A stretch of 64,000 bases of DNA. It comes from an endosymbiont of Escarpia spicata. Its GTDB lineage: Bacteria; Pseudomonadota; Gammaproteobacteria; Chromatiales; Chromatiaceae. Every line of letters starts with the position of its first letter. The stretch's first letter is position 1. The position numbers and the translations under genes are program-made. Shown here one piece after another: positions 1 to 64,000 of this stretch. The notes under the pieces are model-generated. The model had not been told where the DNA came from. It did not search any database and saw only the letters and a program-made list of their open reading frames with translations. The stretch lies in the NCBI GenBank assembly GCA_003349915.1, contig QFXE01000001.1, forward strand, positions 186,001 through 250,000, read 5' to 3'.

Positions 1-1
1 A

Positions 2-1585
2 CCTGTTCTGGATAGCCACAGCGGCAAGCCGATCACCTTCGTGGGCACCAACCCTGTTGATGTTCCCAACTGCTCCAACTGCCACTCGAATGAGACCGGC
101 AATGGTGACAAGTACACCCTCTACAAGCAGGAGAAGGCCTTCTGGAAGGCGCTGGGTGCATCTGACTGGATTGCCAATCTGAAGGCGACATCTGTCTCCA
201 TCCTGGAGATGCATGACGACAACAACGGCACCGACTTCATGAAGGACTACAAGCCGGGCAGTCGTGCGACCATGAACCGTCTAGGTCGCGATCCGGTACT
301 CTGTCAGAAATGCCATGCTGATAATGTCATCGGTGTCCTCCAATCCAAGTCGTTCAAAGATCCCAAGACCGGCAAAGAGAAGGTGATCATGCCTCTGACC
401 GAGGCTATTCATGGTGTTCATCTGAAAGCTACCCCAATGCCTGATTCCCAGGGCCGTACCGGTGCTTGTCAGGGTTGTCACCCTGTCCATCGTCAGGACG
501 GCAGCATGGAGGGTTATCCGATTACGCAGGACGGCAAGAACGCCTATGCGGCTACCGACAATCGCGATGCGGCCGGCGGCTGTTTCGTCGGTCGTGACGT
601 TCACTCCAATCCCGGCAAGGATACTGACGGTGTAGAGACACCTGAGCATCTGAATGCGATCGGTGAATGGCTGCAGGAGAATGTCTCGCAGATCGGTAAT
701 GGCGGGAAGGGCAAGGGTCTCTGGTGCACCAACTGTCACACTCAGCTCTCTCGTGAGTTGTATCAGCGTGATGCACTGACCAATGCGTTCAAGCAGGAAG
801 GCAAGACACTGCGTAACAAGTCGCTGTCTGAGATCGCCAAGGGTATTGGTGTCAGCATGAAAGAGCTGGAAGAGATGATGGATCCGAAAGTCATCCTCGA
901 CGGCAAAGGTCATGACACCCCCGGCAAATCCCGCATCCTGGAGACCTGGTCGCAGAAGCGTCTGGTTCCTGACATCGCGGTCATTGCTCTGAAGGGCGAT
1001 GGTCCGATGATCAACAAGGATGAAGATGGTGATATCAGTGTGGTTCCGCTCTCCGCGAATCCGACAATCGATATCGCTTCTCTGAAGCTGCCTGAAGGCG
1101 CAACCGGTGCTATCGCAGTGCCTTACGATGCTGCAACCCATGGCCGTGACTACTGGCTGGCTCCTGGCGTTCCTCACTGTGCAAACTGCCACGAGGCGCC
1201 TTACGTCGAAGGTCAGGGTGGTGCTGCCTTCCCGATCACCCAGCCGGGTAAGTACGCCAACGTGCGTTACTCCAAGGGTCATGCGGGTCTGGCTTGCCAG
1301 GCATGTCATCAGTCCATCCACGGTCTCTATCCGGTGACACCGCGTACCGATCTGACAACCTACCGTCAGGCGCCGCAGTACAACCCGGATGGTTCCCACG
1401 GTCCTTTCAAGTGTGCCGCCTGTCATGAGGTCAACGCAGAGGGTGTTCCCTTCCTCGCTGACGATGAGGACGATTACAACTGGAACGGCAAGGGCATCAT
1501 GAATGACTACGATGCGTCTGTATCCTGGATGCACGCCAATGCCCTGGATCAGGGTGGCAAAATCCCGGATGAAGACGAAGAGTGA
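2..1585 (+). CDS. Multiheme c-type cytochrome, 5' end outside the window
   Basis: Seven CxxCH haem-attachment motifs are visible. Counting from the GTG at base 41, their first cysteines are at residues 11, 88, 143, 229, 380, 419 and 458. The reading frame is open from base 2 through that GTG with no stop or ribosome site, so the GTG is internal and the protein starts upstream; more haems and the export signal may lie outside. Many extra histidines could be distal haem ligands. A CFVGRDVH segment near residue 181 looks like a lost eighth motif. The tail is acidic (ends DEDEE). It is followed by a parvulin isomerase and a TlpA-like thioredoxin, both with export signals, which points to a periplasmic or surface electron carrier and its folding partners. 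I do not recognise the exact family. Confidence 0.9.
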   Translation, partial: PVLDSHSGKPITFVGTNPVDVPNCSNCHSNETGNGDKYTLYKQEKAFWKALGASDWIANLKATSVSILEMHDDNNGTDFMKDYKPGSRATMNRLGRDPVLCQKCHADNVIGVLQSKSFKDPKTGKEKVIMPLTEAIHGVHLKATPMPDSQGRTGACQGCHPVHRQDGSMEGYPITQDGKNAYAATDNRDAAGGCFVGRDVHSNPGKDTDGVETPEHLNAIGEWLQENVSQIGNGGKGKGLWCTNCHTQLSRELYQRDALTNAFKQEGKTLRNKSLSEIAKGIGVSMKELEEMMDPKVILDGKGHDTPGKSRILETWSQKRLVPDIAVIALKGDGPMINKDEDGDISVVPLSANPTIDIASLKLPEGATGAIAVPYDAATHGRDYWLAPGVPHCANCHEAPYVEGQGGAAFPITQPGKYANVRYSKGHAGLACQACHQSIHGLYPVTPRTDLTTYRQAPQYNPDGSHGPFKCAACHEVNAEGVPFLADDEDDYNWNGKGIMNDYDASVSWMHANALDQGGKIPDEDEE

Positions 1586-1809
1586 TGGCCATCACTTGAT
1601 CTGCCGCGACAGGGATGTCCGGCGGGATTGACCCCCGTTTTTTTCGGCTGGTTAAATCCTTTTTTCTCTGCTGTTTTCCAGTAGCGCATTGGTGTAAAAG
1701 TGAGTGTGTTTTTGAAAAACAGTGGGAAATCACCGAATACTCACTAAATTAAAAGAGCGGGCATAAACCTGCCAAACCAAATAAATCTATTACCGCCAGG
1801 AAATGATCT

Positions 1810-3096
1810 ATGAAGTTGCTGTCTGTTATTAAGCGCTGTCTGTTGCTCGCCGCCATCCTCGCCGCGCCACAAAGTTACGCCATCGCAGAGTCCCAGGTCC
1901 TTGCAACTGCAGGTGAAATGAGCGTCACTGATGATGATCTTAAATCAGCCATGGCCAGCTCTCCGTTTGCAACCCAGTTTCCGTCAATGGATCGGGAAGA
2001 CCAGGCATTGCTTCGTGGTTCGTTGTTGCAGCGATTGGTCGCCTCAAAGCTGCTCTACCAGGAGGCGAAGCGGTTGGAAATTGATAAAACCGAGGCTTTC
2101 CAACAGGATGTTGAGACGTTTCGTCTTGGTCTGCTCTACAGGCACTTTATGGATAAGCTGCGTGAAGGTATCCGTGTGCCGGAGGATGTGACAGCAAGTA
2201 TCCAGCAACAGTATCCGAATGATACAGATGGCGCAGCCGCTGCAAGGGCTGCCTACCTGTCTGATCGCTATCGCGCCATGCGTTATCTCACCATCAAGAA
2301 CCTGCGCAACAAATATAACATCAAGGTCTATGAATCGCGGATTCAGCCACATCAGATGAGCGATGATACGGTATTGCTTGAGGGTGACGGGATTCTCATT
2401 ACCTATAAGCATGCAGTGGGTAATCAGGTCAATCCACCACAGAACAAGACCTGGCTCATGGAGCGACTCTACAAACGTGCTGAGTTGTTGGTGATTGCCA
2501 AGGCGGCGAACGACGAAGGTGTTGATCTGAGCGACAGACTCAACAGTTACCGTGGTGAGCGTCTGCCGGCAATGATGATTGAACAGAAACAGAGAGAGTG
2601 GATCTCAGGAAAGGATACCCTGAAAAAACACTACGATGCCCATCCTGAATTCAGTCGCACTATGGAGCGTTGGCATATCGGCCAAATCGTACTTTCAAAC
2701 CATGAAGACGCAGAAGCTGTAAGCCAACGTATCAAAGCGGGTGAGAGCCTGTTTCTCCTTGCCGGTGAATTGAGCATTGATCCTTACGGCAAGCGCATGC
2801 GAGGTGACATGGGTTGGGTCAAAGAGGGGGCAGGTCACCCTGATATTGAGAAGGCCGTCAGCGGTCTTGAAGATAATCAGCTAAGTGAGATTGTACAGAC
2901 CCCTGCAGGGTTTCACCTTGTGATGATCCTTGAGCGCAGTCCCAGCCTCAAACGTACATTTGCGAGTATGCGTGACAAGGTTGCACAGAGCCTGATTTCA
3001 GAAAAGTCTGCTGAATATTTCAATGAACTCAGTGAACGCTACAAGGTAGTGTGGAATCTGATTGGAGAGAAGCAAGCGCAGACTGAGAAACACTAG
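1810..3096 (+). CDS. Periplasmic peptidyl-prolyl isomerase, PpiC/SurA (parvulin) type
   Basis: 428 aa. A signal peptide covers about residues 1-26 (basic start, leucine/alanine core, cleavage near AIAES). A helical SurA-like N-terminal chaperone region follows, and a parvulin domain covers about residues 282-376 (HIGQIVLS start, GDMGWV and FHLVMILE motifs). Parvulins isomerise proline bonds and assist folding of exported proteins. A ribosome site (CAGGA) sits 8 bases before the ATG. It ends 3 bases before the thioredoxin gene, so the two are co-transcribed. With the multihaem cytochrome upstream, the simplest reading is a dedicated folding helper for that cytochrome; this is inferred from position only. 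Confidence 0.88.
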   Translation: MKLLSVIKRCLLLAAILAAPQSYAIAESQVLATAGEMSVTDDDLKSAMASSPFATQFPSMDREDQALLRGSLLQRLVASKLLYQEAKRLEIDKTEAFQQDVETFRLGLLYRHFMDKLREGIRVPEDVTASIQQQYPNDTDGAAAARAAYLSDRYRAMRYLTIKNLRNKYNIKVYESRIQPHQMSDDTVLLEGDGILITYKHAVGNQVNPPQNKTWLMERLYKRAELLVIAKAANDEGVDLSDRLNSYRGERLPAMMIEQKQREWISGKDTLKKHYDAHPEFSRTMERWHIGQIVLSNHEDAEAVSQRIKAGESLFLLAGELSIDPYGKRMRGDMGWVKEGAGHPDIEKAVSGLEDNQLSEIVQTPAGFHLVMILERSPSLKRTFASMRDKVAQSLISEKSAEYFNELSERYKVVWNLIGEKQAQTEKH

Positions 3097-3099
3097 ACT

Positions 3100-3648
3100 A
3101 TGAATAGACAGAAATGGGTCTCGCTGCTGGGGGCGGTATTGATTGCCGCGGTTTCCAGCAGTTTTGCCGGGTCAGGTTCGGCGACGGGCAGTGGAGCGGA
3201 GTCAAAGGAAAAGCAGGCTCCCAGCCTGCCCGATTACAGTTATAAAGGGCTGGACGGGGAAATGCACTCACTAACCGAATGGAATGGGAAGGTTGTTTTG
3301 CTCAATTTCTGGGCCAGTTGGTGTGCGCCCTGTCTGAATGAAATCAAGGAGTTTGTTCGCTACCAGGAACAGTATGGAAAGCAAGGTTTGCAGATTATCG
3401 GCCTGGGTCTGGATGAGGCACGTAAGCTGAAGAATGTTGCACGCACTCTTGGAATCAATTATCCAGTGCTGGTGGCGGAACCTAACAGTAACCGCAAACT
3501 GCTTGCCAAGTGGGGTAACTCCAGCGGTTTGATTCCCTACACGGTTTTCTTCGACAAATCCGGAAAACTGTCTGGAGCACATAAGGGGGTCATTGATGAC
3601 CAGACCTTTGAACAGAAGATCCTGCCTCTGCTGGAAGACCCCGAATAG
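3100..3648 (+). CDS. TlpA/ResA-like periplasmic thioredoxin
   Basis: 182 aa with a signal peptide ending near residue 24. The thioredoxin fold (residues ~45-180) carries the active site WCAPC within NFWASWCAPC, the AhpC/TSA-like pattern of TlpA, ResA and CcmG proteins. Such proteins reduce disulfides in the cell envelope, often apocytochrome CxxCH cysteines before haem attachment. It begins 3 bases after the parvulin gene and lies downstream of a multihaem cytochrome, so a maturation role is plausible. A general periplasmic reductase cannot be excluded. Confidence 0.88.
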   Translation: MNRQKWVSLLGAVLIAAVSSSFAGSGSATGSGAESKEKQAPSLPDYSYKGLDGEMHSLTEWNGKVVLLNFWASWCAPCLNEIKEFVRYQEQYGKQGLQIIGLGLDEARKLKNVARTLGINYPVLVAEPNSNRKLLAKWGNSSGLIPYTVFFDKSGKLSGAHKGVIDDQTFEQKILPLLEDPE

Positions 3649-3659
3649 CTGCCGGGGTT

Positions 3660-3695
3660 GTAGGCCTGATCAAGCGTAGCGGATCAGGCACGTAC
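3660..3695. repeat. Palindromic intergenic repeat, family A (variant stem)
   Basis: The stem GTAGGCCTGATC pairs with GATCAGGCACGTAC (two unpaired bases) around the loop AAGCGTAGCG. The same loop occurs at 14714-14725 and in the copy at 50252 with a different stem (CGGTTC/GAACCG), so the stem has changed on both sides while the loop stayed fixed. It lies between the convergent 3' ends of the thioredoxin and M1 peptidase genes and could act as a bidirectional transcription stop. Confidence 0.8.
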
Positions 3696-3700
3696 AGCAT

Positions 3701-5893
3701 TCACATCTTCATCCTTTGCAAGGTCGACTCCGTCCCTTCGGCACTCGGGGGTGGTAGGTTGTCCAGGGCTTCCAATAAGGATGCAGGAGGGGCGATACGA
3801 TCAACGGGTCCGTTGTGGATCTGTCGTTGCAGTGGAGATCGGCTCACATCCCACTGGCCTTTGGCGCTGTTATCGGGTCGCGCTCCTTCGAACGCCAGGT
3901 AGCTGTACTTTCCATAATGGGGTAGTTTGCGCGCCAGTCCCGGCAGACTTGCCGGGTCGTCGCTGGTCAACCAGGCGATGGTGTTTCCTGAGTCGGATCG
4001 TCCGGCAAGGGCAAAGCTGTGAGCGGATCGGGGAAAGGTTTTATGTTTTATAGAAATAGTCTCATCTGACGAATAATAATCCTTGTTATTCAAAAGTTTA
4101 TTGAATATATCTAGAAATTGGTTCTCCCTGCCCATCAGCCAGATCTGTCGATCTTCCGGTAGCTGGCTCAGGTCCCTGTCGAGTCTGATCTCTATATTGT
4201 TGTTTCCGGATGCCCACTGGTTTGCGAGTTGCCGGTAGCCTTCGAGCAGCGGTTTCCGGGCATCTGCCGGGAGTACGATGAGCAACTGCTCCGCGCCGAA
4301 CAGTTTGCTGAAGACTGGGGGAACCTCGTCCGGGTGCAGTTCACGAAAGAGGTCGAGCCAGGGATCGATTTCGAGACGCAGGGGTTTTCCCGGCAGGGTG
4401 AAATCGAGGTCCAATGAAGGCTCTCTCATCGGCAGGGTCATTCGCAGCGGGGGTGCATCTGCCAGATAGATGATAATGGGGATGTCGAGTTCAAATGGGG
4501 CTGCCGCCTGAGTCTGACGTAGCTTGCCGGATAGTCGGTAACCACCGGTTTGCGCCGCCACTTTGAGTTCACTGAGTTCCAGCTTGGGTGCCCCGTTCCG
4601 TTCCGTCCATTGCTGGAAAAAGGGCCTCAGATCGCTGCCACTAACCTGCTCGAACGCGCCGCGCAGTTCAGCGTAACCGGCCTGCTTAAACTGGTTGTCG
4701 CGGTAGAAGCGGCGCAGTCCCTGGATGAACTGTTCGTCACCGAGTTTGCGGCGCAGCATGTGAAACATCATCAATGCCTTGTCGTAACCCACCGATTGGC
4801 TGGCGCTGGTGTGGCGGCTGCGGAAGGCGGTGAGGGGAAAGTCGTTGCTGTCTCGGACGAAATCCCCGTAGCGCTGCAGGGCGGAACGCCGGTACGCCAT
4901 CCCCTGACCCCGCTGCTCTTTCAGAAGGTGATCCGCCAGATAGCTGGTCAGCCCTTCGCTCCAGTTGCCTTGCGCATAATCGACATAGACACCGTTGCCC
5001 CACCAGTTGTGCAGAATCTCGTGAGGATAGGAGGTGTATATGATGAAAGGCAGGCGGATCACCCGTGAGCCCAGAAGGGTGAATGAAGGCATGCCGTAGC
5101 CGGTCTCCCAGAAGTTCTCCACCAGTGCGAACTTGGCGTAGGGGTAGGGGCCGATCAGTTTTTCATAGAGTGTCAGATAGCGGCTGGTGGCCTGCAGGTA
5201 CCGGTCCGCCAGGTTTGGATTCTTCTGGCGCAGAAAAACCTGTGCTTCGGTGTTTCCCTGTTGTTTCGAGTAGAAGTGGAAAGGTGCTGCGATGAGGTAG
5301 ATGTCGTCCTGGGGCAGATTGGCGGTCCAAACGGTTGCCTTGCTGTCCTGTGCTTTTACGGGACCACTTCCCTGACTGACCACCAGCCAGCCGTCGGGCA
5401 GATCGACACTGAGCGAAAAGGTTTTCAGGGAGCCGCCGAACCGGGGGTACCAGGCAACGCCGGCATCGAGAAATACTCCCTCGGATGAGATGGTACCTGC
5501 GAGTCTCTGTCGGCTGCGGCCGGTACTTTCGTGGGTGGTGGTGAAGCCGTGTTTGATCTTCCCTGTATACTCCAGGGTGAATTGTTTCACGCCTTGGGGC
5601 AGGCTGACGCGATAGCCTTGCAGCGGAATCTCCCGGTTTGCGCGACTCGTTTGGGAGAGTTGCACGCCGGGGGTTAGAATGCGTGCCTTGAGTCCGGCAT
5701 GAAGGGTGAACCCGGTATTGCCGTTGTCGGGCAGGGTGACGGTATCCTTGACGGTGAGACTCCCGGTCTCGGGATCAATGCTCACCTCGATCCGGTGATC
5801 GACTACAGACTGCGCCAAGAGGCTGTGGGAGGCCAGTAGTAAGATCATCGACAGGATGAAACGTAATAGGCGATTGTTGGTCGTATTGTTCAT
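3701..5893 (-). CDS. M1-family (gluzincin) metallopeptidase-like exported protein
   Basis: 730 aa. A signal peptide covers about residues 1-27 (ends HSLLAQS). An N-terminal beta domain precedes a gluzincin catalytic domain with HEILH at residues 291-295 and the third zinc ligand glutamate at 313 in NWSEGLTSYL, the HExxH-x18-E spacing of M1 aminopeptidases. The GAMEN-type exopeptidase motif is not clear; a FWETGYGMPS segment lies in that area (~261-270). The C-terminal ~200 residues are unassigned. Divergent from the ChaN-like gene across 60 bases. Predicted role is zinc-dependent peptide hydrolysis in the periplasm or at the surface; the substrate is unknown. Confidence 0.85.
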   Translation of the reverse strand: MNNTTNNRLLRFILSMILLLASHSLLAQSVVDHRIEVSIDPETGSLTVKDTVTLPDNGNTGFTLHAGLKARILTPGVQLSQTSRANREIPLQGYRVSLPQGVKQFTLEYTGKIKHGFTTTHESTGRSRQRLAGTISSEGVFLDAGVAWYPRFGGSLKTFSLSVDLPDGWLVVSQGSGPVKAQDSKATVWTANLPQDDIYLIAAPFHFYSKQQGNTEAQVFLRQKNPNLADRYLQATSRYLTLYEKLIGPYPYAKFALVENFWETGYGMPSFTLLGSRVIRLPFIIYTSYPHEILHNWWGNGVYVDYAQGNWSEGLTSYLADHLLKEQRGQGMAYRRSALQRYGDFVRDSNDFPLTAFRSRHTSASQSVGYDKALMMFHMLRRKLGDEQFIQGLRRFYRDNQFKQAGYAELRGAFEQVSGSDLRPFFQQWTERNGAPKLELSELKVAAQTGGYRLSGKLRQTQAAAPFELDIPIIIYLADAPPLRMTLPMREPSLDLDFTLPGKPLRLEIDPWLDLFRELHPDEVPPVFSKLFGAEQLLIVLPADARKPLLEGYRQLANQWASGNNNIEIRLDRDLSQLPEDRQIWLMGRENQFLDIFNKLLNNKDYYSSDETISIKHKTFPRSAHSFALAGRSDSGNTIAWLTSDDPASLPGLARKLPHYGKYSYLAFEGARPDNSAKGQWDVSRSPLQRQIHNGPVDRIAPPASLLEALDNLPPPSAEGTESTLQRMKM

Positions 5894-5953
5894 GGATTTC
5901 TATTCTACGGCATCACAACCTGATCGGAAGCGGTTTAATACAAGGGGAATAAA

Positions 5954-7108
5954 TTGGCGAAGTCACTCATCAATAGCGTTTTATTGCTGGTTTTTGGCGT
6001 GGTTGGCTTGTTTAGCACCACGGTTGTTATGGCAGATGAGAAGTCAGCTCATGGATCGCAGCAACAGGCTACCGTAGTGGCGCTCTCTGAACTGATGAAT
6101 GTTGAACGGTTGATGGAACAGATTGAAGATCGACAGGCGATCTTTGTCGGTGAGACCCATGATCGTTACGAACATCATCTGAACCAATTGGCGATTATCC
6201 AGGGAATGTACAAAAAGCATCCGGATATGGTGATCGGTCTGGAATTTTTTCAGCAACCGTTTCAGCCGGTGCTGGATCGATACATCAGCGGTGAGATCGA
6301 CGAAAACGCACTGCTCCGTGAGTCGGAATATTTCGATCGCTGGCGCTATGACTACCGGCTCTACCGGCCGATCTTTCGTTACGCCAAAGAAAACGGCATC
6401 CCCCTGATCGCCCTGAATCTTGAAAAGGAGATTACGAGTCAGGCATCTGCCGGGGGTATAGATAGTATTGAAAAAACGCTGAAGCTGCGCATCCCGAAAG
6501 AGATAGATCGCAGTGATACAGCTTATCGGCAGCGGCTCGAAGCCGTCTTTCAGATGCATCCTCATCCGGAGAAGCGAAATTTCGATCACTTTATGGATGT
6601 GCAACTGCTCTGGGATGAAGGTATGGCGGAGCGGGCAGCGGCCTGGTTCCGCGAAAATCCGCAGGGGCATATGGTGATCCTGGCCGGCGGCGGCCACATC
6701 GCCTATGGTTCCGGGATCCCCAATCGGCTCAAGCGCCGGGTGCCGGTTACCACCGCGATTGTGATCAACGCCTCCACAGCCAGCGAACTCGAACCAGCAA
6801 TGGGTGATTTCGTGATGATGACGAAACCCAACCGACTGCATCCCACCGGTAAGCTGGGCGTCTTTCTGGATGTTGAAGAGTCACCTGTTAAAGTGAGCGG
6901 TTTCAGTCCTCATAGTGGCGCCGAGAAGGTGGGCGTGCGCAAGGGCGACAGAATTCTCCAAGTTGGCGAACATGAAATCACAAGCTACGCAGATGTGCGT
7001 ATAGCGTTGATGGATAGCCTGCCTGGCGAAAAAGTGGATGTGGTAGTGCGGCGGACCTGGCCGGTCCTCGGCAGTGCAAATCACACAATAGAGGTTGAAC
7101 TGCGGTAG
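5954..7108 (+). CDS. ChaN-like (haem-binding uptake, DUF399) protein with C-terminal PDZ domain
   Basis: 384 aa, read from a TTG start with AGGGGA 5 bases upstream. An N-terminal signal peptide or lipoprotein-like segment ends near residue 28. Residues ~40-275 match the ChaN fold (FVGETHDRYEHHLNQL, IGLEFFQQPFQPVLDRY, ILAGGGHIAYG), proposed in other bacteria to bind haem at the outer membrane. Residues ~295-384 form a PDZ domain (GFSPHSGAEKVGVRKGDRIL). ChaN with a PDZ tail suggests coupling to protein quality control or scaffolding. The upstream neighbour is divergent; trhP follows closely. Confidence 0.82.
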   Translation: MAKSLINSVLLLVFGVVGLFSTTVVMADEKSAHGSQQQATVVALSELMNVERLMEQIEDRQAIFVGETHDRYEHHLNQLAIIQGMYKKHPDMVIGLEFFQQPFQPVLDRYISGEIDENALLRESEYFDRWRYDYRLYRPIFRYAKENGIPLIALNLEKEITSQASAGGIDSIEKTLKLRIPKEIDRSDTAYRQRLEAVFQMHPHPEKRNFDHFMDVQLLWDEGMAERAAAWFRENPQGHMVILAGGGHIAYGSGIPNRLKRRVPVTTAIVINASTASELEPAMGDFVMMTKPNRLHPTGKLGVFLDVEESPVKVSGFSPHSGAEKVGVRKGDRILQVGEHEITSYADVRIALMDSLPGEKVDVVVRRTWPVLGSANHTIEVELR

Positions 7109-7146
7109 CTTTGTCCGCCCCCTCAACCTCACTGCAGAAATCGACC

Positions 7147-8445
7147 ATGAAAAAGCCCGAACTGCTCTCACCTGCCGGCACCCTGAGGAATGCCCGCTAC
7201 GCCTTTGCCTATGGCGCAGACGCCGTCTATGCCGGTCTGCCCCGTTACAGTCTGCGGGTGCGCAATAATGACTTTCTCCCGGAAAATCTGGCAATTGGTA
7301 TCAATGAGGCACATCGGCAGGGCAAGCACTTCTACCTGGCCACCAATATCATGCCCCACGGGGCCAAGTTGAAGACCTTTATCGACGATATGGCGCCGGT
7401 GGTGGAGATGGGGCCGGATGCGCTGATCATGTCAGACCCAGGCCTGATCTTGATGGTGCGGGAGCGTTGGCCCGATATGCCGGTGCATCTCTCGGTACAG
7501 GCCAATACCACGAATGCCGCCGCAGTGCGCTTTTGGCAGCAGCAGGGGCTGACACGGGTGATTCTTTCCCGTGAGCTCTCTTTGGATGAGGTCGAGGCCA
7601 TTCGCCAAGCCTGTCCCGATATGGAATTGGAGGTGTTCGTGCATGGGGCGCTCTGTATCGCCTATTCCGGGCGATGCCTGCTCTCGGGTTATTTCAACCA
7701 CCGGGATGCAAACCAGGGGAGCTGTACCAACGCCTGTCGCTGGGAGTATAAGGTTAGCCAGCCGGTTGCGGGGCCGGATGAACCCCTCGATGTGGCCGAG
7801 ATGACCCACCAGCCGGAAGCCGATGCGATTCACTATCTGGAGGAGAAGGGCCGTCCCGGTGAGCTGATGCCTATCTTTGAGGATGAGCACGGAACCTACA
7901 TCATGAACTCCCGGGATCTGCGCGCGGTGGAACATGTGCAGCGGCTGGTTGAGATCGGTGTCGACTGCCTGAAGATCGAAGGGCGCACCAAGTCTCACTA
8001 CTACACGGCCCGTACCACTCAGGTCTATCGCCAGGCCATCGACGATGCGGTGGCGGGCCGTGCCTTCCAGCCTGAATTGATGACCGATCTCGAAGGGCTT
8101 GCCAACCGTGGCTATACCGATGGCTTTTATCAGCGCCATGAATCGAGCGAGTTACAAAACTATCGTATCGGTGCCTCCAGCGCCGACCGGCAGATCTTTG
8201 TTGCTGAAGTGACCGGCATCGATGATGGGAGCGGACTGGTCGATCTGGATATCAAAAACAAGCTGCGTGTGGGTGATCGCCTGGAGCTGATGACCCAGGC
8301 CGGCAACACGACGTTTATCCTTGAAGAGATGCAGGATCGGCAGGGGAACCCGATCTCAGAGGCCTTGGGTGGTGGTTATCAGGTGCGGGTAAAACTGCCG
8401 GTAGATGAGGTGAATCTGGGACTGATCTGCCGCTACCTGGATTGA
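7147..8445 (+). CDS. trhP: tRNA U34 hydroxylation protein TrhP (peptidase U32 family, YegQ)
   Basis: 432 aa. It closely follows E. coli YegQ/TrhP along its whole length, including PELLSPAGTL near the N terminus, NLAIGINEAH, HLSVQANT, the cysteine-containing GRCLLSGYF and CTNACRWEY motifs and KIEGRTKS. TrhP, with prephenate-derived chemistry, hydroxylates uridine 34 of several tRNAs to ho5U. CmoA and CmoB, encoded at 28-30 kb, then build cmo5U from it. The ATG at 7147 is chosen because MKKPELL aligns with the family start; the frame runs upstream to 7111 without a convincing start. Confidence 0.95.
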   Translation: MKKPELLSPAGTLRNARYAFAYGADAVYAGLPRYSLRVRNNDFLPENLAIGINEAHRQGKHFYLATNIMPHGAKLKTFIDDMAPVVEMGPDALIMSDPGLILMVRERWPDMPVHLSVQANTTNAAAVRFWQQQGLTRVILSRELSLDEVEAIRQACPDMELEVFVHGALCIAYSGRCLLSGYFNHRDANQGSCTNACRWEYKVSQPVAGPDEPLDVAEMTHQPEADAIHYLEEKGRPGELMPIFEDEHGTYIMNSRDLRAVEHVQRLVEIGVDCLKIEGRTKSHYYTARTTQVYRQAIDDAVAGRAFQPELMTDLEGLANRGYTDGFYQRHESSELQNYRIGASSADRQIFVAEVTGIDDGSGLVDLDIKNKLRVGDRLELMTQAGNTTFILEEMQDRQGNPISEALGGGYQVRVKLPVDEVNLGLICRYLD

Positions 8446-8561
8446 TGTTTCAATCCGTATCTGTCGTTTGTCAGCTCATAATCTACTGAATTTCTGGTTT
8501 TTTTACGGAACAACCGCTATCATGCCCGGTTTTTTCACCTCCAGGTTTCCCTGTCCGATAG

Positions 8562-10205
8562 ATGTCTGATCTCTCTATTACCTCCAGCACCAAATGGATG
8601 ATCGTGGCGATTGCTGCGGTGATCTGGTTCTCCTTGCTCGGATACCGCGACCTGATGGAGCCTGACGAGGGGCGTTACGCGGAGATACCCCGGGAGATGG
8701 TGGCGACCGGCGACTGGACCACGCCCCGGCTCAACGACCTCAAATATTTTGAAAAGCCCGTTTTCCAGTACTGGATGACGGCGGTCAGCTTCTCCCTGTT
8801 TGGCGAGAGTAACGCGACAGCCCGGCTCTGGGTGGCGCTGATCTCTTTTCTGGGCGCGCTCTGGGTGATGTTCGTGGCGGGCAGGCTCTGGGGAGAGGCG
8901 GCGGGATTCTACGCTTTTCTGGTGTCGATAAGTGGACTGCTCTATGTGGCAATGGGGCATATCATCACGCTGGACATGACCGTCAGCGTGTTTCTCGGCA
9001 TTGGCGTGGGAGCGCTGTTGATCGCTCAGTCAGACCGGGATAATCCGACCCAGGTGCGTAACTGGATGCTGCTGGGTTGGGCCGCCCTGGGCATCGCTAC
9101 CCTGACGAAAGGGTTGATCGGCCTGGTGCTGCCGGGTGCGGCAATTGTGCTCTACTCGCTGTGGATGCGGGACTGGGCGCTCTGGAAGCATCTTCATCTG
9201 GGCAAGGGGCTGTTGCTCTTTCTGCTGGTAACGGCCCCCTGGTTTATCGCCGTCAGTCTGGCGAATCCGGAATTCCCGGAGTTCTTCTTTATCCACGAAC
9301 ACTTCGACCGTTATACCTCAACGGTTCATATGCGGGACAAACCCTGGTGGTATTTTCTCGCCATTCTGCTGCTGGGCGCAGTGCCATGGATCAGCGCGGT
9401 GACGAAAAACCTGTTTAAACCGGGGTTTTCCTGGTTGCCCGCCAAAACAGCGTTTTTCGATCCCATACGCTTTCTCTGGGTCTTCGCTGTATTTATTTTT
9501 GTCTTTTTTTCCATGGGCAGCTCCCAACTACCCGCCTATCTATTGCCGATGTTTCCCGCGCTGTCGCTGATGATCGGAAAAACCCTGGCGGAGAATCCCC
9601 GTCTTGGTCCTGAGATCTGGTTGATGCCGGTTGTGGGCATGGTGTTTCTGGTTGCTGCCTGGCAGATCGATCTGGTAGCGACCAGTGCACTGCCGGCTGA
9701 ATTACTCCATACCTATCGCCCCTGGTGGTTGGCCGCAACAGGGCTGATGTTTGGTGGTTTTTGGCTTGTGAGGTTTTTTGGCGCAGCCGGACCAAAGGCC
9801 ATAACTACGTTGGCATTGACCGCATTGCTTTCAGTACAACTGCTCTCCTGGGGTTATCAGACCCTGAGCAGTTCCCGTTCCAGTCGGGCGTTGGCTGAGC
9901 AGATTCGTCCTTATGTCGATGCCGGGGCCCCGGTTTATACTGTGGAGACCTATCCTCAGTCACTGCCCTTCTATCTCGGAAAACCTGTGCAACTGGCCAT
10001 TATGCGCAGTGAACTGGATATGGGCATTCGTCAGGAACCCGAGAAATGGATTGCAAGTTTCGACGCGTTCAAATCGCGCTGGCTGCTGGATGAACAGGCC
10101 ATAGCTGTTTTTGATGCAGAGAGTTTTTCGAGATTTAACTTTGATGAGATGCCGATGCAGATTATCTACAGAGATCCACGCAAATTAGCGGTGATACGCC
10201 GATGA
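8562..10205 (+). CDS. arnT: ArnT-type aminoarabinose lipid A transferase (GT39)
   Basis: 547 aa integral membrane glycosyltransferase of the ArnT/PMT fold with about 12 hydrophobic segments. The first periplasmic loop carries the family signature EPDEGRYAEIPREM and the region DLKYFEKPVFQYW that forms the catalytic site. It transfers 4-amino-4-deoxy-L-arabinose from undecaprenyl phosphate to lipid A phosphates on the periplasmic face, lowering the charge seen by cationic peptides. It is first in the arn operon here, whereas enteric operons begin with arnB. Its stop overlaps the next start by 4 bases. No clear PmrA or PhoP box is seen in the 116-base upstream gap. Confidence 0.9.
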   Translation: MSDLSITSSTKWMIVAIAAVIWFSLLGYRDLMEPDEGRYAEIPREMVATGDWTTPRLNDLKYFEKPVFQYWMTAVSFSLFGESNATARLWVALISFLGALWVMFVAGRLWGEAAGFYAFLVSISGLLYVAMGHIITLDMTVSVFLGIGVGALLIAQSDRDNPTQVRNWMLLGWAALGIATLTKGLIGLVLPGAAIVLYSLWMRDWALWKHLHLGKGLLLFLLVTAPWFIAVSLANPEFPEFFFIHEHFDRYTSTVHMRDKPWWYFLAILLLGAVPWISAVTKNLFKPGFSWLPAKTAFFDPIRFLWVFAVFIFVFFSMGSSQLPAYLLPMFPALSLMIGKTLAENPRLGPEIWLMPVVGMVFLVAAWQIDLVATSALPAELLHTYRPWWLAATGLMFGGFWLVRFFGAAGPKAITTLALTALLSVQLLSWGYQTLSSSRSSRALAEQIRPYVDAGAPVYTVETYPQSLPFYLGKPVQLAIMRSELDMGIRQEPEKWIASFDAFKSRWLLDEQAIAVFDAESFSRFNFDEMPMQIIYRDPRKLAVIRR

Positions 10206-10573
10206 ACCTGGTAAGTTTTTCCCTGATTTTGACCGGTGTACTGCTCAATGCCGTTGCCCAACTGGCACTAAAGGCGAGTGTGAACAGCATGGGGGCCATC
10301 GAACTGAAAATGGCTGACTCCGGCGCTGTTGCCTTGCGGCTGATGGGAGAGCCCTGGCTCTGGGTCGGACTCTTCTGTTACGGCATCAGTGTCATCGTAT
10401 GGATTCTGGCGCTCTCACGAGTGGATGTCTCGATTGCCTATCCGATGCTCTCCATCGGTTATGTGGTGAATGCTTTTGCCGCCTGGGCGTTGTTTGGTGA
10501 AGTACTGAGCATTGCGCGTCTCTCTGGTATCGGGGTCATTATCCTCGGCGTGTTTATCCTGGCCAGGAGCTGA
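10202..10573 (+). CDS. Small multidrug-resistance-like flippase subunit (ArnE/ArnF type)
   Basis: 123 aa, four hydrophobic helices, EamA/SMR fold (first helix has LLNAVAQLALKAS, last helix GVIILGVFILA). In enterics ArnE and ArnF form a heterodimer that moves undecaprenyl-P-aminoarabinose across the inner membrane. Only one such gene is present here, so it may work as a homodimer or have a partner elsewhere. It overlaps arnT by 4 bases and precedes arnB by 2. Confidence 0.83.
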   Translation: MNLVSFSLILTGVLLNAVAQLALKASVNSMGAIELKMADSGAVALRLMGEPWLWVGLFCYGISVIVWILALSRVDVSIAYPMLSIGYVVNAFAAWALFGEVLSIARLSGIGVIILGVFILARS

Positions 10574-10575
10574 CT

Positions 10576-11697
10576 ATGTTGCCGTTTACCCGTCCCACGG
10601 TTGGTGAGGAAGAGCAACAGGCCATAAAGGAAGTGCTGGAGTCCGGCTGGATTACCACCGGTCCCAAGGTGAAGGCCTTCGAAGAGGCACTGGAGGCCTA
10701 TATCGGTGGCGGCGTTTTGGTCCGTGCCTTCAATTCAGGGACCAGCGCCCTGGAGGCAGCCCTCATTGCTTCCGGTGTCGGATCCGGGGATGAGGTGATC
10801 CTCCCCGCCATGAGTTTTACCGCCAGCGCCAACGTCATCGTTCGGGTGGGTGCCACCCCCGTCTTCGTGGATGTGGACCTGGTGAGCCGCAATCTCACGG
10901 TGAAGGCTGTTGAAGCTGCGCTGACGCCTCGCACCCGTGCCATCATGCCGGTCCATTTTGCAGGACTGGCGGTGGAGATGCACGCCATCTACGATCTGGC
11001 AGAGCGGAACAATCTGGTGGTAATCGAGGATGCCGCTCAGGCGATCGGTACCGGTATCGGCGGTCACAAAGTTGGTGCTTCCGGTAATCCGGTCTGTTTC
11101 AGTTTCCACCCGAACAAGAATATCACCACCATTGAAGGGGGTGCGCTGGCCAGTAGTGACCCCCAATTTATCCGCCGCATCGAGCGCATTCGCTTCCACG
11201 GGATCGAACGGGATGACGAGGGCGGGATGGATGTGCCCGAGTGGGGCGGCAAGATGAATATGCCGGACGTGGGGGCTGCCATGGGTTTGGTTCAGCTACC
11301 CAAGCTGGAGGATTTCAACCACCGTCGCCGCGAGCTGGCGCTACGCTATATCAAGCGACTGCCCAAACATTCGGCGATGGTGATTCCCAAGGATGTGCCG
11401 GGGCACAGCTGGCATATGTTCGCCGTCTGTATCGACTATCTTTCCCTCGGCACCTCCCGGAAGGCCTTTCAGGAACAACTGCAGATGATGGGTGTCGGAA
11501 CCGGTATCCACTATCCTGCGATGCATCTGTTTTCCCTCTATCGGCACTACGGTTATGGACCGGGTGATTTTCCGGTTGCAGAGCGGATCGGTAAACAGAC
11601 ACTGACCCTGCCCCTGTTTCCCGCGATGTCCGATGAGGATGTGGATCAGGTATGCGATGCGCTGAATAAATTACTAAGCGGAGAAGTCACTCCATGA
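10576..11697 (+). CDS. arnB: UDP-4-amino-4-deoxy-L-arabinose aminotransferase ArnB
   Basis: 373 aa, DegT/DnrJ/EryC1 family PLP enzyme. Conserved segments include the start LPFTRPTVGEEE, the FNSGTSALEAAL cofactor region, DVDLVSRNLT, the VIEDAAQAIG motif and the PLP lysine in FSFHPNKNITTIEGG. It converts UDP-4-keto-pentose to UDP-L-Ara4N using glutamate. Length and motifs match E. coli ArnB (about 380 aa). It overlaps arnC by 4 bases (ATGA). Confidence 0.93.
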   Translation: MLPFTRPTVGEEEQQAIKEVLESGWITTGPKVKAFEEALEAYIGGGVLVRAFNSGTSALEAALIASGVGSGDEVILPAMSFTASANVIVRVGATPVFVDVDLVSRNLTVKAVEAALTPRTRAIMPVHFAGLAVEMHAIYDLAERNNLVVIEDAAQAIGTGIGGHKVGASGNPVCFSFHPNKNITTIEGGALASSDPQFIRRIERIRFHGIERDDEGGMDVPEWGGKMNMPDVGAAMGLVQLPKLEDFNHRRRELALRYIKRLPKHSAMVIPKDVPGHSWHMFAVCIDYLSLGTSRKAFQEQLQMMGVGTGIHYPAMHLFSLYRHYGYGPGDFPVAERIGKQTLTLPLFPAMSDEDVDQVCDALNKLLSGEVTP

Positions 11698-12674
11698 CGG
11701 AGCAAACTTTGGAAGGGAGTCCCGATCTGTCGGTTGTGATCCCAGTCTATAATGAAGAGGCGGTACTGCCGTCGCTTTTTTCCCGGCTCTATCCGGCACT
11801 GGATGCGCTGGGGCGCAGCTATGAGATCATCTTTATCGATGACGGCAGCCGTGATCGTTCAGTCGCGCTGTTGCGCAAACAGTATCAGGTGCGCCCCGAG
11901 GAGACCCGGGTGGTCTGCCTGCGCGCCAATGCCGGTCAGCACGCCGCCATCATCGCGGGATTCGAGCAGTGCCGTGGCAGTTTTGTGGTGACCCTGGATG
12001 CCGATCTGCAGAATCCGCCGGAAGAGATCGGCAAACTGCTGGCCGAGCTGGATAAGGGGCACGACTATGTCGGCTCCATCCGTCGCAACCGGCAGGACAG
12101 CGCCTGGCGGGATATCGCCTCCAAGGCGATGAACCGGCTGCGCGAACGTATTACCAGCATTCAGATGACCGACCAGGGCTGCATGCTGCGCGGTTATGAC
12201 CGGGATATTATCAACGCAATCCTCGACTCCAAAGAGTCGAATACCTTTATTCCTGCGCTGGCCTACCTCTACTCCGGTAACCCGGTTGAGGTGGTTGTGG
12301 AGCACGAGGAGCGGGCGGCTGGTGAGTCGAAATACCCGCTTTATAAACTCATCCATCTCAATTTCGATCTGATGACCGGCTTCTCACTGATGCCGCTACA
12401 GGTCTTCTCCCTGGTTGGGGTGGGGATCTCCATCGTCTCTTTTGCCTTCGTGCTCTTTCTGGTGCTGCGTCGTCTTATCGTCGGGCCGGAAGTGGAGGGT
12501 GTGTTTACCCTGTTTGCCATTGTCTTCTTTCTGATCGGCATTCTGCTCTTCGGCATCGGCCTGTTAGGCGAGTATGTGGGACGCATCTATGTGCAGGCCC
12601 GCGGGCGTCCCCGCTATCTGGTGCGCATGGTGCTTGAGAAAAACGGCCAACCTGAAACCGGGGAAGAGACCTAG
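11694..12674 (+). CDS. arnC: Undecaprenyl-phosphate 4-deoxy-4-formamido-L-arabinose transferase ArnC
   Basis: 326 aa, GT2 family. The N-terminal GT-A domain has VVIPVYNEE, IFIDDGSRD and the metal-binding TLDADLQNPPEE, with QMTDQGCMLRGYDR later. Two C-terminal membrane helices (about residues 235-300) anchor it to the inner membrane. It moves Ara4N-formyl from UDP to undecaprenyl phosphate. Length matches E. coli ArnC (322 aa). The stop overlaps the GTG start of the next gene by one base. Confidence 0.93.
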   Translation: MTEQTLEGSPDLSVVIPVYNEEAVLPSLFSRLYPALDALGRSYEIIFIDDGSRDRSVALLRKQYQVRPEETRVVCLRANAGQHAAIIAGFEQCRGSFVVTLDADLQNPPEEIGKLLAELDKGHDYVGSIRRNRQDSAWRDIASKAMNRLRERITSIQMTDQGCMLRGYDRDIINAILDSKESNTFIPALAYLYSGNPVEVVVEHEERAAGESKYPLYKLIHLNFDLMTGFSLMPLQVFSLVGVGISIVSFAFVLFLVLRRLIVGPEVEGVFTLFAIVFFLIGILLFGIGLLGEYVGRIYVQARGRPRYLVRMVLEKNGQPETGEET

Positions 12675-13603
12675 TGGAGTCAGTTACTCCGCGTAGCGCG
12701 GTGGTCTTCGCCTACCATCAGGTGGGTGTGCGTTGCCTCTCGGCGCTGTTGGCTCAGGGGGTGGATGTACGGCTGGTGGTGACACATCAGGACAATCCCA
12801 ACGAGAATGTCTGGTGGGAATCCGTCGCCGAACTGGCCGGGCGGGCGGGCATTCCTGTGATCACGCCGGAAGATCCCAACACGCCGGAAGTGGTTGAACA
12901 GATACGTACCTGTGAGCCGGATCTCTTCTTCTCCTTCTACTACCGGCACATGCTTAAAGCCGATCTGCTGTCGATCCCCCGTCAGGGTGCCTACAATATG
13001 CACGGTTCCCTGCTGCCGCACTACCGAGGGCGTGTGCCGGTGAACTGGGCGATTGTCCATGGTGAGACCCAGAGCGGCGCCAGTCTGCACCGCATGGAGA
13101 TCAAACCCGATGCGGGTGATCTGGTCGACCAGCAGGCGGTGACCATTTTACCAAACGACACAGCGTTGGATCTGTTTTCAAAACTGGTCTGCGCGGCGGA
13201 GACGGTCCTGTCCCGCTCACTACCGGGTCTGATGAAGGACTCGTTCAAAGCGACCCCGATGGATCTTCGGGCTGGCAGTTACTTTGGTGGCCGCAGACCG
13301 GAAGACGGCCGGGTGGATTGGAGCCGGAGCGCCTGGCAAATCCACAATCTGATCCGGGCCGTGGCGCCGCCCTACCCAGGGGCTTTCACCCATGCGGATG
13401 GAAAAAAACTGCTGTTGATGGGCAGTTACTGGCGCAATGAGACAGGAAAAGGCGATAATACCCGGCTTTACTGGGAGGCTGGCCGCTGTTACGCGGACTG
13501 TGCCGATGGAAAACGAATTGAATTGACCCGTTTGGAGCTTGATGGAGAGGTGCTGGACGAATCCGCATTTACCCAACAGTTCGGTAAAGAACTGAAGCTC
13601 TGA
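12674..13603 (+). CDS. arnA: ArnA N-terminal half as a separate gene: UDP-Ara4N formyltransferase
   Basis: 309 aa with a GTG start sharing one base with the arnC stop. It matches the formyltransferase domain of ArnA: FAYHQVGVRCL at the start, the catalytic Asn and His in YNMHGSLLPHYRGRVPVNW, the catalytic Asp in DAGDLVDQ, and a C-terminal Fmt-like subdomain. It uses 10-formyl-THF to formylate UDP-Ara4N. In E. coli this domain is fused to the decarboxylase; here that part is the next gene, 34 bases downstream, and no frameshift joins them. Confidence 0.9.
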   Translation: MESVTPRSAVVFAYHQVGVRCLSALLAQGVDVRLVVTHQDNPNENVWWESVAELAGRAGIPVITPEDPNTPEVVEQIRTCEPDLFFSFYYRHMLKADLLSIPRQGAYNMHGSLLPHYRGRVPVNWAIVHGETQSGASLHRMEIKPDAGDLVDQQAVTILPNDTALDLFSKLVCAAETVLSRSLPGLMKDSFKATPMDLRAGSYFGGRRPEDGRVDWSRSAWQIHNLIRAVAPPYPGAFTHADGKKLLLMGSYWRNETGKGDNTRLYWEAGRCYADCADGKRIELTRLELDGEVLDESAFTQQFGKELKL

Positions 13604-13637
13604 CCTTGAATAAAGTGAAACTGGAGAAGCATCTGTT

Positions 13638-14681
13638 ATGAATATCCTGATTTTGGGCGTAAACGGCTTTATCGGACACCATCTGTCCCGCCGTATCCTC
13701 GAAACCACCGACTGGAATGTCTACGGCATGGATATGCATTCCGAACGGGTGCAGGAGTTCGTTGACCACGAACGTTTCCACTTCTTCGAGGGTGATATCA
13801 CCATCAACCACGAGTGGGTTGAGTACCATGTCAAAAAGTGCGATGTGATCCTGCCGCTGGTGGCGATCGCAACGCCTGCTACTTATGTCACCAATCCACT
13901 GTCGGTTTTTGAGCTCGATTTCGAGGCCAACTTGCCGATCGTGCGGGCCTGTGTCGAATACGGCAAGCGGGTGCTGTTCCCGTCGACCTCTGAGGTCTAC
14001 GGCATGTCGGCGGACAGTGAATTTCATCCCTATGAGTCCAATCTGGTGCTGGGTCCGCTGACCAAACCACGCTGGATTTACTCCTGCGCCAAGCAGTTGA
14101 TGGATCGGGTGATCAGCGCCTACGGCCAGCAGGAGGGACTTGAGTACACACTGTTCCGCCCCTTCAACTGGATTGGTCCCGGACTCGACAGCATTCACAC
14201 ACCGAAAGAGGGCAGCTCACGGGTGGTTACCCAGTTTCTGGGCCACATAGCGCGCGGTGAGCCGATTCAGTTGGTTGACGGCGGTAGTCAGCGCCGCAGC
14301 TTTACCGACTTCAGCGATGGTATCAGCGCGCTGATGAAAATCATCGAAAACAAAGACAACTGTGCTCTTGGTAATATCTACAACATCGGTAATCCTTCCA
14401 ACGATCTGTCGGTGCGAGAACTGGCGGAGTTGATGGTCGAGATCGCCAAAGAGTTCCCTGAGTATGCGCCTGGTGCCGCGAAGGTCGAACTTCTGGAGGT
14501 CTCCTCCGGAAAATACTACGGCGAGGGTTACCAGGATATTCAGACTCGTGTTCCTCATATCGGCAATACCAAAGAGGAGCTGGATTGGACGCCCAAGGTC
14601 GAGGTGCGTGACGCGCTGCGCAAGATCTTCGAGGCCTATCGTCACGAGGTCGGTGAGGCCAGTGCGCTGCTCGACGATTGA
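13638..14681 (+). CDS. arnA: ArnA C-terminal half as a separate gene: UDP-glucuronate oxidative decarboxylase
   Basis: 347 aa, short-chain/NAD-epimerase fold. The NAD site GVNGFIGHHL is at residues ~7-16; the catalytic region has FPSTSEVYGM, and YSCAKQLMDR holds the Tyr-x3-Lys pair. The RPFNWIGPGLD and GGSQRRSFTDFSDG motifs are typical of the ArnA dehydrogenase domain. It converts UDP-glucuronate to UDP-4-keto-pentose and CO2, the entry step of the pathway. It has its own start (upstream sequence TGGAGAAG) and lacks the formyltransferase part. Confidence 0.92.
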   Translation: MNILILGVNGFIGHHLSRRILETTDWNVYGMDMHSERVQEFVDHERFHFFEGDITINHEWVEYHVKKCDVILPLVAIATPATYVTNPLSVFELDFEANLPIVRACVEYGKRVLFPSTSEVYGMSADSEFHPYESNLVLGPLTKPRWIYSCAKQLMDRVISAYGQQEGLEYTLFRPFNWIGPGLDSIHTPKEGSSRVVTQFLGHIARGEPIQLVDGGSQRRSFTDFSDGISALMKIIENKDNCALGNIYNIGNPSNDLSVRELAELMVEIAKEFPEYAPGAAKVELLEVSSGKYYGEGYQDIQTRVPHIGNTKEELDWTPKVEVRDALRKIFEAYRHEVGEASALLDD

Positions 14682-14704
14682 CCCGGGTTTAATAACTTGG
14701 ATTC

Positions 14705-14738
14705 GTAGGCCGGTTCAAGCGTAGCGGAACCGGCCTAC
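14705..14738. repeat. Palindromic intergenic repeat, family A (perfect copy)
   Basis: Perfect 12-bp arms GTAGGCCGGTTC and GAACCGGCCTAC around the 10-base loop AAGCGTAGCG. It sits inside the arn operon between the decarboxylase and arnD genes, where it could protect or attenuate the upstream message. The same unit recurs at 50252 and, with altered stems, at 3660 and 43747. Confidence 0.9.
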
Positions 14739-14767
14739 GGTTTGTCGCCTAACCATCAAATGGCATT

Positions 14768-15673
14768 ATGGCAGTCGCGCTTAAAGTTGATGTAGATACC
14801 TATCGCGGCACCCTGGAGGGGGTGCCGGCGTTGTTGCGTCTGTTCGATGAGTATCAAGTACGCGCCACCTTTCTCTTCAGTCTGGGACCAGACCACACCG
14901 GCCGCGCCCTGCGGCGCATCTTCCGTCCCGGATTCCTGCAAAAGGTGAGGCGTACCTCAGTGGCCAGCAACTACGGCCTCAAAACCCTGATGTACGGAGT
15001 GCTGCTTCCCGGACCGCACATTGGCCGCAAAGCGGGTGATGTGATGCGTTCGGTGGCTGAGGCGGGTCACGAGGTGGGTATCCACTGTTACGATCATGTG
15101 CGCTGGCAGGATTATGTCGCCCACAAGGATGAGCAGTGGACCCGTCGAGAGTTGGATCTGGCGGCAGAGACCTTCCAGGAAGTCTTCGGTCATGCAGCGA
15201 CTACCCACGGTGCTGCAGGTTGGCAGCTCAATGCCCATACTTTGAAATGGGAGGAGGAGGCCGGTCTCAAGTACGCCAGTGATGTCCGTGGCAAGAGCGC
15301 CTTCTATCCTGTGCTACAGGGCATCGAACCCAAATGTCCGCAGATCCCCACCACGCTTCCCACTCTTGATGAGCTAATCGGTCGCGACGGCATCACCGAA
15401 GAGAATGTACACGAATACATCTATGCGGAGAGTCAGCATATCCTGCCCAATGGCCACGTCTACACGCTGCATGCCGAGCTGGAAGGGATGCAGTTGTTGT
15501 CGACCATGGAAAAACTGCTGGTGATGTGGAAAGGGTTCGAAGGCACTGTTCAGGCGGTGGGGGATACCTATGATTCCCTGGATCTCGCCACCTTGCCCAA
15601 GCACCAGATCGGCTGGGGCGAACTCGAAGGCCGCTCAGGTCATCTTGCCATGCAGAGTATTGCTGTCGATTAA
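14768..15673 (+). CDS. arnD: 4-deoxy-4-formamido-L-arabinose-phosphoundecaprenol deformylase ArnD
   Basis: 301 aa, NodB-type polysaccharide deacetylase fold. It tracks E. coli ArnD closely: KVDVDTYRGTLEGVP with the catalytic Asp, FLFSLGPDHTGRALRR, HEVGIHCYDHVRWQ with metal-binding histidines, GAAGWQLN, and TLPTLDELIGRDG. It removes the formyl group from undecaprenyl-P-Ara4FN before export to ArnT. It is last in the arn cluster and separated from arnA by a palindromic repeat. Confidence 0.93.
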   Translation: MAVALKVDVDTYRGTLEGVPALLRLFDEYQVRATFLFSLGPDHTGRALRRIFRPGFLQKVRRTSVASNYGLKTLMYGVLLPGPHIGRKAGDVMRSVAEAGHEVGIHCYDHVRWQDYVAHKDEQWTRRELDLAAETFQEVFGHAATTHGAAGWQLNAHTLKWEEEAGLKYASDVRGKSAFYPVLQGIEPKCPQIPTTLPTLDELIGRDGITEENVHEYIYAESQHILPNGHVYTLHAELEGMQLLSTMEKLLVMWKGFEGTVQAVGDTYDSLDLATLPKHQIGWGELEGRSGHLAMQSIAVD

Positions 15674-15734
15674 ATCGCGGCGGGCGCCGATCTGATCGCC
15701 CGGCTGGGGGGCCATGGCTGAATCCGTGACCATA

Positions 15735-15760
15735 CAAGGCAAATGAACGCTTTTGCCTTG
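15735..15760. terminator. Hairpin downstream of arnD
   Basis: Arms CAAGGCAAA and TTTGCCTTG are perfect 9-bp inverted repeats with an 8-base loop, 61 bases after the arnD stop. No clean T-run follows on the plus strand, so Rho-independent termination is uncertain. A second weak hairpin (CGGGCG/CGCCCG) lies just after the arnD stop. Confidence 0.45.
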
Positions 15761-15795
15761 CGGTGATTTTCGATGGCTAAAAAAGGAGAACAAAA

Positions 15796-16422
15796 TTGTT
15801 ACCTGGTCCAACAATAATCAAAAAATGTTCAGAATGTTCTGGCTCTATAGAAGAACACACTATAGCGTCAGGTAATACATTTGGTGCTACATTTTGGACG
15901 GATGGCAAAAGAGACGCCCCAATGCTTCCAGATCAACCTTGGCTTGTAATATGCCCTCACTGCCAGGCACTCATATGGATCGATGAACAAGCGGAGTTAG
16001 GGGAAGTTGAGCCATTTAGCGATAGTGAAATTTACAAGAGCGCAAAATCATACGGTGTGCCAGAATTGCAAGATTATTTTTCTGCTTTGAAAATAAGCAA
16101 TCTTAGTAAAAATAAAGAACGATACCTTCGTCTCCGTGCATGGTGGTCAGGAAATGATAAGAGGAGAGGATCTGGCATAAAACAAAACTTGTCCGATGAT
16201 GAAAAGGAAAATTTACAAGCACTCGATAAAATGCTGGATACACTTGATGACAATGACCGCCTTATGAAGGCTGAAATCAAGAGAGAGCTAAGTCAATTTG
16301 AAGAGGCAGAAGCCATTCTTAGAGAATCTTTTGATAGTGAATTTTCACAGGTGGTCTCTATTATCAGTGAATTAGTCCAAAGAAGAGAGTCATTTGTGGC
16401 AGAAATAAATTATGAAAATTAG
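15796..16422 (+). CDS. A/T-rich orphan protein with two CxxC pairs
   Basis: 208 aa from a TTG start preceded by AAGGAG at 15783-15788. Residues 11-14 (CSEC) and 52-55 (CPHC) could form one split zinc ribbon, with a conserved-looking FWTDGKRDAPM segment between. The rest is highly charged and helical (about residues 85-208), TPR-like in composition. The DNA is visibly richer in A and T, and in codons such as AAA and GAT, than its GC-rich neighbours, suggesting acquisition by transfer. I do not recognise a family. Confidence 0.72.
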   Translation: MLPGPTIIKKCSECSGSIEEHTIASGNTFGATFWTDGKRDAPMLPDQPWLVICPHCQALIWIDEQAELGEVEPFSDSEIYKSAKSYGVPELQDYFSALKISNLSKNKERYLRLRAWWSGNDKRRGSGIKQNLSDDEKENLQALDKMLDTLDDNDRLMKAEIKRELSQFEEAEAILRESFDSEFSQVVSIISELVQRRESFVAEINYEN

Positions 16423-16526
16423 CCTAATATATATGGGCAAACTCCTGATGATCAGGTAACTACAACTAATAATATTAGCCTGACTGAAACTGCCTATGCA
16501 CATGGGCATGGCGATTCGTGAATGGT

Positions 16527-17024
16527 TTAGTCCTGGACTGATTTGATCAGTCGATCTAACTCATCCAAGATAGTTGGAAACAGGCGTTGAATCTCTTCTT
16601 TGGTAGCAATCGTCATATCCGCATAATCAAATCCTGGGCAAACCGCTTCACTTACCAATCCGTATTCGCCTGTGGTAAGTTCCGTCGCCTTCCAGCAACC
16701 GCCTTTGACGATGAGCTGCAGTTTTTGCCCCGCCGCCAGATCTTTGCCCAAAATGACTCGTTCAACTTTTCCTTCTGGATGAATGATGTGGTAGGTCAGT
16801 GGCGAACCGGAATGGAAGTAGTGGATGATGTCGGAACGGTTTTTATGCAGATAGCCGATGGGGCTGTCATTGCTCAGCAGGTAATAGATCGAGGTGAGCA
16901 GTGGACGTGGTTTCCCAATATCAGTAGGGGTTGTCTGATGTTCTGACTGGTAGGTTCGGTGAAAAAATCCACCCTCAACATGAGGTTCCAGGGAGAGATG
17001 AGTGATGATCTGATTTTTTTTCAT
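16527..17024 (-). CDS. Cupin-superfamily protein (DUF985 type)
   Basis: 165 aa. A compact beta-barrel protein matching the DUF985/cupin_5 pattern: EPHVEGGFFHRTYQS near the start, SIYYLLSNDSPIGYLHKNRSDI, HYFHSGSPLTYHII, and GYGLVSEAVCPGFDYADM-like ending. Family members bind small molecules or metals; the role is unsettled. It lies on the minus strand downstream of holC but is separated by 83 bases from the preceding gene, so operon membership is uncertain. Confidence 0.82.
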   Translation of the reverse strand: MKKNQIITHLSLEPHVEGGFFHRTYQSEHQTTPTDIGKPRPLLTSIYYLLSNDSPIGYLHKNRSDIIHYFHSGSPLTYHIIHPEGKVERVILGKDLAAGQKLQLIVKGGCWKATELTTGEYGLVSEAVCPGFDYADMTIATKEEIQRLFPTILDELDRLIKSVQD

Positions 17025-17107
17025 GGGATCAGTCCCAATGATAAAGAGGTCGTGGAGAAACCACTGCCTCTTGTTTGCAATCTACGCTTTAAATCACGCA
17101 TGTTTTT

Positions 17108-17482
17108 CTATTGTTGCGAAAGATCTCCAAATTTTTCATCAAGCGCCCGCTCGACAAGTTGTTTTATGCGCCGTTCCAGGGAACTGCTCACCTCGTCCTC
17201 GATAACCTGTTTTAATTGGCCGGTGGCTTGGTTGACCGCCTGCTCTACAGCCTGCTGAACGATGGAGGAGAGTTCGTGATTGAGCTGATCCTGCAAACCT
17301 TCTCGAACTATGCTGATGATAGCGTCGTGATCGGGTAGAGGCTGGAAATCTGCTTGCTCGTCGATACTTTCCGCTGACGGCTCACTTGTTGGAGAGATGA
17401 GTGTCTCGGATTGGACGACATCGTCAAGCAGAGGGATGTCCAGCTCATTCAGATCGATATTTTCAGGATCGGTCGGGTTCAT
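17108..17482 (-). CDS. Small acidic coiled-coil protein downstream of holC
   Basis: 124 aa. The N-terminal ~50 residues are acidic and disordered-looking (LNELDIPLLDDVV). Residues ~55-124 form one long amphipathic helix rich in Gln, Val, Ala and Leu with heptad spacing. It begins immediately after the holC stop (adjacent, no gap), so it is translated with the polymerase chi subunit and may be a partner protein. No known domain was recognised. Confidence 0.75.
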   Translation of the reverse strand: MNPTDPENIDLNELDIPLLDDVVQSETLISPTSEPSAESIDEQADFQPLPDHDAIISIVREGLQDQLNHELSSIVQQAVEQAVNQATGQLKQVIEDEVSSSLERRIKQLVERALDEKFGDLSQQ

Positions 17483-17911
17483 CTAGCTGATCTCATGGGT
17501 ATTGAGTGGGTAACCCCGATCGCGATAGAAGCGGAATCGTTCGCGACCAGCAGTCTTGAGTTCAGGCTCTTTGTCTATCACTTCTGCCACTCTTTCAAAG
17601 CGACTGAAAAAGTTTGGCACATCTGTGGTGAGGTTGATCAGTACATCGCTCTCTTCAACAGCATCTCCACCACAGCCGATAATAACAGGCGTGACGGCAC
17701 TGTTCGCATCCTGTAGTTGTGCATGGGGTACGAAGCTGCCCTGACGGAAGGTCCAGAGCAGACGGTCCATATGCCTGGCCTCCTCATTGGAAACCGTGTG
17801 GATAAAGACCCTTCGTCCCTGATGATAGATCTTCTCCACCAGTCGACAGGCGAGCATATAGCGGTTGGCTTTGGCCTGCTCTTTGAGGATGTAGAAATCG
17901 ACTTGGGTCAT
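17483..17911 (-). CDS. holC: DNA polymerase III chi subunit HolC
   Basis: 142 aa, matching the chi family (E. coli 147 aa): start TQVDFYILKEQ, LACRLVEKIYHQG, the MDRLLWTFRQGSFVPHAQ clamp-loader/SSB face, VLINLTTDVP, and the FYRDRGYPL end. Chi links the clamp loader to SSB. It lies downstream of pepA as in many gammaproteobacteria, although valS, often next, is not present here. Confidence 0.95.
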   Translation of the reverse strand: MTQVDFYILKEQAKANRYMLACRLVEKIYHQGRRVFIHTVSNEEARHMDRLLWTFRQGSFVPHAQLQDANSAVTPVIIGCGGDAVEESDVLINLTTDVPNFFSRFERVAEVIDKEPELKTAGRERFRFYRDRGYPLNTHEIS

Positions 17912-17922
17912 CCTGCTGTCCT

Positions 17923-17982
17923 GTAGGGTGCGCTATGCGCCCCGAAACAAGTCGTAATCATGGTGCGCACGGCACACCCTAC
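17923..17982. repeat. Palindromic intergenic repeat, family D
   Basis: Arms GTAGGGTGCGCTATGCGCC and GGTGCGCACGGCACACCCTAC around about 20 bases. It fills most of the gap between pepA and holC. Its ends (GTAGGGTGCGC ... CACCCTAC) match a repeat style common in proteobacterial intergenic DNA. Confidence 0.75.
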
Positions 17983-18020
17983 ATCCTGGCTGAATCCGCA
18001 ATTATTACCTTGATAGCGCA

Positions 18021-19520
18021 CTAGTCACTCTGTCCACTGCGTTTCAGCAGGAACTGGGTCAGCAATGGCACCGGGCGGCCGGTAGCGCCCTTTGCTCCGC
18101 CGGAAAGCCAGGCGGTGCCGGCAATATCCAGATGGGCCCACTTGAACTTTTTCGTGTAGCGGGAGAGGAAACAGGCAGCGGTAATGGTTCCAGCACCCTT
18201 GCCGCCGATATTTCCCATATCGGCAAAGTTGCTGTCGAGTTGCGACTGATAATCCTCCCAAAGTGGCAGACGCCAGGCCCGGTCGCCGCTGTGGCTGCCG
18301 GCGTTGAGGACTTCATCGGCGAGCGCGTCGTTATTGGCCATCAGACCAGAGGCGTGTTTTCCCAGGGCGACGATGCAGGCGCCGGTAAGGGTGGCGATAT
18401 CGATGACGGCTGCCGGTTCGAAACGTTCGCTGTAGGTGAGGGCATCGCAGAGGATCAGGCGGCCTTCCGCGTCGGTGTTGAGTATCTCAATGGTCTGGCC
18501 GGACATGCTGGTGACAATGTCGCCGGGTTTGTTGGCATCGCCGTCCGGCAGATTCTCGGATGAGGGCACCACACCGATGACATTCAGCGACAGTTCCATC
18601 TCAGCGCAGGCCTGCAGGGTGCCGATGACGCTGGCGCCGCCGCACATGTCGTATTTCATCTCATCCATTCCCGCCGAGGGTTTGAGGGAGATACCGCCTG
18701 CGTCGAAGGTCAATCCCTTGCCGACCAGTACGACGGGTTTGGTGTCGGTTTTGCCGCCTTTGTACTCCATGATGATTAGTTTGGCGGGTTGGCGGCTGCC
18801 GCGGGAGACGGAGAGCAGGGCGCCCATGCCCAGTTTCTCCATCTGTTTTTCGTCCAGTACCTGCACCTTGAGGCGGCGGGATTTTCTGCTGAGTTTGCGG
18901 GCCTGATCAGCAAGGTAGGTCGGGGTGCAGATATTGCCTGGCAGATTGGAGAGGCCCTTGGCCAGGTTCATGCCGTTGGCGATGCCCTGACCATGGCTCA
19001 CTGCCTTTTGCGCGGTTTTCAATCGGCGGCGGTCACCGAGAAAAAGGGTCAGGCGCTTCAGGGGACGCTTGGGTGTTTTGCGCTCACTCTTCAGTTCGTC
19101 TGCGCGGTATGCCGCCTCCTCTGCGGAGATGACCGTGTCGCGCACTGTCTGATAGAGGTTGCCGTCCTGAAGTTCCAGGTCACTCAGACAACAAACGGCT
19201 TCAGCAGCATGGCTCTTGTCCAGACTTTTTACAATGGATGAGAGGGTCTTGCGGTACTGCTTAAGGGTAAACTCCCGGGCTTTTCCCAGGCCGACCAGCA
19301 GCACTCGTTCTGCCAGGCTACCAGGTACGTCGTACAGCATCACCTGCTCACCGGACTCACCATTTATATCGCCGCGCTTCAGAATCTTGGCGAGGTATCC
19401 CTTGCTGGCTTTGTCCACTTGTTGCGCAATAGGTGAAAGCCGACGATGGGAGTAGACGCCAAGCACCAGGCAGGCGGTGCGTTGTTTGGTGGGATCCCCA
19501 GACTTGATGCTGAATTCCAT
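18021..19520 (-). CDS. pepA: Leucyl aminopeptidase PepA (M17)
   Basis: 499 aa, the usual length. The C-terminal catalytic domain has the dinuclear-metal signatures VGKGLTFDAGGISLKPS, MKYDMCGGASVIG and NTDAEGRLILCDAL, and the N-terminal macro-like domain is present. In E. coli PepA is both an aminopeptidase and a DNA-binding factor (XerC site recombination, carAB). It is divergent from lptF across 117 bases and upstream of holC, a standard gammaproteobacterial arrangement. Confidence 0.97.
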   Translation of the reverse strand: MEFSIKSGDPTKQRTACLVLGVYSHRRLSPIAQQVDKASKGYLAKILKRGDINGESGEQVMLYDVPGSLAERVLLVGLGKAREFTLKQYRKTLSSIVKSLDKSHAAEAVCCLSDLELQDGNLYQTVRDTVISAEEAAYRADELKSERKTPKRPLKRLTLFLGDRRRLKTAQKAVSHGQGIANGMNLAKGLSNLPGNICTPTYLADQARKLSRKSRRLKVQVLDEKQMEKLGMGALLSVSRGSRQPAKLIIMEYKGGKTDTKPVVLVGKGLTFDAGGISLKPSAGMDEMKYDMCGGASVIGTLQACAEMELSLNVIGVVPSSENLPDGDANKPGDIVTSMSGQTIEILNTDAEGRLILCDALTYSERFEPAAVIDIATLTGACIVALGKHASGLMANNDALADEVLNAGSHSGDRAWRLPLWEDYQSQLDSNFADMGNIGGKGAGTITAACFLSRYTKKFKWAHLDIAGTAWLSGGAKGATGRPVPLLTQFLLKRSGQSD

Positions 19521-19637
19521 ATATTACCGGTCCTCGATATTTTGGTGGAGATGATGCCTATCCAGGCTGCAATTCTTGATAGGATAGGGTTCCGAAACCA
19601 TTGTAGTCTACCGAAACAGCAACGATTTACCATTGCC

Positions 19638-20744
19638 GTGATCTCTCTCATTGACCGTTATCTGCTGCAGGAAGTGTTCAAGGCGCTGTTTGCGATCCTC
19701 TTGATACTGCTGCTGGTATTGGTCAGCCATAGTTTTATCGGTTTTTTACAGCAGGTGGCGGTGGGAGAGGTGAGCGCGGATGTGCTCTTCCAGCTTCTGG
19801 GACTGCAGATTTTTCGCTATCTTGCCCGCCTGATTCCGCCCGCTTTCTTCTTCGCTGTGCTCTACGCTGTCGGCCGGATGTACCGGGATAGTGAGATGAT
19901 CGCCCTGGAATCCTGTGGTGTAGGCAGCCTGCGTATCTTTCGGAGCATCCTGCTGGCGGGATTGCCGGTTTCCCTGCTCGTGGCCTGGCTCTCCATGGGG
20001 GTGCAGCCCTGGTCGAGTCAGCTGATTGCGCGGATCATCAGCGGACAGACGGGCCAGTCGGTGGAACTGGCAGGTGTGAGTCCGGGGCGGTTCAATGAAT
20101 ACAGCAAGGGCGATCTGGTCTTCTATGTGGAGTCGATCTCGGAGAGCGACCATCGTATGCACAATATCTTTGTGCAGACCCGGCAGGGGGACGATCTGGG
20201 TTTGGTGACCGCCGCTACCGGTTTTCAGCGGGTGGATCCGGAGACGGGTGACCGGTTTCTGGTATTGGAGGATGGGTTTCGCTACAAAGGTCAGCCCGGC
20301 CGGGCGGATTATGTGGTGAGTGAATTTGGTGCCTATGCCCTGCGCATTGGAGAAGCCGTGCCCACTGTGGGCAATCGTCCCCGTAACAGCCTGCCGACCC
20401 ATGTCCTGCTGGCATCGCAGGACATCTACGACCGCTCCGAATTTCAATACCGCCTGTCACCCGCACTGGGGGTACTGGCCTTTGCTCTGCTGAGTCTGCC
20501 GTTGAGCCGTTCGCTGCCGCGTCAGGGGCCCTTTGGCCGTCTGGCCCTGGCGTTTCTGATCTACACCATCTATCTCAGTCTTCAGGGCGTATCCGAGAAC
20601 TGGATGAAGGATCAGGTAACCCCTGCGTGGTTGGGGATGTGGTGGGTACACCTTTCGATGGGGGGGCTGGCACTGATTATGCTGTTACCTGACCGTGTCT
20701 GGTATCGCCGCTGGCGCCGTCGTCTGCGTTGGACTCGGGCATGA
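19638..20744 (+). CDS. lptF: LPS export permease LptF
   Basis: About 368 aa from a GTG at 19638; the frame is open upstream into the pepA promoter region, so the start could be further 5'. Three N-terminal and three C-terminal membrane helices flank a periplasmic beta-jellyroll (about residues 125-260). Motifs IDRYLLQEVFKAL at the start and ALGVLAFALLSLPLSR fit LptF. With LptG and LptB2 it extracts lipopolysaccharide from the inner membrane. The stop overlaps the lptG start (ATGA). Together with the arn genes it shows LPS with modified lipid A. Confidence 0.92.
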   Translation: MISLIDRYLLQEVFKALFAILLILLLVLVSHSFIGFLQQVAVGEVSADVLFQLLGLQIFRYLARLIPPAFFFAVLYAVGRMYRDSEMIALESCGVGSLRIFRSILLAGLPVSLLVAWLSMGVQPWSSQLIARIISGQTGQSVELAGVSPGRFNEYSKGDLVFYVESISESDHRMHNIFVQTRQGDDLGLVTAATGFQRVDPETGDRFLVLEDGFRYKGQPGRADYVVSEFGAYALRIGEAVPTVGNRPRNSLPTHVLLASQDIYDRSEFQYRLSPALGVLAFALLSLPLSRSLPRQGPFGRLALAFLIYTIYLSLQGVSENWMKDQVTPAWLGMWWVHLSMGGLALIMLLPDRVWYRRWRRRLRWTRA

Positions 20745-21808
20745 CAAACCTGCTGGATCGCTATATTGGCCGTTCCGTGGCACTGGGGATGTTGATGGTC
20801 CTGGCGCTGTTGTTGGTGCTGCTGGGTTTCTTCTCCGTGCTGGGAGAACTGGAAGAGGTGGGCAAAGGGAGTTACACCACGGTCAAAGCCTTTACTTATG
20901 TACTCCTGATTCTGCCCCGCTATACCTATGAGATCTTCCCCGTCGCCACCTTGCTGGGCAGTCTGATCGGCTTGGGGGCGCTTGCGAACAACTCCGAACT
21001 GATTGCCATGCGTGCTGCGGGGGTGTCGATATCCCGTATCGTGGGCGCTGTCCTGAAGACCGGCTTTGTCATGCTGCTGGTTATTCTGGCTGTCGGGGAG
21101 CTGTTGGCGCCGGTAACGGAACAGCGTGCCCAGCGTATGAAGATGGACGCGCTGTCTGACCAGGTGACGTTGCAGACAAAGTACGGTTTCTGGGCGAGGG
21201 ACGGCGATACCTTCATCAATATCCGCCGTATCCTGCCCGACTCGACGCTGGCTGATATCTCAATCTACGAGTATGGCGCGGGGAGAGAGCTGTTGCGGGC
21301 CACTCATGCCGACACTGCCCGTTATGCCGATCCTGAATGGGAACTGGATGGTGTTGAGCAGAGCGAATTTGGTGCAGGACGGATCGCTACGAAACAGCTG
21401 GAGCGCCTGCGGTGGTCAACCCTGCTGGAACCCGCATTGCTGGATGTAGTGACGGTTCAGCCCCACATGCTGCCGGCCTGGGATCTCTGGAGCTATATCC
21501 GTTATCTGACTGAAAATGGGCAGGATGCCGCGACCTACGAGGTGGCTTTCTGGGGAAAGGTAGTGTCGCCCCTGGTGACATTGGTCATGCTGTTTCTGAG
21601 TGTGCCCTTTGTGTTCGGTGCCCTGCGTAGCGTCAGCATTGGCCAGCGTATCTTTACCGGTGCAGTCATTGGTACTGTTTTCTACCTGGTGAATCGGGCC
21701 TTCTCCTATCTGGCGGTGGTCTATGATATTAACCCGCTGTTCGCGGCATCCTTCCCGACACTGTTCTGCCTGTTATTGGCTTTCTGGTTTTTTCGAAGGG
21801 TGCATTAG
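20741..21808 (+). CDS. lptG: LPS export permease LptG
   Basis: 355 aa from the ATG overlapping the lptF stop. It starts LLDRYIGRSV, has three N-terminal helices, a coupling segment with NNSELIAMRAAGVS, a periplasmic domain and three C-terminal helices containing PFVFGALRS and GQRIFTGAVIG. It is the partner of LptF in the LptB2FG extractor of the inner membrane. Length matches E. coli LptG (360 aa). Confidence 0.95.
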   Translation: MTNLLDRYIGRSVALGMLMVLALLLVLLGFFSVLGELEEVGKGSYTTVKAFTYVLLILPRYTYEIFPVATLLGSLIGLGALANNSELIAMRAAGVSISRIVGAVLKTGFVMLLVILAVGELLAPVTEQRAQRMKMDALSDQVTLQTKYGFWARDGDTFINIRRILPDSTLADISIYEYGAGRELLRATHADTARYADPEWELDGVEQSEFGAGRIATKQLERLRWSTLLEPALLDVVTVQPHMLPAWDLWSYIRYLTENGQDAATYEVAFWGKVVSPLVTLVMLFLSVPFVFGALRSVSIGQRIFTGAVIGTVFYLVNRAFSYLAVVYDINPLFAASFPTLFCLLLAFWFFRRVH

Positions 21809-21812
21809 CTTG

Positions 21813-21912
21813 AGGGGTCGGAGTCGAGAGTGAACATGTTGGGAAGTGGCATGAGGCGAGATAAATGCGATGCGAGTGATGTGACTTCGTAGCTGAATCG
21901 ACTCTGACCCCT
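21813..21912. mobile_element. Possible miniature element with REP-transposase-like ends
   Basis: Imperfect 15-bp terminal inverted repeats AGGGGTCGGAGTCGA (21813-21827) and TCGACTCTGACCCCT (21898-21912) flank about 70 bases with no coding potential. GGGGTCAGAGTC ends often border REP-associated tyrosine transposase genes in proteobacteria, so this could be a deletion derivative. It lies directly after the lptG stop. Confidence 0.5.
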
Positions 21913-21942
21913 GGAACTACCAACAATCAACCACTTGGGTAG

Positions 21943-21977
21943 GTTGGGTTAGGCCGTCTTTTTGGCCGTAACCCAAC
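21943..21977. repeat. Palindromic hairpin, family E, between lptG and RDD genes
   Basis: Arms GTTGGGTTAGGCC and GGCCGTAACCCAAC (one extra base) with a T-rich loop GTCTTTTT. It lies 3' to both convergent genes, so it can act as a two-way terminator. The sequence is a common proteobacterial intergenic palindrome style. Confidence 0.7.
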
Positions 21978-21983
21978 AATATG

Positions 21984-22433
21984 CTAATGCGACTTGGCAA
22001 CGATCACCAGCCGGGTACCGGACATTCGGTCGTGCCAGGCCAGTTTTTCCGGGTCGAACAATATCCACAAAAAAACCAGTCCAAAGACCAGCCAGGAGAA
22101 GATGGCGGCCAGATGGCGTTTCAGGGCATCGCCCCAGGTGGGTTTGCCGCCATCGGTTCGCACCAGACGCAGTCGCCAGGCCCGCATGCCCAGTGTCTGG
22201 CCACCCCAGGCCCAAAATCCGGTGAAAAACGCCAAGGGTATGATTTCGAATAGAAAAAGTTGGTAGACGACAAGTAAGCTGCCGCTTGGCATCTCCAACG
22301 GTAGCGTAATCAGTGTCGTGGCCACTGCCATCAATGCCACCAGGAGCAGGCCGTCGTAGAGCATTGCAGCAACCCGGCGAAAAAACCCCGGTGATACCGC
22401 CTCTTCAAGGTTTACAGGATATTGTTCATGCAT
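21984..22433 (-). CDS. RDD-family membrane protein
   Basis: 149 aa with three to four hydrophobic segments. It shows the RDD signature positions (R in FFRRVAAMLYDGLLL with the paired Asp, and the later LWILFDPEKLAWHDRMSGTR). RDD proteins are inner membrane proteins with proposed transport roles in some species. Convergent with lptG; a PilZ gene is divergent upstream. Confidence 0.85.
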   Translation of the reverse strand: MHEQYPVNLEEAVSPGFFRRVAAMLYDGLLLVALMAVATTLITLPLEMPSGSLLVVYQLFLFEIIPLAFFTGFWAWGGQTLGMRAWRLRLVRTDGGKPTWGDALKRHLAAIFSWLVFGLVFLWILFDPEKLAWHDRMSGTRLVIVAKSH

Positions 22434-22581
22434 CCTGAGATTCTACCGGAGCACTAGTGGTTTTTGATAGGGAACATCCCTTGCTCAGACGGGCAAAGCC
22501 CCGGCCTTGCCAATTCTAATCAGTGAACTACGCTTACCACTCCCTGATACAGATTTTTACAATCTATATAGGATAGAGACA

Positions 22582-22970
22582 GTGGAACACCGTTGTGCCG
22601 TGCGAAAACCTATCGTGCTTAACGTAACGCTCAATTACCGTGGGCTTGGTTTGATCAGCGGGAAAACCCAGGATGTAGGGTTGGGTGGTATGTTCATCAA
22701 TGTCGGGCGGGTTCAGTTGGCAATTAACGCCTTGGTGGAGATCACTTTTCCAGTCAAATGCCCCACGAAAAGTGTGCAGTAAGTGTGCAGTGTAAGGCCA
22801 AGGCACTGGTCGTTCACCATAGGGCGGATGGTGTCGGCCTCATGTTCAGTGAATTGGATACCAACGTCCGTCAGATGCTCAGACGAATACTGAATGGGCA
22901 GGCTGATACAACGATGACAAGACCTGGACCTGTGTCTGGCTCAAGCCCCGGCAGGGCAATCGCATTTTGA
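22582..22970 (+). pseudogene. PilZ-domain gene disrupted by an 11-bp tandem duplication
   Basis: The likely start is the GTG at 22582 after AGGATAGA. The domain opens with the c-di-GMP RxxxR motif (HRCAVRKP) and the second-strand motif DVGLGG (usual form D/N-x-S-x-x-G, here Gly for Ser). At 22770-22791 an exact duplication of AAGTGTGCAGT shifts the frame and creates TAA at 22780. Deleting one copy restores KSVQCKAKALVVHHRADGVG and a full C terminus ending at 22970. As it stands the protein is cut after about 66 residues. PilZ proteins bind c-di-GMP and often act with pili or FimX-type regulators. Confidence 0.8.
22770..22791 (+). repeat. Exact 11-bp tandem duplication inside the PilZ gene
   Basis: AAGTGTGCAGT is present twice in a row, 22770-22780 and 22781-22791. 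The unit length is not a multiple of three, so it changes frame. Gain or loss of a copy by slippage would switch the gene off or on. Confidence 0.95.
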
Positions 22971-23046
22971 CTTAAATCCAGGTCAGATAGATTTCATATT
23001 TGGCCGATACTTTTTTCTATCCGGGATGCACCTGGAATCTTCGAAT

Positions 23047-23072
23047 GAGGCGCTAACAGCGCCTCTTTTTTT
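23047..23072 (+). terminator. Rho-independent terminator
   Basis: Stem GAGGCGCT / AGCGCCTC with a 3-base loop, followed by seven T. It lies 76 bases after the end of the PilZ reading frame and before the histidine kinase gene. Confidence 0.85.
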
Positions 23073-23244
23073 GGAAAAGAGATCGGTTTTGCTTTCGGGA
23101 GTTGGTTTTGATGCCTCGGTAGAGGGAGGCAATATGAGATCAAAATCCCTTTGGACTATCCAGCGGCCTGTGAAAGTCCTATGATCAGTCTCATGATGGT
23201 TTCGTATATCATTGAAATCACAGGGTTGATCATTTGGATATTTG

Positions 23245-25797
23245 ATGGCGCATACGGGCAGAGGCAGGTTTTTTCGCTGGTTTGAGCGCATTCCGTTGCA
23301 GTGGATATCAGTCCTTGTGGGTGTGCTCTGCGGAGTGCTGGTCTGGTTGGTGCTGGATCCCATACAAAGTCGGGCACTGGGCGAAATTTTTCAGAGCGAG
23401 CTCGAACTGCAGCTGGATCGACGTGCACGTGATACCCGCTATCGGTTCGAGCAGTATCTGCGGCAATGGCAGATTGCTGCGCAGGGTCTGTCGCAGCATT
23501 GGCGTCTGGTCAATCATGTTCAATCGCCTGATTGGGAAAGCCGCCAGCTATACCCAAAAACCTACATAGAATCGCAGCCCGCATGGCTGGAGAAGGGGCA
23601 ACCAATGGTTGGTTCGGTGGCGCCAAGTCAGGTGGTGCTGCTGGATGCCAAAGATAGGGTGCGGGAGGTTTTTCATCAACAGGACACACCTTTTCCGGTA
23701 GCGAAAGCGGCAAAGGGATATTCAGGCAGGGATGGCGCTGTGGTGACAAACGTCTGGCAAGCTCCCTACCTGATTGCCTGGTCAGCCATTGACGATCCAC
23801 ATGGACGGAAAAAGGCGGTATTGATGCTGGTCATCCCCATCGACGAACGCTTCCTGCTTCAATCCCAACAGGTCGTGGCCGGTGACGGCAGTGTCGTCGG
23901 CTTGTTGGATGCGGACCGCCAGGTATTGCTCTCCAGTAGTGACGAGAAACAGGTTCTGCGCAATTCCAAACTAAGCCAATGGGAAGACGATTATCTCGTC
24001 ACTTCCCAGTCTTTCACGGTTTATGAGGGGTCGGATCAGAATATCCAGTTTGCCACCCTGATATCCCGTAAACGGGTGGAGCAGACCAGCCAGCGAATTC
24101 TTGCAAGCGAGCGGCGTGAGCGGTTGCTTGAAGCCGCCGCTTTTGTGGCGGTGTTCTCTCTGCTGTTTTTCTTTGTTTCTGCCCGACTCAATCACTTTCT
24201 TCATCAAATATCCAACCTTGGCCGGCGTGCATTGAACATCGAACAGCCGGTGCAGGATCGGGGCAACCAGCTATTGGTGCTGGAAGCCTGGATTCGGGAC
24301 TATTTTCAGCGTGTCGGCGCGGCGCAGGATGAGGTGCAACGCGAACATGAGACGCAGATTCACGATTCCGAGGTGTTGAAAAGCACACTCTTGGATACTG
24401 CGCTGGACTCAATTATTACGGTGGACTCGACAGCAACAGTGGTCGAGGTGAATGTAACCGCAGAACGGACCTTTGGTTTTGAACGTGACCATCTATTAGG
24501 ACAATCCATCACACAGCAGCTGATCCATACGGACGACAGGACACGTTTCAGGAATCTGCTGGCAGCTTGTCGCAACCTGCCGGAAGGTGCGAGCGCCTGC
24601 GCCCCAGAGGGTTTTTTGACGACGGATGTCAATGGTGCCGAAACACCTGTCGAGTGTTCCGCGGTGCCAATCTACATGCATGATCAGACGCTTTTCACCC
24701 TTTATCTACGGGATGTCAGTGAACGGCGCAAGGCAGAACGGGAGATTCAGAGCCTGGCAAAGTTTACCAGTGAAAACCCAAGTCCGGTGTTACGCATAAA
24801 CAACCGTGGCGTGATCACCTATGCCAATGCGGCAAGCGAACCCCTGCTTGATTATTGGGGGTGTGAACTGGCCCAGACGCTGCCGTTGTATTGGCGCAAT
24901 CTGGTGTTGGAGACACTGGATGTGGGTCATAATAGGGAGTATGAACTTGCCAGTGAAGGGCAGATTTTCTCCCTGCTGCTGGCTCCAATTGTTGAACTTG
25001 GTTACGTCAATATTTACGGCAGGGATATTACCCAGGTGCGAAGCGCTGAGCAGCAAAGCCGTCAGCACCAGTCGGAACTGGTACATGTTTGCCGGGTCAG
25101 TACCATGGGTGAGATGGCCACCGGACTGGCGCATGAGTTGAACCAACCGCTTGCCGCCATTGTTAATTTTGCAAGTGGCTGCGTACGCCGTCTACAGGCG
25201 GGGATCGGTGGCGAGGCGGAATTGGTGGATGCAATGGCCCAGATCACCGTTCAGGCGGAGCGGGCTGGAGAGATCATCAAACGTCTGCGCAGTCTGGTGG
25301 GTAAGAAGCCCCATGAGCAGATATTGGTCAACCTGAATGAGTTGGTTATTGAAGTTGCTTCGTTTGTGGAGTACGAGGCAAACAAGCGATCCGTCGAAAT
25401 TATTCTCGACCTCGCAAGTGAAGGCCTGCCGGTGAAGGTCGATCTGGTGCAGATCGAACAGGTGCTGCTCAACCTGGTGCGCAACGCCATTCAAGTACTC
25501 CAGCAGGTAGAAGTGAGCCAGAGAAGACTGACGCTGGTTACCTGCAAACTGGATGAGAGGCGGGTGGAGATACAGGTTCGGGATACCGGACCCGGTATTT
25601 CACCTGATATTATGGAACACTTGTTCGACGCCTTCTTCTCGACCAAGGAGAGTGGGATGGGCATGGGGTTAGCCATCAGCCGCAAGATTATCGAGGATCA
25701 CCAGGGTGATATTTTCGTGACTTCCGAACTGGGACATGGCACTGAGTTTACGGTTATATTACCGACTGATCCAAAGCTGGAACTACCGGGATACTGA
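23245..25797 (+). CDS. Membrane-bound PAS-domain sensor histidine kinase
   Basis: 850 aa. A helix at ~20-40 and another at ~296-314 bracket a periplasmic sensor of about 255 residues. Two PAS domains follow (about 380-490 and 505-600), then a HisKA domain with phospho-accepting His630 in HELNQPLAAI, a LVRNAIQVL N-box and an ATPase domain with DTGPGIS and GMGMGLAIS. The HELNQPLAAI form belongs to the FixL/DctB/TodS-like group. The response regulator starts 5 bases after its stop. The ATG at 23245 is preferred over the overlapping TTG at 23242. The signal sensed is unknown. Confidence 0.92.
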   Translation: MAHTGRGRFFRWFERIPLQWISVLVGVLCGVLVWLVLDPIQSRALGEIFQSELELQLDRRARDTRYRFEQYLRQWQIAAQGLSQHWRLVNHVQSPDWESRQLYPKTYIESQPAWLEKGQPMVGSVAPSQVVLLDAKDRVREVFHQQDTPFPVAKAAKGYSGRDGAVVTNVWQAPYLIAWSAIDDPHGRKKAVLMLVIPIDERFLLQSQQVVAGDGSVVGLLDADRQVLLSSSDEKQVLRNSKLSQWEDDYLVTSQSFTVYEGSDQNIQFATLISRKRVEQTSQRILASERRERLLEAAAFVAVFSLLFFFVSARLNHFLHQISNLGRRALNIEQPVQDRGNQLLVLEAWIRDYFQRVGAAQDEVQREHETQIHDSEVLKSTLLDTALDSIITVDSTATVVEVNVTAERTFGFERDHLLGQSITQQLIHTDDRTRFRNLLAACRNLPEGASACAPEGFLTTDVNGAETPVECSAVPIYMHDQTLFTLYLRDVSERRKAEREIQSLAKFTSENPSPVLRINNRGVITYANAASEPLLDYWGCELAQTLPLYWRNLVLETLDVGHNREYELASEGQIFSLLLAPIVELGYVNIYGRDITQVRSAEQQSRQHQSELVHVCRVSTMGEMATGLAHELNQPLAAIVNFASGCVRRLQAGIGGEAELVDAMAQITVQAERAGEIIKRLRSLVGKKPHEQILVNLNELVIEVASFVEYEANKRSVEIILDLASEGLPVKVDLVQIEQVLLNLVRNAIQVLQQVEVSQRRLTLVTCKLDERRVEIQVRDTGPGISPDIMEHLFDAFFSTKESGMGMGLAISRKIIEDHQGDIFVTSELGHGTEFTVILPTDPKLELPGY

Positions 25798-25801
25798 ATC
25801 T

Positions 25802-26437
25802 ATGAGCAATAAACCGACGGTATTTGTTGTTGACGACGACCAGGCCATGCGGAACTCCCTGAAGTGGCTGATCGAGTCTGTGGCCATGCAGGTGGAAACC
25901 TTCGACTCTGCGAGTGCTTTTATCTCAAGCTATTATCCGGGGCGCTCAGGCTGCCTGTTACTCGATGTGCGCATGCCGGGCATGAGCGGGCTGGAGCTGC
26001 AGGAGTACCTGATGAATCATCAGATTGCGATTCCGGTCATCATCATTACCGGACATGGCGACGTGCCGATGGCGGTGCGGGCGATGAAAGCGGGTGCTGT
26101 GGATTTCATCGAGAAACCCTTCAATGATGAACTGTTGCTGGAGAGCATCCGGCATGCGCTGTCACTTGATGAGCAGCAGCGGGATTATCAGTCTCAACGC
26201 GCTGAGATTGCCGCCCGTCTTGCCCGGCTCACGCCCAGGGAACATGAGGTCATGGAGATGGTGACCAGCGGCAAGGCCAACAAAGAGATTGCCACCACCC
26301 TCGGTGTCAGTGCAAAGACGGTTGAGGCTCATCGTGCCCGGGTGATGGAGAAGATGGAAGCGGGATCGCTGGCCAAGTTGGTGCGCATGGCGGTACTGGC
26401 CAATATGATCAAGGAACATGTGAAAGAGGAAGAGTAG
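25802..26437 (+). CDS. FixJ/NarL-type response regulator
   Basis: 211 aa. The receiver domain has the acidic pocket VVDDD (residues 10-13) and the phospho-acceptor Asp55 in LLLDVRMPG. A C-terminal LuxR-type HTH (about 145-205) contains LTPREHEVM and TVEAHRARVMEKM. It pairs with the adjacent histidine kinase, and a transporter gene starts 6 bases after its stop, suggesting one transcript and a transport target. The upstream ATG at 25736 lies inside the kinase gene and is rejected. Confidence 0.93.
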   Translation: MSNKPTVFVVDDDQAMRNSLKWLIESVAMQVETFDSASAFISSYYPGRSGCLLLDVRMPGMSGLELQEYLMNHQIAIPVIIITGHGDVPMAVRAMKAGAVDFIEKPFNDELLLESIRHALSLDEQQRDYQSQRAEIAARLARLTPREHEVMEMVTSGKANKEIATTLGVSAKTVEAHRARVMEKMEAGSLAKLVRMAVLANMIKEHVKEEE

Positions 26438-26443
26438 ACATTC

Positions 26444-27715
26444 ATGCGGAAGATTCGTGGAGGCGCGCTCGCCTGGGTCTTCTATGACTGGGCGAATTCA
26501 GCCTTCGCCACAACGGTGATGGCCGGTTTTTTTCCGCTTTTCTTCAAGCAGTATTGGAGTGCGGGGGTCGAAGCCACGGAGAGTACCTTCCACCTGGGTA
26601 TGACCAATTCTCTGGCAAGCCTCATCATCGTTTGTCTTGCGCCCCTGCTGGGATCGATTGCAGATCAGGCCGGTGCAAAAAAAGGTTTCCTGCTCTTCTT
26701 CACCTCCATGGGCATAGTCATGACCGGTGCCCTCTATCTGGTTGGACAGGGCAGCTGGATGATGGCGCTGACACTCTACGGACTGGGGATTCTGGGTTTT
26801 TCCGGGGGTGTGATCTTCTATGACTCCCTGTTGGTGTCGGTGGCGGAGGAGAAGGATTACGACCGGCTCTCCGCACTGGGTTTTGGCGTAGGCTATCTGG
26901 GGGGAGGATTGCTTTTTGCCTTCGATGTGGTGATGACGCTCTATCCGGAGTTTTTCGGTCTCAGCGGTACTGCCGAGGCGGTCAGGCTCTCATTTATCAC
27001 GGTCGCCATCTGGTGGGGCCTGTTCTCGATTCCGGTCTTTCTGTTCGTTAAGGAACCCAAAAAAAAATGTGGTGAGGGCAGTCATCTGCTGGCCGGTTTT
27101 CGGCAGCTGCTGTCGACGCTTCGCAAGCTGCGGCAGTTGCGAATGACCTTCCTCTTCCTGTTGGCCTACTGGCTCTACATCGACGGGGTCGATACCATCG
27201 TGCGCATGGCGGTGGATTACGGGCTCTCTATCGGTTTTGACGCCAACAATCTGATGACAGCCCTGCTGATCACCCAATTTGTCGGTTTCCCTGCGGCCAT
27301 TCTGTTTGGGCGACTAGGTGCCAGAAGAGGTCCAAGGCAAGGGATTATGTTGGCGATCTTCGTCTATCTAATGATTCTGCTTTGGGCCTACCGCATGGAC
27401 TCGGTCTGGGAGTTCTACGCGCTGGCTGTGGCTATCGGATTGGTGCAGGGAGGGATTCAGTCGCTCTCCCGCTCACTCTATGCTCGCTTGATACCGCGGG
27501 ATCAGGCTGCGGAGTTTTTTGGTTTCTACAATATGCTGGGCAAGTTTGCAGTGGTATTTGGTCCCCTCTTGATGGGCTGGGTTGGCGTGATTACCGGGGA
27601 TGCGCGTATAGCCATTCTCTCGGTGGCGATACTGTTTGTAGCGGGAGCACTGCTGTTGAGCCGGGTCGATGTAGTCGAGGGAGAGGCGGCAGCTCGTTCA
27701 TTTGCGGCGGGCTAA
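26444..27715 (+). CDS. MFS transporter, UMF1 (Atg22-like) type
   Basis: 423 aa with 12 predicted helices. The start carries YDWANSAFATTVMAGFFP, the hallmark of the UMF1 family, with the loop after helix 2 (GSIADQAGAKK) and a central hydrophilic loop at ~205-225. Bacterial members are exporters or solute carriers of unproven substrate. It is the third gene of the kinase-regulator-transporter set. The 3' end overlaps the convergent small gene by 4 bases. Confidence 0.85.
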   Translation: MRKIRGGALAWVFYDWANSAFATTVMAGFFPLFFKQYWSAGVEATESTFHLGMTNSLASLIIVCLAPLLGSIADQAGAKKGFLLFFTSMGIVMTGALYLVGQGSWMMALTLYGLGILGFSGGVIFYDSLLVSVAEEKDYDRLSALGFGVGYLGGGLLFAFDVVMTLYPEFFGLSGTAEAVRLSFITVAIWWGLFSIPVFLFVKEPKKKCGEGSHLLAGFRQLLSTLRKLRQLRMTFLFLLAYWLYIDGVDTIVRMAVDYGLSIGFDANNLMTALLITQFVGFPAAILFGRLGARRGPRQGIMLAIFVYLMILLWAYRMDSVWEFYALAVAIGLVQGGIQSLSRSLYARLIPRDQAAEFFGFYNMLGKFAVVFGPLLMGWVGVITGDARIAILSVAILFVAGALLLSRVDVVEGEAAARSFAAG

Positions 27716-27996
27716 ATGTGACACATACAGTTGTAAGGCAGTTTTTTTCCGACCTCCGCGATAGTGCGGATCATCTCTGTTTCATCATTGCCGAATAATT
27801 TTGTCTGTCCATCCCGATTCTCTACCAGCGTCCTGACATAGACCTCAGTCTGTTCCCTGAAGGCTTCATGATTTGGCGCTTCCGTGACATCCCGGCAAAT
27901 TGGGCATTCGACGAAGATGCCTGTTTTCAGGCCTATTTTGGTGGCGATCTTGTCGCGTTTCATCTGGTCGGTCAAGAGGAAGTCAAACAGGCCCAT
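27712..27996 (-). CDS. Small conserved-looking cysteine-containing protein
   Basis: 94 aa, start MGLFDFLLTDQMKRDKI. Two cysteine pairs, ECPIC (~30-34) and NCMC near the C terminus (~89-92), could bind a metal. No hydrophobic segment. It converges with the MFS gene and is preceded by AGGAG about 7 bases before the ATG on its strand. No family recognised. Confidence 0.72.
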   Translation of the reverse strand: MGLFDFLLTDQMKRDKIATKIGLKTGIFVECPICRDVTEAPNHEAFREQTEVYVRTLVENRDGQTKLFGNDETEMIRTIAEVGKKLPYNCMCHI

Positions 27997-28100
27997 GGGT
28001 TACTCCTTCTGTGGTAAAAGGCATTCTATTCGAATGCATCACTCAAGTGGAAATCAGCGTAAAATGCAGGTCTGAAAATTTTCAGAGACTTCATAATAGT

Positions 28101-28186
28101 GTCATTTCGACTGTAGGGAGAAATCTCCTGATGGTTGCTTGGTGACAGCATGGTGGTTCGAGATCTCTCCCTGCGGTCGAGATGAC
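28101..28186. repeat. Long inverted repeat, family B
   Basis: 27-bp arms GTCATTTCGACTGTAGGGAG... (28101-28127) and ...CTCCCTGCGGTCGAGATGAC (28160-28186) around 32 bases, with three to four mismatches. A second copy is at 50314-50400. This GTCATTTCGAC...GAGATTTCTCCC pattern is known as a widespread non-coding palindrome in several phyla. It occupies most of the gap (27997-28259) before cmoA. Confidence 0.85.
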
Positions 28187-28259
28187 AACGGCACAATGAC
28201 TCTGGTCGTCCCAAAGACGCCTCTGGAAAGTGAGTGTATAGGTTGAATACAAGACAGTA

Positions 28260-28979
28260 ATGGCTAAGGATAAAATCTACGCAACTCCCCAAGCACTGGT
28301 CACCGACTTTGTTTTCGATGAGGCGGTGGCAGGTGTCTTCCCGGACATGATTCAGCGTTCGGTACCGGGATATGCAACCATCATCAATATGATCGCTACC
28401 CTGGCGGCTCGGAGTGTGCAGTCTGAAAGCCGCTGTTATGACTTAGGCTGTTCTTTGGGTGCCGCTGCCTTAGCCATGCGATCAGGCATCGGTGACAGCG
28501 ATTGCCGTGTCATTGCGGTGGATAACTCTCCTGCCATGCTGACACGAGCCAGAGAGTTTCTTGAAGCCGATACCGGAAAGGCGCCTGTGGATTTTGTGTG
28601 TGCCGATATTCAGGATATCAGTGTAGAGAAAGCCTCCATGGTAGTGCTTAATTTCACGCTCCAGTTTGTGCCGCCGGAGCGGCGTTCCGGACTGCTGCAG
28701 CATATCTTTGACGGTATGCTGCCAAGTGGGATTTTGGTGTTGTCGGAAAAGATTGCCTTGGGAAAGCCTCAGGCCCTTTTTACCGACATGCACCATGCCT
28801 TCAAAAAAGGCCAGGGTTACTCGGATCTGGAGATCAGCCAGAAGCGTACCGCCCTGGAGAATGTGCTGCTTCCCGAAACCCTGGCTACCCACCAGGACAG
28901 ATTGTTTCAAGCTGGTTTCAATACCGTGGAAGTCTGGTTTCAATGTTTCAATTTCGTCTCCCTGCTGGCCATCAAATGA
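28260..28979 (+). CDS. cmoA: Carboxy-S-adenosyl-L-methionine synthase CmoA
   Basis: 239 aa, close to E. coli CmoA (247 aa). Features: KDKIYATPQALVTDFVFDEAVAGVFPDMI, YDLGCSLGAAAL (SAM site), VIAVDNSPAMLTRA, LNFTLQFVPPERR, and LVLSEKIALGK. It makes carboxy-SAM from SAM and prephenate. The cmoB start overlaps its stop (ATGA). It works after TrhP (7.1 kb) in cmo5U34 formation. Confidence 0.96.
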   Translation: MAKDKIYATPQALVTDFVFDEAVAGVFPDMIQRSVPGYATIINMIATLAARSVQSESRCYDLGCSLGAAALAMRSGIGDSDCRVIAVDNSPAMLTRAREFLEADTGKAPVDFVCADIQDISVEKASMVVLNFTLQFVPPERRSGLLQHIFDGMLPSGILVLSEKIALGKPQALFTDMHHAFKKGQGYSDLEISQKRTALENVLLPETLATHQDRLFQAGFNTVEVWFQCFNFVSLLAIK

Positions 28980-29950
28980 ACGGTGATTGGCAGTGGATGG
29001 TGCCGCTGATGAGAACCCCCTTGGGACGTTGGCTGGAGCTGTTGCCGGAACAGATTGAGTCTGTCTGGAGGGAGCAGTCCCACGGCGATATGCAGAAGTG
29101 GTCTGAGGCGATCGCCGCACTGCCTTCCATCGAACCATCACAGATCGATCTTACCTCCAGTGCCGTGACTATTAAGACGGAGCAAGTCAGTGACGATGAA
29201 ATTCGGCAGGAGATCGCGGGTCTGTTGAAACAGCTCCATCCCTGGCGCAAAGGGCCATTTGACATTTTTGGTATCCGGCTTGACACAGAGTGGCGTTCAG
29301 ACTGGAAATGGGCGCGCCTGCAAGGCCACATCCAACCTTTGCAGGATCGGTTGGTGCTGGATGTGGGTTGTGGTAACGGCTACCACTGCTGGCGCATGGT
29401 TGGGGAGGGTGCCAGACAGGTGATCGGCATCGACCCCACACAGCTTTTCGTCAAGCAGTTCGAGGCGATCCGTCACTTCCTGGGACGGCAATTCCCGGTG
29501 GAGGTGCTGCCCCTGGGTATCGAGGATCTGCCCCCCAATCTACAGGCTTTTGATACGGTTTTTTCCATGGGGGTTCTCTATCATCGCCGCTCCCCATTTG
29601 CGCATCTGTCGGAACTGAAAGGCTGTCTGCGCAAGGGGGGGGAGCTGGTGCTGGAGACCTTGGTCATAGAAGGGGGGCTGGGGGAGGTGCTGGTGCCGGA
29701 GGGACGCTACGCCAAGATGCGCAACGTCTGGTTTCTGCCCTCGCCTGCAACCCTAAAGAGTTGGCTGCGCCGGGCGGGATTCAGCAATATCCGTCTGATC
29801 GATGTGGGCCGAACCTCTGTGGAGGAGCAGCGTTCGACAGCGTGGATGCAGTTTGAGTCCCTGTCGGACTACCTCGATCCTCAGGATGCCTCACAGACAA
29901 TTGAAGGCCTGCCAGCACCGCGCCGGGCGATATTCCTGGCAGAAGCGTAA
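28976..29950 (+). CDS. cmoB: tRNA U34 carboxymethyltransferase CmoB
   Basis: 324 aa from the ATG overlapping the cmoA stop; an earlier in-frame ATG at 28943 lies inside cmoA and adds residues absent from the family. Conserved: LMPWRKGPF-like LHPWRKGPFDIFG, DTEWRSDWKW, LDVGCGNGYHCWRM, GIDPTQLF, FDTVFSMGVLYHRRSP, LVLETLVI. It transfers the carboxymethyl group of carboxy-SAM to ho5U34 in tRNAs that read four-codon boxes. Confidence 0.96.
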   Translation: MNGDWQWMVPLMRTPLGRWLELLPEQIESVWREQSHGDMQKWSEAIAALPSIEPSQIDLTSSAVTIKTEQVSDDEIRQEIAGLLKQLHPWRKGPFDIFGIRLDTEWRSDWKWARLQGHIQPLQDRLVLDVGCGNGYHCWRMVGEGARQVIGIDPTQLFVKQFEAIRHFLGRQFPVEVLPLGIEDLPPNLQAFDTVFSMGVLYHRRSPFAHLSELKGCLRKGGELVLETLVIEGGLGEVLVPEGRYAKMRNVWFLPSPATLKSWLRRAGFSNIRLIDVGRTSVEEQRSTAWMQFESLSDYLDPQDASQTIEGLPAPRRAIFLAEA

Positions 29951-30015
29951 CAAAAATTTGCCCCGGGACCGGTAAGTTTTGCGATAATGACCGATTTGGT
30001 TGGAACGGATAGTTT

Positions 30016-31023
30016 TTGATGGGCACGCGTCTGCTTATTACCCTGGATTATGAGCTCTTCTTTGGTCGGGAAGTGGGCAGTGTCCACAATTGCATGATCC
30101 ATCCCATCGATGAATTGGCAAAACTTGTCGATCGTTTTGGCGCCAAGCTTACGCTTTTTGTGGATGCCGGTTATCTGGACAAGCTGAAGCGTGCTGCGTC
30201 TGATAATGATGATTTGCAGCAGGATTACGCCGTTATCAGTGAGCAGCTTCAAAGGCTTACGAAGGGTGGTCATGATGTGCAGCTGCATATCCACCCCCAC
30301 TGGGAGGATACGGAGTATGTGGATGGCGGCTGGCGAATCGACACGGGCCGCTACCGTCTGCATGACTTTGCGCCTGAGGCGGTCGATGAGATCGTCGCAC
30401 GTTATAAAAAAGCGCTGACTGATATTGTGGGCGACTCAATCTTTGCCTATCGTGCCGGCGGCTGGTGCATGCAGCCCTTCGATTATTTAAGCAACGCGCT
30501 CCATAATCAGGGTATCTGGCTCGACAGCACGGTCTACGATGAGGGTATGTCGCCGGATGATATACGCGGTTTCGACTTTCGTGGCGCACCGAAAAAGTCT
30601 CTCTGGCGATTTGAAAGTGATCCGGTCAAAGAAGCGGAGCGGGGACGTTTTCTGGAGATTCCCATCACCGCCTGCAGGGTCTGGCCCTCTTTTTACTGGA
30701 AGATGGTATTCATCAAAAAGTTTGCGCGGGGGGATTTCAAACCCTATGGCGATGGTACTGCCATGGTGGCCAATGCCGCCTACTACCGGGAGCTTCTGAC
30801 CAAGGTCACCAACACCGTAACCTCCATTGATGGCGCCAAGGCCGGTCTGTTGGAGAAGTCCTATAGGAGTCTGCTGGCCTCCGGGCGCGAGCCGATCTTC
30901 AACGTAATGGGACACCCCAAGGCGATGAGTCCCTATTCACTGAAAAAACTCGAAGCGTTTTTGCTGGCGCATCCCGAGATCGAGCCGGTAACCTTTCAGG
31001 ACTACAAAGAGATGAGGCCTTAG
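30016..31023 (+). CDS. Polysaccharide deacetylase-like protein
   Basis: 335 aa. The barrel begins LLITLDYELFFGREVG (Asp-x-Glu in place of the usual catalytic Asp-Asp) and has LTLFVDAGYL, VQLHIHPHWED with two histidines that can bind metal, YRAGGWCMQPF, and a final VMGHPKAMS. This layout matches deacetylase-like proteins seen in exopolysaccharide loci rather than ArnD or NodB proper. No signal peptide. It stands alone after cmoB (65-base gap). Confidence 0.78.
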   Translation: MMGTRLLITLDYELFFGREVGSVHNCMIHPIDELAKLVDRFGAKLTLFVDAGYLDKLKRAASDNDDLQQDYAVISEQLQRLTKGGHDVQLHIHPHWEDTEYVDGGWRIDTGRYRLHDFAPEAVDEIVARYKKALTDIVGDSIFAYRAGGWCMQPFDYLSNALHNQGIWLDSTVYDEGMSPDDIRGFDFRGAPKKSLWRFESDPVKEAERGRFLEIPITACRVWPSFYWKMVFIKKFARGDFKPYGDGTAMVANAAYYRELLTKVTNTVTSIDGAKAGLLEKSYRSLLASGREPIFNVMGHPKAMSPYSLKKLEAFLLAHPEIEPVTFQDYKEMRP

Positions 31024-31034
31024 TCAGTGGCTGA

Positions 31035-31090
31035 GTAGGTGCGGCGCCCCGCCGCGATGGCTCCGAATTGCGGCGGGGCGCCGCTCCTAC
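31035..31090. repeat. GC-rich REP-like palindrome, family C
   Basis: Arms GTAGGTGCGGCGCCCCGCCGC and CGGCGGGGCGCCGCTCCTAC around ~15 bases. The form GTAGGAGCGGCG...CGCCGCTCCTAC is a familiar gammaproteobacterial REP type. It lies between two convergent genes. A single arm recurs at 50491-50512. Confidence 0.88.
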
Positions 31091-31108
31091 AAGTTTGTAG
31101 AATGGGTA

Positions 31109-32518
31109 TTAACCCAGCGGAATCAACTCCTTGATTGGCCCTTCGTTCTTGCGCTCGACCTTGGAATAGAGGTTGTTGAGCGCCGCCTGCAATGCCTCTT
31201 CGATTACAGGGTGATAGAAGGGCATGCGCAGCAGGTCTCCGACGCTCAATTCCTGGGTAATCGCCCAGTTCAGCAAGTGTCCCAGGTTTTCTCCCCGCAC
31301 ACTGATCATCTCTACCCCCAGCATTTGGCCGGTCGCCTTGTCGCCGTAGACCCGGATAATGCCTCGATTCTGTCCCATGATCATGGCGCGGCCGACCGGA
31401 TTCAGACGCACCTCGCCGATTGCGGTGGTTTTCGGATCAAGCTCTGAATAACGCGTACCCGCCAGGCAGATGTTGGGATCTGAGAAGGTGATTGCCAGGG
31501 GAACCTTCCGTTTGAAACCCTGCACCGTGTCATTGGCCGTGTTGTAACCGGCGATCTTTCCCTCGTCGCCGGCTTCGTGCAGGATTTGACGGTCACCGTT
31601 CATGTCACCGGCGATAAAGATATGGGAGTCGCCAATCTGCATGGTGTTGGGATTGTAGTGAGGCACGCCGTGTTTATTCAGCTCGATACCGGCGTTTTCC
31701 AGAGCCAAGTTGTCGACATTGGGAATCCGGCCCATGCTGACCAGTACCTTGTCCACCACCACCGAGGTATCACCGGCGGTGACTCGGAGTTTGTCCCCTT
31801 CTTCGCTGATCTCCACGGTCTTGCCGAGATGGATGGGGAACTCCCGGCTCATGATCTCCAGGGCGACCTTGCTGACTTCCGGGTCGGTGATTCCACCGAT
31901 CTGTTCCGCGAGATCGAAACCAGTGAGATCGACACCAAGACGGTTGATTGACTGGCCTAATTCGAGGCCAATCACACCAAGTCCCACGATGGCCATGGAC
32001 TCGGGCAAATTCTCCAATTCGAAGAAACTGTCGGTGGTCAATACTTTACTGCCGAATGCCTTCCAGGCTTTGGGCAAAACCGGACGTGAACCGGTGGCGA
32101 TAACAATCTTTTCGGCACGGATGCGGTCGCCGTTATCGAGTTCCAGGGTATTGGGGTCGATGAATTTTGCATAGGCTTCGACAAACTTTTCGCCCATGTT
32201 GTCGGTGCTGTTGGAGAGCACCCGGTCGACGAAGTTGTCCCGCATATCCTGTACATGCTCCATGGCTTCGGGAATGTCGATGGTCAACTCTTCGTGACCA
32301 TCCACCCCGTAGCGGCCAAGATGAGTACGGCGGTGGTAGTCCTCCGCCACTTGGATCAGTGCCTTCGAGGGCATGCAGCCGACCCGTGCGCAGGTGGTGC
32401 CCGGTTCTCCGCCGTTGATTAGTACAAAACTCTTGCCGGCAGGACCGACCTTACTGGTTGCGTTCAGACCGGCGGTGCCGGAACCGATGATGGCAACATC
32501 CACACTCTTTTCTGCCAC
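31109..32518 (-). CDS. Dihydrolipoyl dehydrogenase-like flavoprotein disulfide reductase
   Basis: 469 aa. The FAD site DVAIIGSGTAGLNA is at residues 7-20, the redox-active cysteines are C43 and C48 (CARVGC), the second nucleotide site AIVGLGVIGLELG is at ~173-185, the FAD-binding FIAGDMN is at ~306, and the C-terminal dimer face has FYHPVIEEAL with the His-Glu pair. All catalytic elements are present. No E1 or E2 dehydrogenase genes are nearby, so its partner (lipoyl protein, GSH-like thiol, or sulfur metabolism lipoate protein) is not shown here. Confidence 0.88.
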   Translation of the reverse strand: MAEKSVDVAIIGSGTAGLNATSKVGPAGKSFVLINGGEPGTTCARVGCMPSKALIQVAEDYHRRTHLGRYGVDGHEELTIDIPEAMEHVQDMRDNFVDRVLSNSTDNMGEKFVEAYAKFIDPNTLELDNGDRIRAEKIVIATGSRPVLPKAWKAFGSKVLTTDSFFELENLPESMAIVGLGVIGLELGQSINRLGVDLTGFDLAEQIGGITDPEVSKVALEIMSREFPIHLGKTVEISEEGDKLRVTAGDTSVVVDKVLVSMGRIPNVDNLALENAGIELNKHGVPHYNPNTMQIGDSHIFIAGDMNGDRQILHEAGDEGKIAGYNTANDTVQGFKRKVPLAITFSDPNICLAGTRYSELDPKTTAIGEVRLNPVGRAMIMGQNRGIIRVYGDKATGQMLGVEMISVRGENLGHLLNWAITQELSVGDLLRMPFYHPVIEEALQAALNNLYSKVERKNEGPIKELIPLG

Positions 32519-32561
32519 GGAAAACTCCTGGAATGTATTTCTGAAAAATGATCGTCAGATT

Positions 32562-32873
32562 TTAATGGTTGAGGCGGGGGATTTTAGCCTGTTCGTTAGT
32601 GCGGTTTCTACCAAGCGCTCGAAAGCGATAGCCATTGATGATCTCCACTTCCTGTTCGACGGGTTTTTGTACCGGGCGGATCGGGGGTGGCTGAGGATCA
32701 CTCTCCAGCGGATAGCTCGGACTATGGGAAACTGGTGGAAAGTAGGCAGGTGGCAACCATGCCCTCTGATGAGAATATCGCTCTCCGCCACTCCCACTGA
32801 AGGTGAAGCAGAAAAATGCATAGGTCTGCTGAGAAAATAGCGTCAGCAACAGGGCTGCCAGCAAGGTTTTCAA
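32562..32873 (-). CDS. Small exported proline-rich protein
   Basis: 103 aa with a signal peptide (LLAALLLTLFSQQTYA, cleavage near residue 19). The mature part is proline-rich (PPAYFPPVSHSP, QPPPIRPVQKP) and basic at the end. It lies 8 bases after the SprT-like gene on the same strand. No known domain. Confidence 0.6.
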   Translation of the reverse strand: MKTLLAALLLTLFSQQTYAFFCFTFSGSGGERYSHQRAWLPPAYFPPVSHSPSYPLESDPQPPPIRPVQKPVEQEVEIINGYRFRALGRNRTNEQAKIPRLNH

Positions 32874-32881
32874 AGGCTATC

Positions 32882-33433
32882 TCACTTATCGGCACTTACC
32901 ACCAACTCTAGTGGATTTTTGCACTTTCGACAGTAGTAGCGCTGACCAGCCAGAATTCGCCCGTGCCGGATACTGGTCAACAGATGTTCGCAGCAGTGAC
33001 AGGCGTAGCGGAATCGACGGAACTTTCTGGTCGAGGAACGGCTGATATCGTAGCTGTGGCAGCGGGTGGGATCGGCATTGAAAAAGCCCATCACCGACTG
33101 CCACTCGGTACCATGAGGACGGATTTTTCCACCGTGATATGCACGGGCGATGACATGGGCCACCTCATGCGGAACGGTCCGTTTGAGGAAATCGTCGGCA
33201 TTTTCGTTCAGGAGAATGGCATTATATCGGATTTGCGCTTTTCCCGAAGCAGGAAAACGCACCATGCCCGCAGCCTGTCCTTTCAGTTCGAAATTGATAG
33301 CCACAGAGGGGGCAGGTCGACCAAAGTGGTGTCCAGCCTGTTTCAGCAGGGCTTTGGTGCGGACCAGCGCAGTTCGCTGCAATTCGTCGATTGTCTTGTC
33401 GGTTGCCGGCTCCGATTGTTTGAATCGACTCAT
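32882..33433 (-). CDS. SprT-like zinc metalloprotease-domain protein
   Basis: 183 aa. The zincin motif HEVAHVIA (about 89-96) plus a downstream histidine (RPHGTEW) gives the SprT active site, and a C-terminal zinc ribbon has CHCC ... CRKC. Matches the SprT family (about 165-185 aa), related to the SPRTN protease for DNA-protein crosslinks in eukaryotes; the bacterial role is not well defined. Its start overlaps the PEBP stop by 4 bases (ATGA). Confidence 0.87.
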   Translation of the reverse strand: MSRFKQSEPATDKTIDELQRTALVRTKALLKQAGHHFGRPAPSVAINFELKGQAAGMVRFPASGKAQIRYNAILLNENADDFLKRTVPHEVAHVIARAYHGGKIRPHGTEWQSVMGFFNADPTRCHSYDISRSSTRKFRRFRYACHCCEHLLTSIRHGRILAGQRYYCRKCKNPLELVVSADK

Positions 33434-34023
33434 TTCACGCTGAAATTTGCTGGTGGCTCAGGGGAGACTGGACGCTCATAGATCGCCTCGATCTCCGCCA
33501 CGCCCAGCTGATGGGCGTTGATATAGTAGCCGGCCAGTGCTCCACTGCTGTCGGGGCCGATGTCGAGCCTTTCAGCATCCAGGGCAAAAACCTTGAACTG
33601 GTAACGGTGTTTGCCATGTCCTTTGGGAGGGCAGGCGCCACCGAATCCCGCACTGCCGAAGTCAGTGCGACTCTGGATGCTGCTTTCCGGTGCCAGATGG
33701 GATGTTGGGCTACCCGCATTGCGGGCCAGCCCAACGGCATCGGCGGGAATATTGAAAATCACCCAGTGCCACCAACCGCTGCCGGTTGGCGCATCGGGGT
33801 CAAAAACCGTTACGGCGAAACTCTTTGTGTTCTTCGGAGCGCCTGACCAGTTGAGCTGGGGAGAGATATTGCCGCCGTTGCAACCAAATCCATTGAAAAC
33901 CTGTGTTTTGTCCAACAGGGTCCCGGTTTTGATATCGGGGCTTGTCAGTTGAAACGACTGGTCTGCCTGGACAGTAGATGCCAAAAGCAAAAGGGTAAGG
34001 GTAATGGTGGAAACGGTTCGCAT
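33430..34023 (-). CDS. YbhB/YbcL-type PEBP-family exported protein
   Basis: 197 aa with a signal peptide ending near residue 20. Conserved PEBP segments: FNGFGCNGGNISPQLNWSGAP, SFAVTVFDPDAPTGSGWWHWVIFNIPA, and GGACPPKGHGKHRYQF. Members bind anions or lipids; the function in bacteria is unclear. It follows the carbon-uptake cluster on the same strand after a 63-base gap. Confidence 0.9.
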   Translation of the reverse strand: MRTVSTITLTLLLLASTVQADQSFQLTSPDIKTGTLLDKTQVFNGFGCNGGNISPQLNWSGAPKNTKSFAVTVFDPDAPTGSGWWHWVIFNIPADAVGLARNAGSPTSHLAPESSIQSRTDFGSAGFGGACPPKGHGKHRYQFKVFALDAERLDIGPDSSGALAGYYINAHQLGVAEIEAIYERPVSPEPPANFSVK

Positions 34024-34086
34024 GCTCTCCTCCGAATGAGTTTATCTCCGGACGATACTAACATCGTTGAAAGAGCATGGATTAGA

Positions 34087-35598
34087 TTACTTCACTCCTG
34101 CCACCCATTGCTCGCTCGCCACCCGGGTCAGGTCGAGTACAGCATTAGGGTAGAGTCCTGCCGTGAGGATGAGTAGCCCCATGGCGCTTACCAGCAAAAG
34201 TTCACGGTGGCGTAGATCAATGGCTTCATCAACCACAGGAGAGGTGATGGGGCCTAGAAAGGTGCGTCGATAGATCGACAGGAAGTAACCCGCGCTCAGC
34301 ACGACCCCAAATAGCGCTGCCAGACCGGCCCCGGTGTGGGTCTCAAGGGCACTGACCAGTACCAGAAACTCTGCGGGAAAACCGTTGGTACCCGGAACCC
34401 CCATGCTGGCTAGACCAAAGAGGAAGAAGAACGTGGTTAACAGCGGCATTCGCTGGGCAACACCCCCCAGGCTGATGATGTCGGTGGAGCCGGTGCGGTG
34501 GTGCAGAAAACCGGTCAGGATGAAAAGGCCGCCAGCCACGATGGTGAAGTTCAACAGGTGGAACAGCGCACCCTGGATACCCTGGATATTCAATGAGGCG
34601 ATACCCAATATTACAAGCCCTACGTGACTGATGCTTGAGTAGGCGAGCATGCGCCGAAGGTTTGTCTGGGCAATGGCCATCACTGCGCCGTAGAGGATGC
34701 CGATGACACCAAGACCGGCAAGCAGCCAGTGAAAATCCTGTGCAGCAGCCGGTGCCATGGGCACAACAAAACGGATGATGCCGTAAGCGCCGAGTTTAAG
34801 ACCGGTCATCAGGGCTGCGATGGCTATGGGCCCCTCCATGGCTACCACCGGTAGCCATGTGTGGAAGGGAAATATCGGTGTCTTGAAGGCAAAGCCTGCC
34901 AGCAGCAGCAGGAAGATGATGGTCTGCATTTCAGCGGGCAGTGGCTGGCTGAGCAGGGCTTCCATGTCGAAGACCAGACCGCCGGGCAAGGTGGCTCCGG
35001 CAATCTCGGCATGATTGAAGGCGAGCAGCACGAATCCGAACAGCAGCGGTACGCCGCCAGCCATCATGAAGAGGGTATATTTCACCGCAGCATAACGGCG
35101 GTTTGCACCGGTTCCCCAGAAACTGATGAGAAAATAGAGCGGGATCAGCGTCAGTTCCCAGAAAAGGAAAAAAAGTATGGTGTCGAGAGAGACAAAAATG
35201 CCCAAGGTCGCGCTTTCCAGCAGCAACAGCAGTGTGTAGTAGAGTCGGGGCAGGGTGCGCACGCTGGTCCATGAGCTGATAATCACGCCAAGGAAGAGCA
35301 GCACGGTTAAAGGCAGGAACAGCACAGAAACGCCGTCCACGCCCACTTTGTAGTGGATGTTGAGAGACGGTATCCAGCTCGTCGTTTCGACAAACTGAAA
35401 GCCGCTCTGTGTCGCGTCAAAACCCAGAAGTATCAGGGTGGCGAGCACCAGGTCGACAAGTGCGGTCGCAAGTACCACCCAACGAGATCTTTCACTACCG
35501 GGAACCAGCCAGATCAAAGCTGCGCCGATCGGTAGCGAGAGGATCAGCAGGCTGATCAACGGAACGCCGTTTGTCAGTGCCTGGATTGTTTCAACCAT
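34087..35598 (-). CDS. NuoM-like antiporter subunit, last gene of the DAB-type cluster
   Basis: 503 aa, about 14 helices, proton-translocating quinone oxidoreductase/Mrp antiporter (proton_antipo_M) family. It keeps the glutamate in the fifth-helix motif FFLFWELTLIP (E148) and the discontinuous-helix lysine in FAFKTPIFPFHTWLP (K239), both needed for proton pathways in NuoM. It is not beside other nuo genes; it is the fifth gene of a five-gene operon containing DabA and DabB. I infer an ion-coupling role in that complex. Confidence 0.9.
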   Translation of the reverse strand: MVETIQALTNGVPLISLLILSLPIGAALIWLVPGSERSRWVVLATALVDLVLATLILLGFDATQSGFQFVETTSWIPSLNIHYKVGVDGVSVLFLPLTVLLFLGVIISSWTSVRTLPRLYYTLLLLLESATLGIFVSLDTILFFLFWELTLIPLYFLISFWGTGANRRYAAVKYTLFMMAGGVPLLFGFVLLAFNHAEIAGATLPGGLVFDMEALLSQPLPAEMQTIIFLLLLAGFAFKTPIFPFHTWLPVVAMEGPIAIAALMTGLKLGAYGIIRFVVPMAPAAAQDFHWLLAGLGVIGILYGAVMAIAQTNLRRMLAYSSISHVGLVILGIASLNIQGIQGALFHLLNFTIVAGGLFILTGFLHHRTGSTDIISLGGVAQRMPLLTTFFFLFGLASMGVPGTNGFPAEFLVLVSALETHTGAGLAALFGVVLSAGYFLSIYRRTFLGPITSPVVDEAIDLRHRELLLVSAMGLLILTAGLYPNAVLDLTRVASEQWVAGVK

Positions 35599-35646
35599 CG
35601 TTTCTCGATTCCAGTGTTGAGTGACTGATAGCCACCGATGAACAGT

Positions 35647-37167
35647 CTAAACGTGAGGCGTCGTGTAGAGCGCGCTCAGCCCTTCCAGAGATTTCTCGAT
35701 CAGGTCGAGCCAGGGTTCGGAGTAAAATCCGGCACCCAGCAGAACCAGAATCATTACGCCCGAGATGAGCAGTTCCGTCGATGTGGTCGGATCCACTTTG
35801 CGTACAGGTTGTGATTCATCCTGAGGCGCAAGAAAAGCGCGCTGGAATGCCCAGAGCAGGAAACCGGCAGCCACCACATTGCCCAGGGCAGCGGCAATGG
35901 TGATCAATGCGCCATAGCGGTGAATGGCACCCTCAAGCATCAGATGGGCCGCATCAAAGCCCGGGGTTCCCGGCATGCCGACAATGGAGAGTCCTGCTAT
36001 CAGAAATGTAATGCCTATTACCGGTATGCTGTCGAAGAGTCCGCCCAGGCGTGCCATCAATAGTGTATGGGTACGTCGATAGACGAAACCCTGCATAAAC
36101 AGCAGCGTTGTGATCGCCAGACCAAAATTGATCGACAGCATGACAGCGCCTTCAAAAGCCATTTGATTGAGACCGAATAGCCCGATCACCAGCACGCTGG
36201 TATGAGAGACCACGGCGAAGGCCAGCAGTCGGCGCAGGTTGACCTGTAGCATTGCCAGCAACGCGGCATAGAAGATACCCACAACGGCGATGGTAACGAT
36301 GAACTCATGCCACTGCATCACCGCCTCGGGCATTAGCGGCAATATAAAGCGCAGCATGCCGTAGATACCGATCTTGAGACCGATGAGAAAAACCGGGGCG
36401 GCAGCGACGGTGCCGTGTTCAGCGACCAAGGGAAGCCATCCGTGTAACGGAAATATCGGAACACGCACCGCCAGTCCGTAGAAAAAGAGGAAAAAGACCA
36501 CTGACTGAAAACCGGCTGAGACAGGCGCCTGGGCGAGTTCAAACAGATCGAAAGTCCAACGTCCCCCGGTTGCGTCTGCATGGTTCCAACCCAGGATGAC
36601 GATGCCGACCAGCAGTAACAGAATGCCGGTGCTCATGAATTGGTAGTAGCGGGTCTGGGCAAGTTCCGATTCAGGTGAGGTCGACCAGCGGGCGAGCAAA
36701 ATACCCACCAGCCCCAACTCCACAACAGATATCAGAACGAACCAGAGCAGGTCGACAGTGACGAACATACTCATCAGCGCCGCTTCCACCGCGAATACCA
36801 GGGATAGAAACCAGGCATGGGGCAGCAGTTGCCGCACCTGCCCGTAAATCACCATCAGCAATGTAATCAGTGCGGTGAGCAGGATAAATAGCACACTGAC
36901 GCCATCGACCGTGGCGTGGTAGGCGAGGGGACCAAACAGCTCAGCCCGCTCGGCAAACTGCATGGCGCCCTGATGGGTGTCGTAGTTAAGCCAGAGGTTG
37001 ATGGCCAGAAGCAGTTCCGCAACCGCGCCGGCAATACCAATCAAAGGCACCAGCCGGTTCTCCCGCATGGTCAGGATTGCCATCATTATGACCAGCGGCA
37101 GCAACTGCAGGGTGGTGAGGATTGGGTAGGACGACTGGGCGGTCCAGTGGATTTCGGTAATCATCAT
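35647..37167 (-). CDS. Divergent NuoM-like subunit of the DAB-type cluster
   Basis: 506 aa, about 14 helices. The antiporter fold is clear (VPIFPLHGWLP, FAVVSHTSVLVIGLF), but the helix-5 motif lacks the Trp (VVELGLVG, E150 kept) and the helix-7 lysine is replaced by arginine (R235, LAVRVPIFP). These changes suggest altered or lost proton transfer in this paralogue. It is the fourth gene of the operon, 10 bases after dabB and 48 bases before the last NuoM-like gene. Confidence 0.85.
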   Translation of the reverse strand: MMITEIHWTAQSSYPILTTLQLLPLVIMMAILTMRENRLVPLIGIAGAVAELLLAINLWLNYDTHQGAMQFAERAELFGPLAYHATVDGVSVLFILLTALITLLMVIYGQVRQLLPHAWFLSLVFAVEAALMSMFVTVDLLWFVLISVVELGLVGILLARWSTSPESELAQTRYYQFMSTGILLLLVGIVILGWNHADATGGRWTFDLFELAQAPVSAGFQSVVFFLFFYGLAVRVPIFPLHGWLPLVAEHGTVAAAPVFLIGLKIGIYGMLRFILPLMPEAVMQWHEFIVTIAVVGIFYAALLAMLQVNLRRLLAFAVVSHTSVLVIGLFGLNQMAFEGAVMLSINFGLAITTLLFMQGFVYRRTHTLLMARLGGLFDSIPVIGITFLIAGLSIVGMPGTPGFDAAHLMLEGAIHRYGALITIAAALGNVVAAGFLLWAFQRAFLAPQDESQPVRKVDPTTSTELLISGVMILVLLGAGFYSEPWLDLIEKSLEGLSALYTTPHV

Positions 37168-37177
37168 TCAGGACTCC

Positions 37178-38770
37178 TCAGATAATCACCGCAAAGGTGG
37201 CCATGATCAGCAGTAAAAGGTAACGAGGATGACTCAACAGTTCTTCGATCTTCTGCAACTGGCCACCTACACGTTGAATCATATTGATCAGTCCCTCGCC
37301 CCCACCTTTTAGCACCAGGTGCTCCTCGAACCAGTGTAGGAGAGAGGCGATACCTTCCATCAATTTCCCTGCCAATCCGTGGCCCAGCCCAACGTCGCCT
37401 TCAGCCAAAGCACGGTGTTCGCCTTTATGCCGCTCCCATTGCGCCAGCGAACTGATCGCGTCTGCCTGGGTTGGCAAGCCAACCAGCGGAATGATGACCT
37501 TGTCATCGAAATTCTGCGCGTCCTGAGCCAATTTTTTGGTGGGGCGCGTCAGCAGCCAATCGCCGATGGAGCCGAGCCAGAAGCGATTGACGGCGGCAGT
37601 ATAGAGCCAGCGGCGTCGACCCAGCCATGCCGGTACCGGCCGGGTGGGACGTGACATCAAGTGCATATGGGCTGGGGAACTGAGGAACTGATACGCGCGC
37701 CAGATCGCGTGGGCGGCCAGGTGCCAGGCTGCCAGGTCAAACAAGCCGAGGCCGCACTCCACGAACATCAGGCCCACCTGAGCGATGGTGGAGAAGATCA
37801 GCATGCTCTTTACATCTGTCTGCACCAATCCCGACAGATAGCCATAGAGCGCAGTAGTTGCTCCAAAAATAATGAGAAAAATCATCATCAATGGGGTCTG
37901 TTCAAAGACCGGCTGTAGCCGGATTACCAGGAACACGCCGGCATGCACCATCAGGCTGCCGTAAAATACCGCACTGGAGGGGGTTGGGCCTTCCAACGCG
38001 CGGGCGATCCAGGGCGAAAACGGCACTTGAGCAGATTTCACCAAAGCGGCGAGCAGGAATCCAAAGGCCAGAAGTTCGGCAGTCAGGGTCGACATTCCGG
38101 AGACACCGGAGAGGATGCCCGGCCACTCGACATCACCAATCCACGTCAGCGCAAGGAAGATCGCCAGGATAAAACCGGCATCGCCGATGCGGTTGGTGAC
38201 AAAGGCGCGAGTGGCGTTGTTGGTGGCGGTGGGGCGGTCGAGTGAATAACCGATCAGCAGGTAGGAACTGACGCCCGCCAACTCCCAACCAATAAACGCC
38301 ATGACTGCACTGCCGCTCATCACAATCAGCAGCATCGCCGACATGAAGAGGCAGAGGATCATGAAGAAACGCTGGAATCCCGCTTCACGATGCAGGTAGT
38401 TGACCGAGAAACGCAGGGTGATGAGCGAAATGGTTGCCACCAGAGTGGCCATGGATAGACCCAAGGCATCCAGTGTGAAGCTGATATTGATCTGGTAGTC
38501 GCCGCTGTTGAGCCACTCCGCTATGTGCACCTGTCCCGGCGCATGTCCGGTAAGCAGGGCATAGAGATCGAGCAGCAGAAGGCAGATCAGGGAGAGAAGA
38601 CTGGCGCCAAGCGCCACCCGTGCCGTGATTTTCTCGCCGGACTCGCCGCGGTTGCCCTCGTATGCATAGGAGAGACCAATCCAGCCGGCCGCCAGCAGGG
38701 GCAGCAGAGGTATCATCGGAATCAGTGCGAAGAGCGGGGCATACCAGACGGAGTGGCTGAATTCAGGCAT
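37178..38770 (-). CDS. dabB: DabB: NuoL-like membrane subunit of the inorganic carbon uptake complex
   Basis: 530 aa, NuoL/MrpA-related with about 13 helices. Proton-path residues are retained: E163 in AFIGWELAGVSSYLLIGY and K245 in LVKSAQVPFSPWIARALEG. The C-terminal ~130 residues, with loop segments and a last helix, are typical of NuoL-like DabB. It overlaps dabA by 8 bases, the two-gene unit seen in characterised DAB pumps that trap CO2/bicarbonate using membrane potential. Confidence 0.9.
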   Translation of the reverse strand: MPEFSHSVWYAPLFALIPMIPLLPLLAAGWIGLSYAYEGNRGESGEKITARVALGASLLSLICLLLLDLYALLTGHAPGQVHIAEWLNSGDYQINISFTLDALGLSMATLVATISLITLRFSVNYLHREAGFQRFFMILCLFMSAMLLIVMSGSAVMAFIGWELAGVSSYLLIGYSLDRPTATNNATRAFVTNRIGDAGFILAIFLALTWIGDVEWPGILSGVSGMSTLTAELLAFGFLLAALVKSAQVPFSPWIARALEGPTPSSAVFYGSLMVHAGVFLVIRLQPVFEQTPLMMIFLIIFGATTALYGYLSGLVQTDVKSMLIFSTIAQVGLMFVECGLGLFDLAAWHLAAHAIWRAYQFLSSPAHMHLMSRPTRPVPAWLGRRRWLYTAAVNRFWLGSIGDWLLTRPTKKLAQDAQNFDDKVIIPLVGLPTQADAISSLAQWERHKGEHRALAEGDVGLGHGLAGKLMEGIASLLHWFEEHLVLKGGGEGLINMIQRVGGQLQKIEELLSHPRYLLLLIMATFAVII

Positions 38771-41700
38771 GACGGGTTCCTCCGGGTTGTTCCAGCAATA
38801 CTGGCGTCAGAGGCTCCATGTGCCCCGCGTACCAGTCGGCGGAGTCTTTCACTGTCGGCAGTTCGTTGATCTGGCCCTCCCAAAGCACCCAGCCTCGATC
38901 GGGGTAGAAGACATCGATTCGGTCGCTGTCAGGGTCTTTGGCGCTGAGTAGCAACCAACCTTTACCCACCAACTCCTGTAGCGGGGGCTGTCGCATATAG
39001 ATCTCAGTCAGCAGATCGATCTTCTGCTCCACGATGACCTGTAGACGCATCGCCTCGTGGATTTCGATCATCTGCCGTGGCAGGCCGGTGCGCAGGTCGG
39101 AGCTGGCCCCCTCCATGACGCCGAAGAGGCCGGTGATGTTGTGGGTTACCTTGGAACCACAACCGTACTCGTCGTTGTTCACGGTGGAGAAGTAATACTC
39201 CAGACTGATGCCCGCGCCCACCGGGCCATTGGCCAACAGCAGACGTTCGATGATCTCACCACTGGGATCAATGGTGGGGTCATAGGAGATGAGAAAGGCC
39301 CGGCGATCGAAGAAGGCACCCTGGGTAATGGAGCGGCGGCCGATGAATGCGCAGGCGTTGGTGGCGTGGCCCAGTTCGGGGCGCGCCTGGCTGAAATCGT
39401 TACCACGTCCCTGGATATGGGCAAGCGCCTGCTTCAGGTTGGGTTGTTTCGGGGCGGAGAAAAATTTACGGCAGCGTTCATGAGCTGAATGACGGCTGGC
39501 TTCGTCCACATTTCTCTGGATAACCGAGAGAATCTGCTGATGGGACTTTGGCACCTTGTCCATATCGAGCCAGTCGAAGCGCTCATCGCAGGTGTTGTGG
39601 AAGGCGCCGATGAACCAACTGTTCTTGGGAATGTTGATTCCCCGTTGAGACAGGATCTCTCTGATCTCCGGGCGATTGGCGATGGCGGCGAGAATACGCG
39701 CATTGGGACCGGAGTGACGGCCGCTGCAGGCGCCGCAGTCGTAGGCGGCGCGGTGTGGATTGTTCTCGCTGCTGGAGCCGTGGCCCATAATGATGGGCAG
39801 TGGTGAGAAGCCATCCACCAAACCGATGTTTTGTAGAAATGTCTCTACCCGGTCGGCCTGTTCCTCATCCGAGAAACCGAGACGGTTGTGTTCGATCGTA
39901 CCTTCGGGTGCATCTGCCGCTGCGGTGACGGCAATGTCGGTCTGCACGGCGGTTTCGTAAGTATCACGCAGTTTGGCAGAGAGTTTGCCAACCTTTAGCG
40001 GCGCCAACACCTTGGCTACCAGAATCCCGAGAGTGGCGGGGGCGGCCAGCGCGATCAGTGCGGTCGATCCCAGCAGGTTGCGGCGGGTCTCCTGCATCAG
40101 GAGATCTTTCAGCCAAAGCCGTTTCTTGTGCCGTTTATGGCGCTGATTTGCCTGAGTTTCCGCGCCGGGATGTACTGTTTCCCTGATCTCGTGTGCCGGC
40201 ACCATGACCACCGGACAGAGTCCGGAAATATTCTCGTCGGTGAGTCCTCGCCAATTGTGCGGGACGTTGTAGTGGGCAGCAGCACCGAAGGTTTCAATGG
40301 CGGGATTGATGACTTCCAGGTGGCGACGGATGCCCTCTTCACGATCGTCCATGCACCAGACTATTTGTGCGGCGGGTGTGGTTTCACGGCTCTTCCAGCG
40401 GCCCCGTCCCTCATTGTTGACGATCGCGTTGAAGATCTGCTCGCGGTAGTTGCGCTCGTAGGCCTGCAGCCAGAGGAAACTTTGGGTATCGGGAGTGAGG
40501 CGTTGCAGGCAATCAAAGAGTGTTTTTACGCCCTGTTCGCCGAGGTTAACGATATCCTGCCCGATGAGTCCCAGATGCTGGCTCAGACGAAAGAGCTGCC
40601 AGGCACTGCCGTAGACCGAATATCCGCTTGGGCGGTCTGAGGCGGGGCTTTGACGCCATGTCCAGATCATATCAGCCAGCTGACGCCACTGGGGATAGTC
40701 ATCGCTGGGTGTGGGTGTCTGCAGTTCAAGTTGTTGCGCACGGCTGACGAGATATTCCGGCAGTCGATTGTTGTGCAGACTGTGGCGCACCATGAACTCG
40801 GAGCGGCGTCTTCGAAAGTACCAGCGCAGCATGTCCAGGTTGGGTGCGATCTGCCACTGTTGATCGCACAGCCGCTGGGCGAAAAGGCGTTCCATCACCA
40901 AACGTACCGCGAGGTAATCCAGCATCTCCACGGAGACATCGTGAGAGCCTTCGTAGCCGGGGTGATTGTGGCGATAGAAAAACATGCCGGACCAGCCTGG
41001 CAGTTCCAGGGCGAGTCTTTCCAGATAGGATTCCCAACATTCCTTGGGCAGCCCCATGCGCTGCAGTTCTGAGAGCACGGCCTCCATAGGGTCTTCGTCG
41101 AGAATTGCGATCTCGTCCTGCCACTCCGGCATCTCGCTGAAGAAGCCGGTCAGAGAGACGGCGACGCTGCGGCGCCAAGTGGTGTAAAAGCCTGTCTCAC
41201 GCTCGGGGAATTGCCATGCCGCCTGACCCTGGTCGAGAAAACTGGCGATGAAACGGATGAGCAGTGGACGGATCTCATCAAGCAGATCCTTACCGGTCAC
41301 TTCAAGCAACAGGCCACGCAGGGTGATTTCCGGTCCTACCCGCGATAGCGTCCGGTCGAGTTGCTTGGCTGATTCTTTTCGCACCCGGTAGTGAACGCTG
41401 CTGAAGCTGTCGTCCTCAATGGTCAGGGTGTGCAACATACGCTCCGCCTGCTCTGGAGAGAGATCAACCAGCTCCTCCGGGTGCATGTGGAACTCCTCCA
41501 GACCGAGGGTTTCGAGGCAGGTGGTCCAGAGATCGGAGATGGCGGCCTTTTCGTCGCTCAGACCCTGCTCGGCGGCGGCTTCGAGAATATGCTTGCGGGT
41601 GTTTTTGTCGACATCGGACTGAAAACGTTGCAGGACATCCAACTCCTCGATCTGCCAGCTGAACTGACAGGCGGTAATTGTCTTCAGGGGGTGGAGCAGT

Positions 41701-42059
41701 GCGACAATGGCGACATCACGGCAGGTCAGAACGCCGTCGATATTCTCCAGCAGGATCTCGTCGGGCTCCAGTGCTGGGGTCTCATCGATGACGGCCCGCA
41801 GATCTTCCAGGGAGATACGCCCCTCAGCGTAGAATTCCCGGAAACGCTCATCCGGCAGGTAGCCCCTTGCGCCAGTGATGCGTTCCGCCTCGGCCAGTGC
41901 CTCGGTGAATTCCAGATGCTGGAAGCCGTGCAGCGTGTTGTGGTGGACGAAGTCCTTGATCGGCGCCTGTCCAGGCAGTACATGCTCGAAGTGCTCGATA
42001 ACATGGTGCAGGCGGCTGCGAATATCGGCGGAATCTGTCTCATGGCTGGCGGCGGACAA
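38763..42059 (-). CDS. dabA: DabA (DUF2309, UPF0753): large carbonic-anhydrase-like subunit
   Basis: 1098 aa, well above the ~830 aa of Halothiobacillus DabA. The expected beta-carbonic-anhydrase-like zinc site is visible: C569 and D571 in WCMDDREEG, then H760 (MGHGSSSENNPH) and C775 (YDCGACSG). The spacings C+2 to D and H+15 to C equal those in characterised DabA (C351/D353, H524/C539). DabA hydrates CO2 vectorially with DabB. Upstream and downstream NuoM-like genes are spaced 18 and 8 or less bases. The extra ~270 residues suggest contacts with these additional subunits. Confidence 0.93.
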   Translation of the reverse strand: MSAASHETDSADIRSRLHHVIEHFEHVLPGQAPIKDFVHHNTLHGFQHLEFTEALAEAERITGARGYLPDERFREFYAEGRISLEDLRAVIDETPALEPDEILLENIDGVLTCRDVAIVALLHPLKTITACQFSWQIEELDVLQRFQSDVDKNTRKHILEAAAEQGLSDEKAAISDLWTTCLETLGLEEFHMHPEELVDLSPEQAERMLHTLTIEDDSFSSVHYRVRKESAKQLDRTLSRVGPEITLRGLLLEVTGKDLLDEIRPLLIRFIASFLDQGQAAWQFPERETGFYTTWRRSVAVSLTGFFSEMPEWQDEIAILDEDPMEAVLSELQRMGLPKECWESYLERLALELPGWSGMFFYRHNHPGYEGSHDVSVEMLDYLAVRLVMERLFAQRLCDQQWQIAPNLDMLRWYFRRRRSEFMVRHSLHNNRLPEYLVSRAQQLELQTPTPSDDYPQWRQLADMIWTWRQSPASDRPSGYSVYGSAWQLFRLSQHLGLIGQDIVNLGEQGVKTLFDCLQRLTPDTQSFLWLQAYERNYREQIFNAIVNNEGRGRWKSRETTPAAQIVWCMDDREEGIRRHLEVINPAIETFGAAAHYNVPHNWRGLTDENISGLCPVVMVPAHEIRETVHPGAETQANQRHKRHKKRLWLKDLLMQETRRNLLGSTALIALAAPATLGILVAKVLAPLKVGKLSAKLRDTYETAVQTDIAVTAAADAPEGTIEHNRLGFSDEEQADRVETFLQNIGLVDGFSPLPIIMGHGSSSENNPHRAAYDCGACSGRHSGPNARILAAIANRPEIREILSQRGINIPKNSWFIGAFHNTCDERFDWLDMDKVPKSHQQILSVIQRNVDEASRHSAHERCRKFFSAPKQPNLKQALAHIQGRGNDFSQARPELGHATNACAFIGRRSITQGAFFDRRAFLISYDPTIDPSGEIIERLLLANGPVGAGISLEYYFSTVNNDEYGCGSKVTHNITGLFGVMEGASSDLRTGLPRQMIEIHEAMRLQVIVEQKIDLLTEIYMRQPPLQELVGKGWLLLSAKDPDSDRIDVFYPDRGWVLWEGQINELPTVKDSADWYAGHMEPLTPVLLEQPGGTRHA

Positions 42060-42077
42060 AGTTTTCTCCTCGCTTGA

Positions 42078-43547
42078 TTACAGATGGGCCGCGAAGGTGG
42101 CGCTCAACTGGGTGATGGAGGCGGACACAAGCTCCAGTGCCGGAGCCGGGAAGACGCCCAATAACACAATGCCGCCAGTCAACACGATGGCGGCCGCCAT
42201 CTCGCTGGGCCGCAGGTCAGCGATATCCTGCATCTCCTTCCGAACAGGCCCGGTGAAGAGACGTCCGATAGTGCGTATCGCATAGGCAGCGCTGATCAAT
42301 ACGCCCAGAGTCAGCAGTACCACCAGCCAGCCCCAACGTTCGAAACCGCCAATCAGGACGTGCAGTTCGGCGATAAAACCAAAAGTACCGGGCAGGCCGA
42401 CTGCGCCGATAAAAGCAATTGTGGTGAAGAAGGCAAAGCGTGGTGCTACCCGAAGCAGAGAGCTGTAGTCGTTGATGTTGCGCGTGTGGGTGCGTTCATA
42501 GAGCAGTCCGATCAGCAGGAACATGGCGCCTGCCACCAATCCATGTGCCATCATCTGCATGACCGCTCCGGTCAGACCGGCGAAATTGAGGGTCGCGATG
42601 CCCAGCAATACCACTCCCATGTGGCTGACCGAAGAGTAGGCGATCATCCGCTTCAGATCCCATTGCCGCCAAGCCAACAGACCACCGTAGACCAGACTTA
42701 CCAACGCGATGGCAACCAGTACCCCCTGCAGGGAGATGACGGCATCGGGCAGGGTCTGTGCGGCACGAATAAGACCGTAGGACCCCATCTTCAACAGGAT
42801 GCCGGAGAGCAGGATGCTGATAGGACTCGGTGCCTCGACGTGGGCCAGCGGCAACCAGCCGTGGATCGGAAAGATCGGCATCTTGACCCCGAAACCGATG
42901 AGAAAACCCAAAAAGATCAGGACCTGTTTCTGTTCGGAAATCAGGTGTGCGCCGGCGCGCATCTGATCCATGGCAAAGGAGTGGCCCGGCAGGGTGTCGA
43001 AAAGCACCAGCAGGCTAAGCAGCATAAAGACCGACCCGCCCAGGGTGTAGAGCACGAAATTGAGTGCCGCACCCTGACGATTTTTTCCTCCCCAGCGATC
43101 GATGAGGAAGAAGAGCGGGATCAGAGTCAGCTCCCAGAAGACATAGAATAGCGACCAGTCCTGGGCCATGAATACACCGAGCATGGCGGATTCCAGCACC
43201 AACACCAGTATGTAGTAGCCTTTCACCTGCTTGGTGATGCTGGCCGAAGCAGCCAGGGCGACCAGACTGAGCAGGGTTGCCAGCAGGATCATGGAGAGGG
43301 AGATACCGTCAATGCCGACGGCATATGATGTGCCGAGGCGCGGGTTCCAGGGTACAACCTCCATGAATTGCAGATCTGCAAGGGAGTTGTCAAAGCCGGC
43401 GAATAATCGCCAGGAGAGCAGCAAGGCGATGGCGGAGCCGAAGAGCGCGACTCCCCGGATCAGACGTTGATTCTGCCCAGGAAGCAGGGCGATAAGCACT
43501 GCTGTGGCGACAGGTGTAATCAGTAGTTGAGTGAGCGAACCCATCAC
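42078..43547 (-). CDS. NuoM-like antiporter subunit, first gene of the DAB-type cluster
   Basis: 489 aa, about 14 helices, with all canonical NuoM features: E139 in FYVFWELTLIPLFF, K222 in FGVKMPIFPIHGWLPLAHVEAPSPISILLS-type region, and YSSVSHMGVV. It is the first gene of the minus-strand operon, 18 bases before dabA. The 282-base gap upstream (43548-43829) must hold the promoter; I see no clear sigma-70 boxes. Confidence 0.9.
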   Translation of the reverse strand: MMGSLTQLLITPVATAVLIALLPGQNQRLIRGVALFGSAIALLLSWRLFAGFDNSLADLQFMEVVPWNPRLGTSYAVGIDGISLSMILLATLLSLVALAASASITKQVKGYYILVLVLESAMLGVFMAQDWSLFYVFWELTLIPLFFLIDRWGGKNRQGAALNFVLYTLGGSVFMLLSLLVLFDTLPGHSFAMDQMRAGAHLISEQKQVLIFLGFLIGFGVKMPIFPIHGWLPLAHVEAPSPISILLSGILLKMGSYGLIRAAQTLPDAVISLQGVLVAIALVSLVYGGLLAWRQWDLKRMIAYSSVSHMGVVLLGIATLNFAGLTGAVMQMMAHGLVAGAMFLLIGLLYERTHTRNINDYSSLLRVAPRFAFFTTIAFIGAVGLPGTFGFIAELHVLIGGFERWGWLVVLLTLGVLISAAYAIRTIGRLFTGPVRKEMQDIADLRPSEMAAAIVLTGGIVLLGVFPAPALELVSASITQLSATFAAHL

Positions 43548-43746
43548 GACCCAATCAGGAAGGTGAAAATATCAGGTACGCCGGGCTTCCCTGGAAACCG
43601 GTGTGCCTTTTGGTCTGACAAAGTGCGCGCTGACGGGTGCCTGTACGCGATGAATCTGACCTTGAAACCGATGCGGGAAAATAGCACGAGACGGCGCAAA
43701 AGTCATCGATATTTTCTAATATGGTAATCAATGAATGGAACTATAG

Positions 43747-43773
43747 ACCCGACCAAGCGTAGCGGATCGAGCA
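43747..43773. repeat. Degenerate family A repeat
   Basis: The loop AAGCGTAGCG is exact, with remnant stem CCCGACC / GATCGAGC on either side. It lies in the gap 43548-43829 between the carbon-uptake operon and the GTPase gene, which otherwise shows no gene. Confidence 0.6.
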
Positions 43774-43829
43774 TTTCTGGAGTGACAAAGGCATTGCTGG
43801 GCTGCCGGTTGAGCGGCCTACACTCTAGA

Positions 43830-44369
43830 TTATTCGCGCTTCTGATGATCCAGAGAATGAAGCAACGACTGCACCAGGATGGATACGTCCTGTCTGACTC
43901 TGGCATCCACTTCGAAAAGTGGGATATTTCGCGTCTGGTCATTCAATAATGACTGGTATTCGTTCAATCTGGGGGTAGTGGAGATATCCATCCGGGTAAC
44001 ACCGATAGCGACCCGGGTACGCTGGATGAAGTCTCCGAATCGCTGCAGAAAAAACTGCATGTCTTCCAGAGGGTCGGGGCGGGCATTGTCCACCAGCAGG
44101 ACCAGGCCCATGCCACCCTGAATCAGGATGTCCCACATGAAGTCGAAACGTTCTTGACCGGGAGTCCCATAGAGATGCACCCGCTTGCTGTCCATCATGT
44201 TGATGATGCCGTAATCCATTGCGACTGTGGTGGTGTTTTTACGATAGCGAAGTTCGTCCGTGGAGGATTCATTGGTGGAAACGGTATCAGTATCACTGAT
44301 GGCGTTGATCGCAGTGGTTTTGCCTGCCCCCACCGGCCCTGTAAAGATGATTTTGAGGTCTTTTTTCAT
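43830..44369 (-). CDS. Small Ras-like (MglA-type/COG2229) GTPase
   Basis: 179 aa. G1 loop TGPVGAGKTTAI (residues ~11-22), G3 region YGTPGQERFDFMW (Gly-Gln at the switch), G4 TRMD. Members of this group act in polarity, type IV pilus and gliding control, often with Roadblock-type or receiver-type partners. Its ATG overlaps the stop of the frameshifted partner gene (ATGA), so the two are co-translated. Confidence 0.88.
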   Translation of the reverse strand: MKKDLKIIFTGPVGAGKTTAINAISDTDTVSTNESSTDELRYRKNTTTVAMDYGIINMMDSKRVHLYGTPGQERFDFMWDILIQGGMGLVLLVDNARPDPLEDMQFFLQRFGDFIQRTRVAIGVTRMDISTTPRLNEYQSLLNDQTRNIPLFEVDARVRQDVSILVQSLLHSLDHQKRE

Positions 44370-45558
44370 CCGTTTTTACTGCGGAAAAATGGTATCCAGT
44401 TGCTGAGCCAACTGGCAGATGCCGGCTGTTTTTCCCCTGCATCGGCAGCAATCGGGATATAGTCGAGGGTCTTCATCGTCTCTCCTGTATTTGCCAGCCC
44501 CAAGGCAAAAACTGCGCTGTAGAAGCCGAAAACATAGCGCTGCGGGATTTTTAGTTTTGCAGCCGTTTCGATAAGCGAGTGAGGTTGTTCTGCCCAGAGT
44601 GCGGCAATCTCAAGGGTGTTGGGTAATAACAACAGACGCGTCAGGTTTGGCCAGCGATCCAGGGCAACCGATCTATGGAGATCGGTATCGTAGGGGATAC
44701 GGCCCTGCGAGGCCCAAAGTGCTGTTTTCCACATGAGAGCGTCGAGGCGCATAAATGAATCAGCAGCCCCATCATCCGGTGAGAAGAGATCATCGCAAAA
44801 AGTGAATGAGAGACCACCTGGTGATATGGGGGCAGCGGAGAGAGCCCCTAACCTGGATTCGCTCATATTGATCTGAGCCATCTCTTCGTCGGGATAGAGG
44901 ATAATGAATTCTTCATTGGAAAACTGCAGTCGCACTGCCTGCCCCTTTTGTTTCATCATGGCAGTGATTTGGCGTAGTTTTCCCTGGAGAAAACTATCCG
45001 GATCGTAGCGGATATTGGCCTGTTGTTGGGCACTATTCGTATCGATATCCGGGGTTGATCCCAGAAATGCCTGGAGATCCTTTTCCGCAAGGTGGCGGGC
45101 GATCTGATAGCCTGCGCTGGTGGGAGGCACTCCCGCCATGACGACATCGTCACCACTCTCTTCAGCAGGCGCGACTGGCGCTGATGCAATTTGCAGGCTG
45201 GGCAGGGTTGATGAGAGATTCTGCGGGTCTTTCGCTTGAGATTCAGCCTTTTTGCAAGACTGCGTTTTTTCAGTGGTTTGAGCAGGCTTATGAGGCTGCC
45301 TGTCTCCCGTGGTTCCTGGGAGATCACTATGACCGGTGTGGCGGGGTGAAGCTGTTGCTGCTCCCGTGCCAGTCTTACCCCTTTTTTATGGTCGAGATCG
45401 ATGATGACGGCGTCTGCTGCCTCCTCTTCCACCAGTTGAAATCGATCCTTGCAGGATTCGTGGAAAAATAGGCGCAGACTATTTCTTATACGATCATCGA
45501 CGCCTAAAGCTGCGACGCGAACGGGTGGAGCTTCTATGGTTGTTTCACTTGCCTGCAT
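44366..45558 (-). pseudogene. Receiver-like two-part partner of the GTPase, frameshifted
   Basis: The N-terminal frame (start 45558) gives a degenerate receiver-like domain (VAALGVDDRIRNSLRLFF, VIIDLDHKKG, VIVISQEPRETGS). Around 45250-45270 the reading frame must shift by one base to continue into a second part of about 290 residues (ASAPVAPAEESGDDVV into VPPTSAGYQIARHL) that ends at 44366. An A5 run (+ strand T at 45249-45253) and an A6 run (45265-45270) are the candidate sites; one extra A would restore one protein of about 397 aa. It may be a sequencing indel or true inactivation. The C-terminal part has no family I recognise. Confidence 0.7.
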
Positions 45559-45769
45559 CGAAGTACTTATCTGGGATCGAAGACGAAGACGACATAGGTC
45601 GCGGAGATGAGCCGAGACTTTGTTCGTTTCAGATAGGCAATATTTTGCGTCACAAATCGATGAATGAACAGGGCCAAGTGTGGCTGGAGCGGTATTTTGG
45701 ACGACTATTTGCGCGTGATTTTACAATCGTTTCCTCTTCCCGGAACCTGCTTCCTCAAAAACAACCGGG

Positions 45770-46387
45770 TTAGGAAGAAGGAGATGTATTTACCATAACC
45801 CGTTCCACGGTATCAACGATAGCTTGGGTTTGCGGATCGATCTCGATGTTGATTCGGTCCCCGGGTTTGCGACTGCCGATGTTGGTGCGAGTCAGGGTTT
45901 CGGGGATCAGGTTGACCTCGAATTCGTTGCCGGATACCTCACCGATGGTCAGGCTGATACCGTCGATGCCGATGTATCCCTTGGTAAAGAGGTATTTCCT
46001 CCACTCATCCGGCAGTCTGAAACGAACCTGATGATTATTTTCTGTTGCGACCACATTGACCACAACCGCTGTACAGAGGATATGGCCGGACATTTGATGG
46101 CCTCCGATCTCATCCCCGAAGCGGGCGGCCCGTTCCACATTCACCCGGTCGCCTGTTTTCACCTCGCCGAGATTGGTAACCCGCAGGGTCTCCTGCATCA
46201 GGTCGAAACTGACCAGATCATCCTCGATTCCGGTAACCGTCAGACAACAACCGTTGTGAGCTACGGAGGCGCCGGGTTCCAGCCCATCGAGAAGTTTGCC
46301 CGGCAGAAGGACCTTATGGGTGCGAAAGTCACTTTTTTCGATGATCTCGACGACCTCTACTGTCCCCTGAACGATACCTGTGAACAT
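45770..46387 (-). CDS. ribE: Riboflavin synthase alpha subunit
   Basis: 205 aa with the two-barrel lumazine-fold duplication. The start [12 protein letters not shown] is conserved ([13 protein letters not shown]), with HNGCCLTV and [11 protein letters not shown]-type [16 protein letters not shown] plus a second-barrel [10 protein letters not shown]. It dismutates two 6,7-dimethyl-8-ribityllumazine molecules to riboflavin. It follows the amino-acid-binding gene by 18 bases; no other rib gene is in view. Confidence 0.95.
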
Positions 46388-46405
46388 TGCTGGCCTCCTG
46401 GTTAA

Positions 46406-47431
46406 TTACCGCACGGGAGGCGCATAGAGCAGTCCGCCATTTTGCCAGGTTGAATTGAATCCACGTTTCATTTTGAGCGGAGTCTGTTTTCCCAGATTGC
46501 GCTCGAAAACCTCACCGTAATTACCGACCTTACTGATGATCTGATAGGACCAGTCGTTTTCCAGACCTAGAGATTTGCCAGAAGCGCCCGTCTTGCCCAG
46601 CAGACGCAGAACCTCGGGGGTGTGCGCGATCTCCAGAACGCGGTCGACGTTGTTGGAGCTGACCCCCATCTCCTCGGCGTTGATCAGGGTAAACAGCGTC
46701 CACTGGACGATGTCGCGCCAGTTATCGTCACCTTCACGCACCACCGGACCGAGTGGCTCCTTGGAGATGGGTTCCGGCAGCACCTTATAATCGCCGGGTG
46801 TTTTTGTGCTGGTGCGCAGGGCATAGAGCTGTGACAGATCGCTGGTAAGGACCTCGCATGTGCCTTGCTCAAAATTCTTCAGTGCATCCAGTGAGGTATC
46901 TGAGTTCACCAGACGAAGTTTCATCTGATGCCTGATGAAATACTCTTTTACGTTGGCTTCACTTGTGGTGCCGCCGATGACGCAGATGCTGCTTCCATTC
47001 AGGGCGAGGGCGCTGCGTACTTTCATATCCTTGCGAACCATGAAACCCTGACCGTCAAAATAGTAGATGCCGGCAAAGTCGAGACCCGTGCCGAGATCAC
47101 GGCTCATGGTCCAGGTGACGTTGTGCGCCAGTAGATCGATGCTGCCGTTCTGCAATGCCTGCAGACGTGTTTTGGTTGTATGGGGAATGAATTCAACTTT
47201 TTCGGCATCGCCGAAGACCGCAGCTGCCACTGCGCGACAGAAATCGGCGTCCATGCCTTCCCAGCGACCTGCACTACTCTTCAGTGCAAATCCAGGCAAG
47301 CCTGCGTTGACACCGCAGCGTAGTGTTCCGTGTTTTTTAACGGTTTCGAGTGTACTCGCAGGTGCGGTTGTACTGACTGCTGCCAACAGGAGTCCGGTCA
47401 GTATCCATCGCATGATTCTATTACTGTTCAT
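46406..47431 (-). CDS. AapJ/BztA-type amino-acid-binding periplasmic protein, orphan
   Basis: 341 aa with a signal peptide (about 1-25). The family-3 solute-binding core follows: LRCGVNAGLPGFALK, GMDADFCRAVAAAVFGD, NVTWTMSRD, the lobe-two CVIGGTTSEANVKEYF, and VVREGDDNWRDIVQW. It closely fits the general L-amino-acid binding protein AapJ. No AapQ/M/P permease or ATPase genes are adjacent, so it may serve a distant transporter or a signalling role. Confidence 0.88.
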   Translation of the reverse strand: MNSNRIMRWILTGLLLAAVSTTAPASTLETVKKHGTLRCGVNAGLPGFALKSSAGRWEGMDADFCRAVAAAVFGDAEKVEFIPHTTKTRLQALQNGSIDLLAHNVTWTMSRDLGTGLDFAGIYYFDGQGFMVRKDMKVRSALALNGSSICVIGGTTSEANVKEYFIRHQMKLRLVNSDTSLDALKNFEQGTCEVLTSDLSQLYALRTSTKTPGDYKVLPEPISKEPLGPVVREGDDNWRDIVQWTLFTLINAEEMGVSSNNVDRVLEIAHTPEVLRLLGKTGASGKSLGLENDWSYQIISKVGNYGEVFERNLGKQTPLKMKRGFNSTWQNGGLLYAPPVR

Positions 47432-47481
47432 GGTGTTCTCGTTTTGATTGGCTCATGTGCCGGTTGTGGAGTTGTGCTGAG

Positions 47482-47844
47482 TTACCAACTGAAAAGTGTC
47501 CATTTAGGCACATTGACATCGGCAGGGCCGCGTTTCATCTCCATTTCGCCGCTGCCGTCCGGATCAACCATATAATATGAAGGGCCGATATTCGGGGTCA
47601 CTTTGATCATATAGAGATTATTGTTGACGCGGTACTCTTCCACCGTGCGGTTGTGGTGCTTCTCCAATGTGACGGCCGGTTCCATGTCGGGTACGGAGAG
47701 ATCCAGTTCCGATGCCTGGGGCAGGGGGTCATTTGCGAATACCAATGAACTGCAGCAGAGAATAATTAACACTGGCCACAATCCCGTTAAATTTGGAATC
47801 GTCGATGCGTAGTTTTGTTGTGAAGAGAGTGCCTGATTGAACAT
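47482..47844 (-). CDS. DUF2782-like small exported protein
   Basis: About 120 aa from the ATG at 47844; an upstream in-frame ATG at 47925 adds a charged, unlikely leader. A hydrophobic segment at ~18-34 (WPVLIILCCSSLVFA) fits a signal peptide. The mature part ends with IKVTPNIGPSYYMVDPDGSG and a Trp-containing tail, matching the DUF2782 pattern found near polA in many gammaproteobacteria. Function unknown. Confidence 0.75.
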   Translation of the reverse strand: MFNQALSSQQNYASTIPNLTGLWPVLIILCCSSLVFANDPLPQASELDLSVPDMEPAVTLEKHHNRTVEEYRVNNNLYMIKVTPNIGPSYYMVDPDGSGEMEMKRGPADVNVPKWTLFSW

Positions 47845-48002
47845 TATCGCTCTTATCTCGTCCGTGGCTGATCCCGGGTGATTGTCGCACTCGTGCGTAT
47901 CTGTCTTCAACTTTAACTTTTTCATGATGGGGCACTTGCAGGGGGGCGAACCGGACTGAGCTTCTGGCGAGTAAAATCAAATAGTGCCGACCTCTTATGG
48001 AT

Positions 48003-49811
48003 TTACTGCTGTTGACCGTATAGAGAGGAGTAAAGTCCATTGTTTGCAATCAGCTCATCATGTCGTCCCTGTTCAACAATTCTGCCGTCTTCGAACACCA
48101 GAACCCTGTCGGCCTGTTTTACCGCACTCAAACGATGGGCGATGATGATAGTGGTGCGGCCAGCCAAAAAATGTTGCAACGCCGAGTGGAGCTTTCCTTC
48201 GGTCGTGGTGTCAAGGGCCGAGGTGGCTTCATCAAGGATGACCACGCTTGGGTTGGTCAAAACCATACGGGCAATTGCCAGCCGTTGCCGCTGGCCGCCG
48301 GAGAGACGCACACCGAAACGGCCGATCAGTGTCTCCAGTCCCTGATCCATTCTCTCTATGGTTGCATCGAGCTGCGCAATTTTCAGCGCCTGCCAGAGTT
48401 CTGTTTCAGGGACATCACGGCCAAGTGTGAGATTGACCCTCACGCTGTCGTTTAGCAGCGCAGGGTGTTGCAGCACGGTTGCCACATGATCTCTTACCAC
48501 GTCCATGCCGATTCTGTTGACCGGTACACCATCGAACAGCACCTGTCCCGAAGCGGGAGGGTAGAGTCCGAGCAGAATCTGCACCAGGGTGGTTTTTCCT
48601 CCGCCGCTCGCACCCACCAGTGCCACTTTTTCTCCAGCGGAAATTTGCAATGAAATATCCTTGAGCACGGAAGGCCCTTCGCCATAGGCAAAATGGATAT
48701 CGTTAAGTTCGACGGAGACGGTTGTTTTGCCTTTGAACGGGTTTTCCTGATGGGGATAGACGGGTTCCAGGTCGACCCGCATCAGTTGGTTGATCCGGCT
48801 CAGTGCCGCCTGTGCGCTCTGATATGCGTACTGAACGTTCAACACCTCCTGCACCGGCCCCATCATGAACCAGAGATAGGCGAAGACACCCAGCATCTCG
48901 CCGATCGTAAGGTCGGAATAGAGCACCATGAACATGCTCACTGCGCGGAAAATATCGAAGCCGAAAAGAAAGATGACAAAGGAGAGCCGTCCTGCGGCGT
49001 CACTCTTCCAGGTGAAGGCGGCGGAGTGGTGGCGAATACTCTCCGCCTTGTCGATGATGCGCTGAATGTAGTGACGTTCCCGATTGCTGGCGCGGATCTG
49101 CTGGATCGCATCGAGGGTCTCTTCCAGGGACTCCTGAAACAGTTGGAAGGCGGAGTTCTCCTCTTTTTTTAGGTGCTTTACCCGTCGGCCGAAAACCGTC
49201 GTGAAATAGATGACAATTGGGTTCAGCAGGAGGATGAACAGGGCAAGTGGCCAGTTTATCCAGAGTAGCACCAGAGCGGTGCCGGTAATGGTGAGCACCG
49301 CCACAAGAAATTTGCTGGTGGTTGTGCTGACAAAATTGTCCACAGCAGCCAGGTCGGTTACCAGGTGGGATGCCACCGTGCCGCTGCCGAGGGTCTCATA
49401 GGCGGACATGGAGATGTGCTCAAGGCGTTGCAGAAGATCCCGCCGGATGCGGAAGATGACATCTTTGGCGATGCAGGTGAACTGGCGGGTTTGCCAGACA
49501 CCGAGGACCAGGGTGATCAGGCGTAATATCAGGATAAGACCCAACACTGCGAGAATATAGAGTGTCGGACCCTGCCAACTTGCAGGGAAGAGGCTGTCGA
49601 TAGTGGCTATTGCACGACCCGGCTGATTGAGCAGCACCTCGTCCACGAGCAGTGGGATCAGCAGGGGGACAGGTACTGCAGCAATAGCGCCGAAGATGGC
49701 AATGATATTCGCAGCAGTCAGTTCCCGCCGGTGCTGCAGGATCATGCCGGTCAGTTCATTCCAGGAGTAGTCCCGGTTGCGGACTGCCGTTTGAACACTG
49801 TTTGTAGCCAT
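48003..49811 (-). CDS. MsbA-like ABC exporter, fused permease and ATPase
   Basis: 602 aa half-transporter. The N-terminal membrane domain has six helices (about 25-320). The nucleotide-binding domain has Walker A GASGGGKTTL, signature LSGGQRQRLAIAR, Walker B VVILDEATSALD and the H-loop IIIAHRLS. It dimerises to export lipids or peptides. It shares one base with the stop of the small hypothetical gene upstream, which may be a partner. Substrate not predictable. Confidence 0.92.
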   Translation of the reverse strand: MATNSVQTAVRNRDYSWNELTGMILQHRRELTAANIIAIFGAIAAVPVPLLIPLLVDEVLLNQPGRAIATIDSLFPASWQGPTLYILAVLGLILILRLITLVLGVWQTRQFTCIAKDVIFRIRRDLLQRLEHISMSAYETLGSGTVASHLVTDLAAVDNFVSTTTSKFLVAVLTITGTALVLLWINWPLALFILLLNPIVIYFTTVFGRRVKHLKKEENSAFQLFQESLEETLDAIQQIRASNRERHYIQRIIDKAESIRHHSAAFTWKSDAAGRLSFVIFLFGFDIFRAVSMFMVLYSDLTIGEMLGVFAYLWFMMGPVQEVLNVQYAYQSAQAALSRINQLMRVDLEPVYPHQENPFKGKTTVSVELNDIHFAYGEGPSVLKDISLQISAGEKVALVGASGGGKTTLVQILLGLYPPASGQVLFDGVPVNRIGMDVVRDHVATVLQHPALLNDSVRVNLTLGRDVPETELWQALKIAQLDATIERMDQGLETLIGRFGVRLSGGQRQRLAIARMVLTNPSVVILDEATSALDTTTEGKLHSALQHFLAGRTTIIIAHRLSAVKQADRVLVFEDGRIVEQGRHDELIANNGLYSSLYGQQQ

Positions 49812-50209
49812 TAATCTTCGTAGCAGCGGCGATAGGCTTTGATCTGACGTAAAACCGCGATGCGGCGACGTGCTTCAAGAATACGGGCGTGCTCGGTATA
49901 TTCCGCTGCACCCGAATAAGCGAGATAGCCATAGGCGGGGGGAAAGTAGAGAGTTCCGGCCCAGATGGCGCCGCCGTGAAGGGGGTCTTCATAGAACAGC
50001 GGTTTGTAAGAGTAGGTGCGACGCTCAAGCATGGCGATCTCTTTGTCCAGATCCAGACAGGTTTTCGCATCGTCCCCCTCGTTAATAACAAAGCGGTCAG
50101 GATGAGGGTAGAGCGGAAAAGTCGGCTGGGCCGCAGAGAGATTGCCGGCCGCGATTCCGCATAACAGTACCCAGAGGAATGAAATCGCCTTGGGGTTTAC
50201 AGTAAACAT
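49811..50209 (-). CDS. Hypothetical exported protein paired with the ABC exporter
   Basis: 132 aa with a signal peptide (FLWVLLCGIAAGNLSA, cleavage near residue 27). The mature part has ICLDLDKEIAMLERRTYSY-like segments, a central tyrosine/proline stretch (FPPAYGYLAYSGAAEYTE), a basic helical tail and two cysteines that could pair. Its stop overlaps the ABC exporter start, so the two are co-translated. No family recognised. Confidence 0.75.
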   Translation of the reverse strand: MFTVNPKAISFLWVLLCGIAAGNLSAAQPTFPLYPHPDRFVINEGDDAKTCLDLDKEIAMLERRTYSYKPLFYEDPLHGGAIWAGTLYFPPAYGYLAYSGAAEYTEHARILEARRRIAVLRQIKAYRRCYED

Positions 50210-50251
50210 TTCGATAACAGCTTCTCTACTGAAATAGTTGTTGTTTGATAC

Positions 50252-50282
50252 GTAGGCCGGTTCAAGCGTAGCGGAACCGGCA
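50252..50282. repeat. Palindromic intergenic repeat, family A
   Basis: GTAGGCCGGTTC, loop AAGCGTAGCG, then GAACCGGCA; identical to the copy at 14705 in the first 32 bases but the outer 3' arm is lost. Confidence 0.88.
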
Positions 50283-50294
50283 ATCTAAGGAAGT

Positions 50295-50411
50295 TCTGAT
50301 TAATTGGGTCAGTGTCATCTCGACCGTAGGGAGAGATCTCAAACTACAGAGCGCTTAACAGATTTCGAGGTATGAGATTTCTTACTACGGTCGAAATGAC
50401 AATTAATCAGA
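50295..50411. repeat. Long inverted repeat, family B (second copy, extended stem)
   Basis: Core arms GTCATCTCGACCGTAGGGAG... (50314-50340) and ...CTACGGTCGAAATGAC (50374-50400) match the copy at 28101. Outer arms TCTGATTAATT (50295-50305) and AATTAATCAGA (50401-50411) lengthen the stem. Confidence 0.83.
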
Positions 50412-50490
50412 GGCTCCCTATTGGGTTCTGTCAATGATATCTCATTAGGGCTTGATTACATCCCCGCGATTTGCCCATCTACGTGGCTAT

Positions 50491-50512
50491 CGTGGCGAGG
50501 CGCCGCTCCTAC
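50491..50512. repeat. Single arm of the family C REP
   Basis: CGTGGCGAGGCGCCGCTCCTAC resembles the right arm of the palindrome at 31071-31090; its partner arm is missing, so this is a solo or degraded copy. Confidence 0.55.
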
Positions 50513-50535
50513 AATTTAATACCTCGCCGCAAGCT

Positions 50536-53016
50536 CTATTGCAGCACAGATTCGTCGAAATCGTAGATCAGGTTGTTTTCCGGCCGTTGTACAAAATTGC
50601 CCTGCACGAAATCGGCGCCGCTGCTCCAGAGTTTGGCGATGCTGCTGGGGTCCTCCACCTGGGGTGCTATAACCTTGATGCCCAGACTATGGGCAGTAGT
50701 AATCAACTCCTTCAGATCACTGTTGTCCCGGTTCAACAGCGCACGATCAATTTTGATGAAGCGAAGCGCCAGATGTTTAAGTGTCCGTAAGTCGTCAGAC
50801 GTATTGGAAACTCCGGTCAACAAAGTGCCTATGCCCATTTTATGCAGCGTCTCGAAACAGGTTTTGGCAGATTTCAGGTGGTGAATAATATCGGAGAGGC
50901 GGAACTCAAAGGTAAGTTCACCCTCCTGAATGCGGCCGATCCTGTGTTGTTCCTGCAACCAGGACATACGTTCCAAATCGTTCAACAGGGCGGAGGATTG
51001 GGAGACGAAAAGGCGCACCTCCTGAGATTTTCCTCTGTTTTCAGAGATAATCGAAATTGCCTGCATCGAGGTTCATTGATCCAGCTTGCCGATGACGCCC
51101 AGCTCTTCGGCAACTGAAATGAATGTGGCGGCAGTCAACAGTTGTCCGTTTGGAGATTTCAGACGCAGCAGTGTTTGATAGTGGGCATTGGCAGTACCCT
51201 GCAGAGACACCATAGGCTGAAAATAGATCTGGAAGAGGTTTTTCTGCATCGCCTCCTGTACCAGATTGGCCAGCCATAGATTATCTTCCTCATCTCCCTT
51301 TGCAGCCTTTGGCGGGTTGTAGAGATAAGTTTGGTTGCCGCCGGCGTTGTGTGCCATGCGACTTGCCCATTGCCCTTTGGAAACAATGCTGCTGGCATCC
51401 TGGTTACTTCCATCGACAATACAGATACCGACGCTGACCGTTATGCCGATCGTGTTACGTTCCAATTCAATGATTTTGTCCGCGACAGTTTCACAGAGTT
51501 GCTCAGCCAGTTTGGCCAGATCCTCTTTTTTGTCCCGGCAGGCGAGCAGGCCGAGGCTGCTGTCTCCAAAGCGGGCCAGCACATCCTGGGGTTGCAGTAA
51601 TCCGGAAATGATATTGCCGGTCTCGGAAAGTATGACATCCATACCGCCGATGCCGGCGACGTCCAGTGCCTTCTCCGGATTGTCGATTTCGATGTGGAGC
51701 ACTGCGGGAACATCTGCGACATGGGTATCCGTGCTGAGCGTCATCTCCACCCGTTCCAGCAGGTAGTGACGAGCAAACAGTCCAGTGGCTTTATCAAGAC
51801 GGTCGGGAATGCCGAGCCTGTGGTGAATCTCCTTGGCCCGGCGGATTCGGTTTGTCACGGTGGAGATCAGGTGCTTCGGTCCAATAGGCTTGGAGAGAAA
51901 GTCCTCGCCGCCGAAGCTGAGGGCCTTGAGTTGCTTGTCCAGATCCTGCTCTCCCGAAAGAAAGACGATCGGGGTATCGACGAACTCATTTTGCTCCCGG
52001 ATTACCGCAGTCAACTCTGCTCCGCTGGCGCCGGGCATATAGAGATCCATGAGGATTAGATCCGGTTTGAAATCGTGTAGAACCTCCATTACCTGCAAAG
52101 GGTCAGTCACCGAGTGGGTTTTAAATCCCGCCTTATTGAGGATGGACGTAGCGAAAACGGCCTGAGCCGGATCATCCTCCACGACCAGTACACGGTAAGG
52201 GACATGGCGTTGCTGTGTCGTCAGCTCAACCATCCGCTGGGCAACAGTATAGGCATCGATCGGTTTGGCCCAGAAGGCGCTGGCATTGGTGCGCATCGCC
52301 TGCAAGCGTGTCTGCAGATCGCTGGAGTCGGCGATGAAAGCGACAGGCATGCCGGTGTTGCTGCCCTCTTTTTCGTGCCAGAGCCCCCCCTGTCTGGATT
52401 CAGGAAAGAGTTCGGGTAACCAGCGGATATGACTGATGAGGGCACAGGTTTGAGAGGTGCCACCCGCTGCTTTTTCCAACAGGTCCGAGGCGTTGGTAAA
52501 CGTGCCGATCTCGTATTGCATGGCCTTCAGGTGTTTGCTTAGCCCTGGGATCTGCGAGTCATCGATGTCGAGGAGGTAGACCCTGCAAGCCTCGGTGGAT
52601 GCAGGGGCGGCAGGTTGCTCTCTCTCCGTCGGTGGTTTCACCGGCAGCTGCTTGCATGTGTCGAGGGCCGCGTCCTTGAACGCATGCACCAACCCGTCAA
52701 GGGTAACGATCTCGTCATGCACCGGTTTTTTCATTGTCCCGGTGTGTTGTGACAGATGCGCCTGTAGTGATTGGGCGCTGTTTTCTATCTGCTTGACTCC
52801 AAACTTGTCAGCAGCCTCCGCAATGGTGCTGATACGCTCGCGCAGCTTGGCGAAAAGCTCTGGATCCCAGTCACTCTGAACCAGCCGGTGCCAGTTCTCT
52901 AGGATTGCGGCAACCCGTCCCGGAACCTGCTGCATAAAGGCATGCAGCAGTTCTGCCTTGCGGGTGCGGACGTCTATGTTGTCACTACTCATATTGAATG
53001 GGGTACTCTGAGTCAC
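50536..53016 (-). pseudogene. FimX-like receiver-GGDEF-EAL regulator with an in-frame TGA
   Basis: From 53016 the frame runs 647 codons, meets TGA at 51073-51075, then continues in the same frame to 50536. A Trp codon (TGG) at that site would restore KLDQWTSMQAIS and an 826-aa protein. Domains: an Hpt-like N terminus (~15-110), a degenerate receiver, a full receiver with DLILMDLYMPG, a degenerate GGDEF (FGDSSLGLL) and a degenerate EAL (YQTLLRL, Gln for catalytic Glu). This matches FimX, which binds c-di-GMP without making or cutting it and controls type IV pili. The stop removes most of the EAL domain. Confidence 0.78.
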
Positions 53017-53135
53017 TGGGTTTGAATCCGGCTCGGAACAGTAGATTCACCTTGAAGATATCGTCCATGAGAATGGTTGTTATCCCGACGAATGATAACG
53101 GTTTATCAGACGGTTCGGAAGGGTGATTGGGGGAA

Positions 53136-53759
53136 TCAGATGCGCTGCTGTTCCCTGAGGACCTTGACCTGGAAGAGGGTGTTACGTTCCTCCTCCTCAA
53201 GGGTGTTTTCAATGAAGCGGATAGTGTTCTGGTATCGCGGAATAATGTTGTATTTCAATGCGTTAACCCGCTTTTGTGCCTTAAGTTGTTCTGAAATCAG
53301 ACGCCCCAGACTCATCTCGGCCTCCCCCAGTTTGGCCAACAATAGTGCGGTTTCCGCAAAATGTAACCGGGTTTCGTCAAAGCTGGGATCGGTGCCTAGC
53401 AGGCCGACGGGCTTCAGTGGGCGCAGTTTCGCGGTGACGGATGGGAACTCCACGCCGAGATTGCGTCTCGGCAGGATCTTCATATCCAACACAGGTTCGA
53501 TACCCAACGCAGCCTGGAGCAGCGCGCGATTGCCCATACGAAGTTGCGCCAGACTCAGCCAGTGATAAGCCAGTTTGATAGCGCCGTGAGCTTGGGTACG
53601 GAGTTTTCTGTATTCGTTCAGGCGTGAATAGACCAGTCGGGTCAGTAGCTCGCGTTTGCGCTCCAGCAGGCTATGACCCTCATCCAGAAAACGCAGCTGC
53701 CGTTTCAGGTTGAGTAACGTGTTTTTGGTCGGTGGGGCCTTGATAAGTTGGGCCGTCAT
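53136..53759 (-). CDS. V/A-type ATPase subunit D (central stalk)
   Basis: 207 aa, two long helices typical of the central rotor shaft: LNLKRQLRFLDEGHSLLERKRELL at the start and QKRVNALKYNIIPRYQNTIRFIE at the end. Its start overlaps the subunit B stop (ATGA). It is the last gene of the operon; a 119-base gap separates it from the FimX-like gene. Confidence 0.93.
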   Translation of the reverse strand: MTAQLIKAPPTKNTLLNLKRQLRFLDEGHSLLERKRELLTRLVYSRLNEYRKLRTQAHGAIKLAYHWLSLAQLRMGNRALLQAALGIEPVLDMKILPRRNLGVEFPSVTAKLRPLKPVGLLGTDPSFDETRLHFAETALLLAKLGEAEMSLGRLISEQLKAQKRVNALKYNIIPRYQNTIRFIENTLEEEERNTLFQVKVLREQQRI

Positions 53760-55174
53760 GCCAAGGGTTCCTTCTGCTCAGGCTGCTGGAGTTCGCTGCC
53801 GGCATGACGGTGGTATTTGGCCATTTCCGTCTCGGTGACACGGGTCAGGGCTGTTGTCGGCAGCAGGGAGAGCAGCTCCCAGGCCAGATTCAGGGTCTCC
53901 ACAATGCTGCGGTCTTCATCTTCGCCCTGAGCCACGAAACGTTTCTCGAATGCGTCGGCAAATTCGAGATAACGCTGGTCCCTGGCAGAGAGTTCATCCG
54001 CACCGATGATGGAGGCCAGGTTGCGGGTCTCCAATGCCCTGGCATAGAGAGCATAGAGCTGATTCGAGACGTGGGGGTGATCCTCCCGGGTGAAGTCCTT
54101 GCCGATGCCGTCCTTCATCAGGCGGGAGAGCGAGGGTGAGATATGTACCGGCGGATAGACCCCCTGGTTGTGCAGTTCCCGGCTCAACACAATCTGCCCT
54201 TCGGTGATGTATCCGGTGAGGTCGGGGATCGGATGGGTGATGTCGTCACTGGGCATCGACAGTACCGGCACCAGAGTGATCGATCCGTGGCGGTCCTTGA
54301 TCCGGCCGGAACGCTCGTAGATCTCCGTCAAGTCGGAATAGAGATAGCCGGGATAGCCCTTGCGCGCAGGTACATCGCCTTTGGCGGTGGCCACTTCCCG
54401 CAACGCTTCCGCGTAGTGGGTCATGTCGGTCATGACAACCAGCACATGGCGGTCGAGGTCGAAGGCCAGGTATTCTGCGGCGGTGAGCGCCATGCGTGGA
54501 AGAGTGAGCCGTTCAACCGGCGGGTCGTCAGCCATATTGATGAACATCACCACGTTGCCGAGCACACCGGAGGAGGCGAACTCCTCCTGGAAGAAACGGG
54601 CGTCGGAGTAGGAGACGCCCATCGCCGCGAAAACGATGGAGAAGTGACTCTCTTCATCCGGTAGTTTGGCCTGCCGCACGATCTGGGCGGCAAGCCTGTT
54701 GTGAGGCAATCCCGAGGCGGAGAAGATCGGCAGTTTCTGCCCCCGCACCAGGGAATTAAGGCCGTCGATGGTGGAGATGCCGGTCTGGATGAATTCTTTG
54801 GGATAGGTGCGCGCCGCCGGGTTGAAGGCGTTGGCATTGATGCCCCGGTGCAGACGGGAGACCACGGGCGGGCGACCGTCTTTGGGTTCCCCCAGTCCGT
54901 CGAAGACGCGTCCCAGGATCTCAGGAGAGAGACTGATCTCCAAAGGTGTGTCCAGAAAACGCACCCATGTGCTCTCCAGATCGAGGTGGTCGGTTCCCTC
55001 GAAAACCTGTATCAATACCTCTATGCTCGAACTTCGAATGACCTGGCCATTGCGCTTCCTGCCCTGGCTGTCCCGGACCTCCACCCGGTCGCCGAAGGCG
55101 ATGCCCGGAACCTGGCTGACGGTCAGTAGTCCTCCCTGGGCAGAGGAGACGGTGCGGTACTCCTTGGCGCTCAT
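53756..55174 (-). CDS. V/A-type ATPase subunit B (regulatory)
   Basis: 472 aa. It matches the non-catalytic B subunit: EYRTVSSAQGGLL, FARTYPKEFIQTGISTIDGLNSL-type region with FSASGLPHNRLAAQI in place of a Walker A loop, VVMTDMTHYAEALREV, and GYPGYLYSDLTEIYERSGR. It alternates with subunit A in the A3B3 head. It overlaps A and D by ATGA junctions. Confidence 0.96.
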   Translation of the reverse strand: MSAKEYRTVSSAQGGLLTVSQVPGIAFGDRVEVRDSQGRKRNGQVIRSSSIEVLIQVFEGTDHLDLESTWVRFLDTPLEISLSPEILGRVFDGLGEPKDGRPPVVSRLHRGINANAFNPAARTYPKEFIQTGISTIDGLNSLVRGQKLPIFSASGLPHNRLAAQIVRQAKLPDEESHFSIVFAAMGVSYSDARFFQEEFASSGVLGNVVMFINMADDPPVERLTLPRMALTAAEYLAFDLDRHVLVVMTDMTHYAEALREVATAKGDVPARKGYPGYLYSDLTEIYERSGRIKDRHGSITLVPVLSMPSDDITHPIPDLTGYITEGQIVLSRELHNQGVYPPVHISPSLSRLMKDGIGKDFTREDHPHVSNQLYALYARALETRNLASIIGADELSARDQRYLEFADAFEKRFVAQGEDEDRSIVETLNLAWELLSLLPTTALTRVTETEMAKYHRHAGSELQQPEQKEPLA

Positions 55175-56961
55175 GATGTCTGCTCCCCACGCTGAGCGTA
55201 TTCGGACCGGATGGATTCAAAGCTTTTGATGGCCTGTTCGCGGAATGCCCGCAGCTGATCCAGCTGGTCGGAGTCGTAGACCTCTTTGCAGCGGCGTAAC
55301 TTGGCCAGAATCGGCAGATTGCTCAACTCCTGCACCGGGACACCCAGTTCGATCAGGTCGGCGCCCTGGTCATAGATGGTGAGAAGTGTATCCAGCAGGA
55401 GGAACTGTTTCTCTGGAGAGGAGAAGGTATCCACAGGATCGAGCGCGCTCTGCTGCAGCACCCCCTCTTTGATCAGGGCGGCGCCCTCCAATATCCAGCG
55501 CTGGGCGGAAGAGAGCGCCTCCGGTCCCACCAGGTTGACGATGCGGGAGAGTTCCGCATCCCTGGCGAGCATGCTCAGAGCCTGCCCCCGGCGCTTTTCC
55601 CAATTCCGGTCGACCTGTTCGTGCCACCAGGCGGCGGCGGTAGAGACATCCGCTGAGAAGCTGTCGACCCAGTCGATTGCCGGATAGTGGCGGGCATCCG
55701 CCAGCTCCTTGGAGAGCGCCCAGAAGGTCTGGATGATCTCTTTGGTGTGGCTGGTGACCGGTTCTGAAAAGTCGCCGCCGGGTGGCGACACCGCACCGAT
55801 CAGGCTCACTGAACCCTTGCCGCAGTCGTGGGTTTCGACCCGTCCCGCCCGTTCGTAGAACGCGGAGAGACGGGAGGCGAGATAGGCCGGATAACCCTCT
55901 TCTACGGGCATCTGTCCCAAACGTCCTGAGACCTCCCGCAGAGCCTCGGCCCAACGGCTGGTGGAGTCTGCCAGCATCACCACGTCATGCCCCTGGTCAC
56001 GATAGTATTCGGCAATGGTGATGCCGACGTAGATGGACGCCTCGCGGGCCACCACCGGCATGTTGGAGGTATTTGCCACCAACAGGGTGCGTTCCATCAG
56101 GGAACGCCCGGTGTAGGGGTCTTTGAGATCGGGGAAGCTGTCGAGTACATCGACCAGCTCGTTACCACGTTCACCGCAGCCGACATAGATGACGATATCC
56201 GCGTTTGACCAGCGTGCCACCTGGTGCTGCACCATGGTTTTACCGGCGCCGAAGGGACCGGGCACGGCGCCCTTGCCGCCTTTCAAGAGGGGGAAGAAGG
56301 TATCGAGGATACGCTGGCCGGTGATCAGGGGTTCGGAGCTGTGATCCCGGTGCTGATAGGGACGGGGCTGGCGCACCGGCCAGCGATGGAAGAGTTTGAG
56401 TCTGCGTATCTCTCCATTCGCTGTTTTTACCTGGGCAATGGTCTGATCGAGGCTGTAGTCCCCCTGTGGAGCGATTTCAATCAGTTCACCGCTGACATCC
56501 GGCGGCACCAGGATGCGATGCAGCACCGACTCGGTCTCCTGTACGCTGCCCAGCTGGATGCCGCCACTGACTTGCGTGTTGGGTTCCAGGGATTCCGTCG
56601 GTGTGAAGGTCCATTGAGACTCCCGGTCCAGCGAGTCCGGACTCAGCCCTCTTGGAATCTGATCACCCGCCTGCAGAAACATCTTTTCAAGTGGACGCTG
56701 CACCCCGTCAAAGATACCGCCCATCAGGCCGGGTCCAAGTTCCACTGAGAGGGGATGGCTCAGCCCCTCTACCGGCTCGCCGGGACGCACCATCTCAGTG
56801 GATTCATAGATCTGTACCAGAGCCTCGCTGCCCTGCAGGGAGATCACCTCGCCATAGAGACCCAACTCTCCGATCTTGACCTGTTCCCCGTTGGCCACGC
56901 CAGGCAGGATGATGGTCACTATGGGACCGTTGATGTCTTTGATTATGCCCTTTTTTGTCAT
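55171..56961 (-). CDS. V/A-type ATPase catalytic subunit A
   Basis: 596 aa from the ATG at 56961 (MTKKGIIKDINGPIV); the frame extends to 57036 but that part overlaps the subunit E end. Walker A GPFGAGKT is at residues 235-242, followed by the GCGERGNE motif, the catalytic-site region LADSTSRWAEALRE and the non-homologous insert typical of V/A-type A subunits. It binds and hydrolyses or makes ATP. Length fits the bacterial A-type (~580-600 aa). Confidence 0.97.
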   Translation of the reverse strand: MTKKGIIKDINGPIVTIILPGVANGEQVKIGELGLYGEVISLQGSEALVQIYESTEMVRPGEPVEGLSHPLSVELGPGLMGGIFDGVQRPLEKMFLQAGDQIPRGLSPDSLDRESQWTFTPTESLEPNTQVSGGIQLGSVQETESVLHRILVPPDVSGELIEIAPQGDYSLDQTIAQVKTANGEIRRLKLFHRWPVRQPRPYQHRDHSSEPLITGQRILDTFFPLLKGGKGAVPGPFGAGKTMVQHQVARWSNADIVIYVGCGERGNELVDVLDSFPDLKDPYTGRSLMERTLLVANTSNMPVVAREASIYVGITIAEYYRDQGHDVVMLADSTSRWAEALREVSGRLGQMPVEEGYPAYLASRLSAFYERAGRVETHDCGKGSVSLIGAVSPPGGDFSEPVTSHTKEIIQTFWALSKELADARHYPAIDWVDSFSADVSTAAAWWHEQVDRNWEKRRGQALSMLARDAELSRIVNLVGPEALSSAQRWILEGAALIKEGVLQQSALDPVDTFSSPEKQFLLLDTLLTIYDQGADLIELGVPVQELSNLPILAKLRRCKEVYDSDQLDQLRAFREQAIKSFESIRSEYAQRGEQTS

Positions 56962-56992
56962 CTTGTTTTTCCGCTGTGGATCAGCATGATTT

Positions 56993-57625
56993 CTAGAGCG
57001 ACATGTCGCTGCGGGGTGGGGGCAACAGGCGCTCAACGATCACTTGGTAGAGTCGATCTTCGAGCCGCTCCAGACGTCCTTCGAAGGTTTGATCCAGCCT
57101 GATAAGGTTGTCTGAAGTACGGATGCGAAGTCCTCCAATCGTCTGGATGGGGTCTTCAGCCAGAAGAAGGTGTTTACCTGGCGCGGCAGCACCGGCAAAT
57201 GTCTCCCAGTCACTCTGCAGCCGTCGCTGGTCGTTTGCATTTAGCTCCACAAGCAGCGTATCGGCTTCTATCTTCTCCGCGCCTTTGCTGAGATAGGCCT
57301 GTAGCAGGGCGAAGTATCGGGTTTTATCCTTAGCCAACTCCATCATGCGGGCGGGCAGCCGTTCGATCACAGTCTGTACCAGATTCCAACGTAGATGATC
57401 CATGCGGCTGTGAAGTTTAAGCTCGTCGGCTTGTACCTTGCGCCGATAGGTACGATCCGCCATCGCCTTGGCCAGTAGCGTCTCCTTCTCTTCCCGCAGT
57501 TGGAGTCGTTCACTGGCATCACGCAGGATCACATCACGACCCACCCTGGCGCGGTCGTGGCACTCGTCGGCCATCGACTCAGCACGTTTTAGGATCGTCT
57601 GAGCCAGTTCGTCAACCTGATTCAC
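56993..57625 (-). CDS. V/A-type ATPase subunit E (peripheral stalk)
   Basis: 210 aa: a long charged N-terminal helix (about 1-80) and a globular C terminus with GGLRIRTSDNLIRLDQTFEGRLERL, the pattern of the E subunit. It overlaps subunit F by ATGA and is 31 bases before subunit A. Confidence 0.88.
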   Translation of the reverse strand: MNQVDELAQTILKRAESMADECHDRARVGRDVILRDASERLQLREEKETLLAKAMADRTYRRKVQADELKLHSRMDHLRWNLVQTVIERLPARMMELAKDKTRYFALLQAYLSKGAEKIEADTLLVELNANDQRRLQSDWETFAGAAAPGKHLLLAEDPIQTIGGLRIRTSDNLIRLDQTFEGRLERLEDRLYQVIVERLLPPPRSDMSL

Positions 57626-57969
57626 AATTGGGCTCCTTCTTCACTATCTTCACCAATCAGCATGGAGAGTTGCGGGTCGATGCTGCATTGATAACAGTTG
57701 GGATCATCCAGTGAGGGTACTTCCGAAAGTACGATCCTGCCGCCCTCGTTGCGTATCTGCCGGATGAGTTTTGAATCGAGCTTTTCCAGTGAGTGGTCGA
57801 TGACGATGAAGGCATGCTGCTGTTCGCTGAGTAATTCACTGAATAGCTGATCGACCTCCTGCAGGCTCGGATCCGGGCGGGTTTCAAAACCGATGAGTCT
57901 GAACCCATTGGCGATTGAGGTGCTGCCCATGAAGATCAGACGGGTCTGTTGCTGGGTCTCGTTGGACAT
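57622..57969 (-). CDS. V/A-type ATPase subunit F
   Basis: 115 aa: FMGSTSIANGFRLIGFETRP and FIVIDHSLEKLD fit the F subunit (CheY-like fold on the central stalk), followed by a short acidic tail. Seven bases after subunit K's stop. Confidence 0.9.
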   Translation of the reverse strand: MSNETQQQTRLIFMGSTSIANGFRLIGFETRPDPSLQEVDQLFSELLSEQQHAFIVIDHSLEKLDSKLIRQIRNEGGRIVLSEVPSLDDPNCYQCSIDPQLSMLIGEDSEEGAQL

Positions 57970-57976
57970 GGATAAC

Positions 57977-58414
57977 TCAGAGTTTGTCCAGCAGCAGGAT
58001 ACTCATGACCAGACCGTAGATGGCGATGCCCTCGGCCAGACCCAGATAGATCAGCGTACGTCCGAATATCTCGGGTTTTTCCGCCAGCACCGCCAGGGAG
58101 GCAGCGCCTATGGGGCCTACCGCGATGCCTGCGCCGACGGTACTCAATGCGGTCGGAATACCCATGCCGATGATACCCAGTCCAAGACCGATAGAGATCT
58201 CGCCACTGCTCTCAGCTACTGCCGGTGCGGCCATGACTTCCTGCACGCCAAAAAAGAGCAGGGTAGCCTGGCCGACGATAAATAACAGTAGATTGAGACC
58301 GATAGTGGGTTTGAACCAGCGTCTATTGATGGCAGCAGGTTTGATTTCCATCACCACGCCGGTGGCGATGATGCCCACAATGCCCAAGGTCATCAGGGTA
58401 ATCAGCCAGTACAT
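57977..58414 (-). CDS. V/A-type ATPase rotor ring subunit K (c)
   Basis: 145 aa with four hydrophobic segments. The first two (about 3-24, 40-62) are an extra hairpin; the second hairpin has GMGIPTALSTVGAGIAVG and the ion-binding carboxylate in LAEGIAIYGLVMS. Only one carboxylate is present per four helices. The residue next to the Glu is Gly rather than Ser/Thr, and no paired Gln is seen, which favours protons over sodium, but the ligand set is not certain. 39 bases after subunit I. Confidence 0.88.
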   Translation of the reverse strand: MYWLITLMTLGIVGIIATGVVMEIKPAAINRRWFKPTIGLNLLLFIVGQATLLFFGVQEVMAAPAVAESSGEISIGLGLGIIGMGIPTALSTVGAGIAVGPIGAASLAVLAEKPEIFGRTLIYLGLAEGIAIYGLVMSILLLDKL

Positions 58415-58453
58415 GTCATGCTCCTTTGTTTGAGTAGTGGAAGCGTCGCAGGT

Positions 58454-60313
58454 CTACAGTGTCAATGGCTTAAAGGCCTTGCCATCCCCTGCGAAGAATC
58501 GGGAGAAGCCTTCGTAGTATTCCAGTCTCAAAACCTGGATGGTTACAATCAGACCTTCCAGGATGAGAATGAACAGATTGCCCAGTATCACGGTGATCCA
58601 ATAACCGGTCTCCTCCATCATTCCCGCCAGGGTAAATACTGCGACGGCAAGGGCCACATGGTTGAGGCTGAACGCCGCGACACGCAGGAAGGAGAGGGTA
58701 TTTGAGGCGTAGCCGGTAACGGTTTCAAAGGTCTCGATGGCGGCGACCAGAATTCGTTCTCCTGGAGAGGCTTCCGTTTCCATCAGCTTGTAGGCGAAGA
58801 GAGCGAGTAGAGTGGATAGACTCACGATAGCTGCTCCCACGCCGAAGGCGCCATCCTGATAGACATTGAAGCTGTCCCACAGGAGCCCAACATACAGCAA
58901 CAGGCTGAGTATGCCGTTATCACCAAACAGCGCGCCGCTGGGATCGTTCTGCTGCAGATGGTTGATGATATTGATCAGGGTGATGAGTATCAGAAAACCC
59001 ACGCCCCAAATGAGCGCCATGGAGAGCATGTAGAGTGGATCCGACATGGGTGCAATCCAGATGGCATGGATCACATGTTCATAGCCGAAGATACTGCCGT
59101 AAAGCAGGCCGAACACCATGGAAGAGATGCCTGCGGCAACTGCAAACAGGGTAAATGAGCCGAGCTTGCGTCGGGCCAGGATGCCGATGAGCATGATCAT
59201 CGCGCCGTGTCCCACGTCACCGAACATCATGCCGAACATCAGGATATAGCTGATAGCGAACAGCAGAGTGGGGTTGACCTCCCCATAGCGGGGTATACCG
59301 TATTGTTTGACCAGTAGAGAGAAGGGCTTGAGCAGACGGTTGCGGCTGATAAACGATGGCACGATCGGCCGTTCGTCCGCAGTGGGGTTGCGGCTTTCGA
59401 GGACAAAGGGGTTGTGCAATTTCTGCCGCAATCGCGCGTCGGCATTCGCTACCTCCCGTGCCGGTATCCAGCCCTGTATCGCAGAGAGGCTGCCCTGATT
59501 TCTTGCGGCATTTTGAACCTGGAAGTAGGGGGCTGCCTGGCGCAGGGTCTGGGCGGCTTTCGAGAGATGTCGCGCGATTGAAGTGCCCCAGGCAGCGCTG
59601 CGTGACTCCAGTTGTTGTTGCCGTTGCTGCAGGTCCGTCTGTTGCTCCTGCAGGCTTGTTTTTGCCTTCTCCGGTTCACTGTGGAGGGCTTCCGGCACCT
59701 GTAGTGGACGGAAACCGGCAGTGTCCAACACTGACTTCAGTTCTGCGGACTCACCATCCAGTGCACCGATGATAATAACGTGGGTTCGTGCCTCACGTTC
59801 GAGGAAACGGTAAAGCAGATAGCCCGCCAGTCCCACGGCCTCTTCCAATTGCTTGACTTGGGTGCGTGCAACCATGCCGATGTGGATCTCGAGAAAACGG
59901 CTCTTCTGTTGCAGTCGCCCCAGGTCGATATTCAGGTTACTGAAATTATCCAGGGTCTGCTCGAGTTCATCGATGGCGTGGAGTTGGTCTCGCAGACGGT
60001 GCCGCTCCTCTTCAAATTCAGAACAGTCACTCCAAACCTCACCCAGCCAGTCGTTGGTCAGCTGCAAATCGGCCTCACTGACCGCGTGAACTTCCTTGTT
60101 TTCCAGTGTGTCCGTGTAGGCGACATGACGGGCGATCTTGTCAAATCTCGAGCGGGCCTGGGTGTAGAAATGACGGTAATCCTCCCCTGGGATCGAAGGC
60201 AGATCCGCTTCCAGCGTTGGACGGGGATCCGGTGCAAACACCCCCAATTCCGCAAGTATCAGTGAAGCTTCCGGAAGATCCCCGGTAAGCAGTTGGATCC
60301 GCAGATGTTTCAT
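58454..60313 (-). CDS. V/A-type ATPase subunit I (a, stator)
   Basis: About 619 aa from the ATG at 60313 (MKHLRIQLLTG); alternative starts are GTG at 60343 and ATG at 60331. The N-terminal half is soluble and coiled (residues ~1-300), the C-terminal half has seven to eight helices. The key arginine is likely in the penultimate helix or loop (ITIQVLRLEYYEGFSRFF type). It carries the ion half-channels against the K ring. Confidence 0.9.
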   Translation of the reverse strand: MKHLRIQLLTGDLPEASLILAELGVFAPDPRPTLEADLPSIPGEDYRHFYTQARSRFDKIARHVAYTDTLENKEVHAVSEADLQLTNDWLGEVWSDCSEFEEERHRLRDQLHAIDELEQTLDNFSNLNIDLGRLQQKSRFLEIHIGMVARTQVKQLEEAVGLAGYLLYRFLEREARTHVIIIGALDGESAELKSVLDTAGFRPLQVPEALHSEPEKAKTSLQEQQTDLQQRQQQLESRSAAWGTSIARHLSKAAQTLRQAAPYFQVQNAARNQGSLSAIQGWIPAREVANADARLRQKLHNPFVLESRNPTADERPIVPSFISRNRLLKPFSLLVKQYGIPRYGEVNPTLLFAISYILMFGMMFGDVGHGAMIMLIGILARRKLGSFTLFAVAAGISSMVFGLLYGSIFGYEHVIHAIWIAPMSDPLYMLSMALIWGVGFLILITLINIINHLQQNDPSGALFGDNGILSLLLYVGLLWDSFNVYQDGAFGVGAAIVSLSTLLALFAYKLMETEASPGERILVAAIETFETVTGYASNTLSFLRVAAFSLNHVALAVAVFTLAGMMEETGYWITVILGNLFILILEGLIVTIQVLRLEYYEGFSRFFAGDGKAFKPLTL

Positions 60314-60453
60314 CGGCAGAGTGCTAAACATGATAGGGATCACTCTGACGTTGTTTCATGCAGCTTCCTGGAGAGCGGGAGGCATGAGTGCCTCATGAAC
60401 CAGTTCACTATCCAAACCGAGCAGTTTCCCCTGGAGCAGAGCATTAAGGCGTT

Positions 60454-61398
60454 TCAGACGGTATCCCGGGCAACGAGATAGGCAAGTGCACGGGTGGCCG
60501 GTGACGGACTGAAGCGGATCAGGCGCCGCATTTCACGACTGAGAGAGAAGTCCAGGCGCTGTCTTGCCTGCATTGCATTTGTGGTGCCGCTGACTATTCG
60601 ACTCAGCTTTGGTGGCAGTTTTTCGAGTACGGACTGAAAACTGTCGAGGTTGACAAGCTCCATCAAGCGGTTGCGATCGAGATATTTTCCGAACGGAACG
60701 AGCAGATAGTAGGTCTCACTGGAGGAGAGCTGGTACATGAAACGGTAGCGCAACAGCCAAAGCAGGTTTTGCCGGTCGGTGAGCATGCCGATCAGTTCTT
60801 TCAGTCCCTCCCGGTCAATCTGGCTATTGCTGTTGCTGTATTTCACCATGCCCTGGAAGTAACTGCGGTCGATGGCGGCGTCCAGGGAGAAGGGTTCATT
60901 CTTCTCCTCATAGACCTGTCTTGCCTGACGGGCTATCGATTGATAGGGCCCATGTTCGAGCAGGTGTAACATCTCCAGTATGTTCTCCGCCTGCAGCAGT
61001 TTTTCATGAGGGAGTCGGATGATGTCCGGCAGATGGTGTAGATAGCTACTGACCTCCTCAAGACTGAGCTCGTTCAGTTTGCAACGGATCAGCGTCTTTA
61101 GGTTGAAAAGGGCGAATTTTCGGGACCAGTAGATCAGCAGTACCCGGGAAGTGCCATCCAATGGGCGCAGGAGTACCGAGAGGTCTGACATCAGAGAGTG
61201 AAGCAGTGACTGTTCCAGTGCATAATTCAGTTGTTGGGGGGAGAGTGGGGATTCAATGATTCCAGTCAGGCCAAATGTGCCGCTCAGCTCTTCCAGGGGC
61301 ATGTCCAGCAGTTCAAGAATCCGGTTGTCTGTGAATAGCTGCGTGGCGAAGATATTGACCCGGGTTTTGAGATAGGTTTGGGAAGCGCTGCTGTTCAT
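60454..61398 (-). CDS. V/A-type ATPase subunit C (d)
   Basis: 314 aa, all-helical. It fits the C/Vma6-type funnel that couples the rotor ring to the stalk, with three repeat-like helical parts (for example NYALEQSLLHSLMSDL, LIYWSRKFALFNLKTLIRCKLN). Seven bases after the first gene of the operon. Assigned from position, length and this pattern. Confidence 0.85.
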   Translation of the reverse strand: MNSSASQTYLKTRVNIFATQLFTDNRILELLDMPLEELSGTFGLTGIIESPLSPQQLNYALEQSLLHSLMSDLSVLLRPLDGTSRVLLIYWSRKFALFNLKTLIRCKLNELSLEEVSSYLHHLPDIIRLPHEKLLQAENILEMLHLLEHGPYQSIARQARQVYEEKNEPFSLDAAIDRSYFQGMVKYSNSNSQIDREGLKELIGMLTDRQNLLWLLRYRFMYQLSSSETYYLLVPFGKYLDRNRLMELVNLDSFQSVLEKLPPKLSRIVSGTTNAMQARQRLDFSLSREMRRLIRFSPSPATRALAYLVARDTV

Positions 61399-61405
61399 TG
61401 TTTGA

Positions 61406-61729
61406 TCAGTCGTCAGCAGCCGGATCCGTCAATAGTTGGAATGCGGCATCCAGCGCATCATCCTCCCTTGTCTCGGCATACTCTCTCAGTTGAGTGTGGT
61501 GCTCGTCGAAGCGCCGTTTCAGCTCGGCGATCGTCTGGTCGGACCGGCTATTGGCTTTGTCGAGAAATGATGCATGCAGTTCTGGAATTCGGGTTTCAAA
61601 CCGGGTCTCCTGCACACGGACTTCCTGCAGTGCATCGTGGATGATCCGCTCCCGTTCCTCGTTGGCTTGCTGGTGGAGCTGCTCCGCCTGCATCTCGGCG
61701 TCGAGCAGCCGCTGTAGATTCTCGTCCAT
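61406..61729 (-). CDS. V/A-type ATPase small coiled-coil subunit (G/H-like)
   Basis: 107 aa, one long charged helix rich in Glu, Arg and Gln (QQANEERERIIHDALQEVR). It fits the G/H peripheral stalk subunit, which pairs with E. First gene of the operon; the 141-base gap upstream (61730-61870) should hold the promoter, but I cannot define -35/-10 boxes with confidence. Confidence 0.78.
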   Translation of the reverse strand: MDENLQRLLDAEMQAEQLHQQANEERERIIHDALQEVRVQETRFETRIPELHASFLDKANSRSDQTIAELKRRFDEHHTQLREYAETREDDALDAAFQLLTDPAADD

Positions 61730-61833
61730 TGCCTTCGGCAGTTTTTGTTAGGTTTACCCAAGTGTAGCCAAAATGGAGCGCTTGTGATTGCATTGATCAA
61801 ACTGCGTTGAGCCAGATCATTATTTATTCTCTG

Positions 61834-61849
61834 CATGGTGCGCACCATG
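61834..61849. repeat. Perfect 16-bp palindrome upstream of the ATPase operon
   Basis: CATGGTGCGCACCATG reads the same on both strands. It lies 105 bases upstream of the first ATPase start, where it could bind a dimeric regulator, or it could be part of the repeat style seen in the gap at 17923 (TGGTGCGCAC). Confidence 0.65.
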
Positions 61850-61870
61850 ATTGCTCTGAGGATGTATTTG

Positions 61871-62284
61871 TCAGTGCAGAAGATTGTAGAGAATCAGTTC
61901 AGGCTGCGGAATCGGGCTACGGCTCAGGGCCGTGCCTATAATGTAGAAGTAACAGGTCAATGCCAACAGGCCGGCCCAAGTGCGGATCTGTCGGCTTCGT
62001 CCCCGCTTGAGCGCGATGCTGCCGATGATGATATAGGCCAGCAGCGCGACCAGCTTCGCGGTGAGCCAGCCGTTTACCAATGGGTATTGCTGGATCATCA
62101 GAGCCATGGCCAGTCCACTGAAAAGCAGGAGAGTGTCGTTGACATGCGGGACGACTCTGATCCAGCCCCCTTTCTCCTGCAGTGTATTCGATAACATCCA
62201 GAGATAGCGTTGTACAAACATCATGCCCGTAATAACGACCGTCGTGACGTGAAGGTATTTGATCCAGGGGTAGAGTTCTGTCAT
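61871..62284 (-). CDS. SirB2-like membrane protein
   Basis: 137 aa with four hydrophobic helices; start TELYPWIKYLHVTTVVITGMMF and loop KGGWIRVVPHVNDTLLLFSGLAM fit the SirB2 family. Function unknown. It lies downstream of trmO on the same strand. Confidence 0.83.
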   Translation of the reverse strand: MTELYPWIKYLHVTTVVITGMMFVQRYLWMLSNTLQEKGGWIRVVPHVNDTLLLFSGLAMALMIQQYPLVNGWLTAKLVALLAYIIIGSIALKRGRSRQIRTWAGLLALTCYFYIIGTALSRSPIPQPELILYNLLH

Positions 62285-62360
62285 CTCGGGGGGAATCGTT
62301 TGCTGGGTCTGATAAACCGGTCAGACTGAAGTATGCAGTTCAAAGTCGCATTGCTTAATG

Positions 62361-63083
62361 TCAATCTTCAGGGACTGAAAGGTATTTTATCTCCGTTATG
62401 TTTACCTGGTTATTTTCAACCGTCCAGCTCACATTGAAGTCGTAGAGGGTCATGCCAAATTTTCGCTCGGCGCAGCCCGCTTTGAGATAGGCAGGGCGCG
62501 GGTCGTTTTCGAATACCTGCCGTAGCAGTCTGCGAATGTGATCAGCCTGTTTTGCCGCTACATTTTCCAGCCAGGCTTCAGCCTGGCTTGAGTAGGACAG
62601 TGCGATTGATTGGCCCGGTGGGTCCGGTGCATAACCGGAATGTGCGTCAGGTATGGCGTCGGCATAAGGGAGGTAGGGCTTGATGTCGAGTACCGGCGTG
62701 CCGTCCAGCAGGTCAATGCCGCTCAAGCGCAGCTCGACGCCTTTATCATTGCATTTGACCTCGTTCAGCCGAACCACCGAAAGACCAATGGGGTTGGGCC
62801 GAAACGGGCTGCGTGAGGCGAATACCCCGACTCGCTGATTTCCACCGAGCCGTGGTGGACGTACCATGGGCTTCCACTGCTCCCTTACTGCCGCGTGGAA
62901 AACGAAGTTGATCCAGATATGGGAATAGCCTTCAAGCGCTTTGAAGGCTTCCGGTCGGTTGAAAGGCGGCACTATCTCCAGCGTGGCCACGGCCTCTGGG
63001 ATCAATCCTGGTTGACGGGGGATGCCGAATTTCTCCTTGAAACAGGAGTGTATGATGCCGATAGGCGTGAATTCATACTTCAT
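62361..63083 (-). CDS. trmO: tRNA (N6-threonylcarbamoyladenosine37-N6) methyltransferase TrmO (YaeB/TsaA)
   Basis: About 240 aa from the ATG at 63083 (MKYEFTPIGIIHSCF). Conserved features: IWINFVFH, GVFASRSPFRPNPIGLSVVRL, LDGTPVLDIKPYLPYAD, and the C-terminal DPRP / LYDFNV region. It methylates t6A37 to m6t6A37. The longer frame to 63128 overlaps the SDR gene and is not needed. Length matches E. coli TrmO (235 aa). Confidence 0.94.
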   Translation of the reverse strand: MKYEFTPIGIIHSCFKEKFGIPRQPGLIPEAVATLEIVPPFNRPEAFKALEGYSHIWINFVFHAAVREQWKPMVRPPRLGGNQRVGVFASRSPFRPNPIGLSVVRLNEVKCNDKGVELRLSGIDLLDGTPVLDIKPYLPYADAIPDAHSGYAPDPPGQSIALSYSSQAEAWLENVAAKQADHIRRLLRQVFENDPRPAYLKAGCAERKFGMTLYDFNVSWTVENNQVNITEIKYLSVPED

Positions 63084-63105
63084 TGGTTGGATGAAATCAT
63101 CTAAA

Positions 63106-63819
63106 TTATTTTTTGCTGAAATCCACAACCTTCTTCAGTGGACTGAGATTGATTTCATCGAACACAGTACCAGGATGGGCCTGGATGATCATGACAACAG
63201 CCTCTGCGATGTCCTCAGGGCGAATGTGGTTTTCCGGTGCCTCGCCGGGGGCAAAATCCAGATCCTGGAAAAAACCTGTTTTAACCATGCCGGGATTGAT
63301 CAGACTGACCCGCATTCCACTGGCAGCGCACTCTTGCCGCAGCGATTGGGTCAGGCCCCGCAGGGCGAATTTACAGGCGGAGTAGACTGCGCCTTTGGGA
63401 CCGCCGCTCAAGGCCGCTTCAGACCCGATGACGACCAAGTCGCCGAAACCCTGTTTCTTGATTCTTGGAATGAATGCCCGCGCAACGAAGATGTGTTGGA
63501 TCAGATTGACATCCACCATCTCCTGAATCTGGCGGTAGGAGAACTCTTCCAAAGAACCGAAGCGTCCGTAACCGGCATTCAGTATCAGTCCGTCGATATC
63601 GGGATGGGCACGGGCGATCTCTCCGAGGCGGTGCGGCAGTCCCTCAATATCGGCAAGGTCGAGTTCGACCGGCGTGAAATTCTTCGGTGCAGTCTCCCAC
63701 TCCGAAAAATCCCGGCCAACACCGATTACCTCTGTATCGGTGGCCAGCAGACGCCGGGCAATCGTTGCTCCAATGCCACGGCTGGCACCGGTTATAAGAA
63801 TTGTGCGTGATTCTGTCAC
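63106..63819 (-). CDS. Short-chain dehydrogenase/reductase
   Basis: 237 aa classical SDR. NAD(P) site TGASRGIGATIAR near residue 10, NAGYGRFG at ~82, catalytic Ser in VIGSEAALSGG and the YSACKFAL Tyr-x3-Lys at ~150. Substrate unknown. It ends 22 bases before the trmO start, same strand. Confidence 0.92.
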   Translation of the reverse strand: MTESRTILITGASRGIGATIARRLLATDTEVIGVGRDFSEWETAPKNFTPVELDLADIEGLPHRLGEIARAHPDIDGLILNAGYGRFGSLEEFSYRQIQEMVDVNLIQHIFVARAFIPRIKKQGFGDLVVIGSEAALSGGPKGAVYSACKFALRGLTQSLRQECAASGMRVSLINPGMVKTGFFQDLDFAPGEAPENHIRPEDIAEAVVMIIQAHPGTVFDEINLSPLKKVVDFSKK

Positions 63820-63888
63820 TGCGTTCCCCTTGTGGACGAACTTGCTGGCGAGTCAAGACAGTAACCTTCCTGTAAGCTGGTAATTCGA

Positions 63889-64000
63889 CTATTCAGCCGG
63901 GCCGGAAAGAAGCTGTTCAATAATGTCTATCTTCGCCTGAATCAAGGCGGAGACCATCTTTCCGCTGATTCGGCGATGTGAGTTGGTTTGATTGTCGGAG
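63889..64000 (-). CDS. 3' end of an unidentified gene
   Basis: A minus-strand frame reads into the window from its right edge for 36 codons and stops at TAG (63889-63891). The sequence (ISGKMVSALIQAKIDIIEQ near the end) is helical and protein-like. It ends 69 bases before the SDR start. Family not recognised. Confidence 0.4.
   Translation of the reverse strand, partial: SDNQTNSHRRISGKMVSALIQAKIDIIEQLLSGPAE

Follow-up and report, generated by a model that had tools for sequence, protein, structure and literature searches.

An operon of five genes in the window, the 64,000-nucleotide stretch of tubeworm-symbiont DNA analysed here, appears on balance to encode a third type of DAB system, namely a five-subunit, membrane-potential-driven CO2-hydrating complex with an ion path through its NuoM-like subunits (Table 1). 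The gene unit, its conservation, its residue patterns and the fusion of two of its genes in relatives are direct observations, from which we infer the complex itself and its direction, ion, stoichiometry and activity. The residues further suggest that the proton route differs from that of the characterised bacterial CO2 pump.

Table 1. Genes of the five-gene operon, in reading order.
Gene and product	Position in window	Strand	Basis
NM1, NuoM-like antiporter-type subunit, 489 aa	42078..43547	-	ORF, Pfam, NCBIfam; 12 sampled NM1 rows form one clade beside NuoM
DabA (PF10070), 1098 aa	38763..42059	-	ORF, Pfam, Zn-site alignment
DabB, NuoL-like, 530 aa	37178..38770	-	ORF, Pfam, NCBIfam, 9rd0_B match
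NM2, divergent NuoM-like subunit, 506 aa	35647..37167	-	ORF, Pfam, NCBIfam
NM3, NuoM-like subunit, 503 aa	34087..35598	-	ORF, Pfam, NCBIfam

Open reading frame coordinates together with Pfam and NCBIfam assignments bear out the initial annotation of five minus-strand genes in this order with short gaps or overlaps, the intergenic spacing along NM1-DabA-DabB-NM2-NM3 being 18, -8, 10 and 48 bp in reading order. DabA matches PF10070 with 783 bits over residues 21-1036 (Pfam), and the ORF overlapping it by 8 bp, that of DabB, encodes the adjacent PF00361 protein which the definition of a DAB/DAC inorganic carbon pump requires; with more than these two genes, the operon departs from the DabB+DabA layout of the DAB2 type. 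PF00361 is matched by NM1, DabB, NM2 and NM3 with 232, 141, 127 and 225 bits, respectively (Pfam), and the NuoM subfamily cut-off of 264 bits is exceeded by NM1 (490), NM2 (311) and NM3 (468; NCBIfam). DabB aligns to NuoL over residues 16-373 only, with 272 bits and thus under the NuoL cut-off of 407.5 (NCBIfam), and to the DabB2 chain 9rd0_B with 120 bits. A Pfam scan of 30 window ORFs (out of 75 of at least 150 aa) found no NADH or quinone modules of complex I and no NuoH/J/K, and the scanned neighbours of the operon bear no relation to carbon fixation. A promoter and terminator scan yielded nothing usable, and tblastn of DabA against plasmids returned no place covering 80% of the protein.

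The zinc-site residues of DabA (C569, D571, R573, H760 and C775) are retained, and the Cys, Asp, His and Cys that along with PF10070 characterise a DAB/DAC pump (C569, D571, H760 and C775) are present in 145 of 145 aligned DabAs and match DabA2 in the 9rd0 alignment. At the finger position, occupied by glutamate in DAB1- and DAB2-type DabAs (Glu444 of DabA2), the window protein carries A670 and thereby departs from the DAB2 type; the finger glutamate is found in 0/43 five-gene DabAs, compared with 87/92 other loci. DabB in turn retains E163, R194, D197 and K245, the first of which is the TM5 glutamate that the DAB2 type has replaced by a non-acidic residue. This glutamate is present in all 34 five-gene DabBs examined vs. 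2/85 other DabBs, and both of the latter also lack the finger glutamate. Over 118 loci, 82 have the finger glutamate alone, 36 the TM5 glutamate alone, and none has both or neither; because it maps to a single split of the DabA tree, the swap counts as one evolutionary event and not as 118. In DAB2, replacing Glu444 abolishes activity and introducing a glutamate at the TM5 position (I151E) halves growth yield (PMC13144422), so that each change carried by the five-gene clade is harmful in that system. The TM7 lysine does not separate the types (K 42, R 33, Q 8 and A 2 among the 85 other DabBs).

DabB furthermore appears to lack TM12-15, and its residues from about 379 to 444 constitute a NuoL-type C-terminal stretch, where the C-terminus aligns to that of NuoL (hhalign E 6.5e-5, probability only 64%) and not to other DabBs. 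The NuoM quartet is complete in NM1 (E139, K222, K253 and E394) and in NM3 (E148, K239, K268 and E410), whereas the corresponding positions of NM2 read V148, R235, K265 and A407, with H408 next to A407. As NM2 is thus without the TM5 glutamate and the TM12 Glu/Lys, and DabB apparently without TM12 onward, the full proton quartet is confined to NM1 and NM3. The initial annotation had envisaged four antiporter-like proteins in an array resembling complex I or Mrp: a DabB::NM2 fusion supports the idea, and the residues fit a complex-I-like array, but not one of four equal pumps.

A search for the same gene order in relatives, suggested with the initial annotation, recovered it in symbionts and other genomes, and co-occurrence of the genes is conserved. 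All five are found in 36 of the 140 DabA loci fetched and, with other loci added, in 38 distinct genomes, one Nitrospirota among them; in 43/43 five-gene loci they lie on one strand and in identical order. The arrangement is far beyond chance, and the five-gene order is an old, conserved unit. Apparent absences of DabB or NM2 (L131, L161) proved to be overlap-filter artefacts in GC-rich DNA, with the order confirmed. In a tree with 12 rows of each sampled, the NM1, NM2, NM3 and DabB rows form one clade each; DabB of five-gene loci groups with NuoL (support 94) and not with other DabBs. In the DabA tree, the five-gene proteins fall into a single clade together with partial loci and four exceptions. 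One locus (L118) shows the swap, yet its stretch holds only DabA and DabB, and in the stretches of three others (L115, L133, L142), which encode a clade-type DabA, no antiporter-type gene was found; NM genes are therefore not always adjacent to a clade-type DabA. DabB and NM2 are fused in two genomes of one genus (L078, L238), a single event. Two further fusion candidates were rejected: residues from about 381 to 522 of the supposed DabB-NM2 ORF in L025 read like out-of-frame DabB, and NM1 in L070 is a separate ORF overlapping DabA. AlphaFold models of DabA and of the apparent L025 fusion had mean pLDDT values of 39.7 and 39.8, respectively.

We propose that DabA, its zinc site intact, would convert cytoplasmic CO2 to bicarbonate while seated on a shortened NuoL-type DabB, which would offer protons an inner (cytoplasmic) half-channel and apparently no outer half: the outer-half acidic residue of DAB2, Glu444 of the DabA finger, is gone, and the NuoL-type TM5 glutamate and its ion pairs are retained in its stead. 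A proton or other ion would cross the membrane in NM1 and NM3, and this movement could be coupled to DabA through charged residues lined up in DabB and NM2, much as in the complex I arm. The membrane potential would power the process: by drawing ions inward, it would trap CO2 as bicarbonate for carbon fixation. A RuBisCO or ATP-citrate-lyase domain is found in 34/41 genomes of the wider clade, with weak citrate-lyase matches of 55-76 bits (cut-off 26.8), and RuBisCO in 18 of the 20 gamma members tested. These are given as counts; the groups for Fisher tests had been drawn after looking, the RuBisCO test left out G073, and both tests left out G090, G220 and the distant clade members G092, G096 and G269.

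One proton per CO2 would, on general thermodynamic grounds, already permit strong trapping, and the extra pumps are therefore not needed for the gradient alone. More tentatively, the operon may specify a vectorial carbonic anhydrase of a separate class, in which a complex-I-like charge relay running through multiple NuoM-like channels would couple CO2 hydration at a distance, with maybe more than one ion moving per CO2. Such a class could have arisen by placement of DabA on a complex-I/Mrp-type arm, while the coupling carboxylate shifted to the antiporter subunits and the DabA finger went from Glu to Asp and then to none.

Alternatively, the operon could encode two machines, a DabA-DabB CO2 hydrator and a separate, supporting Mrp-like cation/proton antiporter of NM1-NM2-NM3, e.g., for pH handling or for a Na+ gradient serving a SulP bicarbonate transporter. 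In a sister lineage (L058) DabA indeed has a SulP gene on one side and a complete Mrp set on the other (small subunits B, C, E and G identified with Pfam, F from its location and size), a SulP gene lies directly upstream of NM1 in 7/34 five-gene loci, which favours the five-subunit complex as well, and L118 offers a DabA-DabB pair with no NM genes in its stretch. We nevertheless consider this arrangement unlikely: the five-gene operon contains none of MrpB, C, E, F and G and, with a maximum gap of 48 bp, has no room for them; DabB and NM2 are joined in the fusion seen in one genus; and a DabB apparently devoid of TM12-15 paired with a DabA devoid of the finger glutamate would leave no visible outer half-channel. 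Quite improbable is a complex running in reverse, with the NuoM-like pumps exporting ions at the expense of an exergonic DabA reaction, as COGNAT proposed for such operons in 2017 (PMC5700660) and as the full quartets of NM1 and NM3 might allow: the zinc-site residues are identical to those of CO2-hydrating DabAs, the energy of CO2 hydration is on general thermodynamic grounds too small for exporting several protons unless bicarbonate is far below equilibrium, and the frequency of RuBisCO in the gamma members is consistent with DIC uptake. Harder still to credit is an ordinary DAB whose NuoM-like neighbours are decayed or surplus complex I subunits that take no part in CO2 uptake: while NM2 has lost quartet residues and Ca. 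Sedimenticola endophacoides shows apparent frameshifts in DabB and NM3, dN/dS is 0.03-0.16 for each of the five genes (vs. three congeners), the genome encodes NuoL/M/N and the 49-kDa subunit separately on a different contig (C15), and the NM2 changes have become fixed (34/34 with Arg in place of the TM7 Lys and with His next to the TM12 site).

That NuoM genes can neighbour DabA has been on record since 2017, and the bare observation is therefore not new: COGNAT describes COG3002 'clade C' operons in which ybcC (DabA) lies upstream of a NuoL homologue and NuoM and sulfate-permease genes are frequent companions, and suggests that the number of subunits might determine the number of ions (PMC5700660). 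These are very probably the same group as the five-gene operon; the COGNAT passages on clade C name the pattern and neither analyse residues nor give subunit families or a CO2 function (PMC5700660). Among the DUF2309/COG3002 literature found, NuoM neighbours are described in these passages alone, and no paper was retrieved with the whole words DabA and NuoM, a match that spellings like DabA2 (PMC13144422) escape. To this the present analysis adds the glutamate swap, the apparent shortening of DabB with its NuoL-type C-terminus, the NM quartets, the DabB::NM2 fusion and DabA beside an Mrp set. The proposed complex would mark out a third, widespread DAB type, deep-sea tubeworm symbionts included, in genomes mostly with RuBisCO or, as a weaker sign, ATP-citrate lyase, and our findings suggest that DAB2 results should not be transferred to it.

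DAB2 of Halothiobacillus neapolitanus (DabA2-DabB2; PDB 9rd0) has in common with the operon the DabA family, the zinc-site residues and a NuoL-like antiporter-type DabB. It comprises two subunits, with Glu444, a TM5 Ile for Glu and a 15-TM DabB, and is reported to be fully active without sodium (PMC13144422), whereas the operon has five subunits, no finger glutamate, the TM5 glutamate, a DabB apparently without TM12-15, and a DabA/DabB order reversed relative to the DAB2-like loci fetched. The notion that characterised DAB pumps consist of DabA plus DabB only, put forward at the outset, holds for DAB2 but not for DAB1 of the same organism, a three-subunit system including a small membrane protein (PMC13144422). 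The DAB1 type, assigned in this comparison by gene order only (DabB, middle gene, long DabA), resembles the operon in its long DabA and DIC role, but has a middle-gene-sized gap in place of the NuoM-like genes, keeps the finger glutamate and carries an insert after the finger; the window DabA is without that insert, its extra length lying before and between the catalytic parts. Cyanobacterial NDH-1MS and NDH-1MS' are driven by ferredoxin oxidation and combine a complex I core with Cup proteins, without DabA. They are a functional analogue, in which CO2 is hydrated on a membrane arm of the complex I type (PMC13144422). Lacking redox subunits, NuoH/J/K and MrpB/C/E/F/G, the operon shares with the complex I membrane arm and Mrp antiporters the NuoM-like quartets, the NuoL-type TM5 ion pairs and the C-terminal stretch; how complex I couples chemistry to distant ion movement is still debated, and the proposed assembly, if real, would provide a redox-free test system, based on CO2 hydration, for such long-range coupling.

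The initial annotation placed five genes on the minus strand of the window, encoding a DabA, a NuoL-like DabB and three NuoM-like subunits (NM1 to NM3); ORF coordinates confirm their positions, and Pfam and NCBIfam bear out the names. Read from NM1 to NM3, the genes are separated by 18, -8, 10 and 48 bp.

Coordinates of the five-gene operon in the window
Gene	Position	Strand	Evidence
NM1	42078-43547	-	ORF, Pfam/NCBIfam
DabA	38763-42059	-	ORF, Pfam/NCBIfam
DabB	37178-38770	-	ORF, Pfam/NCBIfam
NM2	35647-37167	-	ORF, Pfam/NCBIfam
NM3	34087-35598	-	ORF, Pfam/NCBIfam

By sequence DabA has a single PDB relative, DabA2 of the Halothiobacillus neapolitanus DAB2 complex (9rd0). DabB scores highest against NuoL/NdhF/ND5 chains, at up to 199 bits, and lower against DabB2, at 120 bits; its NuoL match is confined to residues 16-373. 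The nearest named DabA records come from Lamellibrachia and Escarpia tubeworm endosymbionts (94-96% identity), followed at 56% by Ca. Sedimenticola endophacoides and at 53% by Ca. Magnetocorallium paracelense, a member of the Nitrospirota. The window's genome holds one DabA copy; its contig C15 carries NuoL/M/N and 49-kDa genes and its contig C18 a second antiporter-type gene pair near a 49-kDa relative, and the four antiporter-type genes in the operon thus come on top of these. This second complex-I-like set (C18, 324747-331283; two antiporter-type genes and the 49-kDa relative) is possibly a group 4 hydrogenase-type complex. Directly upstream of NM1 and on the same strand (43830-45139) lie a gene for a small GTPase-like protein and one for a 257-aa product without a Pfam match, and A/V-type ATPase genes (two alpha/beta-type subunits, an I subunit and a C/AC39 subunit) stand about 10 kb from the operon, again on that strand (53756-61398).

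PF10070, the DabA family, was present in 18/38 relatives, 83/369 class genomes and 56/299 phylum genomes, one match in the last group falling below the cut-off. From all matches we sampled a subset of 140 surrounding stretches, counting a gene as present above 300 bits to the corresponding window protein: 36 had all five genes, 10 were partial and 94 were of other kinds, 81 of the latter with DabB-DabA only. Contig ends cut six of the partial loci (L032, L033, L038, L101, L102, L106); the others comprise L078, with DabA and a DabB::NM2 fusion, L094, with NM1-DabA only, and L058 and L077, of different kinds. The 36 loci, six named loci and the window give 43 five-gene loci from 38 distinct genomes (five duplicates removed), and all 43 keep one strand and the same gene order. 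All five genes show dN/dS of 0.03-0.16 against three congeners. Across 33 loci the five proteins have correlated pairwise distances (0.78-0.90), as common descent alone could also produce. At L025 (Ca. Sedimenticola endophacoides, 4962-9844) both DabB and NM3 look frameshifted, and these look like pseudogenes or assembly errors; a DabB-NM2-like ORF there was rejected as a fusion, being a frameshift effect.

An 88-row DabA tree took in every second one of the other loci plus five chosen rows (FastTree supports here and below); in it, five-gene DabAs fall inside one 43-row clade (support 100) that also contains five partial loci and the exceptions L108, L115, L133 and L142, with the DabA of L058 as its sister (91). 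In a tree of 108 antiporter-type proteins, with 12 rows for each NuoM-like subunit, NM1, NM2 and NM3 each form one clade (100, 100 and 99); NM2 and NM3 are sisters (97), NM1 stands beside NuoM (90), and five-gene-type DabB forms one clade (94) that joins NuoL (94) and is separate from the remaining DabBs.

The zinc-site residues C569, D571, R573, H760 and C775 are kept in all 145 aligned DabAs. The finger Glu (Glu444 of DabA2), whose replacement abolishes DAB2 activity according to PMC13144422, occurs in 87/92 other DabAs versus 0/43 five-gene DabAs, which have A (22), L (10), V (5), T (2), F (2), M (1) or D (1). The other loci lacking it (L108, L115, L118, L133, L142) are all members of the wider clade that holds the five-gene DabAs, although L118 sits on a long branch and is placed there less surely. 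Because the basal relatives L058, L101, L078 and L070 have Asp at this position, a history from Glu through Asp to neither is suggested. Conversely, a Glu at the NuoL Glu144 position in TM5 is found in 34/34 five-gene DabBs (of the 43 loci, nine that were near-duplicate or awkward were dropped) versus 2/85 other DabBs (L108 and L118; rows from nine of the 94 other loci were unusable), and also in the basal L058, L078 and L101. Across loci, 82 have only the finger Glu, 36 only the TM5 Glu, none both and none neither: a clean swap, yet a single event on the tree. PMC13144422 also reports that growth yield drops by half when DabB2 is given a Glu at its TM5 position. The partner residues Arg175 and Asp178 are present in 34/34 five-gene DabBs and mostly in other DabBs too (R in 74 and D in 67 of 85).

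NM1 retains the NuoM quartet of Glu-TM5, Lys-TM7, Lys-TM8 and Glu-TM12 in 34/34 loci, as does NM3 except that the TM12 Glu is found in 32/34. NM2, in contrast, has no Glu at the TM5 position in the 34 loci, where V/L/A/G predominate; the residue two places further on is Q (20), E (9), H (4) or D (1). Its TM7 Lys is Arg, its TM8 Lys is kept, and the TM12 position has no acid, with an invariant His beside it. Judged from these residues, NM1 and NM3 thus resemble functional ion channels, and NM2 resembles an altered relay. In DabB the NuoL match ends after about TM11 and is followed by one last hydrophobic helix (alignment and a simple hydropathy scan); in hhalign, residues ~379-444 align to the C-terminal part of NuoL (E 6.5e-5, probability 64%) and gave no alignment to other DabBs (probability 0.2%), which suggests at the sequence level that DabB may keep the NuoL lateral helix while having lost TM12-15.

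At L078, DabB and NM2 are encoded as a single uninterrupted protein of 1045 aa in which each half is intact, and in a second genome of that genus the fused frame is open for 837 aa, up to the end of the sampled stretch. Immediately upstream of NM1, 7/34 five-gene loci have a SulP gene in the same orientation, and another two have one elsewhere in the stretch, versus 7/94 other loci with one anywhere; none was found near the window's operon. In L058 (G047:C1, 774-12681) SulP and DabA share one gene run with a full set of Mrp-type antiporter genes. The order is SulP, DabA, MrpE, an ORF with the size and place of MrpF, MrpG, DUF4040, MrpB, MrpC, MrpD, NuoL/MrpA-like and NuoM, and the run represents a possible DabA-Mrp system. 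At L133 and L142 (genomes G528 and G532) the clade-type DabA overlaps its upstream gene by 4 bp, that of L133 having CheW and response-regulator domains; no antiporter-type gene was found in either stretch.

RuBisCO is found in 18/18 gammaproteobacterial genomes of five-gene type (fragmentary in G001), in neither basal gammaproteobacterial genome (G073, G090) and in 0/21 genomes from outside the class (G528 and G532 among these have DabA only); the tally also takes in G095, which was not meant to belong, and the class baseline is 187/369. The ATP-citrate-lyase citrate-binding domain matches, at low scores, in 22/41 genomes (six gammaproteobacterial and 16 of the 21 outside the class) and in 5/369 of the class sample, three of the five being of five-gene type. 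One or the other is present in 34/41 genomes, counts being uncorrected for relatedness.

The 2017 COGNAT study (PMC5700660) reported ybcC/DabA upstream of a NuoL homolog, often accompanied by genes for NuoM and sulfate permease, and put forward the idea that the number of subunits might determine the number of ions; the gene pattern and core idea are therefore already in print. For the residue swap, the split between NM1/NM3 and NM2, the shortened DabB, the fusion and the DabA-Mrp operon we found no earlier description in the portions of the literature searched, nor any paper on an operon like L058; the parts of PMC13399641 available mention only MpsA and COG3002, and term searches of the tubeworm-symbiont papers PMC11636981, PMC7787665 and PMC12045306 gave no passage on the five-gene system.

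We propose that DabA would hydrate CO2 in the five-gene system as in DAB2, and that ions most likely pass through NM1 and NM3, driven inward by the membrane potential; parts for lateral coupling of the complex I type are present. It is important to note that L115, L118, L133 and L142 lack adjacent NM genes, which argues against a strict need for such genes nearby. The outer proton half-path of DAB2, formed by the finger Glu and DabB TM12-13, seems to be gone in the five-gene system.
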